DNA of 38,151 nt from Phycisphaeraceae bacterium (GTDB taxonomy: Bacteria; Planctomycetota; Phycisphaerae; Phycisphaerales; Phycisphaeraceae), in the NCBI GenBank assembly GCA_028280965.1, contig JANQKT010000121.1, positions 1 to 38,151 of the forward strand, given 5' to 3'. A model generated the notes under the pieces. That model did not search any database. It saw only the letters and a list, made by a program, of their open reading frames with translations, and had not been told where the DNA came from. Both the position numbers and the translations under genes were made by a program. Shown piece by piece: positions 1 through 38,151 of the stretch (the first letter of the stretch is position 1; every line of letters begins with the position of its first letter).

Positions 1-79
1 CGTTTAGCGGGTGAAGCGAAGCGTCCCGCGACCGTGATCAAACACGTACAACGGGACGCTTCGCGTCACCCGCTAAACG
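1..79. repeat. REPIN-like inverted repeat, family 1
   Basis: Two arms of about 28 bases (1-30 and 52-79) are near-perfect reverse complements. The outer ends read CGTTTAGCGGGT and the inner ends carry GCGTCCCG, with about 21 unrelated bases between them. Related elements lie at 13254-13334 (degenerate), 31104-31184 and 33637-33667 (a single arm). This is the arrangement expected of a REP doublet mobilised by a RAYT transposase. It sits directly upstream of the ABC transporter genes. Confidence 0.75.
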
Positions 80-153
80 GTTTGTTGAGTCTGTTGCAAC
101 CCAACCCCGCCCAGGTGCGTATCATTCTGTAGCCTGGCCCCGGTGCGTGCGTG

Positions 154-1080
154 ATGATTCAGACGGTTGACATGCGGGTCGATTATGACGGCTTCACCGC
201 CGTGGATGACCTGTCGCTGGATATCCCCGCCGGGCAGGTCTTCGGCCTCATCGGGCCCAACGGCGCGGGCAAGACTTCCACGATCCGCGTCCTCGCGACG
301 CTGCAGCAGCCGACCTACGGCGAGGTGCGCGTCGGCGGGATCGATGTGGGCGAATCGCCCGACGCCGTCCACGCCATCCTCGGCTACATGCCCGACCTGG
401 CCCCGGTCCACGACGACCTGAAGGTCTGGGAGATGCTGGACATGTTCGCCGCTTCGCACTTCCTGGGCCGTCGCGAACGCAGGCGGCGTGTCGATGAATG
501 CCTGGACATGGTCGGCATGACCGCCAAGCGCGACGTCAAGGGCAAGACCCTGTCGCGGGGGATGATGCAGCGCGTCGTGCTCGCCAAGACACTCGTACAC
601 GAGCCCGACGTCATGCTGCTGGACGAGCCGGCGAGCGGGGTCGACCCGGTCGCGCGGATCGAGTTCCGCCGGATCCTGCGCCGGCTTGCGGACGAGGGCA
701 AGACCGTGCTCGTCTCCTCGCACATCCTCACCGAGCTGGCGGACATGTGCGACGCGATCGGCATCATGCGCGAGGGCCGGCTGGTCGTCTCCGGCCGGAT
801 CGACGACCTCGTCCAGCGGATGCAGCCCAAACGCATTATCGAGATCGACTGCCCGGAGGGCGCGCCCGCCGCCGCATCGATGCTCGGAAGCAGGCCCGGG
901 GTGATCAGCGTGAATACCGAGGGCCAGACCGTCTTCGTCGAGTTCGAGGGCGACGCCAACGAGTTGTCCCGCCTGCTGGCCTACCTCGTCGCCGGCGGGG
1001 TCGGGGTCACGCGCTTCGTAGAGAAACGCTTCAACGTCGAAGACATCATGTTGAACCTCCACACGATGGAGGTCGCATGA
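154..1080 (+). CDS. ABC transporter ATP-binding protein
   Basis: This is the nucleotide-binding subunit of an ABC-2 type exporter, which hydrolyses ATP on the inner face of the cytoplasmic membrane to drive the permease encoded next. The Walker A motif GPNGAGKT lies at about residues 34-41. The signature appears as LSRGMMQRV, Walker B as VMLLDEP, and the switch histidine in SSH. About 100 residues after the ATPase core form a C-terminal domain common in ABC-2 ATPases. A GTG at 151 directly precedes the ATG chosen here; another ATG lies at 172, and no clear Shine-Dalgarno sequence decides between them. The stop codon overlaps the permease start (ATGA). The substrate cannot be read from the sequence. 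Confidence 0.93.
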   Translation: MIQTVDMRVDYDGFTAVDDLSLDIPAGQVFGLIGPNGAGKTSTIRVLATLQQPTYGEVRVGGIDVGESPDAVHAILGYMPDLAPVHDDLKVWEMLDMFAASHFLGRRERRRRVDECLDMVGMTAKRDVKGKTLSRGMMQRVVLAKTLVHEPDVMLLDEPASGVDPVARIEFRRILRRLADEGKTVLVSSHILTELADMCDAIGIMREGRLVVSGRIDDLVQRMQPKRIIEIDCPEGAPAAASMLGSRPGVISVNTEGQTVFVEFEGDANELSRLLAYLVAGGVGVTRFVEKRFNVEDIMLNLHTMEVA

Positions 1081-2813
1081 ACGCCTGGAAGCTCTGGGAA
1101 AACCCGCTCATCGTCCGCGGCATCCGCTCGCGGCTGCGCCCCCAGCAGGCGATCAGCTGGGGCCTGGTCACGATCGTAGCCTGCACCTTCCTTTACATCT
1201 TCGTCTCCAAGAGCGCGACCCAGCACACCAACACGACCCCCGCCGAGGCCTCGCGCGAGGCGATCGTCCCGCTGCTGGTCCTGCAGGGCGTCATCCTCAT
1301 GGTGATGGGCACCGGCGCGGTCGCCGGCGGGATGGCGCGTGAGCGCACATACCGCCTGCTCGACTACCAGCGGCTCACGCCGATGCGCCCTGGCGCGAAG
1401 ATCCTGGGCATGCTCATCGGCCTGCCCATCCGCGAGTACTGCCTGTTCGCGCTCACCCTGCCGTTTGTGTTCTACGCGGCCTGGGTCGGCGGCATGTCCT
1501 TCGTCGTGCTGCTCCAGTTCTATGTCGTTTTCATCAGCTCCGCGGTCGTCTACCACATGACCGGCCTGGTCGCCGGCATGATCGTCGACAAGCCCTGGCG
1601 CGCGGGCACCGTCTCGCAGGGCCTGATCTTCCTGCTGTACCTCGCCCTGCCCCAGATCTCCAACGCCGGCTTTACCTTCTTCGAGCACCTCACCGCCCGG
1701 CCGGTGTTCTACGGGCTGGTCATGGAGCACATCGTCCCCGAGAACACGCTCGAGGGCTTCGTCGCAGACATCCGTTACCAGCGTTTCGAGGCGGTCGATT
1801 TCTTCGGCATGAAGCTCATGCCCACGTACTTCTCGCTGGCCGTGCAGGCCTTCGCGCTCGTGTCGCTTTACGTGATCGTCTACCGCAAGTGGCTGGGCGA
1901 TTGGAAGCTGCCGTTCTCCAAGGGCTACGCCCTGCTGTTCTTCGCTGTCGCCCAGTTCTTCCTGGTCGGCTCGGTCCAGCCGTACCTGCGCAGCGACAGG
2001 CTGTTCGGCATGCTGACCGAGACGGCATCAGACGGATTGATTGGTCGGTCGCCGACGCTCGCGGTATTCATCGTCCTGTTCATCACCCAGGCGGTGTCCG
2101 GCGTCGTCGCCGCGTTGGTGCTACACCTGTGCACGCCGACCTGGCACCAGTCGGTGCTCGCGCTCCGCCGGGCGAACAAGCGCGGCAACGCACGCCTGTT
2201 GTGGACCGACGACTCGGCGAGCTCGCTGCCGGTCGCGATCGCGTGCGGGCTGATGAGCTGCCTGAGCTTTATCGCGGTGTATCAGAGCGCGGTCCAGGCC
2301 GAGCGGATCACGGTGAGCAACACGCCGGCCGAGGTCGCGACCATGCTGCTGCTCTTCGCCGCGGTCCTGATCGTCGTGCAGCAGGTCCGCGAGCAGTTCA
2401 CCGAGCGCGTGTTCGTGATGGCTTTGTTCGTGTTCTGGGTCGTGCCGTTCCTGTCGATGATTGTCCTGTGGGCGGGCTTCGGCAGGTCGGTCGCCGGGCT
2501 CTACGCCGCAGTGCCCTTCCCCGCCGCCGCGTTCTGGAGCGGCACCGCGATGCTGGTCAGCGACCTGCAAGGCACGCAAGACCGCGAGATGGTGCCGGTG
2601 GAAATGGTTTCGCACACACAAACGATCGTCTGGCTGACCGTGATGCTCTACAGCGGCGCAGCGTTGTCGCTGCTGCTCGCCGCCCGCCGACGCTGGCAGC
2701 GGATCCACAACGCAGCAAAGCCCGGGCAGCAAACAGCAGAGACCCTTGAAACCGCACCCGACGCCGAACCGATCGCCACCCCGGTGCCAGCGTATGCGCG
2801 TTCCGGCGAATAA
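1077..2813 (+). CDS. ABC-2 type transporter permease
   Basis: A 578-residue polytopic membrane protein with roughly twelve hydrophobic segments. The first follows a short cytoplasmic N-terminus (MNAWKLWENPLIVRGIRSRL); the last is followed by a charged, proline-containing tail. The start ATG overlaps the stop of the ATPase gene in ATGA, so the two are translationally coupled and should form one exporter. At 578 residues it is about twice the size of simple ABC-2 permeases, so it may be a fused double permease half. The family assignment rests on hydrophobicity, gene order and general character rather than on a diagnostic motif. An inverted repeat follows its stop. Confidence 0.88.
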   Translation: MNAWKLWENPLIVRGIRSRLRPQQAISWGLVTIVACTFLYIFVSKSATQHTNTTPAEASREAIVPLLVLQGVILMVMGTGAVAGGMARERTYRLLDYQRLTPMRPGAKILGMLIGLPIREYCLFALTLPFVFYAAWVGGMSFVVLLQFYVVFISSAVVYHMTGLVAGMIVDKPWRAGTVSQGLIFLLYLALPQISNAGFTFFEHLTARPVFYGLVMEHIVPENTLEGFVADIRYQRFEAVDFFGMKLMPTYFSLAVQAFALVSLYVIVYRKWLGDWKLPFSKGYALLFFAVAQFFLVGSVQPYLRSDRLFGMLTETASDGLIGRSPTLAVFIVLFITQAVSGVVAALVLHLCTPTWHQSVLALRRANKRGNARLLWTDDSASSLPVAIACGLMSCLSFIAVYQSAVQAERITVSNTPAEVATMLLLFAAVLIVVQQVREQFTERVFVMALFVFWVVPFLSMIVLWAGFGRSVAGLYAAVPFPAAAFWSGTAMLVSDLQGTQDREMVPVEMVSHTQTIVWLTVMLYSGAALSLLLAARRRWQRIHNAAKPGQQTAETLETAPDAEPIATPVPAYARSGE

Positions 2814-2827
2814 TACTTACCGCCATC

Positions 2828-2920
2828 GCTCCGGGCGGGGGCGAGGAGCAGGCGGTTACAAATCACTACAACGGGTTTGCCCAGGCTCGTTGATCCCGGC
2901 TCCTGGCTCCCGCCCGGAGC
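2828..2920. repeat. REPIN-like inverted repeat, family 5
   Basis: An imperfect inverted pair. GCTCCGGGCGGG begins the left arm (2828-2849) and CCCGCCCGGAGC ends the right arm (2898-2920), with about 48 bases between. It fills the gap between the ABC permease and the convergent ubiA-like gene, where it might also serve as a transcription terminator structure, although no T-run follows. No second copy was found in the window. Confidence 0.6.
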
Positions 2921-2939
2921 TATAAACACAAGGTAATCG

Positions 2940-3848
2940 CTACGCCGCAATCAACACATCCGCGACGCCCGCGACACCGAGCAGGATACTGATCACGCCG
3001 TTGACCGTGAAGAAGGCCATGCTGAGCCGGCCGGTCTTGCCGCCAAAGACCAGCGCGTGCTCAACGATCAGCAGCAGGCAGGCCACGATGGCGGCGATTG
3101 CAAACAGCACACCGAGTTGATCTGAAACAAGAGCGGTGGTAACGAGTGCCGTCGCCGACACCAGGTGCAGGCCCCGGCTGATCCACAACGCCCGCCCGAC
3201 GCCCAGCCGCGACGGGATCGAGTGCAGGCCGAACTCGCGATCGACCTCGGTGTCCTGCAGGGCGTAAAGGATGTCGAAGCCGGCGACCCAGCACAGCACC
3301 ATCAGTGCCAGCAGCCAGACGACGGGCGCGCCCAGGTATCCCGGCTCGATTGCGCTCGCGGCGGCGACCGGGCTGATCGCTAACGCGAATCCGAGCACGG
3401 CGTGGCAGAGCCAGGTGAAGCGCTTGGTGAAGCTGTACCCGCCGAGCACGGCGAGCACCGCCGGTCCGAGCAGCAGCGGCCAGCGGTTGTCAAAGAACAG
3501 CCAGAACCCCGCGGTCGTCAGAACGAAGCCAAGCGCGCAGGCGATGACGACGCCGAGCATGGTGGATTTCTTCACCCGCCCGCTGGGCACAGCCCGCCCC
3601 TCGGTCCGTGCGTTGCGTGCATCGATCCCCGCGTCGGCCCAGCGGTTGAGCGCCATCGCGAACGTCCGCGCGAGCACCATGCACAGCAGGATCAGCGCGA
3701 ACTCGCCCGCGGTCGGCGTCCGCCCGGACCAGCCCGCCGCAAGGAACGTGGCCAGGAGTGCGAACGGCAGCGCAAAGACCGTGTGGCTGAGCTTGATGTC
3801 GCGGGCGACGGCGACGAGCTGGGTTGGCAAAGACGGGGCGGAACTCAT
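2940..3848 (-). CDS. ubiA: UbiA-family prenyltransferase (4-hydroxybenzoate polyprenyltransferase type)
   Basis: An integral membrane enzyme that joins a polyprenyl diphosphate to an aromatic acid in quinone synthesis. The first Asp-rich motif is N68-x3-D72-x3-D76, within NRWADAGIDARNARTEGR. The second is in DILYALQDTEVDREFGLHS, near residue 195. About eight hydrophobic segments surround these motifs, and 302 residues is normal for the family. The downstream gene on the same strand is ubiX-like, a pairing seen in both the ubiquinone pathway and the futalosine menaquinone pathway, where the homologue is called MqnP. Anaerobic or microaerobic planctomycetes commonly use menaquinone, so MqnP is a real alternative. 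The start has no Shine-Dalgarno sequence; a TAAACT box lies exactly 6 bases upstream of ATG. Confidence 0.92.
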   Translation of the reverse strand: MSSAPSLPTQLVAVARDIKLSHTVFALPFALLATFLAAGWSGRTPTAGEFALILLCMVLARTFAMALNRWADAGIDARNARTEGRAVPSGRVKKSTMLGVVIACALGFVLTTAGFWLFFDNRWPLLLGPAVLAVLGGYSFTKRFTWLCHAVLGFALAISPVAAASAIEPGYLGAPVVWLLALMVLCWVAGFDILYALQDTEVDREFGLHSIPSRLGVGRALWISRGLHLVSATALVTTALVSDQLGVLFAIAAIVACLLLIVEHALVFGGKTGRLSMAFFTVNGVISILLGVAGVADVLIAA

Positions 3849-3854
3849 CTGCGG

Positions 3855-3860
3855 AGTTTA
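3855..3860 (-). promoter_or_regulatory. -10 box of a probable leaderless promoter, ubiA-like gene
   Basis: On the minus strand the sequence reads TAAACT-CCGCAG-ATG. A -10-like hexamer six bases before the start codon would put transcription initiation at or next to the ATG. There is no Shine-Dalgarno sequence and no convincing -35. The same arrangement precedes 5369-6031 and ptsI. Confidence 0.5.
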
Positions 3861-3937
3861 ACTGCGATCCGGGCTCGACCCCATGGCGTGCCGCAAAACC
3901 GGCATGCCGCGGGCTTGAAAGAAAAGAGGAATCGGTT

Positions 3938-3963
3938 CCCTACTCCCTACTCCCTACTCCCTT
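3938..3963. repeat. CCCTACT short tandem repeat
   Basis: Three perfect copies of CCCTACT (3938-3958) followed by CCCTT. The array lies at the 3' end of the ubiX-like gene. It encodes that protein's last residues (KGVGSRE) and its stop codon, so a change in copy number would alter the C-terminus. The unit is 7 bases, so each gain or loss shifts the frame. Confidence 0.85.
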
Positions 3964-4590
3964 CCTCAGCACCTTCTCGCTCCACCTGATCTTCAGATCG
4001 TGCTCGACGCCAACCAGGTCCAGCACCCGCCCGACAACGAAATCAACCAGGTCCTCGATCGAGGAGGGAAGCATGTAAAAGCCCGGCTGCGCGGGGCAGA
4101 CGATGGCGCCCGCCTCGGTAACAGCCTGCATGTTCTTGATATCAATCAAAGAAAGCGGCATCTCGCGGTGGACGAGCACAAGCTTCCGCCGTTCCTTAAG
4201 CGTCACGTGCGCCGCGCGGTGGACGAGGTTCTGCCCCATGCCCGACGCGATCGCGCCCAGCGAGTTGGACGAGCACGGCACGATGATCATCCCGTCGTGC
4301 CTGAACGAGCCGGACGCGATCGTCGCACCGACATCACGGAAGCTGTGCAGAATCAGGTTGTCCGGCTTGTCGCTCTCTTCGGGCAGGCCCGCGAGCGTCG
4401 CCAGGCCCGCCGGCGACAGGCCCTCGAGCCCGAGCTCGTCATGCAGCAGCCGCTGGCCCAGCGGCGAGACGACCAGATGCGTCTCGATGCCCGCATCGAC
4501 CACCAGCTGGATCAGGCGGTGCGCGTACACCGCCCCGCTCGCGCCGGTGATGGCGACGACCAGGCGGCGGGGTTGTGCATCGGTGGGCAT
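3940..4590 (-). CDS. ubiX: UbiX-family flavin prenyltransferase
   Basis: Makes prenylated FMN, the cofactor of UbiD-type decarboxylases, from reduced FMN and dimethylallyl phosphate. The flavin-binding ITGASGAVYAHRL motif lies near residues 14-26. VPCSSNSLGAIASGMGQNLV and the following KLVLVHREMPLSLIDIKNM segment match the family's second half. PGFYMLPSSIEDLVDFVVGR is the expected C-terminal helix region. At 216 residues it is slightly longer than usual (about 190-210); the last seven residues come from a CCCTACT tandem repeat. A GGAG Shine-Dalgarno sequence precedes the ATG. It follows the ubiA-like gene's partner logic although that gene lies downstream. No ubiD is visible in the window. 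Confidence 0.94.
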   Translation of the reverse strand: MPTDAQPRRLVVAITGASGAVYAHRLIQLVVDAGIETHLVVSPLGQRLLHDELGLEGLSPAGLATLAGLPEESDKPDNLILHSFRDVGATIASGSFRHDGMIIVPCSSNSLGAIASGMGQNLVHRAAHVTLKERRKLVLVHREMPLSLIDIKNMQAVTEAGAIVCPAQPGFYMLPSSIEDLVDFVVGRVLDLVGVEHDLKIRWSEKVLRKGVGSRE

Positions 4591-4612
4591 GGCTTTGCTC
4601 CGTATACGCGTA

Positions 4613-4618
4613 AGTATA
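4613..4618 (-). promoter_or_regulatory. Candidate -10 box for the ubiX-like gene
   Basis: The minus strand reads TATACT about 22 bases upstream of the ubiX ATG, with the GGAG Shine-Dalgarno sequence between. This would allow the gene its own promoter, just past the end of the 4629-5372 gene. No good -35 is seen. The surrounding ATACGC...GCGTAT inverted repeat could instead be a weak terminator of the upstream gene. Confidence 0.35.
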
Positions 4619-4628
4619 GGCGTATCAC

Positions 4629-5372
4629 CTATTCATTCGCCTGCTTCGGCCGTACGGTTTCACGCTCGACGACCAGCGCATCCTCGCGGACCTCAAGCCC
4701 GACCAGCCGGCCGTCACGGCCGCGGTCGATCGGCAGCTCGATCGGCCCGGTCGGCGTGCCCTGCATCAGGTGCACCATCCGCTCGCTGTTGGATCGGCGG
4801 GCGATCTGGTCGATCGCGACCTCGGTCGGCATCGGCAGCCGACCGGCGGTCGCACCCGCGAGCCGGCTCGTCACCGTGCCATCCTCGCCCACATCGATCT
4901 CAAAGACCAGCGCGACGACCTGCTGGATGTCCCCGCTCTGCAGGTCGCAGGTAATCCTCAGCAGCCCCCCGCCGGCCGAGTCCACCATCGCCGCCTGCAC
5001 CGCGCTGGGCAGCCTGACGCCGACCTCCGCGAGCAGATCGATCCCCTCCGCCGCGAGCCAGACGTTGAAGTCGTCGTAGGGGATCTCGATGGTTCGGCGG
5101 TGGCCGTACAGGTCCGCAGCGGTCGTCGGCACCTCCGGCCCCGCGTCGCTCCACTCGGTCGCCAGGCGGTTGCGCAGGTTGTGGCTGATGACCTTCTTCT
5201 CGTCCTCCGAAAGCGCGGCGATGCGTTCCTGCTGCTCGGTCCAGTACGCCGGCGTGCCGACCATGCGTGACATGACCAACGCAACACCGAGCAACACGAC
5301 AAGGATCACCACGAACACGATCCCGAGCACGCGCACACCGCGCCTGCGTTGCGCATCGTGATCCGCACTCAT
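4629..5372 (-). CDS. Membrane-anchored protein of unknown function
   Basis: 247 residues; family not recognised. A short Arg-rich N-terminus is followed by one strongly hydrophobic segment (about residues 14-34), after which the protein is soluble, so it is probably anchored by a single helix with the bulk outside the cytoplasm. The exported part has alternating hydrophobic and charged stretches that look like beta structure (for example RRTIEIPYDDFNVWLAAEGI and LLRITCDLQSGDIQQVVALV). There are no catalytic motifs. The start at 5372 was chosen because it gives an ATGA overlap with the stop of the upstream gene and a proper hydrophobic anchor; the frame stays open further upstream but only inside that gene. 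The two genes are therefore probably co-translated. Confidence 0.8.
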   Translation of the reverse strand: MSADHDAQRRRGVRVLGIVFVVILVVLLGVALVMSRMVGTPAYWTEQQERIAALSEDEKKVISHNLRNRLATEWSDAGPEVPTTAADLYGHRRTIEIPYDDFNVWLAAEGIDLLAEVGVRLPSAVQAAMVDSAGGGLLRITCDLQSGDIQQVVALVFEIDVGEDGTVTSRLAGATAGRLPMPTEVAIDQIARRSNSERMVHLMQGTPTGPIELPIDRGRDGRLVGLEVREDALVVERETVRPKQANE

Positions 5373-6031
5373 CGGCCGGCCCCGTGCAGCACCTTCGCGG
5401 CGTCGGCGAGGCGCTGGTGCAGGATCTCGTGATCGCCGACCGCGGCGAGCGCACCGGCGAGCGCATCGAAGTACTCGACCGTGCCCGGCGGCTCCACGAT
5501 CGACGCAAGCGCCGCGTTCCCGAGCGCCTCGCTCGCCTGCATGAACCAGTGCGCAGGCGTCGGCGGCGCGGCCTGCTGCGCGTTGATCGTCTGGCCGACC
5601 CACTCACGCTTGGGCGCGGGCACCACCGCGGTCACACGCGGGCCACGGAACGTCGTGATCTGCCAGGCCTCGCTGCCGGCGTCGTTGTCGGCATACAGGA
5701 CTTCGACCGGCAGCGCCCCGGCACGCATCGTTAAGTCAAAAGATGCCGCACGCTCCGCGGTGACCGGCCGAATAAAAACAACACAGCCATGGCTGCGGTC
5801 CTCCGCATCATCCCGGTCCTGCCCCAGCGTGATCCACCCGTCGATCGCGGTCTGCCGGCGTTGCCGACGCGCCTCCTGCAACGGCAGCAAGACCCGCCGA
5901 ACCGCGACCCAGTCTTCCGCCTCTCTCGCCTGGGCCAGCGCTCCCAGGCACAGGGCCTCACATCTGGCGTAGTCCATCTCGGCCAGGGCCTGGCTGGCGG
6001 TCTGCATCTGATCGTCAAGCGTGGCAGGCAT
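5369..6031 (-). CDS. Protein of unknown function with helical, TPR-like N-terminus
   Basis: 220 residues; not assigned to a known family. The first 65 residues (alternating Ala, Leu, Glu and Arg, including QALAEMDYARCEALCLGALA and DWVAVRRVLLPLQEARR) look like two or three TPR-type helical hairpins. The middle contains a beta-rich stretch with GCVVFIRPV and PVEVLYADND. The C-terminus is again helical, Ala-rich. No signal peptide or membrane segment is seen, so the protein is probably cytoplasmic. It shares a 4-base ATGA overlap with the membrane-anchored protein gene downstream, so the two are likely functional partners. A TAAACT box stands 6 bases before the ATG and there is no Shine-Dalgarno sequence. 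Confidence 0.8.
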   Translation of the reverse strand: MPATLDDQMQTASQALAEMDYARCEALCLGALAQAREAEDWVAVRRVLLPLQEARRQRRQTAIDGWITLGQDRDDAEDRSHGCVVFIRPVTAERAASFDLTMRAGALPVEVLYADNDAGSEAWQITTFRGPRVTAVVPAPKREWVGQTINAQQAAPPTPAHWFMQASEALGNAALASIVEPPGTVEYFDALAGALAAVGDHEILHQRLADAAKVLHGAGR

Positions 6032-6037
6032 CGCAAC

Positions 6038-6043
6038 AGTTTA
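6038..6043 (-). promoter_or_regulatory. -10 box of a probable leaderless promoter, gene 5369-6031
   Basis: The minus strand reads GCTAAACT-GTTGCG-ATG, so the hexamer TAAACT is exactly 6 bases from the start codon, as for the ubiA-like gene and ptsI. The region where a -35 would lie falls inside the family 4 inverted repeat (6051-6131). Confidence 0.5.
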
Positions 6044-6050
6044 GCTTGAG

Positions 6051-6131
6051 ACAGCCGCGACGCGACGCGTCGCAGGCCCGACGAAGATGCATGCCCCATC
6101 ACCCTCCTGCGACGCGTCGCGTCGCGGCTGT
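6051..6131. repeat. REPIN-like inverted repeat, family 4
   Basis: Two 26-base arms (6051-6076 and 6106-6131) are perfect reverse complements separated by 29 bases. Each arm also contains the smaller palindrome GCGACGCGTCGC. It occupies the gap between the AEC transporter stop and the start of the unknown-function operon, and overlaps the expected promoter region of the latter. No second copy was seen in the window. Confidence 0.8.
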
Positions 6132-6144
6132 AAAGACGAGAAAC

Positions 6145-7194
6145 TCACAGCATCGGTGCCACGATCAGGATCACCGGTAAAACGACCAGGCAGAACACCG
6201 CGGTATTGACCACCCACACACTCCCGGCCATGCGCGCGTCCAAATGGAACAGGTTCGCGACGATCACGCTCTGGATCGCCGCCGGCATGAACGCGATCAG
6301 GACAAACGTCTGCTCGAGCATGGCCGGCGGCGGGGTCAGGCCGACCCGTTTCGCGATCAAAAGCAGACCGATCGTCAGCGCCGGTGTGGCGATGAACTTG
6401 ACCCCGGCCAGCACCGCGTGTGATTTGAGGTGCAGGCGGAGCTGGTCCACGTGCAGCCGCATGCCGACGCCGAAGTACGCCGTCGCCGAGCCGATGAAGA
6501 TGAAGGCCTTGAGGATGTGCCAGTCATCAATGAGTTGCGGGCGTGGGGCTCTCAGATAAGCAAGCGTGATCCCGGCGGCGGCCGAGTAGAACAACATCGC
6601 CTTCCAGTCAACGAAGCTCTTAAAAATAATCCGCCCGATCGAGTCGTCATCCTTGCGGTGCTCGCCGAAGTGCTGGACCATCGGGAACAGGAAGACGACG
6701 ACGGCCATGGACATCGTCATCACGATGAGCATGCCGTACGCGAGCGCATCGCCCGACAACTCCTCCACCTGCTTAGCCGAGAGCATGCCCTCGGGCCCGA
6801 CCTGCTGGCGAAGCAGATCGCCGACGGGCAGGACCGCGTAGGCCAGGAACGCCCCGAGGGCGAAGCCGCTGTTGCGCAGGCCCGCGCCCAGCGCGAGCAC
6901 GCCGACCTGGTCCCGCCGCAGCCCGATCGCCTTGGCCAGCGGGATAATCAGGAACGCGGGGATAACCACCAGCAGCGGCTCGATCGCGAGCACCCAGAGG
7001 TTCGCCGGCACGGGATCCAGGTTCCACAATGCGAGGAACCCCGCGATACTCCACAGCACGACAATCGTGAACCAGTGGATCTTGCGGCTAAAGTCCTCGC
7101 GCAGCCAGCCGCGCTCGCGGGCGAGGTAGCCGCCGACGATCGACAGCGCGCTCACGGCCATGAGCGCAAAAAATTCGAGGGTGCGGGGGTCCAT
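6145..7194 (-). CDS. AEC-family (auxin efflux carrier type) transporter
   Basis: A 349-residue, highly hydrophobic protein with about ten membrane-spanning segments in two blocks of five separated by a charged stretch (about residues 170-190, around EHRKDDDSIGRI). This is the layout of the AEC/BART superfamily. Supporting stretches are AGLRNSGFALGAFLAYAVLP in the first half, and KFIATPALTIGLLLIAKRVG plus AFMPAAIQSVIVANLFHLD in the second. Family members export small organic acids or act as malate or malonate permeases; the substrate here is unknown. The gene stands alone between two REPIN elements. The ATG is preceded by TAAGCG at 6 bases, a near-miss to the leaderless pattern of other genes here. 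Confidence 0.85.
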   Translation of the reverse strand: MDPRTLEFFALMAVSALSIVGGYLARERGWLREDFSRKIHWFTIVVLWSIAGFLALWNLDPVPANLWVLAIEPLLVVIPAFLIIPLAKAIGLRRDQVGVLALGAGLRNSGFALGAFLAYAVLPVGDLLRQQVGPEGMLSAKQVEELSGDALAYGMLIVMTMSMAVVVFLFPMVQHFGEHRKDDDSIGRIIFKSFVDWKAMLFYSAAAGITLAYLRAPRPQLIDDWHILKAFIFIGSATAYFGVGMRLHVDQLRLHLKSHAVLAGVKFIATPALTIGLLLIAKRVGLTPPPAMLEQTFVLIAFMPAAIQSVIVANLFHLDARMAGSVWVVNTAVFCLVVLPVILIVAPML

Positions 7195-7216
7195 GCGATT
7201 CGCTTAAACCGTATCC

Positions 7217-7286
7217 GGGAGGGCGAGGCTCCTGCCGAGCCGCGAGTTTTCTGTGATTGGTGGCTCGGCAGGAGCCTCGCCCTCCC
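7217..7286. repeat. REPIN-like inverted repeat, family 3
   Basis: Perfect 25-base arms at 7217-7241 and 7262-7286 (outer ends GGGAGGGCGAGG, inner ends CTGCCGAGCC) with a 20-base T-rich centre. It lies between the end of lysC and the start of the AEC transporter gene, both on the minus strand. Only one copy is present in the window. Confidence 0.85.
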
Positions 7287-7299
7287 ATCCAAACACAAG

Positions 7300-8664
7300 T
7301 CACCCCAGCTCGCGCGGCTGCGAGTCTTCCGAGACGAACGCGCGGTAGATCGCCTGCACCGCCTTCTCGAAGTCCTGCACGTCCGTGCCGACGATGATGT
7401 TCATCTCGCTCGAGCCCTGGTCGATCATGCGGATGTTGACGCCCGCCTCGCCGAGCGCGGCGAACAGCTTCGCCGACGTCCCCGGCAGCTTCGCCATACC
7501 CCGGCCAACCGTTGCGATGAGCGCCAAGTTGTTGTCGATGTCGATGCGGTCGGGCTTCACCGCCGACCGGATCGCCTCGACGACTTCATCGAGCGACTCC
7601 TCGATGGCGGTGTCTTCGATCACCACGCTGAGCGTGTCGATGCCCGAGGGCATGTGCTCGAAGCTGATGTTTTGGTTGGCCAGCACCTCGAGCACACGCT
7701 TGCCGAAGCCGATCTCGCTGTTCATCATCGCCTTCTCGACCTGGATGATCGTGAAGTCCTTGCGCCCGGCGATGCCCGTGATCTGGTAGCTCAGCTTCGC
7801 GCGCGGGTGGTCGCCGGCGACGATCAGCGTGCCCGGGTGGTCGGGGTCGTTGGTGTTGCGGATGTTGACGGGGATGCCCGCGGCGCGGACGGGGAAGACC
7901 GCCTCCTCGTGCAGCACGCGCGCGCCCGAGTACGACAGCTCGCGCAGCTCGCGGTACGTCACCGCCTCGATCGTGAACGCGTCCGGCACGATGCGCGGGT
8001 CGGTGATCAGCAGGCCGTGCACATCCGTCCAGTTCTCGTAGACGCCGGCCCCGACGCCGCGGGCGACGATCGCGCCGGTCACATCCGACCCGCCCCGGCC
8101 GAATGTCTTGACGTTTCCGTCCGCGCCCAGCCCGAAGAAACCGGGCACGACAGCCCCCCCGGCATCTCCTACCCCCAACCGATCGGCGACCGCCCGGTAG
8201 GTGCGATCTTCATCCAGCCGGCCGCGCTCGTTGAAGAAGATCATCTCGGTCGGATCGACGTAGTCAAAGCCCAGCAGCGCCGCGATGATCCGACCGTTGA
8301 TCGCCTCGCCCCGGCTCGCCGCGTAGTCCGCGGGCAGGCCGCGGTTGCCGTGGTCGGCGATGACCGCCTCGGCCTCGTCTAAGAGCGCGTCCAGACCCAG
8401 CGACACCCCGAGTTCTGCGACGATCGTGCGGTACCGCTCACAGACCGGGTCCCACGCGTCGTCGAACGACAGCCCCTTGCTCGCCAGATCGTGGCAGAGG
8501 TACAAGAGGTCGGTGACCTTCGTGTCCTGGCCGCTGCGCTTGCCCGGGGCCGACGGCACGACAAACCGCCGATCCGGGTCGGCGCGCACGATATCCTGCA
8601 TCTTGCGGATCTGGGGGGCGGAGGCGAGCGAGGTCCCGCCGAACTTGGCGACTTTGATGGGCAT
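7300..8664 (-). CDS. lysC: Aspartate kinase
   Basis: Phosphorylates aspartate with ATP, the first step towards lysine, diaminopimelate, methionine and threonine. The N-terminal kinase motif KFGGTSLAS starts at residue 7. The catalytic GRGGSDVTGAIVARG and TDVHGLLITDPRIVPDA segments follow. The last about 150 residues hold two ACT domains (AMMNSEIGFGKRVLEVLA and LIATVGRGMAKLPGTSAKLF), the usual site of feedback inhibition by lysine or threonine. The frame is open to 8703, but MPIKVAKFGG at 8664 is the typical start. At 454 residues it is monofunctional, with no homoserine dehydrogenase fusion. No other pathway gene lies nearby except metK much further right. Confidence 0.96.
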   Translation of the reverse strand: MPIKVAKFGGTSLASAPQIRKMQDIVRADPDRRFVVPSAPGKRSGQDTKVTDLLYLCHDLASKGLSFDDAWDPVCERYRTIVAELGVSLGLDALLDEAEAVIADHGNRGLPADYAASRGEAINGRIIAALLGFDYVDPTEMIFFNERGRLDEDRTYRAVADRLGVGDAGGAVVPGFFGLGADGNVKTFGRGGSDVTGAIVARGVGAGVYENWTDVHGLLITDPRIVPDAFTIEAVTYRELRELSYSGARVLHEEAVFPVRAAGIPVNIRNTNDPDHPGTLIVAGDHPRAKLSYQITGIAGRKDFTIIQVEKAMMNSEIGFGKRVLEVLANQNISFEHMPSGIDTLSVVIEDTAIEESLDEVVEAIRSAVKPDRIDIDNNLALIATVGRGMAKLPGTSAKLFAALGEAGVNIRMIDQGSSEMNIIVGTDVQDFEKAVQAIYRAFVSEDSQPRELG

Positions 8665-8909
8665 GGGGCGGCCTATGGATGGATAAACCGGACACGATAG
8701 CAACTTGAAGCATGGCAGGCCGTCGGCAGAACGGCATGAGCGATCTTCCCGGTCCGGGGTTGTGGCCCGGCCGGCCGTAGCGTCTTAACTCTGTGGCAAT
8801 AGCGAAGCGATCAATGCGTTATGTCCGTATCGGTGCGCGGGATCGATCACTTCTCCATACCAGGCTTGGCCGCCCCGGGCGTTGCTGCTGAGCGGAGGGC
8901 TGTCAAACG

Positions 8910-11408
8910 ATGACCGACCGTGAATACCTGGATGCCTATGTCCGGACCGGGGACCGCGACGCCTTGAGCGCGCTGGTCTGTCGGCACCGGTCGCTGGTGT
9001 ACCGGGTGTGCCGCCGACGTTTGGCACGTCATGACGATGCACTGGACGCGACGCAGGAGGTATTCCTCTGTCTCTGCCGCAACGCCGGCCGCATCCATCG
9101 CGATCTGGCCGGGTGGTTGGCCTGCTGCGCGTCGAACACCGCCGTGTCCTACATCCGCTCCCACGTAGCGAGGCGTCGGCGTGAAACAGAGGTACGCCGG
9201 CCCGAGTCCGTCGCGTGGCAGGACCCGGCCGAGCCTGCGGAGACCGCGTGCATTGTGCGTGCGTGCCTGTCGGAGTTCAACACCGAGGACCGAGCGCTGC
9301 TGGAGTCGCATCTGATCGAGGGCCGGACTCAGTCGGCGATAGCCTCGGAACTGGGGATCTCGCAGCAGGCGGTTTCCAAACGGCTGGCCCGGCTGAAAGA
9401 GACGCTGCGTTGCGATCTGATTCGGCGGGGTGTGGCCTCGCTAGCCGCCGCCCTCGCCGGGCTCGCGCCCGGCCGGCTGGTGCAGGCGGGGCTGGGCCAG
9501 CTCACCGGGGCGCTCTGCTTCGCCAAGCCAATCAAGACGGCCATCGTCATCACCGGGCTGACCACGATCGCGCTGCAGCCGACAGCGACCGGGCCCGATC
9601 ACGCCGAGCGTTCATCGGCGTTACCCACAAGCGCATCGCCGGCCTCCGAGCGCACGCACACGCCGTCATGGACGCTCGCGGGCGCGCTCATCCGGACCGA
9701 TCCAGTGCCGAGCCTGAATCGGTCCCGAGCGGAGCATCCCGCGACTCGCATAGCCCCAGGCGTGCACCGTCCGGGCATAACCCATCGCTTCGGAACGCAC
9801 ATAACCGGGCCCCCCCTGCTCACGCATCGCATCGAGCCGAGCAGCCCCGGCATCGAATCCGCCTATACCGATGGCACAAATGCCAACCCGCCGAGTACAA
9901 ACCCGGCGGACCGGTGGAGCACACCGACACAGCGCGGCGCGGCGCTGATGCTGGAAGAACCCATGTCGAACCCACCGGCTCAAGACACGACACCACACGG
10001 CCAGTCGCAGCACTCGGCGGATGACGGATCGGCGACACATAACCCGCAGGCCGATCGCGCAACGGGTCAAACCCTGGCTTCGGTTACCCGCGCACATCGG
10101 GTCGACCCCGCGGACGCGCGGATTAACGCGCTATCTCTTGTCGCGGCGAACGAAGACAGACAAACGATAAATGGTGTGGTTGTGGATCAGATGGCGGCGA
10201 CGACTGCATTACGGACGCGCAAGGAAGCGATACCTTTCGCGGCCGTGAGCACCCCCGCCCATGACCCGGAGCAAGCTATGCCCAGCCGCCTGCGACGTCT
10301 TCAACTGACCTCGGCCCTCGGCGCGGTCGCGCTGCTTGAACCCGCCACCGCGTTCGCAGGCGTGACCGTCGATAACCCGGACCAGGCCGCGTACGATGCG
10401 CTGATCGGCGAGCCGGCCTACGACACCGTTGGGCTGATTACCTGGAGCGGCGGCCTGGCCTCGGGTGTCTACCTCGGCCAGGGTTGGGTCGTCACCGCCG
10501 CCCATGTCGCAGAGGAATCTGCCACCTTCGGCTTCACGATCGGCGACACGTCTTACGCCTCGCAAGCGATCTACCTACACGACCAATGGGATGGCAACGC
10601 CGCTGCAGGCAACGACATTGCTTTGATCCGGATCGACGGGGACACCGACGAGCTCGCAACCGCGCTGCTCTATGAGCCAACCGATGGTGGCGACGAGATC
10701 CTTGATACCGCCGCCACCTACACCGGCTACGGGCGGACCGGCCAAGGCAGCACCGGTGACACTGGCAGCGCAGGCGAACTCAACGGCGGGCAGAACCTCA
10801 TCGAGGCCTTCGGCCAGGACAACTTCATGCTCGCCAGCTACGACGATTCGATCTTCTTCGCGGACTTCGACGACCCCGACGCCTTGTCCGACGGCCTGCC
10901 TTGGAGCGACAATCAAGCCCTTGTACTCGAATATATGATCGCCGGCGGTGACAGCGGGGGCGGCGTCTTTGTCGATGCCGACGGCCAGGCCGCCCTCGTC
11001 GGCATCAACTCCTTCGTCCTCGCGCGCGACGGCGAACCCGACAGCGACTACGGCGACATCGCCGGCGCCACCTACCTCCCCGACTACTACGACTGGCTCA
11101 CCGACATCACAGGCCTCGCGCCCTCGGCGTTTAGCGCGCTCGAAGGCGACCTCGACTTCGACGGCGACATCGACGATGCCGACCTCGGCTTGGCCTTCGC
11201 CGCCTTCTCCGGGCCCGGCGTCTTGACGGGCAACCCCGCTGCCGACCTGGACCGCGACGGTGACGTGGACGACGCGGACCTGGGCCTGGTTTTCGCCGCG
11301 TTCACCGGGCCAGCCGACCCCGAGGCTGTCCCCGAGCCCACGGCCCTGGCCCTGCTCGCCATCGCCGGCACCGCACTGGTCTGCCGACGCCGCCGGCCCA
11401 CACGGTAA
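8910..11408 (+). CDS. ECF-type sigma factor fused in frame to a secreted S1 protease with dockerin repeats and PEP-CTERM tail
   Basis: One uninterrupted frame of 832 codons with a GGAGGG Shine-Dalgarno sequence 10 bases before the ATG. Residues 15-90 are a sigma region 2 (DALDATQEVFLCLCRN) and about 115-170 a sigma region 4 with helix-turn-helix (GRTQSAIASELGISQQAVSK). Residues 208-223 are hydrophobic and may cross the membrane. Residues 229-456 are a Thr/Pro/Ser/His-rich linker. At 457-484 is a signal-peptide-like stretch, then a trypsin-fold protease with His532 (TAAHV), Asp569 (NDIALI) and Ser682 (GGDSGGG). Two DxDxDGDxDDADLG repeats (about 746 and 780) follow, then VPEPTALALLAIAG and a basic tail. 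ATA, TTA and AGA codons, rare in neighbouring genes, cluster in the linker. It may be a true fusion, or two genes whose join stayed open by chance; see the alternative entry at 10278. Confidence 0.7.
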   Translation: MTDREYLDAYVRTGDRDALSALVCRHRSLVYRVCRRRLARHDDALDATQEVFLCLCRNAGRIHRDLAGWLACCASNTAVSYIRSHVARRRRETEVRRPESVAWQDPAEPAETACIVRACLSEFNTEDRALLESHLIEGRTQSAIASELGISQQAVSKRLARLKETLRCDLIRRGVASLAAALAGLAPGRLVQAGLGQLTGALCFAKPIKTAIVITGLTTIALQPTATGPDHAERSSALPTSASPASERTHTPSWTLAGALIRTDPVPSLNRSRAEHPATRIAPGVHRPGITHRFGTHITGPPLLTHRIEPSSPGIESAYTDGTNANPPSTNPADRWSTPTQRGAALMLEEPMSNPPAQDTTPHGQSQHSADDGSATHNPQADRATGQTLASVTRAHRVDPADARINALSLVAANEDRQTINGVVVDQMAATTALRTRKEAIPFAAVSTPAHDPEQAMPSRLRRLQLTSALGAVALLEPATAFAGVTVDNPDQAAYDALIGEPAYDTVGLITWSGGLASGVYLGQGWVVTAAHVAEESATFGFTIGDTSYASQAIYLHDQWDGNAAAGNDIALIRIDGDTDELATALLYEPTDGGDEILDTAATYTGYGRTGQGSTGDTGSAGELNGGQNLIEAFGQDNFMLASYDDSIFFADFDDPDALSDGLPWSDNQALVLEYMIAGGDSGGGVFVDADGQAALVGINSFVLARDGEPDSDYGDIAGATYLPDYYDWLTDITGLAPSAFSALEGDLDFDGDIDDADLGLAFAAFSGPGVLTGNPAADLDRDGDVDDADLGLVFAAFTGPADPEAVPEPTALALLAIAGTALVCRRRRPTR
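10278..11408 (+). CDS. Alternative reading: separate secreted trypsin-like protease from an internal start
   Basis: Inside the 8910-11408 frame, ATG 10278 has a GGAG Shine-Dalgarno sequence 6 bases upstream. It begins a 376-residue protein with a classic signal peptide: basic MPSRLRRLQL, hydrophobic core TSALGAVALL, and cleavage expected after ATAFAG. The mature part is an S1 protease with an intact His76, Asp113, Ser226 triad, two dockerin-type Ca-binding repeats (about 290-305 and 323-338), and a PEP-CTERM sorting tail (VPEP, hydrophobic helix, then CRRRRPTR). Such proteins are exported and processed by an exosortase at the membrane. This start makes topological sense of the protease; it leaves the sigma factor gene without its own stop codon. 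Confidence 0.6.
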   Translation: MPSRLRRLQLTSALGAVALLEPATAFAGVTVDNPDQAAYDALIGEPAYDTVGLITWSGGLASGVYLGQGWVVTAAHVAEESATFGFTIGDTSYASQAIYLHDQWDGNAAAGNDIALIRIDGDTDELATALLYEPTDGGDEILDTAATYTGYGRTGQGSTGDTGSAGELNGGQNLIEAFGQDNFMLASYDDSIFFADFDDPDALSDGLPWSDNQALVLEYMIAGGDSGGGVFVDADGQAALVGINSFVLARDGEPDSDYGDIAGATYLPDYYDWLTDITGLAPSAFSALEGDLDFDGDIDDADLGLAFAAFSGPGVLTGNPAADLDRDGDVDDADLGLVFAAFTGPADPEAVPEPTALALLAIAGTALVCRRRRPTR

Positions 11409-11430
11409 CCGGCGTACCGCGGATCTACGC

Positions 11431-11436
11431 TAGAAT
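11431..11436 (+). promoter_or_regulatory. Candidate -10 box for the tRNA gene
   Basis: TAGAAT lies 11 bases before the first base of the tRNA. The same hexamer occurs upstream of tatA (11603) and smpB (35132). No recognisable -35 accompanies it. Confidence 0.4.
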
Positions 11437-11447
11437 CCAGCCACCGC

Positions 11448-11520
11448 GGGGGCGTAGCTCAGTGGTTAGAGCACGGGACTCATAATCCCTTGGTCGCAGG
11501 TTCGAATCCTGCCGCCCCTA
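11448..11520 (+). tRNA. tRNA with CAU anticodon, probably tRNA-Ile2 (or elongator tRNA-Met)
   Basis: A 73-base cloverleaf. The acceptor stem is GGGGGCG paired with CGCCCCT, and the D arm has GCTC...GAGC. The anticodon loop is CTCATAA with anticodon CAT, and the T arm is GCAGG-TTCGAAT-CCTGC. No CCA is encoded. The first pair is G-U, not the C-A mismatch of initiator tRNA. The AGTGGTTAGAGCA and TTGGTCGC segments resemble E. coli tRNA-Ile2 (lysidine-modified, reads AUA) more than elongator tRNA-Met, but that call depends on recall. Base 27 (C) and base 43 (T) do not pair. Confidence 0.92.
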
Positions 11521-11525
11521 TTGAT

Positions 11526-11560
11526 GATCCCGGCCCGCAACCGCCTATTGGCCCGGGATC
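11526..11560. terminator. Hairpin after the tRNA, possible terminator
   Basis: GATCCCGGCC (11526-11535) can pair with GGCCCGGGATC (11550-11560) with one bulge. It begins six bases after the tRNA and would end its transcript, but there is no T-run, so intrinsic termination is not assured. Confidence 0.4.
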
Positions 11561-11602
11561 GGCCGTAACCGCGCTGGCCCGGACGGCGTCTGTCTGCAAT
11601 AA

Positions 11603-11608
11603 TAGAAT
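11603..11608 (+). promoter_or_regulatory. Candidate -10 box for tatA
   Basis: TAGAAT in the locally A/T-rich stretch AATAATAGAATCT, 52 bases upstream of the tatA start. It matches the hexamer upstream of the tRNA and of smpB. No clear -35. Confidence 0.35.
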
Positions 11609-11660
11609 CTAACCAGCGTTACCCAGCCCCCACCCACGCCCCCGCGGCGGGAGACACGAC

Positions 11661-11936
11661 ATGACCGCATTGGAACCCACCCTTGCCTTCCTCGGCCCCA
11701 TCGGCTGGCAGGAACTGCTCATCCTCGCCGTCATCGGCGTGCTGATCTTCGGCAAGCGCCTGCCCGAGGTCGGTCGGTCCATCGGCAAGGGCATCGTTGA
11801 GTTCAAGAAGGGCCTGGCCGGCGTGGACGAGGAAGTCGATGCCGCGGTCCAGCGCCAGAAGCAGCTCGAAGAAGACGCCGGCGACACGACCACCGTCGAG
11901 ACCCACGCCGACGCGAATGCAAAGCCCTCGGCGTAA
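11661..11936 (+). CDS. tatA: Sec-independent translocase subunit TatA/TatE
   Basis: A 91-residue subunit that multimerises to form the pore exporting folded proteins across the cytoplasmic membrane. A short exported N-terminus is followed by one membrane helix (about residues 16-33). The conserved FGKRLPEVGRSIGKGIVEFK hinge and amphipathic helix come next, then an acidic, disordered tail. The family is defined by this FG(K/R)xLPExxxxxGK pattern. GGGAG precedes the ATG by about 8 bases. tatB and tatC are not in the window. A rho-independent terminator follows, so it is probably transcribed alone. Confidence 0.95.
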   Translation: MTALEPTLAFLGPIGWQELLILAVIGVLIFGKRLPEVGRSIGKGIVEFKKGLAGVDEEVDAAVQRQKQLEEDAGDTTTVETHADANAKPSA

Positions 11937-11982
11937 GCCGCGGGCCTCAGCCCGAGCCGCAAATCCACATCAGCCTGCGACC

Positions 11983-12016
11983 AGCAGCCGCCGCAAGGGG
12001 GCTGCTGTTTGTTTGT
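11983..12016 (+). terminator. Rho-independent terminator after tatA
   Basis: AGCAGCC (11983-11989) pairs with GGCTGCT (12000-12006), extended by CC/GG inside, and is followed directly by GTTTGTTTGTT. Confidence 0.75.
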
Positions 12017-12191
12017 TGGGTCATGCGTCTACCGGCGAAAGTGGTTTTAGATTCATCCTCACCGAAAAGAAGACAAAAGAACAAGATGGCGCGCTCGAAA
12101 TCTGATACGACGGGCTATATTGGTTGGCGCATCTCTTCACGGCTCATGCCTCTCTTGCCAAACATTCACCGCCCCACAACAGGAGGCGCTG

Positions 12192-12956
12192 ATGCGGACA
12201 CACAGCCCCAGCCGTGCCTTCACTCTGATTGAGTTGCTGGTTGTGATCTCGATCATCGCCCTGCTGATCGCGTTCCTGCTCCCGGTGCTCGGGCCGGCCC
12301 GACGCAGCGCCCAGTTCATGGTCTGCATCGCTCAGATGCAGGACTTCACGGAGGCCCACGTCTCCTACGTCCAGGACCACAACGGCTTTGTAGTGCACCC
12401 CAACTGGGGCCCGGCCTCGGGCGGGTGGCTGTACGCCGTGCCGCGCGGCAACGGCTGGGACGCGCCGCAGGGCAAGAGCTTCGAGGCCCGCCGACAGATG
12501 CGCGAGACCGGGCTGCTCTGGGATTACCTCAACGGTGAAGGCCAGCACTACTACTGCCCGACCGACAACGGGCCGTACGACAACCAGCCCGGCGACGGCC
12601 TGCCCCCTATCCCCGTGCGCGCGATGACCAGCTACCAGTTCAACGGTGCGTTCAGCGGCTACGGCGGCAGGGGCCTGCCCGACGGCTGGGACACCAATTC
12701 CCACGACGACTTCCGCCCCAACGACATCATGATGTGGGAGTGCGACGTGACCACCACCCGCGTGCACGGCGGGTTCTGGAACGACGCGGGCAACCGCCCG
12801 GACGAGGGGCTGGAGGTCCGTCACATCGAGGGCGCGCCAATCGCCCGGATCGATGGCAGCGCTGAACGGATCGCGCATGACGAGTACTACCGGATCGAGC
12901 GCCTGCCGCAAAAAAATGAGCTGTGGTGCAACCCCGGGACAACAAACGGCCGCTGA
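12192..12956 (+). CDS. Prepilin-type N-terminal cleavage/methylation domain protein
   Basis: 254 residues. The N-terminus is a type IV prepilin signal: a short basic leader, then AFTLIELLVVISIIALLIAF, with cleavage before Phe and Glu at mature position 5. The remaining exported part is rich in Gly, Asp, Asn, Tyr and Trp (for example GQHYYCPTDNGPYDNQPGDG). It resembles the large, poorly understood planctomycete family of pseudopilin-like surface proteins often found as many paralogues. A perfect AGGAGG lies 5 bases upstream of ATG 12192, so the longer frame from 12120 is not used. The protein would need a prepilin peptidase and a type II secretion or pilus system encoded elsewhere. Its specific role is unknown. 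Confidence 0.9.
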   Translation: MRTHSPSRAFTLIELLVVISIIALLIAFLLPVLGPARRSAQFMVCIAQMQDFTEAHVSYVQDHNGFVVHPNWGPASGGWLYAVPRGNGWDAPQGKSFEARRQMRETGLLWDYLNGEGQHYYCPTDNGPYDNQPGDGLPPIPVRAMTSYQFNGAFSGYGGRGLPDGWDTNSHDDFRPNDIMMWECDVTTTRVHGGFWNDAGNRPDEGLEVRHIEGAPIARIDGSAERIAHDEYYRIERLPQKNELWCNPGTTNGR

Positions 12957-13202
12957 GCCCCGAGCCGGCCGAACGCAGACAGGCATATCAGCTGCGCAAT
13001 TGTTAGCATCAAGGCGAATAAAAAGGTCCCGTCCGGGGGGCAGCCGAACGAGACCCGATCCAGGGTGGAGGTTGTCGCGGCGGTCGTGGGCGTTGGCCCG
13101 TCTCGCTCGCGGCCCCGCGTCGTTGTTCGGCGTTGTTGCCGCCGTCGCTCGCAGGACAGGGGTAGTTACCAATTCAGCCGGCGACGATGCCAGCCGGGGA
13201 TG
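12957..13202. other. Gap without a recognised gene
   Basis: Between the prepilin-like gene and the fumC terminator. It includes a G/C-rich stretch (about 13060-13150) with interspersed GTTGTT and GCGGC runs. No start with Shine-Dalgarno sequence, tRNA or strong hairpin was seen. An open frame crosses part of it but has no family features and runs on through fumC antisense. Confidence 0.5.
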
Positions 13203-13231
13203 AAAAAACCCCACGCCCAAGCGGCGCGGGG
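13203..13231 (-). terminator. Rho-independent terminator of fumC
   Basis: Read on the minus strand, a stem CCCCGCGCC/GGCGTGGGG (13231-13209) with a 5-base loop is followed by six T (13208-13203). It lies about 100 bases beyond the fumC stop. Confidence 0.85.
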
Positions 13232-13253
13232 GTCGGTCTGTAACGGTCGTGAA

Positions 13254-13334
13254 GCGGGTGACGCGCAGCGTTCCCGGCAGAGTGATCTAAACGAGCGTGG
13301 GACGCCCCGCATCGCCCGCGAAGCGCGGTCACCC
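13254..13334. repeat. Degenerate REPIN, family 1
   Basis: The left arm GCGGGTGACGCGCAGCGT (from 13254) matches the family 1 arms at 31104 and 33637. The right arm (13299-13319) is the partial reverse complement with GGGACGCC and CGCCCGC. It lies between fumC and its terminator and touches the last codon of fumC. Confidence 0.6.
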
Positions 13335-14750
13335 TGGCCGCGTCATCGCGTCGTAGTCCATCAATTCTTCCAGACGCTCGGCGGGCATCAGGTTCAGCTC
13401 GCCCACCAGCTGCTTGATCGTCTTGCCCTCCTTGTGGGCCTGCTTGGCCAGGTCGCTGCACTTGTCGTAGCCGATCTCTGGGGCCAACGCCGTGATCGTC
13501 ATCAGCGACGCATCCAGCAGCTCGGCGCAGCGGGCCTCGTTGACCTCCAATCCAACCAGCAGCTTGTCAACAAAGACGTTGCAGGCGTTCGACAGCAGCG
13601 TGACGGACTCGAGGAACGCATCAATCATCACGGGCATCGCGACGTTGAGCTCGAAGATCGACCCAACCCCGCCCAGCCCGGCGGTGGTGACGGTCGCGTC
13701 ATTACCAATCACCCGGCAGCAGACCTGCATGACCGATTCGCAAATAACGGGGTTGACCTTACCGGGCATGATCGACGACCCGGGTTGGATCGCGGGCAGG
13801 TTGAGCTCGCCGATCCCGCAGCGCGGCCCGGACCCGAGGTGGCGGATGTCGTTGGCGATCTTGGAGAGGGAGACGGCGATGGTTTTGAGGTGGCCGTGGG
13901 CCTCGACAAACGCATCTTTAGCGGCTTGAGCTTCGGTATGCACTTCTGCTTCGGCAAATTCAATCCCGATGCGTTCAGTCAGTGTGGTGCAAACCATCGC
14001 GGCAAACTTTGGGTGGGCATTGATACCTGTCCCGACCGCGGTACCACCGATCTCAAGATCATCGCACATGCACTTGGTTGCGTAGGTGGCATTGGCGTGC
14101 CCCTGCCAAGCTTGCCGGGCATAGCCCGCAAAGACCTGTCCAAGCCGAATGGGTGTCGCATCCATCAGGTGCGTTCGGCCGGTCTTCAAGATTGCGTCCC
14201 ATGCCTTGGCTTTTTCATCCAAGCCTGCTTGTAGGTTCTGCAAGGCAGGTTCAAGTATGCCTCGCGTACCCATCGCACCCGCAACATGCATCGCCGTCGG
14301 GAACGTGTCGTTGCTGGACTGCCCCATATTGACGTGGTCATTGGGGTGGACGCCGCCGTCGGCCTTGGTGGTCGCGCCCAGGCCAAGCTTGCCGTTGGCG
14401 ACCGTGGCGATCACCTCGTTGGCATTCATATTGGTGCTGGTGCCGCTGCCGGTCTGGTAGACGTCCACGGGGAAGTGAGCATCGTGCTTGCCCTGGGCGA
14501 CCTCGTCCGCGGCGGCGATGATGGCATCGGCCAATTCCGGGGGGAGCTTGCCGAGGTCTTTGTTGGCCTGGGCGCAGGCGGCCTTGAGGTGGCCGAAGGC
14601 GTGGATCACCGCCCCCGGAAGCGGGCGATTCGCGATCGGGAAGTTCGCGACGGCGCGGGCGGTGCTGGCGCCGTACAGCGCGTCGGCGGGGACGGGCATC
14701 TCGCCCATCGAGTCTTTTTCGATTCGGGTCGTTCCGGGGGTAGCTGACAT
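13329..14750 (-). CDS. fumC: Fumarate hydratase class II
   Basis: Iron-independent fumarase of the citric acid cycle (fumarate to malate), a homotetramer of the aspartase/fumarase superfamily. SSNDTFPTAMHVA, GRTHLMDATPIRLGQ and GTAVGTGINAHP mark the substrate-binding regions. The superfamily signature GSSIMPGKVNPVICESVMQV carries the mobile catalytic loop. At 473 residues it is a normal length. The GTGINAHP and DATPIRLGQ forms favour fumarase over aspartase. The frame is open to 14990, but MSATPGTTRIEKDSMGEMPV at 14750 is the usual N-terminus and has GAAGGA upstream. A TACACT -10-like box lies about 30 bases upstream. Confidence 0.95.
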   Translation of the reverse strand: MSATPGTTRIEKDSMGEMPVPADALYGASTARAVANFPIANRPLPGAVIHAFGHLKAACAQANKDLGKLPPELADAIIAAADEVAQGKHDAHFPVDVYQTGSGTSTNMNANEVIATVANGKLGLGATTKADGGVHPNDHVNMGQSSNDTFPTAMHVAGAMGTRGILEPALQNLQAGLDEKAKAWDAILKTGRTHLMDATPIRLGQVFAGYARQAWQGHANATYATKCMCDDLEIGGTAVGTGINAHPKFAAMVCTTLTERIGIEFAEAEVHTEAQAAKDAFVEAHGHLKTIAVSLSKIANDIRHLGSGPRCGIGELNLPAIQPGSSIMPGKVNPVICESVMQVCCRVIGNDATVTTAGLGGVGSIFELNVAMPVMIDAFLESVTLLSNACNVFVDKLLVGLEVNEARCAELLDASLMTITALAPEIGYDKCSDLAKQAHKEGKTIKQLVGELNLMPAERLEELMDYDAMTRPG

Positions 14751-14810
14751 CTCGTGGTCCTTCAATCGGGTGGGACCGCGAGTGTACAAAGATTGGATTG
14801 GTCTGCCTTG

Positions 14811-14945
14811 CCCCCTCTCCCTTCCAGGGAGAGGGTTGGGGTGAGGGTCCTGCGTGGAATTAGCAAAGAAACTTGAGGTGAGCCGCGTTCTGCTTAAAGA
14901 CCAACCCTCATCCCCCGCCTTCTCCCTGGCAGGGAGAAGGAGCCC
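14811..14945. repeat. REPIN-like paired hairpins, family 6
   Basis: Two related units in inverted orientation: 14811-14851, containing CTCTCCCTTCCAGGGAGAG, and about 14902-14945, containing CTTCTCCCTGGCAGGGAGAAG. GGGTGAGGGT of the first mirrors ACCCTCATCCC of the second. Each unit is a hairpin on its own. Similar CTCTCCCT...AGGGAGAG repeats are widespread in unrelated bacteria. It fills the gap between the coiled-coil gene's stop and the fumC start. Confidence 0.7.
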
Positions 14946-14952
14946 AAGCCAT

Positions 14953-17073
14953 TCACGCCGCGTCGTTGGCCTTCTTCGATGCTGGCTCATCCGGCGTGAC
15001 GCCTTGGAACGCGGCGTGCTGCGCCTTGCGCTTCACCTCGTTGAGCTGGGCCTCGAGCCGGCTGACGGCGAGGTCCACCATGCTCTGGGCACCGTCGCGC
15101 AGCTCGCCGATGCGTCGGCGGAGGGTCTGCTCGGCCTGGTCCACGACCTCGCGGGTCTGCGGCTCGATGTGGCTGGCCTGGGCCTTGACCTGGCGGGCGA
15201 CGACCTCGATCATCGACCGCGACGCGTCGCGCAGCTCGCCGATGTTGCCCCGCAAGGTCGCCTCGGCCTGCCGCAGCGCCTCGGCGGAGATGTCCTCGAA
15301 CTCGCGCAGCTTGTCGTCCAGGTCCGCCTGGGCCCGGGCCGCGGTCTGCTCGGCGGACTTCGCCAGCGCGTCGATCGACTCGGCGACCGCCTTGCCCGAC
15401 GACTCGGCGAGCTCGACGATCTTGGTGACACGCATCGCGGCGTCCTGCTCGACCTTGTTCAGCCGGCCGTCCACCGCGGCGATCGTCTCGTTGGTCGAGT
15501 TGGTCGCCAGCGCGATCCGCTGGGTGATGCCCGACTCGAACCCGGCCAGGCGCTGCTGCGCCTCGGCGATCGCGGACTCGGCCATGCGTAGCGCCTCGTC
15601 TTCGAACCGGCGCGTCGTCTTCTCGTAGCCGGCCAGACGCTGGCGTGACTCCTCGATCCCGTCCTCGACCTCGTCGTCGATCGCCTGCAGACGCGTCAAC
15701 GCGTTGGTCTGATACTCCTCGAGCTTGCGGTCCGAGACCTTGATCGCCGCGTCCACCGCCGTCGCGGCGCTGCGGTGGATGTGGTCGGCGGTCTGCTCGA
15801 TGACTTGCTGCGCCTTCTCGACACGCTGGTCCGCAAGGTCGCCGAGCCGCTTGAACTCCGCGTCGATCTTCGCGATCGCCTGCTCGGGCTCGATGCTGTA
15901 TTCGCTGACCGCGTCGCGCAGCTGCTGCCTGAACTGCTCGAGCGTCTGCTGCTGATTGGTCTTGCGGTCCTGCTCGATCTTCTCGATGAGCTGCTCGTAC
16001 CGGCCGAGCGCGTCGATCCGGGCGTCGTCGAGCTTGGCGATCAGGCCCTCGACGTAGCCGCCGGCGTCGTCCTCGGCCTCGCTGAGGTACGCGTCCAGCG
16101 CCTGGGCGACCTTGTCGCGCATGATCTGCTGGGCGCTGACCAGCGTCTTCTCGTCCTGGCCGGTCGCGATCTCCTCGGCCTGCTTGGCGACCGCTTCACG
16201 CAGCGCGTTCATCTGCTGCTGCACCTGCTCTTCCAGCCGGGCGGGCAACGCCCCGGCGAGCTCGTCGGCCCGGGCCTGCGCGTCGCCGACGATCTGGTTG
16301 AACCGGTCGGTCAGCGGGCTGAGCGCCTCGTCGACATCGACATCCAGCTCCGCGATGCGCGCCTGGATCGCCTCGCCGATCTGCGCCTGCTGGTCATGGA
16401 GGTGCCGATCAAGCTCGGCCTTGACCGGGCCGGCGAGGTCGGCGGCCTGCTCCTTCGCGGCGCGCAGCGCGCCCAGCAGGTGCTTGTCCACCGCCTCGTT
16501 GGCCTGCTTGTGCATCTGCTGCATCCGCGCGATGCGTTTGTCGATCTGCTCGTCGAGCGCGGTGAGCTGCTTGAGCCGCTCGGCGATCGGCGCTTCGGAA
16601 TCGGCCAGGTGCTGACGCACGTCCTCGGCGACCTGGCCGGCGGACATCTTGACGTGCTGCTTGGCTGCATCGACGTGCGCCTTGAAGTGCTGGGCCTGCT
16701 CGACCTGGATCGTAAACGCGGCGGTCGCTTCGGTGATCGTGTGCCTAAGCGACTCGAGGTATTGGGTCCGGCTGTCGATGTCCTGCTGGGCCTGCTCGAG
16801 CGCATCGAGCTTCTCGGAGACGACCTGATCCAGGCGCTCGACCTGCTGGCTGAGCTCCGTCAGCTTCGCATCGTTCGGTGCGGAAACGCCAGGCGTTGAT
16901 GTTGTACCGCCGTTAACGGGCAGGTCGGCGGAGTGCTTGACCAGGCGCGCGAGCTTGAGCCGCTCTTCCCGGGCGCGGTCGGCGGCGAGGCGCAGCTCAT
17001 CGAGCAGCGCCTGGCTGGAGGCCTGGGGCGAGTTGGCCGGGTGGTTGGACGGTCCGGGCTTGGACTTGGACAC
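14953..17073 (-). CDS. Long coiled-coil protein of unknown function
   Basis: 706 residues, almost entirely predicted alpha-helical and rich in Ala, Gln, Glu, Asp, Leu and Arg, with heptad-like spacing from about residue 70 to 690. No signal peptide, membrane segment or enzyme motif is seen. The N-terminal 40 residues (Ser/Pro/Asn-rich, Lys-rich) and the C-terminal tail (EPASKKANDAA) look disordered. Recurrent DxxIxxRI.. and AExTLRxxIGELRDxxxSM units near residues 600-680 suggest internal duplication, as in apolipoprotein-like or chromosome-partition-like coiled coils. GTG start with GGAGGG upstream. It lies upstream of fumC on the same strand but is separated from it by a REPIN. A structural or scaffolding role is only a guess. 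Confidence 0.85.
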   Translation of the reverse strand: MSKSKPGPSNHPANSPQASSQALLDELRLAADRAREERLKLARLVKHSADLPVNGGTTSTPGVSAPNDAKLTELSQQVERLDQVVSEKLDALEQAQQDIDSRTQYLESLRHTITEATAAFTIQVEQAQHFKAHVDAAKQHVKMSAGQVAEDVRQHLADSEAPIAERLKQLTALDEQIDKRIARMQQMHKQANEAVDKHLLGALRAAKEQAADLAGPVKAELDRHLHDQQAQIGEAIQARIAELDVDVDEALSPLTDRFNQIVGDAQARADELAGALPARLEEQVQQQMNALREAVAKQAEEIATGQDEKTLVSAQQIMRDKVAQALDAYLSEAEDDAGGYVEGLIAKLDDARIDALGRYEQLIEKIEQDRKTNQQQTLEQFRQQLRDAVSEYSIEPEQAIAKIDAEFKRLGDLADQRVEKAQQVIEQTADHIHRSAATAVDAAIKVSDRKLEEYQTNALTRLQAIDDEVEDGIEESRQRLAGYEKTTRRFEDEALRMAESAIAEAQQRLAGFESGITQRIALATNSTNETIAAVDGRLNKVEQDAAMRVTKIVELAESSGKAVAESIDALAKSAEQTAARAQADLDDKLREFEDISAEALRQAEATLRGNIGELRDASRSMIEVVARQVKAQASHIEPQTREVVDQAEQTLRRRIGELRDGAQSMVDLAVSRLEAQLNEVKRKAQHAAFQGVTPDEPASKKANDAA

Positions 17074-17251
17074 GGGCGAGCCCTCCGCGAATCGGGCGTA
17101 AAGGAGAAGCGTGCCCCGCGCAGCGCGAGGCGTCCGGACGACCCCTAAGCGGCTTATCGGCCCGGGCCGAGAACACGATGTAAAACAGGGATGCCCGCCG
17201 GGTTATCGGCCTAAACGGCGTAGCGATGACCGAGATTCACTGCATGCACAA

Positions 17252-17340
17252 GGTGACAGCCCCTCTGTAGAGAGGGGCTGTCACCGCCTCTCGTTCACTG
17301 CGAACTTGCGGGGAACTCCCCAGGCGTTACAAACAACGCC
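17252..17340 (+). promoter_or_regulatory. Three consecutive hairpins in the leader of the antiporter gene
   Basis: The first is a perfect 15-bp stem with a 4-base loop (17252-17266 paired with 17271-17285). The second is GGGGAACTCCCC (17310-17321). The third is GGCGTT-ACAAAC-AACGCC (17323-17340). The start codon follows 28 bases later. No T-run follows the first hairpin, so it is not an ordinary terminator. It could be a cation- or pH-responsive RNA leader or a protein-binding site; neither is shown. Confidence 0.5.
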
Positions 17341-17368
17341 AAGACAGTCACCCAGCCGAACCCCAGCC

Positions 17369-18679
17369 ATGACCTTCTTCGACATCGCGGGCGTCCTCGT
17401 CGGCCTCGCCGCCCTGCTCGCCTTCCTCAACCACAAGCTGCTGAAGCTGCCGACCACCGTCGGGCTGATGCTGCTGGCGCTCCTGCACGCCGCCGGCGTG
17501 CTCGCCGTCGGGCAGGTGTACCCACCCGCGCTCGACGCCGCCGAGCGGCTGATCGGCTCGATCGACTTCAACCAGACGCTGATGCAGGGCATGCTCGGCT
17601 ACCTGCTCTTCGCAGGCGCGCTGCACGTCAACCTCAGCGAGCTGCGCAAGCAGACGCTGGTCATCGCCCTGCTCGCGACCGCCGGCGTGCTCGCGACGAC
17701 GTTTATCGTCGGCGGGCTGGCCTTCCTCATCGCTCAGCACCTCCTGCAGATCGAGATCAAGTTCATCTACTGCCTGCTGTTCGGCTCGATCGTCGCGCCG
17801 ACCGACCCGATCGCGGTGCTGGGGATCGTCAAGAAGCTGGGCGCACCCAAGACACTCGAAACCAAGATCGCGGGCGAATCACTTTTTAACGATGGCGTCG
17901 GCGTGGTGGTGTTTATCGCGCTGCTGGGGATCGCGGGGCTGGGCGGGCATGGCGACGGGCACAGCGAGACCGGCGCAGTAGAAGTCGCCAGGCTCTTCGC
18001 ACTCGAAGCCGGCGGCGGCATCGCGTTCGGCTTCGTGCTCGGCCTGCTCGCGTTTGCGCTCTTGCGTTCCATCGACCACTACGCCACCGAGATCCTCATC
18101 TCCCTGGCCGTCGTCACCGGCGGGTACGCGCTGGCGATGAAGCTGCACCTCTCCGGCCCGCTGGCGATGGTCGTCGCCGGGCTGATCCTGGGCAACCACG
18201 GACGGACGCTCGCGATGTCCGACAAGACGCGCGGGCACCTCGACACGTTTTGGGAGTTGGTTGACGAACTCTTAAACGCCGTGCTGTTCGTGCTCATCGG
18301 GCTGGAGGTGCTGGTGCTGTCGTTCAAGGGCGAGTACCTGATCGCCGGGGCGCTGGCGATCCCCGCGGCGCTGTTGGCAAGGTTCCTGTCGGTCGGCAGT
18401 GTCGTCACCGTCTTGAAGAAGGCAACGGGCAAGGAGTTCACGCCACACGCCATCAAGGTCATGACCTGGGGCGGACTGCGCGGCGGGATCAGCGTCGCGC
18501 TCGCGCTCTCACTCAAAGAAGAAATCCACACTACCCAGTCCAGCTACGACAACGTCGGCGAGCTCATCCTCACGATGACCTACGCCGTCGTCGCCTTCTC
18601 CATCCTCGTCGGCGGGCTGACGATGGGGCCGATGCTGCGCAAGCTAGGACTCGCGGGGCAGAGCAAAGACGCGCACTAA
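17369..18679 (+). CDS. Cation/proton antiporter of the CPA1 (NhaP) family
   Basis: Exchanges Na+ or K+ for protons across the cytoplasmic membrane. 436 residues with about twelve membrane segments. The ion-binding region is [19 protein letters not shown] followed by [17 protein letters not shown], where the Asp pair of TDP and ND is characteristic of CPA1. [16 protein letters not shown] is the conserved later segment with the essential Arg. The N-terminus [20 protein letters not shown] is the first helix. The frame is open to 17111, but ATG 17369 starts just before the first helix and lies after the hairpin leader. No cytosolic regulatory domain is attached. Convergent with the YceI/FGE-like gene. 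Confidence 0.93.
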
Positions 18680-18705
18680 AACGCGGCAAGCCCTCTGATA
18701 TCCGA

Positions 18706-20400
18706 TCACCCCCCCTTCGGCGGGTTCACCGCCACGCTCGCCGGCTCGCAGACCAGGCGGATGCCGGTGTAGTGGAAGTCACTGACCCAAAACCGACCCT
18801 TCGGGATCTGCGGGTGCGTCGCGTTCCAGACTTCCACATCTTCCACCGCTTGCCAGTCTTCGGTGATGCGGTCGGCGGGTGAAAAGAAGTGCCCGCCGAC
18901 GACCACGCGGTCAACGCCCGTTCCGGTCACCCACTCGCAAGCGTTTCCAAACATGTCGTAGAGACCAATGGCGTTGGGTTTTTTTGAACCGATCAGGCCG
19001 GTCATCGGCTTGCCGAAGTCGTCATAATCTCTGTTGCCGCTGTGCCAAGCCGAGTCATCGAGGTTTTCCGGCAGCCCGCCGCCCAGCTTCATCGCGTGAC
19101 GCCACTCCTCGATGCTTGGCAGCCGGTAGCGCCGGCCGGTTTTCTCACTAAGCCACTTGCAATACTGCACCGCGGTCAGCCTCGACACCGCGATCGCGGG
19201 CCGTTGATCCGTCGGAACGTCTATCAGCTGAGCCGGTTCTTGATATAGCGGCGACGGCCGGACGCCCTGCTCGATCAACTGGGCGATGTCGTGCGGCGAC
19301 ACGCCCGCCTGATCCAGGTCATTGCAGTACATCCACCGCCTGAACATGGCCCACGACACTTCGTGCGTGGCCATATAAAACGGAGCGATCTCCTGCTCGG
19401 CGTCCCCGGGCACCAGCACCATGACAAACCCAACGGGCCCGTCATCACCTTCTGCAAAATCGGTGTACGCCTCGGGCAATGCTGCCGTATCGACTTCGGC
19501 CTGGCCTGCGGGTGGCGCCGAAGCGAGCCGGTCTGCGTTCTCTTCTAGTACCTCGACGCGCCGGACTACGGTCTTGAGCACATTGATCTCGGCGGCCGCC
19601 TGGCGCAGTTGTTCCTGCTGCTGCTCGACGACCTGCGCGAGCTCGCTGATCACCGCCGCCGGGTCCGGCGACGCCGTGACGCGGACCGACAAAACGACCT
19701 CATCCTCAACCTCCGAGGTGATACCGCCGATCGTGCCAGCGAGGCTGGCGTCGCGTTCCTCGACGGCATAGTCGCTGCGCAGGATCGTGAAGGATGCGTC
19801 GATCGTGAGCGACTGGCCGGAGAAACTCAGCTCCGCCGGGATCGTCAGCGGCTTGGTGATGCCGTTGAGCGTAAACTCGCCAACGAGATCGTGCGTTTGC
19901 GACGGCGTTGCAGCATTGTTTGGGCTGATCTCGCTGCACCGGAACACCGCGGTCGGGTGATCCTCGATATCGAACCACTTCTCCTTGGTCGTCACGGTCG
20001 TCGTCAGCGCCTGCGTATCGGTCCGAAGCGAGCGCGTGTCGAACACCGCCTCGACGGCGAGCAGCTCTTGATCGTCGGGGCGGTAGAGCACGGCCCCGGC
20101 GATCTGGTCCCAGGTGCCCTCGTGGACCTCGCGCCCGCCGGGAATTTTTTTGCCGCAGGTAAAGGTCACGCGCGTGTTGCCGCCCTGCTGCGCGGCCTTG
20201 AGCGGGACAGCGAGATCACCGGCCTCGGCATCGACCTTAACGCTCGCGACTTCTTGGATGTCGCTGTACTTCGCGTCGAGCGCTGCGTCGGCCTGGTACT
20301 CGGCGGGCTTGTTGAGGTTGGCGAGCATCAGCGCCGCGCCGGCGACAGTGAAATTAACAGCCAGCACGGCGACGAGCGCCGCGGTCGTCTTGCGTGACAT
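18706..20400 (-). CDS. YceI-like lipocalin domain fused to a formylglycine-generating-enzyme-like domain
   Basis: 564 residues. Residues 8-29 are a signal peptide or anchor. About 74-243 is a YceI-like beta-barrel (TFTCGKKIPGGREVHEGTW, DHPTAVFRCSEI, LVGEFTLNGITKPLTIPAEL), a fold that binds isoprenoid or fatty-acyl ligands in the periplasm. About 247-292 is a Gln/Glu-rich coiled coil. About 322-556 is an FGE-sulfatase-type domain (FYMATHEVSWAMFRRW, YRLPSIEEWRHAM, GLYDMFGNACEWV, TGIRLVCEP). The segment where FGE has its GGSW and catalytic Cys reads GGHFFSPADR, so sulfatase-activating chemistry is unlikely; many bacterial FGE-like domains are binding modules. GGAG lies 8 bases before the ATG. 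The function of the combined protein is unknown. Confidence 0.85.
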   Translation of the reverse strand: MSRKTTAALVAVLAVNFTVAGAALMLANLNKPAEYQADAALDAKYSDIQEVASVKVDAEAGDLAVPLKAAQQGGNTRVTFTCGKKIPGGREVHEGTWDQIAGAVLYRPDDQELLAVEAVFDTRSLRTDTQALTTTVTTKEKWFDIEDHPTAVFRCSEISPNNAATPSQTHDLVGEFTLNGITKPLTIPAELSFSGQSLTIDASFTILRSDYAVEERDASLAGTIGGITSEVEDEVVLSVRVTASPDPAAVISELAQVVEQQQEQLRQAAAEINVLKTVVRRVEVLEENADRLASAPPAGQAEVDTAALPEAYTDFAEGDDGPVGFVMVLVPGDAEQEIAPFYMATHEVSWAMFRRWMYCNDLDQAGVSPHDIAQLIEQGVRPSPLYQEPAQLIDVPTDQRPAIAVSRLTAVQYCKWLSEKTGRRYRLPSIEEWRHAMKLGGGLPENLDDSAWHSGNRDYDDFGKPMTGLIGSKKPNAIGLYDMFGNACEWVTGTGVDRVVVGGHFFSPADRITEDWQAVEDVEVWNATHPQIPKGRFWVSDFHYTGIRLVCEPASVAVNPPKGG

Positions 20401-20647
20401 AACCGGTCTCCGAAAAAGTTGGAAGTGAAAATGAGTTTTACGACACCATGAAACCCACCCCGGGAAGCCCCGGAACCTTCCGGGGATGGGCCCCGCGCCG
20501 CTCGGCCGCAGGGGTAAGCAGACGCGCCGCGCACACGCCCGTTACACGCCTTGCTTGTTTTTCTTTCACCGCCGCGTCACAATGCCCCGCCCGCGGCGCA
20601 CGGACGACGCCGAATCAACACGCCAATCCACACGGACCGACCCCCTT
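20401..20647. other. Divergent promoter region with hairpin upstream of metK
   Basis: The gap between the divergent YceI/FGE-like gene and metK. A perfect hairpin CCCCGGAA-CC-TTCCGGGG lies at 20468-20485, about 160 bases upstream of metK. The rest includes a pyrimidine-rich stretch (about 20550-20580). I could not match any known SAM- or SAH-sensing riboswitch consensus. The metK frame remains open from 20486, but the conserved N-terminus begins at 20648. Confidence 0.5.
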
Positions 20648-21946
20648 ATGGCCAAGCTCCACGAAAACTACTTCTTCACCAGCGAATCCGTCTCGATGGG
20701 CCACCCCGACAAGGTCGCCGACCAGATCAGCGACGCCGTCCTCGATTCGCTTCTCAAGCACGACCCGATGGCCCGCGTCGCGTGCGAGACATTCGTCACC
20801 ACCGGGCTGGTCATGGTCGGCGGGGAGATCACGGTCCACAACACCAAGGCCGAGCTCGCGCTCGCCAATGCCGAGGACACCGTCCGCGAGACGATCCGCA
20901 GGATCGGGTACACCGGTGACATCGGCATGCAGTTTGATGCGGACAACTGCGGCGTCCTACGCACGATCCACAGCCAGTCGGCGGACATCAGCCAGGGCGT
21001 CAGCGAAGGCGAGGGCGTTGACAAGGAACAGGGCGCGGGCGACCAGGGCCTGATGTTCGGCTTCGCGTGCAAGGAGACGCCGGACCTGATGCCGCTGCCG
21101 ATTGATCTGAGCCACAAGATGGTCGCGAAGCACGCCGCGGTCCGCTGCGCCAAGACACCCAAAATCAAGGGGCTTCGGCCGGACGCGAAGAGCCAGGTCA
21201 CGGTCGAGTACGATATCGATAACAAGCCGGTGCGGATCGACGCGGTTGTTTTATCAACCCAGCACACGCCGGACTGGAACGGCGAAGCGAAGCAGAAGAA
21301 GCTCGGCAAGGAGGTATTCAAGCACATCATCGAGCCCTGCCTGCCCGCGAAGCTCTACAAGAAGGGCACGAAGCTTGTCTTCAACCCGACCACGACGACG
21401 CGCATCCCCGCGGGCGCGCTGAAGGTCTTCGTCAACCCGACGGGCCAGTTCGAGATCGGCGGGCCGCACGGCGACGTCGGCCTCACCGGCCGGAAGATCA
21501 TCGTCGATACCTACGGCGGACGCGGTCGCCATGGCGGCGGCGCGTTCTCCGGCAAGGACCCTTCGAAGGTGGATCGCTCTGCTGCTTACATGGCGCGCTA
21601 CATCGCCAAGAACCTGGTCAAGGCCGGCATCTGCGACGTCTGCGAGGTCCAGCTCTCTTATGCGATCGGTGTCGCCGAGCCGACATCTATTCATATCGAC
21701 ACCTACAAAACCGGCCGGGTCCCCGAACCGCAGATCCGCAAGATCGTCCGCGACCTCATCCCGCTGACACCGAGCGGCATCCTCAGGCACCTCAAGCTCC
21801 GTGCCCCGATCTTCTCGGAGACCGCGGCCCACGGCCACTTCGGCCGAAGACCCGGCAAGATCAAGATCAACGGCAAGACGCACGAGACGTTTACCTGGGA
21901 GAAGACGGATCTCGCGGCGAAACTGAGGAAGGCGGCGGGGTTGTAG
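20648..21946 (+). CDS. metK: S-adenosylmethionine synthetase
   Basis: Makes S-adenosylmethionine from methionine and ATP, with loss of pyrophosphate and phosphate. The N-terminal [20 protein letters not shown] is the ATP-binding motif. [20 protein letters not shown] is the family signature hexapeptide region, and [20 protein letters not shown] is the P-loop-like glycine-rich motif. At 432 residues it is longer than the usual 380-400, with extra residues mainly around 170-260 ([35 protein letters not shown]) and at the C-terminus ([20 protein letters not shown]). No Shine-Dalgarno sequence precedes ATG 20648. The gene has no methionine-cycle neighbours. Confidence 0.96.
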
Positions 21947-21964
21947 ATAAACGGCTCGCTGGTG

Positions 21965-21970
21965 TAAGGT
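21965..21970 (+). promoter_or_regulatory. -10-like box of a probable leaderless promoter, gene 21977
   Basis: TAAGGT-TGAGAT-ATG: a TANNNT hexamer exactly 6 bases before the start codon, without a Shine-Dalgarno sequence. Confidence 0.4.
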
Positions 21971-21976
21971 TGAGAT

Positions 21977-22447
21977 ATGCGTCCAACGAACCAACGGGAC
22001 TACTTCGCTGAGCTTTACATTGCCGGCTTACTTTCAGATGCCGGTTGGAACATTTACTTTCCGCATCGTGATATCGGTTTCGATTTCATCATCAGTAAAA
22101 CAACTGATGACACAACGATCCTCCGCCCCGTTCAAGTTAAAGGCAAATATCCTGAAGCAAGTAAGTCCAACAAATCGGCCTATGGATACGAAGGTCGGCT
22201 GACAGCGGTTCACCCAGAGATGGTGCTAGCAATCCCATATTTTTCTTCGGATGGGAGAAACACGCCTCCCCTCCATTCGGCTTTCATGCCATGGCCAACG
22301 ATTAAAACTCGTGATCGCGGTGGATATCGATGCGTCCCATGCTCATATCAAGATGGCATGGCGGTGCCGCGCCGTGACTTTTTGAACTATTTTGATGCGG
22401 AAGGGATCGTCGCAATTGACAAACTTGATTGGGCCAAACCCTCGTAG
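21977..22447 (+). CDS. Small protein with PD-(D/E)XK nuclease-like motif
   Basis: 156 residues, more A/T-rich in codon choice than its neighbours. The N-terminal helix contains E12. It is followed by GFD (D36) and, after a turn, PVQVKGK (Q53, K55). This E...GxD...QxK order matches PD-(D/E)XK-fold nucleases, such as Hjc-like and DUF4365-like proteins. The remaining residues (RLTAVHPEMVLAIPYFSSD, RCVPCSYQDGMAVPRRDFLN) are not recognised. It lies alone between metK and the RAYT/REPIN island, suggesting acquired accessory DNA. It could be an orphan nuclease, a defence component or a domesticated repair protein; there is no second component nearby. Confidence 0.75.
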   Translation: MRPTNQRDYFAELYIAGLLSDAGWNIYFPHRDIGFDFIISKTTDDTTILRPVQVKGKYPEASKSNKSAYGYEGRLTAVHPEMVLAIPYFSSDGRNTPPLHSAFMPWPTIKTRDRGGYRCVPCSYQDGMAVPRRDFLNYFDAEGIVAIDKLDWAKPS

Positions 22448-22460
22448 CTCTAAAAATCAA

Positions 22461-22555
22461 GGGGGACAGGCATTCCTGCCTGTCGTTCGGCGAAGCCGAA
22501 ACTCAACCCGTAATCAAGGCTGCGCCCTGTTGACAGGCAGGAATGCCTGTCCCCC
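22461..22555. repeat. REPIN, family 2, copy 1 (left flank of RAYT)
   Basis: Arms of 24 bases (22461-22484 and 22532-22555) are perfect reverse complements. Each is itself partly palindromic: GACAGGCATTCCTGCCTGTC. A small TTCGGC-GAA-GCCGAA hairpin follows the left arm. The pair encloses 47 bases. Nearly the same element recurs at 23052-23147 and a diverged-centre copy at 28752-28855. Confidence 0.9.
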
Positions 22556-22564
22556 ACCAGCATG

Positions 22565-22570
22565 TACAAT
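22565..22570 (+). promoter_or_regulatory. -10-like box directly upstream of the RAYT gene
   Basis: TGTACAAT-CAGAC-ATG: TACAAT ends 5 bases before the start codon, close to the leaderless spacing seen for four other genes. No Shine-Dalgarno sequence. Confidence 0.35.
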
Positions 22571-22575
22571 CAGAC

Positions 22576-23037
22576 ATGAAAGAGCGGAAGTTAACCCGCA
22601 CCCGAAGGCACCTGCCGCATTGGGATCTGCCGGGCAGCACCTACTTCGTCACGTTCCGGGTTTATCGCGGGCAGATGTCAGAAACTGAAAGGCAGTTGGT
22701 CCTGAATCACATTGTTTTAGGCGATGAGAAGTTCTATTGGCTTGTCGCAGTGGTGGTGATGCCGGACCATGTGCATCTGCTCATTCGACCGCGCGAAGGG
22801 TATTCGCTGCCGCGTGTCATGAAGGGGATGAAAGGCGTCTCAGCGAAGTTGGTTAACGAATTTCGCTCAACCGCTGGCACATTTTGGCAAGACGAGTATC
22901 ACGATCGGATTCTGCGATCGGAAGAGGAACTAAATGAGAAGGCGCGTTACTTGCTGGAAAACCCCGTCAGAGCCGGGCTGGTAAAAGTTAACGAGCGGTA
23001 CCCGTTCGTTGTTGACAATCTACCGCGTGAGACGTGA
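22576..23037 (+). CDS. REP-associated tyrosine transposase (RAYT, Y1/IS200-like)
   Basis: 153 residues; a single-domain HUH nuclease that nicks and rejoins single-stranded REP hairpins, found as a domesticated single-copy gene in many genomes. The HUH motif is H65-V66-H67 in VMPDHVHLLIRPREG. The C-terminal family block is FWQDEYHDRILRSEEELN followed by ARYLLENPVRAGLV; Y108 and Y125 are the candidate catalytic tyrosines. The N-terminal STYFVTFRVYRGQ is also typical. The frame is open from 22543, but that start lies inside the REPIN arm, so ATG 22576 was preferred. It is more A/T-rich than its neighbours. Its presumed substrates are the family 2 REPINs on both sides. Confidence 0.93.
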   Translation: MKERKLTRTRRHLPHWDLPGSTYFVTFRVYRGQMSETERQLVLNHIVLGDEKFYWLVAVVVMPDHVHLLIRPREGYSLPRVMKGMKGVSAKLVNEFRSTAGTFWQDEYHDRILRSEEELNEKARYLLENPVRAGLVKVNERYPFVVDNLPRET

Positions 23038-23051
23038 TGTCAATACTGAAA

Positions 23052-23147
23052 GGGGGACAGGCATTCCTGCCTGTCGTTCGGCGGCAGCCGAAGTTCAACT
23101 CGCGATCAGTGCTGCGCCCTGCTGACAGGCAGGAATGCCTGTCCCCC
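23052..23147. repeat. REPIN, family 2, copy 2 (right flank of RAYT)
   Basis: Arms at 23052-23075 and 23124-23147 are identical in sequence to copy 1. The centre is also very similar (TTCAACTCGCGATCAGTGC here, CTCAACCCGTAATCAAGGC there). It is in the same orientation as copy 1. Confidence 0.9.
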
Positions 23148-23212
23148 TGTTCTTTTGGACATGAACTGTGTGTTGGCAGTAGTCAGTCTGCCTAAGCGTG
23201 TTCCACTTCCGC

Positions 23213-23218
23213 TAAACT
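23213..23218 (+). promoter_or_regulatory. -10 box of a probable leaderless promoter, ptsI
   Basis: GCTAAACT-ACCCCC-ATG: TAAACT exactly 6 bases before the ptsI start codon, with no Shine-Dalgarno sequence. The hexamer and spacing are the same as for the ubiA-like gene and gene 5369-6031. Confidence 0.5.
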
Positions 23219-23224
23219 ACCCCC

Positions 23225-24991
23225 ATGCAGTCCCGACGCGGCATCCCGGTTTCGCCCGGCATCGCGATCGCTAAGGCGGTCGTGCTGGACAACGACGAAC
23301 GCACCGTGCCCAAGCGGCACGTGCCCCCGGAAGGGATCGCGGAGCAGCACGAGCGGGTCGATAGCGCGATCAGCGAGGCGCTCGAGGACCTCGCCGGGCT
23401 GCACAGCCAGACGGCCAGCGTGCTTGGCGACCACCTCGCGGACATCTTCGCGTTCCACTCGGGGCTCTTAAAAGACAAGACGATCGTCTCGCGGTTCCAC
23501 GCGGTGATCGACTCGGAGCGCGTCACCGGGGCGTACGCGGTGTTCACGGTGATGCAGGACCTGGCCGACCAGTTCCTGGCACAGGACAACGCGTTCTTCC
23601 GTGAGCGCGTGACGGACATCTACGACCTCAAGCGCCGGCTCCTGGAAAAACTCGTCGGCGAGCAGCGGTCGGCGCTGGCGGGGCTGGAGCAGCCGGCGAT
23701 CGTCGTCGCCCACGACCTCACGCCCAGCCAGACCGCGGCGCTGGACCGCAAGCTGATCCGCGGGCTCGCGACGGACCTGGGCGGGCGCACCAGCCACACC
23801 GCGATCCTCGCGCACGCGCTGGGCATCCCCGCTGTCGTCGGGCTGCACGACATCACCAAGCGCGTCGCGACCGGTGACATGCTGATCCTCGACGGCCACC
23901 GCGGCCACGCCGTCATCCAGCCGGACGCGGCGCAGCTGCTCGAATCCCGCCAGGAGGCGCGTGCCTACCGCGAGCAGGAAAAAGCGCTCAAGAAGCTCCG
24001 CGACCAGCCGGCGGTCACGACCGACGGCACCGAGATCACGCTGCAAGCGAACATCGAGTTCACCGAGGAGGTCCCCGAGGCGATCGAGTTCGGCGCCCAG
24101 GGCATCGGGCTGTACCGCACCGAGTTTTTATTCATGGACGCGGACCGGGTCCCGACCGAGGACCAGCAGGTCGAGGCCTACGCCGGCGCGGTCAGAGCGC
24201 TCGGCGGCCGGCCGCTGACGATCCGAACACTGGACTTGGGCGCGGACAAGATCGCGCCCGGCCTGGCGGATCTGCACGACGAGGCGGAGCCGAACCCGTT
24301 CCTGGGCTGCCGGTCGATCCGCCTGTGCCTGCAGCACCTGGAGCTGTTCCGAACCCAGCTCCGCGCGATCCTGCGGGCCTCCAGCGAGGGACCGGTAAGG
24401 ATTATGTTCCCGCTGATCTGCAACATCATGGAGCTTCGGCAGGCGAAGATGATCCTCTCCGACGTCCGGGAAGACCTCGAGGATCAGGGTGTCGCGGTCG
24501 GTGAGGTGCCCGTGGGCATGATGATCGAGGTGCCCTCGGCGGCGCTGCAGGCGGCAAAGCTGGCCAAGGAGGTCGATTTCTTCTCGGTCGGCACGAACGA
24601 CCTCATTCAGTACACTGTAGCGGTTGACCGATCCAATGAGCGGATCGCGAGCCTGTACTCCGGGGCCCACCCCGCGGTGCTGGAGCTGATCAAGGGCGTG
24701 GTCCGGGCCGCCAACCACGCCGGGATCGCCGTGAGTTTGTGCGGCGAGATGGCGGGCGACCCCGAGTTCACCATGCTGTTGTTGGGCATGGGCTTACGGA
24801 CGTTCTCGATCACCCCGCCAGCCATCCCGGGCATCAAGCGGGTCGTCCGCTCGGTGGGGATCGAACGCTGCAAGCGCGTCGCCCGTAAAGCTGGTAGCTT
24901 TGACAACGACCGCGAGGTGCTGAACTACCTGCGGGATGAACTGAACCGAATAACCCCCGGGGCCGTGACTGGACGGTCCATGAACTACTGA
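23225..24991 (+). CDS. ptsI: Phosphoenolpyruvate-protein phosphotransferase (PTS enzyme I)
   Basis: Transfers phosphate from PEP to HPr, the first step of the phosphotransferase system, in the cytoplasm. 588 residues, the usual size. The N-terminal GIPVSPGIAIAKAVV opens the HPr-binding/swivel domain. The phosphorylated histidine is H191 in GGRTSHTAILAHALGIPAVV. The C-terminal PEP-binding barrel has GIGLYRTEFLFMD, RTLDLGADK and the signature FFSVGTNDLIQYTVAVDRSN, with the catalytic Cys in SLCGEMAGD. No HPr or enzyme II gene is adjacent. In planctomycetes such PTS parts are often incomplete and may be regulatory rather than sugar-transporting. The start has no Shine-Dalgarno sequence. Confidence 0.95.
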   Translation: MQSRRGIPVSPGIAIAKAVVLDNDERTVPKRHVPPEGIAEQHERVDSAISEALEDLAGLHSQTASVLGDHLADIFAFHSGLLKDKTIVSRFHAVIDSERVTGAYAVFTVMQDLADQFLAQDNAFFRERVTDIYDLKRRLLEKLVGEQRSALAGLEQPAIVVAHDLTPSQTAALDRKLIRGLATDLGGRTSHTAILAHALGIPAVVGLHDITKRVATGDMLILDGHRGHAVIQPDAAQLLESRQEARAYREQEKALKKLRDQPAVTTDGTEITLQANIEFTEEVPEAIEFGAQGIGLYRTEFLFMDADRVPTEDQQVEAYAGAVRALGGRPLTIRTLDLGADKIAPGLADLHDEAEPNPFLGCRSIRLCLQHLELFRTQLRAILRASSEGPVRIMFPLICNIMELRQAKMILSDVREDLEDQGVAVGEVPVGMMIEVPSAALQAAKLAKEVDFFSVGTNDLIQYTVAVDRSNERIASLYSGAHPAVLELIKGVVRAANHAGIAVSLCGEMAGDPEFTMLLLGMGLRTFSITPPAIPGIKRVVRSVGIERCKRVARKAGSFDNDREVLNYLRDELNRITPGAVTGRSMNY

Positions 24992-25063
24992 CCCCGGGAC
25001 AAAAGAACTGGCCCCAGACCGATCGCCGCGCGGACCTGCGCCGGCTGAGCGGAGACGGGGCCC

Positions 25064-25101
25064 CAAGACAAGGAAGTCTTGAGGCTTGAGGCTTGAGGCT
25101 T
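25064..25101. repeat. Hairpin and GAGGCTT tandem repeat upstream of the RNase G/E gene
   Basis: CAAGAC-AAGGAA-GTCTTG (25064-25081) is followed by three perfect GAGGCTT copies (25081-25101). About 60 bases later, CAAGCCCC...CCCCAAGCC (25161-25188) is roughly complementary, so the leader could fold over a longer range. RNase E is known to control its own mRNA through its leader; whether this one does is not shown. Confidence 0.65.
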
Positions 25102-25197
25102 GACCACCACCCGTGCAACGATGTGCGCCTATCACGGCGCGATCCTGTCGCATGAGTGCGCAAGCCCCAGGACCCAGGCCCCAAGCCTAAACACAAC

Positions 25198-27567
25198 GTG
25201 TCCAAAGAAATGCTTATCAACTTCGTGCCCGGCGAGGAGTGCCGGATCGCGATCGTCGAAGACGGCAAGCTCGAAGAGTACTACCAGGAACGGGCGTCCG
25301 CCCAGTCCCACGTCTCGAACATCTACAAGGGCCGGGTCACCAACATCGAGCCGGCGATCCAGGCCGCGTTCGTCGACTTCGGCCTGGAGCGCAACGGCTT
25401 CCTGCACATCTCTGACCTGCACCCCAAATACTTCCCGGGCAAGGACCGCGAGGCGTTCGAGAAGGTCGGCAAGAAGACGGCTCGCCGCGACCGCCCGCCG
25501 ATCCAGAAGTGTTTGAAGCGCGGCGACGAGGTGCTCGTGCAGGTGCTCAAGGAGGGCATCGGCACCAAGGGCCCGACGCTGACCAGCTACCTGTCGATCC
25601 CCGGCCGGTTCCTGGTGATGATGCCGGACATGAAGCAGCTCGGCGTGTCGCGCAAGGTCGAGGACGACGACGCGCGGAAAGAGACGCGCAAGATCCTCAA
25701 GGAGCTGGACCCGCCGAGCGATTTCGGGTTTATCGTCCGCACCGCGGGGATCGGGCAGACCAAGACCGACCTTAAACGCGACCTGTCGTACCTGGTCCGC
25801 TTGTGGAAGAACATCGAGCGCAACCGCAAGAAGATCCGGCGGACCGGCGAGCTCTACGCCGAGTCGGACCTGGTGATCCGCACGATCCGCGATGTGTTCA
25901 CCGCCGATACCGAGCGGGTGATCGTGGACGACCTCACCGCGGCGCGGCGCGCGGCGGACTTCCTGCGTGTCGCCAGCCCGCGCTCGAAGACCGAGGTCGT
26001 GTACTACGACGACCCGGTGCCGCTGTTGCACCGCAAGGGGATCGAGACGCAGATCGGCCTGATCGGCGCCCGCGAGGTGCCGCTGCCGTCCGGCGGGGCG
26101 CTGGTCATCGACCAGACCGAGGCGCTCGTCGCGATCGACGTGAACTCCGGCAAGAGCCGCAAGGCCCGCGACGCGGAGACCAACGCGCTGAACACCAACC
26201 TCGAGGCGGTGGACGAGATCTGCCGGCAGCTGCGCCTGCGCGACCTGGGCGGGATCGTGGTCAACGACCTGATCGATATGCGCCCGGCCCGCAACCGCAA
26301 GAAGGTCGAGGCGCGGATGAAGGAGAACCTGAAGAAGGATCGGGCGAAGACCAAGGTCGGCCCGATCAGCGGGTTCGGCCTGCTGGAGATGACGCGCCAA
26401 CGGATGCGTCCGTCGCTGAAGAAGTCGATCCACGCCGAGTGCCGCCACTGCGCCGGGTTGGGCTACACCCAGAGCGCCGAGTCGGTCGTGCTCAACGTGA
26501 TGCGCCGGCTGGCGCTGGTGATGCAGCGGGATGATGTCGCGCGTGTCGAGCTGACGATCAGCCCAGACGTCGCGTTTCAGCTCTTGAACCGCAAACGCAA
26601 CGAGCTGACGCACCTCGAGGAGTCGCACGGCAAGGCGGTGCTCGTCCGTGTCGGCGGCGGGCGGCTGGACTACATCGCTATCGACGCCTACGACAGCCGC
26701 AACCAGCCCCTGGCGACCGAGGACGAGGACACGCTCAAGAACCTCCGCAAGGCATCGAAGACCACCTACCGCCAGCTCGACGCCCCGGACCTGCCCGAGA
26801 CGGTCGCGCCCGTCGTCGCGGACGAGGCCGAAGACGAAGCCCCGGCGGAGGGCGCTTCAGCAGCCATGGAATCCGAGGAAACCGCAGACACCGAGGACGC
26901 CGAAGACAAGCCAAAGAAGAAGCGCCGACGCCGTCGCCGACGCAAGAAGAAATCGGACGGCGAGGATGCTGAAGCAGCATCGGAAGACGGCGATACCGCC
27001 GAACCATCGGACCCTGATCAGGCACCCGACGACCCTGCTCAAGCCGCGGAAGATAAGCAAGCGTCTGATACAGACGACACCGAGGCGTCGGCGCCCGACG
27101 AAGACGCCGAAGACAAGCCCAAAAAGAAACGCCGACGACGCAGGCGCGGCGGTCGCAGCCGCAAGAAGAACACCGACGGCGACGAAGCCGGCGACAGCGC
27201 CGGCACCGACGACAATGCGCCCACAGCCGATGCCGACGCCCATGAAGCGCCGATGCTTGCGGCGGAGGCAGCAGAAGCGTCTCAAGATGCGGACAGCGCC
27301 GACGCCCAACCGGAAGACAAGCCTAAAAAGAAACGCCGATCGCGAAGCCGTTCCAAGAAGAAGGCGGCAGGCACAGGGTCCAGCACCGCGCCGGAACCCG
27401 ACGCAACGGGACTAACCGCCGACGCGTCCTCCAACGGCGAGGTAACGGGCGACAAACCCAAGCGCGTCAAGCCCTCGAAGAAGAAGAAGATCGTCAAGCG
27501 CAACGCCCCGCCGCCGGAAGCGGTGAGCGCCGGGTACTCCAACCGCCGCCAGGACGACAGGGAGTAG
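25198..27567 (+). CDS. rng: Ribonuclease G/E family endoribonuclease
   Basis: Endonuclease that starts mRNA decay and processes rRNA. After MLINFVPGEECRIAIVEDGK comes the S1 RNA-binding domain with its insertion (about 40-140: NIYKGRVTNIEPAIQAAFVD). The 5'-sensor region and the DNase I-like catalytic domain follow (LVIDQTEALVAIDVNSGKSR and GGIVVNDLIDM, carrying the Mg2+-binding aspartates). The zinc-link appears as CRHCAGLG. The last about 230 residues are disordered, with four DKPKKKRR- or DKPKRVKP-type basic blocks between acidic stretches, like the RNA-binding arm of RNase E. GTG 25198 was chosen to fit the family N-terminus; GTG 25156 would add 14 residues from a repeat, and ATG 25210 would lose four. 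One base separates it from dxr. Confidence 0.93.
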   Translation: MSKEMLINFVPGEECRIAIVEDGKLEEYYQERASAQSHVSNIYKGRVTNIEPAIQAAFVDFGLERNGFLHISDLHPKYFPGKDREAFEKVGKKTARRDRPPIQKCLKRGDEVLVQVLKEGIGTKGPTLTSYLSIPGRFLVMMPDMKQLGVSRKVEDDDARKETRKILKELDPPSDFGFIVRTAGIGQTKTDLKRDLSYLVRLWKNIERNRKKIRRTGELYAESDLVIRTIRDVFTADTERVIVDDLTAARRAADFLRVASPRSKTEVVYYDDPVPLLHRKGIETQIGLIGAREVPLPSGGALVIDQTEALVAIDVNSGKSRKARDAETNALNTNLEAVDEICRQLRLRDLGGIVVNDLIDMRPARNRKKVEARMKENLKKDRAKTKVGPISGFGLLEMTRQRMRPSLKKSIHAECRHCAGLGYTQSAESVVLNVMRRLALVMQRDDVARVELTISPDVAFQLLNRKRNELTHLEESHGKAVLVRVGGGRLDYIAIDAYDSRNQPLATEDEDTLKNLRKASKTTYRQLDAPDLPETVAPVVADEAEDEAPAEGASAAMESEETADTEDAEDKPKKKRRRRRRRKKKSDGEDAEAASEDGDTAEPSDPDQAPDDPAQAAEDKQASDTDDTEASAPDEDAEDKPKKKRRRRRRGGRSRKKNTDGDEAGDSAGTDDNAPTADADAHEAPMLAAEAAEASQDADSADAQPEDKPKKKRRSRSRSKKKAAGTGSSTAPEPDATGLTADASSNGEVTGDKPKRVKPSKKKKIVKRNAPPPEAVSAGYSNRRQDDRE
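26965..26981. repeat. Short palindrome in the RNase G/E tail
   Basis: GATGCTG-AAG-CAGCATC, a perfect 7-bp inverted repeat within codons for DAEAAS. A longer relative with the same core lies in the photolyase gene (36687-36708). Confidence 0.6.
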
Positions 27568-27568
27568 C

Positions 27569-28798
27569 GTGACCGCCAGCCCCGACCAGCCTCGGAAGCT
27601 CATCGTGCTCGGCTCGACCGGGTCGATCGGCGTCAACACGCTGAGCGTGGTCGATCACCTGCGCCGCAACGGCCTGCCAATGCAAGTGGTCGGCCTGGCG
27701 GCGCGGTCGAGCACGAAGGCGCTCATCGATCAGGCCAAGCGATTCAGCGTGAGGCACCTCGCCGTTGCGGACCCCGCCAGCGCGGCATCGCTGCAGCAGG
27801 CGCTGCCGGACGCCGAGGTGTCCGCCGGGCCCGACGCGGCCGAGCGGCTGGTGCGCGAGACAGACTGCACGGATGTCGCCGCGGCGATCGTTGGGACCGC
27901 CGGTCTGCCCGCGACACTCGCGGCTGCCGAGCTTGGCCACCGGATTCATCTGGCGAACAAGGAAACGCTCGTCGCCGCCGGCGAGTTGGTCACGCGCACC
28001 GCTTCGGCCAACGGTGCGCAGCTCCTGCCCGTGGACTCCGAGCACTCGGCGATCTTCCAGTGCCTGGCCGGCGCTCCCGACTCGCCGAACAACAACACCG
28101 TCCGCCGGCTGGTCCTTACCGCGTCCGGCGGCGCGTTCCGTGATCGGCCGATCGACGAGATCGCTAACGCCACGCCCGAAGACGCGCTCAAGCACCCGAC
28201 CTGGGACATGGGCCCGGAGGTCACCATCGACTCGGCGACGATGATGAACAAGGGCCTGGAGATCATCGAGGCCCACTGGCTGTTCGGCCTCGCACCCGAC
28301 CGCATCCAGCCGATCATCCACCCGCAGTCGCTGGTGCACAGCTTCGTCGAGTTTGTTGATGGCTCGGTGCTCGCGCAGCTCGGCCCGCCGGACATGCGCA
28401 CGCCGATCCAGGCCGCTTTGACCTGGCCGACGCGCACCGCCGGCTGCGGCGACAAGCTCGACTGGACGCGTTTAAGCGATCTGAACTTCTACCCGCCCGA
28501 CCCCGCGCGCTACCCGGCGATCGAGCTGTGCTACCACGCCCTGCGCCTCGGCGGCACCGCGCCCGCCGTCCTCAACGCCGCCAACGAGATGGCGGTACAA
28601 GCGTTCCTGGACCGCAAGATCGCGTTCGGGCGGATCGTGGAACTGGTCAGCGATGCGCTAGGGGCAATCAAACCGCAGCCGGCGGACGACCTGGCTACGA
28701 TCCTAGAAGCGGATCAAGCCGCGCGGCGATCAGTTAGCACGACTATCAAAAGGGGGACAGGCATTCCTGCCTGTCAATCGGCGGAGCCGAAACCTTAA
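27569..28798 (+). CDS. dxr: 1-deoxy-D-xylulose 5-phosphate reductoisomerase
   Basis: Second step of the MEP isoprenoid pathway: DXP to 2-C-methyl-D-erythritol 4-phosphate with NADPH and a divalent metal. The NADPH-binding GSTGSIGVNTLSVVDHL starts at residue 11. ANKETLVAAGELV, PVDSEHSAIFQCL, TASGGAFRD and HPTWDMGPEVTIDSATMMNK supply the substrate and metal site. The GTG start lies one base after the RNase stop, so expression is probably coupled. The last 15 residues (RGTGIPACQSAEPKP) and the stop codon are encoded by a REPIN inserted at the 3' end (28752-28855), so the native C-terminus was replaced or extended. At 409 residues it is slightly longer than typical. It fits with the isoprenoid-using quinone genes at the left end. 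Confidence 0.95.
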   Translation: MTASPDQPRKLIVLGSTGSIGVNTLSVVDHLRRNGLPMQVVGLAARSSTKALIDQAKRFSVRHLAVADPASAASLQQALPDAEVSAGPDAAERLVRETDCTDVAAAIVGTAGLPATLAAAELGHRIHLANKETLVAAGELVTRTASANGAQLLPVDSEHSAIFQCLAGAPDSPNNNTVRRLVLTASGGAFRDRPIDEIANATPEDALKHPTWDMGPEVTIDSATMMNKGLEIIEAHWLFGLAPDRIQPIIHPQSLVHSFVEFVDGSVLAQLGPPDMRTPIQAALTWPTRTAGCGDKLDWTRLSDLNFYPPDPARYPAIELCYHALRLGGTAPAVLNAANEMAVQAFLDRKIAFGRIVELVSDALGAIKPQPADDLATILEADQAARRSVSTTIKRGTGIPACQSAEPKP

Positions 28799-28855
28799 CA
28801 ACTAGCAATTGATTCAGGCCTCCGGCCTGACGACAGGCAGGAATGCCTGTCCCCC
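28752..28855. repeat. REPIN, family 2, copy 3 (overlaps the end of dxr)
   Basis: Arms at 28752-28775 and 28832-28855 match the RAYT-flanking copies. The centre differs and has an extra hairpin CAGGCC-TCC-GGCCTG (28815-28829). Its first 47 bases are the end of dxr; the rest lies between dxr and rseP. Confidence 0.9.
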
Positions 28856-28886
28856 TGAAAACAAACCACCAACGGATAACACCGAC

Positions 28887-31097
28887 ATGCTCGCATTCAT
28901 TGAACCCTTTGGATTCCCCCTCATCGAGTTCATCTACCTGGTGCTCGGCTTCGGGTTCCTGATCTTCGTGCACGAGCTGGGCCACTTCGCGGTCGCCAAG
29001 TGGGTCGGCATCCGCTGCCCGCAGTTCGCGATCGGGTTCGGTAAGGCAATGTGCTCCTGGCGCAAGGGCATCGGTTTCGTTGCCGGCTCGACCGAGGCCG
29101 AGTATGAAAAGCGGTGCATCGAAAAACTCAAGGCCGACGGCGTCGAGCCCGAGGCCGACGGCCCGCATACCGGCACGGCACGCTACGACACGGACGTCGT
29201 CAAGGAAGAGCACAAGAACAGCTACACGGGTAAACAGATCTTCGCGGTCGGCGACGGGCTGGGCCTGGGCGCGACCGAGTACCGCCTGAACTACCTGCCG
29301 CTGGGCGGGTACGTCAAGATGCTCGGACAGGAGGACATGGACCCCAACGCGAAGTCCGACGACCCGAACGCGTACAACAACAAGCCGATCTGGGCCCGGG
29401 CCTGCGTCATCTCCGCGGGTGTGGTGATGAACATGATCTTTGGCGCGATCTTCCTGGCGATCGCTTTCTTGATGGGCGTCGAGTTCCCCAAGGCGACCGT
29501 CGGTCAGGTCCAACCGGGCATGCCCGCGGCGACGACATACGCAGACGGACACGAAGACGATCTGCGCTACCTCGGCCTGCGCGAGGGAGACGTGATCTTG
29601 TCGGTCAACGGCAAGGCACCGGAGGACTTCAAGGACGTCGCCATCGCGGTCGCGCTGAGCAGCAGCAGCAGCGTGGTCGAACTCGAAGTTGAACGTCATG
29701 GTGAGGACGAGCCGCTGACCTTCCAGCTCAAGCCCGAGCGGCAGAAAGACGGCGAGCGGCTCTTGTCCGCCGGGTTCACGGCCGGGCCGGGGCTGAAGCT
29801 CGCTTATGATAAGACCGCCGAAGGCCCGATCGTCGAGTGGTTTGACAATCGGCTCGAAGCGGTGCCGGTCGAGCAGCGCCCTGCGGGTGAGCTGATCCAC
29901 ATCGCCAAGGTCAACGGCGAGTCGGTCGAGAACTACGCCGATTACCTTGCTGCGTTCGCCGCGTCCGGCGGCAGGCCGTTACAGGTCACGCTCAATGATC
30001 CGGCCGAGGAAGGCGCGACCGTGACGTTCGACGTCACGCCGCTGCCGACTCTGACCCGCGAATCCGAACGGCCCGCGCACCTCCTGGGCATGATCCCGGC
30101 CGGGCGGATCGTTGCGGTCTCCGAGGACTCGCCGGCAGAGGAGGCCGGCCTGAAAAAAGGTGACCTGCTCCTGAAGGTCGGCGATACCCAGCGGTTCAAC
30201 AGCGTTGTCGGCTTGCAGATGACGATCCTCGACAACCCGGAACAGGGCTTTGAGTTTGTTGTGCTTCGCGACGGCAAGGTCGTTGACCTCGGCACGATCG
30301 AGCCGAACGATGACGGCATCTTCGGCCTGCGTGTCGAGCCGGCGTATAACACGCCTGTGATTTCGCAGGTGCTCAAGGGCACGCCCGCCGACGCGCTGGA
30401 TCAGGCCGACGGCTTCATGCCCGGCACGACAATCACGCACATCAATGGCCTGGCCGTCAACAGCTGGGCGGATATGCAACGCCTATTTGTCCAACTGCAA
30501 GAGCAATCCGCGAGCGACGCTGGCCCGATCAAGTATGCGGTAACGATCCAGCTGCCGGTACCGAACACCAAGCCCGAGCAGGTCGAGCTGACACTGACCG
30601 ATGAAGGTGCCGCCGGCCTCGCCGCCACAGGCTGGCAGCCGGACCACACGGCATACGTACCGACCACCGACTTTGTCACCGTCAAGGCCGAGGGGCTGGG
30701 CGACGCGCTCTTGATCGGCGTGGACAAGTCGCGCGACTTCGTCTTGCAGACCTACATCACCCTGCTGCGGCTGATCCAGGGCGACGTGAAGATCTACAAC
30801 CTCCGCGGGCCGGTCGGCATCATCTCGACGGGCACGCAGGTCGCCGAGCAGGGCATCCCTTACCTGCTGTTCTTCCTCGGGCTGATCTCGATCAACCTGG
30901 CGGTGATCAACTTCCTGCCGATCCCGATCGTGGACGGCGGGCACATGGTTTTCCTGGCCTGGGAGAAGATCACGGGCAAGCCGCCGAGCGAGAAGGTGCA
31001 GGTCGTCTCGCTGTACGCGGGGCTGGCGGTGATCGGGTTCGTGTTCATCGCGACATTCTACTTCGATGTGATGCGCGAGATCAGCAAGATCTTCTGA
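28887..31097 (+). CDS. rseP: RIP-type site-2 zinc metalloprotease RseP
   Basis: Intramembrane protease that cuts anti-sigma factors or leftover signal peptides within the membrane. The zinc-binding HELGH is H29-E30-x2-H33 in the first membrane helix. The C-terminal motif NFLPIPIVDGGH (near 675) supplies the third metal ligand. Between them are at least three PDZ-like regions, around 230 (GLREGDVILSVNGKAPEDF), 425 (GLKKGDLLLKVGDTQRFNS) and 515 (GTTITHINGLAVNSW). At 736 residues it is much longer than the roughly 450 of E. coli RseP, with an extra soluble stretch (about 60-140) before the second helix and an expanded PDZ region. The frame is open upstream to 28809 inside the REPIN; ATG 28887 starts the hydrophobic N-terminus. 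Confidence 0.93.
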   Translation: MLAFIEPFGFPLIEFIYLVLGFGFLIFVHELGHFAVAKWVGIRCPQFAIGFGKAMCSWRKGIGFVAGSTEAEYEKRCIEKLKADGVEPEADGPHTGTARYDTDVVKEEHKNSYTGKQIFAVGDGLGLGATEYRLNYLPLGGYVKMLGQEDMDPNAKSDDPNAYNNKPIWARACVISAGVVMNMIFGAIFLAIAFLMGVEFPKATVGQVQPGMPAATTYADGHEDDLRYLGLREGDVILSVNGKAPEDFKDVAIAVALSSSSSVVELEVERHGEDEPLTFQLKPERQKDGERLLSAGFTAGPGLKLAYDKTAEGPIVEWFDNRLEAVPVEQRPAGELIHIAKVNGESVENYADYLAAFAASGGRPLQVTLNDPAEEGATVTFDVTPLPTLTRESERPAHLLGMIPAGRIVAVSEDSPAEEAGLKKGDLLLKVGDTQRFNSVVGLQMTILDNPEQGFEFVVLRDGKVVDLGTIEPNDDGIFGLRVEPAYNTPVISQVLKGTPADALDQADGFMPGTTITHINGLAVNSWADMQRLFVQLQEQSASDAGPIKYAVTIQLPVPNTKPEQVELTLTDEGAAGLAATGWQPDHTAYVPTTDFVTVKAEGLGDALLIGVDKSRDFVLQTYITLLRLIQGDVKIYNLRGPVGIISTGTQVAEQGIPYLLFFLGLISINLAVINFLPIPIVDGGHMVFLAWEKITGKPPSEKVQVVSLYAGLAVIGFVFIATFYFDVMREISKIF

Positions 31098-31103
31098 TCT
31101 GTG

Positions 31104-31184
31104 TTGCGGGTGACGCGGAGCGTCCCGTGCATCGATGACGCGTGTCAGGGCTCAAGGGGGACGCTGCGCGTCTCCCGCTAAACG
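31104..31184. repeat. REPIN-like inverted repeat, family 1
   Basis: Left arm GCGGGTGACGCGGAGCGTCC (from about 31106) and right arm GGGGACGCTGCGCGTCTCCC followed by GCTAAACG (to 31184). The outer sequence matches the elements at 1-79 and 33637-33667. Confidence 0.7.
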
Positions 31185-31213
31185 TGGTTGCCCCGCCGTT
31201 TTGCTGCCTTTTG

Positions 31214-31219
31214 TATACT
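31214..31219 (+). promoter_or_regulatory. Candidate -10 box for yidC
   Basis: TGTATACTGCC contains TATACT, 37 bases before ATG 31257 and 7 bases before the alternative TTG start 31227. If TTG is used the transcript would be leaderless. No strong -35 at 16-18 bases. Confidence 0.4.
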
Positions 31220-31256
31220 GCCCCGCTTGTCCAAGAAAGCCAACAACTCGTCGCCG

Positions 31257-33629
31257 ATGCGCATCATCGTCCCGCTCGCCGCGCTGCTGCTCGGCGCGTT
31301 GGTCATCGCCAGCCTGATGCGCCCCAAGGGCGATGCGGCCACCGACCAGGACGGCCAGAAGCAGGCACAGCAGGCCGATCCGGACAAGGCCGACGACAAC
31401 ACGCCTTCTACCGAGGATGACACGCGGGCTGACGGCCCCGAGCCGGCCGACCCGCCCACGGGCGACCAGGCCGCCGATACGAACAACGACGGGGATGGCC
31501 CCGATGCCAGCGACGACGACCCGCCGGCCGACCCCGATGGCGAAACAGCGGCTGACGATCAGGCCGACGACCCGCTGAGCAACCTCCGCGCGGTCTTTAC
31601 CGACACCCCCGCGTCGCTCGACGAACCCGACAACCTCATCACGCTCGGCAGCAACAAACCCGACGGTGATTACGAGCTCTACGCCCAGATCAACCCCTAC
31701 CGTGCGGGCATCCACCGCGTCTCGCTGCCGAACATCAAGAACACGGTCAGCGGCGATTCGATCTACGTCCTGCTCGACCCGGTCAGCTACGACCTGTTCG
31801 ATAAGAACGGCGAAAAGACAGAGAACTACCCCGAGATCGGCTCCTACGCCGCGCGGACAATCACGATCAACGGCACGCCCGTCGCCATGGGCCGGCAGGA
31901 CGCAGAGACCGGCGACTGGTTCGGCGGCTGGACCCTCGAATCCCGATCCAGTGAAGCGGTCACGCTCTCGCTGCTCATCCAGGGCGGGCCGGACGATGCG
32001 CCGGTCGACGTCGCCAGGGTCACGCGCACCTTCCGCGTCGAGGCCGGCTCGCACACGATCGAGCTCAAGCAGCGCGTCGAGAACCTCACGGGCAAGCCGT
32101 TGAAGGTGCGGTGGGAGCAGCTCGCTCAGGGCGACGTCCACCGCGAGGTCAACGACTACCTCCGCGGCCGGAGCCTCCACTACGTGACCGGCTACTTCGA
32201 TGATGACTACGACCCGTCCCGCTTCTCGATCTACGTCAAGGACGGGTTCCTCACCCGTGAGGATGTGATCGACGAGCTCAAGGACCCGGGCGACACGGGC
32301 AAGTGGTCGTCGGTCTGGCCCAACCCCAAGGTCAAGAAAGAGGACAAGCAGCTGGTCTGGCTGGCGTCGGAGAACCGTTACTTCGTCGCGATCAGCTCCG
32401 CAGACATCGAGCCCGACACCGATGAGACCAAGGACATCGCGCCGATCGAGGCGGTCTACCCGACAATCACCACGGAGGTCTACCCGGACATCAACGCCGA
32501 CCGGGACATGAACGACACCGAGCGGACCGTGCTGATCGGCCTGATCAGCAAGGAAATCGAGGTCGCGCCGGGCAAACAGAGCAAGACCGCCGACCTGTCG
32601 CTGGACCTGTTCGTCGGCCCGCGTGAGGACCGGATCTTTGCGCAGGCTCCGTACAAAGCGATGCGCTTCGAGCGCACGATCCGCTACTCGCTCGGCGGGT
32701 TCTGCGGGTTCTGCACCTTCCAGTGGCTGGCCAACCTGCTGCTGAGCTTCCTCGAGCTGCTGCACATGGGCGTGTTCGACTGGGGCGTCGCCATCATCAT
32801 CCTCGTGCTGGTCGTGCGCGTCTGCCTGCACCCGCTGACCAAGCGCGGGCAGACGAGCATGATGATGATGGGCAAGCAGATGGCGGCGGTGCAGCCGGAG
32901 ATGGAGAAGCTCAAGAAGAAGTACGCCGACGACCCGCGTCAGATGCAGCAGGCGCAGCTGCAGCTGTTCCGCGAGAAGGGCATCAACCCCGCCGCCGGGG
33001 CGCTCGGCTGCCTGCCGATGTTCCTGCAGATGCCGATCTGGATCGCGCTATACGCGATGCTGTACTACGCGATCGAGCTGCGGCACGAGCACGCGTTCTA
33101 CGGGTTCTTCCAGCTCTTCGGCGGCTGGTCCTTCCTCGCCGACCTGTCCTCGCCCGACCGCTTCATCCCGCTGATGGACGACGACGGGACGACCATCTTC
33201 AACCTGCTGTTCATCCAGTTCAACTACTCGTCGATCAACATCTTGCCGATCCTGATGGGCATCACGTTCTTCATCAACATGAAGTTCACCACGCCCCCGC
33301 CGATGAACGAGCAGCAGGCGACCCAGCAAAAGATCATGAAGATCATGCCGCTGCTGTTCCCCTTCTTCCTCTACTCCGCGCCCGCCGGCCTCACCCTGTA
33401 CATCTGCGCCTCGACGCTCGCGGGGATCATCGACAGCTACATCGTCCGCAAGCACGTCAAAGAACTCGAAGAGTCCGGCGAGCTGTTCAAGCCCAAGCAG
33501 CGCAAGCCCGGCGGGTTCATGGACCGGCTCCAGAAAGCCGCGGAGCTGCGCGCCCAGCAGATGGAGGAGGCCAAGAAGCAGCAGCAGAAGAACCGCGGCC
33601 CGCAGCAGTACAAGAAGCGGAAAAAATAG
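31257..33629 (+). CDS. yidC: Membrane protein insertase YidC
   Basis: Inserts and folds membrane proteins, alone or with SecYEG. The first membrane helix is at residues 1-22. A very acidic, low-complexity stretch of about 80 residues follows (repeated D, E, A, P), then a large periplasmic beta domain (about 115-460). The C-terminal insertase core has five helices. The core shows WGVAIIILVLVVRVCLHPLT, the cytoplasmic hairpin (MAAVQPEMEKLKKKYADDPR), and LGCLPMFLQMPIWIALYAML. It ends in a Lys/Gln-rich basic tail (QQQKNRGPQQYKKRKK). The 790-residue length exceeds the usual 550-620, mainly from the acidic linker. TTG 31227 is an alternative start adding SKKANNSSP. Adjacent to mnmE, as in many bacteria, but rpmH and rnpA are missing here. 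Confidence 0.93.
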   Translation: MRIIVPLAALLLGALVIASLMRPKGDAATDQDGQKQAQQADPDKADDNTPSTEDDTRADGPEPADPPTGDQAADTNNDGDGPDASDDDPPADPDGETAADDQADDPLSNLRAVFTDTPASLDEPDNLITLGSNKPDGDYELYAQINPYRAGIHRVSLPNIKNTVSGDSIYVLLDPVSYDLFDKNGEKTENYPEIGSYAARTITINGTPVAMGRQDAETGDWFGGWTLESRSSEAVTLSLLIQGGPDDAPVDVARVTRTFRVEAGSHTIELKQRVENLTGKPLKVRWEQLAQGDVHREVNDYLRGRSLHYVTGYFDDDYDPSRFSIYVKDGFLTREDVIDELKDPGDTGKWSSVWPNPKVKKEDKQLVWLASENRYFVAISSADIEPDTDETKDIAPIEAVYPTITTEVYPDINADRDMNDTERTVLIGLISKEIEVAPGKQSKTADLSLDLFVGPREDRIFAQAPYKAMRFERTIRYSLGGFCGFCTFQWLANLLLSFLELLHMGVFDWGVAIIILVLVVRVCLHPLTKRGQTSMMMMGKQMAAVQPEMEKLKKKYADDPRQMQQAQLQLFREKGINPAAGALGCLPMFLQMPIWIALYAMLYYAIELRHEHAFYGFFQLFGGWSFLADLSSPDRFIPLMDDDGTTIFNLLFIQFNYSSINILPILMGITFFINMKFTTPPPMNEQQATQQKIMKIMPLLFPFFLYSAPAGLTLYICASTLAGIIDSYIVRKHVKELEESGELFKPKQRKPGGFMDRLQKAAELRAQQMEEAKKQQQKNRGPQQYKKRKK

Positions 33630-33636
33630 CACCGCC

Positions 33637-33667
33637 CGTTTAGCGGGCGACGCGCAGCGTCCCGCGA
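33637..33667. repeat. Single REP arm, family 1
   Basis: One arm only, beginning CGTTTAGCGGGCGACGCG, between yidC and mnmE. Part forms the small hairpin GCCCG-TTTAG-CGGGC. The partner arm is absent, so this is a solo REP rather than a REPIN. Confidence 0.75.
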
Positions 33668-33686
33668 TCTATCTCTCATCACCGCG

Positions 33687-35066
33687 ATGCCAGCGCCCCC
33701 CACCGACACCATCGCCGCCGTCAGCTCCCCGCCGGGGCGCTCGGCCCGCGGCCTGATCCGGATCAGCGGGCCCGATGTTCCAGGAATCCTGGCGCACCTA
33801 CTCGATGACGCGTCGGCCCCGCTACGCGAACTGATACCCGTGCGCTTACGCGGGCCATTTCTCCCGACGATCCCCGGCCTGCTGCTGCGCTTCTCCGCGC
33901 CCGCGAGCTACACCGGGGAGGACCTGGCTGAGATCCAACTCCCGGGCAACGCCGCGCTGCTGGACCGTGTGCTACACGAAACGTTGACGATTCCAGGGGC
34001 CCGCTTGGCCGAGCCGGGCGAGTTTACCTTCCGCGCCTACACCGCGGGCAAACTGGACCTGACACGGGCCGAGGGCGTGGGCGCAACGATCAGCGCGGTC
34101 AGCGACAGCCAGCTCGCCGCCGCCGGGCTCTTGCGCCGCGGTGAGCTGGGAGCAACCGCCGAATCGCTGGTCGATCAGATCGGCGGGCTGCTCGCCCTGG
34201 TTGAAGCCGGCATCGACTTCACCGATCAGGAAGACGTGAACCCGATCGCGCCCAGCGTATTGGATGAAAGGCTCGCGGCCGCCGAGCAACAGCTCGAGCG
34301 CATCCTGGCCAACAGCCGGTCGTGGGGCGCGCTCGAGGCGTTACCCCGCGTCGTGCTCGTCGGCCCGCCGAGCGCGGGCAAGAGCACCCTGTTCAACGCC
34401 CTGCTCGGCCGGGAGCGGGCGGTGATCGACGCGTCGCCCGGTACGACACGCGACGTGCTCGCCGAGCCGCTGCAGCTCACCGACGCCGACGGCCGAAGCT
34501 CAGAGATCATGCTGGTGGACCTCGCCGGGCTGGACGAATCGCTCAACGATCACGCGCTGCTGCCGGACCGTGATGCGCAGCGGGCCGCGCACGAGGCGAT
34601 CAAACAGGCCGACTTGATTGTGCGCATATCAGACATCGCCGGAGCGGGTTGGCAAGACATTGAAAGCAGCGCAACGTGTGTCGATGTTCTCAGCAAGTGC
34701 GACACCCTTGAGGTTGAGACCAACACATCAGCGCCCGTCATCCGTATCAGTGCCCGCACCGGCTCAGGTCTGGGCGAACTCCGTCAACGCATGGCCGACG
34801 TACTCGGCGGGCGGGCTGTGAGCCTCCAGGCCGACCTGCTCGCGCTCCAGCCACGCCACGAGCGTGCGTTGCGCACCGCGCTCGACGCGCTGCGCTCGAC
34901 GCGCACCGCGCTTGCGCCTGCGATCGGCTCAGCTCAACTGCCGACGATCGAACTGCTGGCCGACACACTACGTGGCGCGCTCGACGCGCTGGCCTCGCTC
35001 GGCGGTCAACTGACACCGGATGAAGTCATCGGCCGCGTCTTTGCGACGTTCTGTGTGGGGAAATAG
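33687..35066 (+). CDS. mnmE: tRNA uridine-5-carboxymethylaminomethyl modification GTPase MnmE
   Basis: With MnmG it modifies the wobble uridine of several tRNAs. The N-terminal tetrahydrofolate-binding domain (about 1-115: TIAAVSSPPGRSARGLIRIS, YTGEDLAEI, EFTFRAYTAGKLDLTRAEGV) is followed by a helical domain with an inserted G domain. G1 is GPPSAGKST (usually GxPNxGKS), G2 lies in PGTTRD, G3 is DLAG (usually DTAG) and G4 is SKCD (usually NKxD). The C-terminal FCVGK carries the essential Cys. The shortened G domain and substituted motifs suggest relaxed sequence but an intact GTPase. At 459 residues it is normal length. A solo REP separates it from yidC. Confidence 0.94.
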   Translation: MPAPPTDTIAAVSSPPGRSARGLIRISGPDVPGILAHLLDDASAPLRELIPVRLRGPFLPTIPGLLLRFSAPASYTGEDLAEIQLPGNAALLDRVLHETLTIPGARLAEPGEFTFRAYTAGKLDLTRAEGVGATISAVSDSQLAAAGLLRRGELGATAESLVDQIGGLLALVEAGIDFTDQEDVNPIAPSVLDERLAAAEQQLERILANSRSWGALEALPRVVLVGPPSAGKSTLFNALLGRERAVIDASPGTTRDVLAEPLQLTDADGRSSEIMLVDLAGLDESLNDHALLPDRDAQRAAHEAIKQADLIVRISDIAGAGWQDIESSATCVDVLSKCDTLEVETNTSAPVIRISARTGSGLGELRQRMADVLGGRAVSLQADLLALQPRHERALRTALDALRSTRTALAPAIGSAQLPTIELLADTLRGALDALASLGGQLTPDEVIGRVFATFCVGK

Positions 35067-35131
35067 AGACTCGGCAAGGCAAATCCTGTATTTCCTGCTC
35101 CGGGCCGTCTACTCCCGGTTCCCTGCTGATA

Positions 35132-35137
35132 TAGAAT
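35132..35137 (+). promoter_or_regulatory. Candidate -10 box for smpB
   Basis: GATATAGAATT contains TAGAAT, 27 bases before the smpB start; the same hexamer occurs upstream of the tRNA and tatA. No Shine-Dalgarno sequence or clear -35 is visible. Confidence 0.4.
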
Positions 35138-35164
35138 TGCTGGCTTCCGACAATCAAAGCACAT

Positions 35165-35653
35165 ATGGGCAAAGGCAAGAAAAACAAGAAGGCCAACATG
35201 GAGCCGCGGATCGAGAACCGCCGGGCCAGGCGTGACTACAACCTGTCGGGTCACCTGGAGTGCGGGATCGTGCTGCGCGGCACCGAGGTCAAGAGCGTGC
35301 GTCACGCGCGGGTCTCGCTGGCCGAGGGCTACGCCGCCGTCGAGCCGGACACGATGGAGCTGTGGCTGCACAACGTCGACATCGCGCTCTACCCCCAGGC
35401 CGGCCCGCTGCAGCATGCGCCCAAGAACGCCCGCAAGCTGCTGTGCCATAAGCAGCAGATCAAGAAACTCTTCGGCGCGACGACCGCGAAGGGCGTGACG
35501 CTGATCCCCACCGCGATGTATTTCAAGGACGGCCGGGTCAAGGTCGAGATCGCCATCGCCGAGGGCAAACGCAGCTACGACAAGCGCGACGACATCAAGA
35601 AGAAAGAGATGGACCGCGAGGCGAAGCGCGGGATGACGCGGAAGGTGCTGTGA
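35165..35653 (+). CDS. smpB: SsrA-binding protein SmpB
   Basis: Binds tmRNA and brings it to stalled ribosomes in trans-translation. 162 residues. After a Lys-rich N-terminus, IENRRARRDYNLSGHLECGI and VLRGTEVKSVRHARVSLAEGY are the family signature. LHNVDIALYPQAGP and ARKLLCHKQQIKKL follow. The C-terminal tail (EGKRSYDKRDDIKKKEMDRE) is the part that enters the decoding centre. The motif order and length are normal. The ssrA gene is not visible nearby. It is convergent with the next gene, whose stop lies two bases away. Confidence 0.96.
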   Translation: MGKGKKNKKANMEPRIENRRARRDYNLSGHLECGIVLRGTEVKSVRHARVSLAEGYAAVEPDTMELWLHNVDIALYPQAGPLQHAPKNARKLLCHKQQIKKLFGATTAKGVTLIPTAMYFKDGRVKVEIAIAEGKRSYDKRDDIKKKEMDREAKRGMTRKVL

Positions 35654-35655
35654 GA

Positions 35656-36198
35656 CTATTGGATGGGCTTGCCCCGCATGTCGCGCTTGCCTTCGAGGAT
35701 CTCAAACACCTCCTTGATTCGTTTGGATTGGGTCTCAGCTCGCTTAGCGCTTGAGACGCGGTAGGCCAGGCCGCGCTGCTTGCCCGGCGTCAGCGCATCC
35801 CATCGCTTCTTGACGCGCGCATGCTTGCGCAACGCATGCGCAAGCACATCCGGCACTTCAACAGCGTCCTGATCATCGACCCCGAACCGAACAAGCACCG
35901 TGTCATCCACCCCAAGCTCAAGCTGCCTCAGTTGGCGTTTCGAGAGCAGGATGTAGTGCCGGCGGTCACAAGAGGAACCGGGCACCGCGTCGCCGGGGAC
36001 GGGCATCAACGCCGATGCAAACTCTAGCTCGTTGATTTCACCGACAATACGCAACCGACCCCGCGTCGCTTCATGCAACGGTATGTCATCGTGCAACGCC
36101 TCGGGTAAGAAGATCACGGTATAGATATACCGCTCACTTCCAACATCGTAAGTGGATATCTCGGCTTCAAAATGGTACGGATAAATCGATCCCGACAT
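35656..36198 (-). CDS. DUF1905/YdeI-OmdA-type protein
   Basis: 180 residues. The first half (about 10-100) matches the small DUF1905 beta-barrel type (YHFEAEISTYDVGSERYIYT, GRLRIVGEINELEFASALMP, HYILLSKRQLRQLELGVDD). The second half has the LAHALRKHARVKKRWDALTP and KQRGLAYRVSSAKRAETQSK helices of YdeI/OmpD-associated (OmdA) proteins, which have been linked to bacteriocin or cationic-peptide tolerance in other bacteria. The biochemical role is unknown. Its ATG overlaps the photolyase stop in TGATG, so it is translationally coupled to that gene; a GTG one codon upstream is possible. Assignment from recalled motif similarity. Confidence 0.8.
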   Translation of the reverse strand: MSGSIYPYHFEAEISTYDVGSERYIYTVIFLPEALHDDIPLHEATRGRLRIVGEINELEFASALMPVPGDAVPGSSCDRRHYILLSKRQLRQLELGVDDTVLVRFGVDDQDAVEVPDVLAHALRKHARVKKRWDALTPGKQRGLAYRVSSAKRAETQSKRIKEVFEILEGKRDMRGKPIQ

Positions 36199-37658
36199 CA
36201 CGATTCACCATCGGTAAGCTCAGACAACGCTGCTAATGCCCGCTCGCGGGCCTCCTTGTGATCAACGATCGGCTCCGGATAGTCCTCGCCAAGTGTCACG
36301 CCCGCCGCGGTCAGTTCCATCGGCGGGCATTCCCACGGCTTGTGGATGTACTTGTTCGGCACGCCTTTCAGCTCCGGGCACCACTTGCGGACGTACTCAC
36401 CCTCGGCGTCGAACTTCTCGCCCTGCGTCATCGGGTTGAAGATGCGGAAGTACGGCGCGGCGTCGGCCCCGCAGCCGCCGGCCCACTGCCAGCCGAGCGT
36501 GTTGCTCGCAAGGTCGGCGTCCACCAGCGTGTCCCAGAACCACTTCGCGCCCTCGTGCCAGCTGATCAGCAGGTGCTTGACGAGGAACGACGCGACGATC
36601 ATCCGCACGCGGTTGTGCATCCAGCCGGTGTGCCAGAGCTCGCGCATGCCGGCGTCCACGATCGGGTAGCCGGTCCGGCCTTTCTTCCATGCTGCTAAAG
36701 CAGCATGGCCGTCTTTCGTGCTGGTGTCGATCCAGGGGAACGCGTCGTACTTTTCGCGCAGCGGCCGGTCCGGTGTCTGCGGGAAGTGGTAGAGCAGGTG
36801 GTAGCCGAATTCGCGCCACAGCACTTCACTGATGAAGTGGTTGATGCTCTTCTTCTGGTCTTTGTCAGTCGCGGCTTTCAGGCGCTTGGCAGCGGCGTGG
36901 TAGGCCTGGCGCGGGCTCGTCTCGCCGTGGTGCAGGTGCGGCGACAGCATGGAGTTGCCGGGCTTCGCCGGGAACTCACGGTCTTCTTTGTACGTGTCGA
37001 TCGGGCCGTTGATAAAGGCCTTGAGGCGTTTCGCGCCGCCCTGCTCGCCCGGCCGCCATGCCCCGGCCATGCCCGTGTACCACGCGATCGACGGCATCAG
37101 CCCCAGGCCGTCGAGCCGATCTGACTTCGGCCACTTGGATGGCGCCGCCAGCTGCTTCGGCGCGGGCGTCGGCCTGTCCGGCTCGGGCAACGCCTCAACG
37201 AACCGCCGAAACGGCGAGTAGACCTGGTACGGCCGGCCCTGCTTGGTCTGCGCTTCCCAGGGCTCGAACAGCAGCGCGCCATTAAAGCTCTTGGCTGCAA
37301 TACCGGCCTCGGCCAGCCCCTGCTTCGCGGCCGTATCCGAGCCAATCAATGCGGGCTCGTAACGACGGTTCCAGACGACCGTATCGGCCTTGGCTGTATT
37401 CACAAGTTCTTGCAGAACATCCAGCGGGTCGCCCTGCCGGAGGATCAAGCGCGAGCCGATCTGCTCAAGCGACTCATTGAGCGCCATCAAGGATTGATGC
37501 AGCCACCACCGCGAAGCCCCGCCCGGCGACCAATGAGCGTGCTCGCCGGGATTCCAGATGAACACCGGCACGACCGCGCTGCGCTCGGCGGCGTGCATGA
37601 GCGCGGGGTTGTCGGCCAGGCGCAGGTCGTTGCGGAACCAGTGGATCGTGGTCTTCAT
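36198..37658 (-). CDS. phr: Deoxyribodipyrimidine photolyase (class I CPD photolyase type)
   Basis: Uses blue light and FADH- to split UV-induced pyrimidine dimers. 486 residues. The N-terminal antenna-binding alpha/beta domain (IHWFRNDLRLADNPAL) is followed by the FAD-binding helical domain. That domain carries NHFISEVLWREFGYHLLYHF, GRTGYPIVDAGMRELWHTGW, MHNRVRMIVASFLVKHL and DADLASNTLGWQWAGGCGAD, with the conserved Trp residues of the electron chain and the substrate pocket. The order and signatures fit photolyases rather than DASH cryptochromes. A 9-bp-arm palindrome lies at codons for HAALAAW. Between a TIGR01777-type epimerase upstream and the DUF1905 gene downstream, probably one operon. 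Confidence 0.94.
   Translation of the reverse strand: MKTTIHWFRNDLRLADNPALMHAAERSAVVPVFIWNPGEHAHWSPGGASRWWLHQSLMALNESLEQIGSRLILRQGDPLDVLQELVNTAKADTVVWNRRYEPALIGSDTAAKQGLAEAGIAAKSFNGALLFEPWEAQTKQGRPYQVYSPFRRFVEALPEPDRPTPAPKQLAAPSKWPKSDRLDGLGLMPSIAWYTGMAGAWRPGEQGGAKRLKAFINGPIDTYKEDREFPAKPGNSMLSPHLHHGETSPRQAYHAAAKRLKAATDKDQKKSINHFISEVLWREFGYHLLYHFPQTPDRPLREKYDAFPWIDTSTKDGHAALAAWKKGRTGYPIVDAGMRELWHTGWMHNRVRMIVASFLVKHLLISWHEGAKWFWDTLVDADLASNTLGWQWAGGCGADAAPYFRIFNPMTQGEKFDAEGEYVRKWCPELKGVPNKYIHKPWECPPMELTAAGVTLGEDYPEPIVDHKEARERALAALSELTDGES
36687..36708. repeat. Perfect palindrome inside the photolyase gene
   Basis: CCATGCTGC-TAAA-GCAGCATGG, 9-bp arms with a 4-base centre. In the gene frame it reads through GHAALAAW and includes a TTA leucine codon, rare in this G+C-rich sequence. 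The core ATGCTG...CAGCAT is shared with 26965-26981. Confidence 0.7.
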
Positions 37659-37679
37659 CGTCAGCCTTCGGGCTTGGGC

Positions 37680-38151
37680 CTATTGGTTCAGCTCGCGTTT
37701 GATCGCCTGCTCGAGGCCGGGGAAGTCAAAGGTGAAGCCCGATTCAAGCGCTCGCTTCGGGACCACGCGGAAGCTGCCGAGCGCCGTGGATTCGGCGCAG
37801 TCCCTGCCATAGATCAGCTTGGGAGCGAATGACGGGATCGGCAGCAATGTTGGGCGGCCGAGCACCCTGCCGAGCGCTTTGGTAAAGCCGCGGTTCGTGA
37901 TGGGTTCGGGGGCGACCGCGTTGATCGGCCCGCTGACACCCGGCGTGTCGATGCAAAAAATGAACAGCCGGACGAGGTCGTGCAGACCGATCCAACTCAT
38001 CCACTGCCTGCCGTTGCCGATCGGCCCGCCCAGCCCGAGCTTAAAGGGCGGGAGCATCTGCTCGAGTGCGCCGCCGTCCGGGCTGAGCACAAAACCGATG
38101 CGGACGTGGACGACGCGGATCCCGGCGTCGCGCGCGGGGTCCGCCGCGGCT
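37680..38151 (-). CDS. TIGR01777-type NAD-dependent epimerase (5' end outside window)
   Basis: Only the C-terminal about 155 residues lie in the window; the frame remains open at 38151. The visible part includes IRVVHVRIGFVLSPDGGALE, GPIGNGRQWMSWIGLHDLVR, GPINAVAPEPITNRGFTKAL and a final DUF1731-like block (ALGRVLGRPTLLPIPSFAPK). These are typical of the TIGR01777/YfcH family of SDR-type sugar-nucleotide epimerase-like proteins of undefined substrate. The NAD-binding Rossmann motif would be in the missing N-terminal part. It ends 21 bases before the photolyase start; such a gene next to phr recurs in other bacteria. Confidence 0.88.
   Translation of the reverse strand, partial: AAADPARDAGIRVVHVRIGFVLSPDGGALEQMLPPFKLGLGGPIGNGRQWMSWIGLHDLVRLFIFCIDTPGVSGPINAVAPEPITNRGFTKALGRVLGRPTLLPIPSFAPKLIYGRDCAESTALGSFRVVPKRALESGFTFDFPGLEQAIKRELNQ

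Follow-up and report, generated by a model that had tools for sequence, protein, structure and literature searches.

Long exported extensions are already known from sigma factors, and many ECF groups carry extensions whose mechanisms are still unstudied, according to a review (PMC8999054). In ECF52, represented by SCO4117 of Streptomyces coelicolor and reported from Actinobacteria only, a single protein combines an ECF domain, a membrane segment, a proline-rich exported region and an exported domain, and proteolytic release has been proposed (PMC5826349, PMC8999054). In IutY (ECF243) of Pseudomonas putida, a sigma factor extended C-terminally into the membrane, it has been shown experimentally that cleavage by Prc and RseP is activating (PMC8999054). 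Proteins of the PEP-CTERM/exosortase system, in turn, have a C-terminal Pro-Glu-Pro, a hydrophobic stretch and a basic end (PMC1569441). The gene described here, from a bacterium of the Phycisphaeraceae, shares the domain layout of ECF52, the membrane extension of IutY and the tail of PEP-CTERM proteins, and its genome encodes exosortase. In the literature that we searched, we found no sigma factor that bears an exosortase sorting tail or is joined to an exported protease; Jogler 2012, Wiegand 2020 and Casas-Pastor 2021, the main surveys of planctomycete ECF factors, lie outside that search and may already list some.

The window, the 38,151-nucleotide stretch of DNA that we analysed, contains at 8910-11408 (+) a single open frame of 832 aa without a stop, based on its ORF listing; the features of this frame are collected in the table. 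An earlier note on this DNA had read the frame as an ECF sigma factor joined to an S1 protease with an intact triad and a PEP-CTERM tail, a reading that the ORF, the Pfam matches and the triad all confirm. The same note reported two dockerin repeats; two dockerin-like DxDxD repeats are present, with a weak Pfam Dockerin_1 match (aa 746-794, E 0.02, below cut-off). The fusion is flanked by an aspartokinase gene and a tRNA-Met, with a prepilin-like protein and a fumarase encoded farther out, and no anti-sigma factor was recognised among the genes flanking the fusion. The prepilin-type N-methylation protein (N_methyl 3.9e-7) is encoded at 12183-12953 of the window, 3' of the tRNA-Met.

Table. Features of the fused gene (positions in the window; aa, residues of the 832-aa frame)
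Feature	Position	Strand	Remarks
Shine-Dalgarno-like GGAGG	8894..8898	+	11 nt 5' of the sigma start codon
ECF sigma factor domain	8910..9410	+	region 2 aa 23-85, region 4 aa 116-166; Pfam, TIGR02937, helical model
Predicted membrane segment KPIKTAIVITGLTTIALQ, C-terminal to the sigma domain	9528..9581	+	about aa 207-224
Low-complexity linker, Ala/Thr/Pro/Ser-rich	9582..10277	+	~232 residues (aa 225-456), stop-free
GGAG	10268..10271	+	6 nt 5' of the internal ATG
Internal ATG and Sec signal-peptide-like MPSRLRRLQLTSALGAVALLEPATAFA	10278..10358	+	likely cleavage before GVT; read from the sequence
S1 serine protease, chymotrypsin/elastase-like	10359..11135	+	Pfam Trypsin, PDB profile matches, Foldseek
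Protease triad codons	H532 10503-10505, D569 10614-10616, S682 10953-10955	+	
Two dockerin-like DxDxD repeats	11145..11309	+	Pfam Dockerin_1 below cut-off; missing from the G064 fusion (alignment)
PEP-CTERM sorting tail, ending in VPEPTALALLAIAGTALVCRRRRPTR	11325..11405	+	Pfam PEP-CTERM below gathering score

The N-terminal part of the protein contains sigma-70 regions 2 and 4 and no region 3, as expected of an ECF sigma factor. The Pfam families Sigma70_r2 (3.4e-11) and Sigma70_r4_2 (2.7e-6) both match over their cut-offs, and the NCBIfam model TIGR02937 (sigma70-ECF) reaches 71.4 bits (cut-off 42.9); the scores for the planctomycete sigma subfamilies TIGR02984 and TIGR02989 of NCBIfam fall short of the curated cut-offs (30.3 versus 183.75 and 50.1 versus 124.55, respectively). 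The AlphaFold model, in which pLDDT is mostly 65-85 in the sigma domain and 20-30 in the linker, supports a predicted sigma fold and a disordered linker; with a mean pLDDT of 36 for the full protein it is uninformative past the sigma domain. The hydrophobic segment that follows region 4 is present at the same place in most sigma homologues, and a long C-terminal extension after it is usual among them. Two homologues in locus L119 of genome G029 (3180-8510 and 12489-16271) have very long extensions, in frames of 1776 and 1260 codons, and the extension of another (G414, L224 2122-5079) appears by eye to place a thioredoxin-like domain after leucine-rich repeats.

The C-terminal part has the chymotrypsin fold and the His-Asp-Ser triad of S1 peptidases. 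The best stretch of the Pfam Trypsin match covers aa 513-614 (1.7e-11), the best PDB matches by profile are elastases (4.5e-14), and a Foldseek search with a model of the protease ranked porcine elastase 1est first (4.4e-10); this model came from a shallow alignment and has a mean pLDDT of 64, with a better core. Because the S1-pocket position, six residues before the active serine, is occupied by Met, trypsin-like cutting after Arg or Lys would not be expected of this protease. The PEP-CTERM tail is weak in Pfam (E 0.0042 at aa 806-829, under the gathering cut-off) but clear by eye, with the PEP motif, the hydrophobic stretch and the basic C-terminus all legible in the sequence, and exosortase (EpsH) has three matches over the cut-off in the genome of the window (best 9.5e-47).

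Is the fused gene real? The earlier note had asked for the same domain order in other Phycisphaerae, and would have given the fusion up if its homologues invariably kept the halves as two genes, or if the linker concealed a stop codon or frameshift. The same fusion is found in Phycisphaera sp. IP29b_bin.17 (JANQPR010000071.1, hereafter G064), an independent assembly from another genus of the same family, as one 950-codon frame with 45% identity overall. The order in G064 is the sigma domain (44%), a hydrophobic segment, a linker of ~290 codons, a signal-peptide-like stretch, the protease (50-57%) and a PEP-like tail, which is atypical (PEV) and has no Pfam PEP-CTERM match; in the tree the two sigma domains are sisters (support 99/89). 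The linker of the window has 0 stops in frame and 4-7 in each of the five other frames; taking both linkers together, the in-frame count is 0 and the other frames have 2-9 each. In first-order simulations the chance of a stop-free linker is 0.024 for the window and 0.01 for the independent linker of G064. A hidden frameshift was considered and dropped, as no evidence for one was seen and the frame is open in both genomes. An assembly or sequencing error that joined two genes might be suspected of the window, which comes from a fragmented assembly of 263 contigs, but it is extremely improbable, because an independent assembly of a second genus has the same order and the same frame. From this comparison, neither ground for giving the fusion up applies, and the fused gene is judged to be genuine. 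We found no fusion other than that of G064 among ~1,000 sampled genomes (51 from the family, 400 from the order, 397 from the class and 392 from the phylum, with the two best candidates per genome scored in the class and phylum searches), and a contig scan of the genomes likewise returned G064 as the only one.

A separate question is whether the fused gene yields one protein or two. The N-terminus of the frame has no signal peptide; a stretch resembling one comes after the internal ATG at 10278. In both fusions a Shine-Dalgarno sequence lies 6 nt 5' of this protease ATG (GGAG in the window, AGGAG in G064, in whose frame it occurs at the protease ATG only), compared with 6-8% of internal in-frame ATGs in the long ORFs of these loci. 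Elsewhere the protease family nearly always occurs as unfused genes, whose frames for the most part span 300-500 codons and include a signal peptide of their own. One such paralogue of 388 codons (G000:C225, 57-58% identity) is encoded in the genome of the window; it starts at about the position of the internal ATG of the fusion, and a quick tree places it alongside the fused proteases (SH-aLRT 86-89), as expected if the internal start works and the protease part can act alone. Two more ORFs with PEP-CTERM tails adjoin this paralogue (L047 4691-8200). Since Shine-Dalgarno sequence, ATG and signal peptide are kept in both fusions and the protease family is nearly always stand-alone, we rate two products no less likely than one, and think that the long protein is probably accompanied by a protease made on its own.

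The alternative is that only one polypeptide is made, which enters the membrane so that its protease part faces outward and is cut by this protease or by signal peptidase, the internal ATG being an unused relic of the ancestral protease gene. The open frame retained in two lineages, with a stop-free linker in both, fits this, but two serial hydrophobic segments of inside-to-outside direction would be in conflict topologically, a well-spaced Shine-Dalgarno sequence and ATG are retained in both genomes, and the position of the paralogue in the tree is that expected of a working start; we consider a single polypeptide doubtful. The earlier note had called the topology awkward on account of a second hydrophobic stretch at aa 465-480. 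This stretch is the signal peptide of the protease, and the conflict would be removed if a separate protease is made from 10278. Thus, the proposal of that note, one protein with a sensor or protease outside and a sigma factor inside, gains from the fusion in a second genus and from a link between membrane sigma factors and proteases that the gene neighbourhoods described below strengthen, but a single product is not established.

We compared 97 sigma homologues whose extensions measure 60 aa or more, and found a PEP-CTERM-like tail in eight, those of the window, G064, G029, G045, G514, G568, G460 and G519, among which the membrane segment of the window is the least hydrophobic. The eight form one side of one branch of the sigma tree (71/88; 72% of bootstrap trees), and the tail requires a single change on this tree compared to 7.8 expected with shuffled labels. 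A gene for a PEP-CTERM S1 protease lies beside four of the six unfused PEP-tailed sigma factors, but beside 0 of the 89 others (Fisher p 4.7e-6), and when only loci with flanks of 6 kb or more are counted, beside 0 of 43 other homologues (p 7e-5); these p values are indicative, as G568 and G519 drew attention through matches to both parts, and the flanks differ in length. The two genes are divergent in G029, G568 and G460, where the neighbouring protease of G460 is a more distant trypsin, and in tandem in G519, with ~160 bp between the frames, an order that is plausible as a pre-fusion state. In G045 and G514 the PEP-tailed sigma factor has no adjoining protease. In both G568 (L205 5185-6571) and G460 (L222 5024-6393), sigma factor and protease are separated by two extra PEP-CTERM genes, one of them common to the two genomes (46% identity), which suggests a four-gene PEP-CTERM locus. 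The linked proteases were considered as a single clade, and the tree shows that they are not one; this suggests that the pairing of sigma factor and protease arose repeatedly. On the evidence of tree and gene neighbourhoods, then, the fusion is part of a wider putative sigma/PEP-CTERM protease module of Phycisphaerae.

These neighbourhoods bear on two further explanations. Two functionally unrelated genes might share a frame by chance with no stop between them, as each half has its own start, Shine-Dalgarno sequence and stand-alone homologues, and codon-position signal is weak in the linker; however, the stop-free junction recurs in a second genus despite the divergence of the two proteins, at the low probabilities simulated above, and unfused relatives of both halves adjoin each other, which makes a chance union very unlikely. 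A plain regulator-target pair, in which the protease gene and other exported genes are simply targets of the sigma factor and tethering or processing is irrelevant to control, would be consistent with the divergent and tandem layouts, which are common for such pairs, but it leaves both the fusion and the PEP-CTERM tails on sigma factors unexplained, and we regard it as improbable. A shared ECF-type promoter (AAC-N15-18-CGT) was not consistently above expectation 5' of the module genes.

We propose that the fused gene joins the two halves of a signalling module of Phycisphaerae, in which release of a membrane-tethered sigma factor is tied to exported PEP-CTERM partners, a proposal that we think has an even chance of being correct. 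One half would be an ECF sigma factor that a single segment anchors in the inner membrane and that continues outside as a disordered region, with a PEP-CTERM tail in the relatives; the other half would be a PEP-CTERM S1 protease, usually encoded next door. Inspection by eye of L048, L205 and L222 showed no internal signal peptide ahead of the PEP tail, and export of these tails should therefore depend on the sigma protein's own segment. Without a separate anti-sigma factor, the sigma domain would stay tethered in the cytoplasm and inactive until a trigger on the outside, either processing of the tail by exosortase or S1 protease cleavage in the exported region, led to regulated intramembrane proteolysis. 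The freed sigma factor would then transcribe PEP-CTERM genes, probably including its own. From the fused gene, translation starting at 8910 would give a tethered sigma-protease, and translation from the conserved Shine-Dalgarno sequence and ATG at 10278 an ordinary secreted protease. A tethered sigma factor freed by intramembrane proteolysis would be the most economical model. Exosortase is encoded in seven of the eight genomes with PEP-tailed sigma factors, and the eighth genome is 72% complete. The genome of the window has several matches to site-2 protease (M50); those at 28809-31097 of the window, in three pieces of one ORF 17 kb from the fusion, mark a candidate for intramembrane proteolysis.

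A more specific version of the model, which we put forward tentatively and consider rather unlikely, is an exosortase-gated transcription factor: processing of the PEP tail would report PEP-CTERM export, and this processing, or the partner S1 protease, would start the proteolysis that frees the sigma factor for transcription of PEP-CTERM genes. If the tethered-sigma model is true, the PEP-CTERM system would have a built-in report of its state to transcription, and the control of its little-understood export would become testable.

Compared with described systems, ECF52 is by its predicted domains the closest in layout, yet it differs in having a zinc finger and a carbohydrate-binding module. 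No zinc finger appears between sigma domain and membrane segment of the fusion in the 25 best Pfam rows, and aa 168-206 contain no HxxxCxxC; in place of a C-terminal carbohydrate-binding module, absent by Pfam, the fusion has the protease, the dockerin-like repeats and the PEP tail. The extension of IutY is a fused anti-sigma factor in siderophore signalling, whereas no anti-sigma domain was recognised in the fusion. The stand-alone PEP-CTERM S1 proteases of Phycisphaerae (G000:C225, and G568:C7 with 51%) share family, triad and tail with the fusion but, unlike it, are unfused and have their own gene with a signal peptide. PEP-CTERM proteins generally have an N-terminal signal peptide (PMC1569441), whereas in the fusion a sigma factor precedes the tail.
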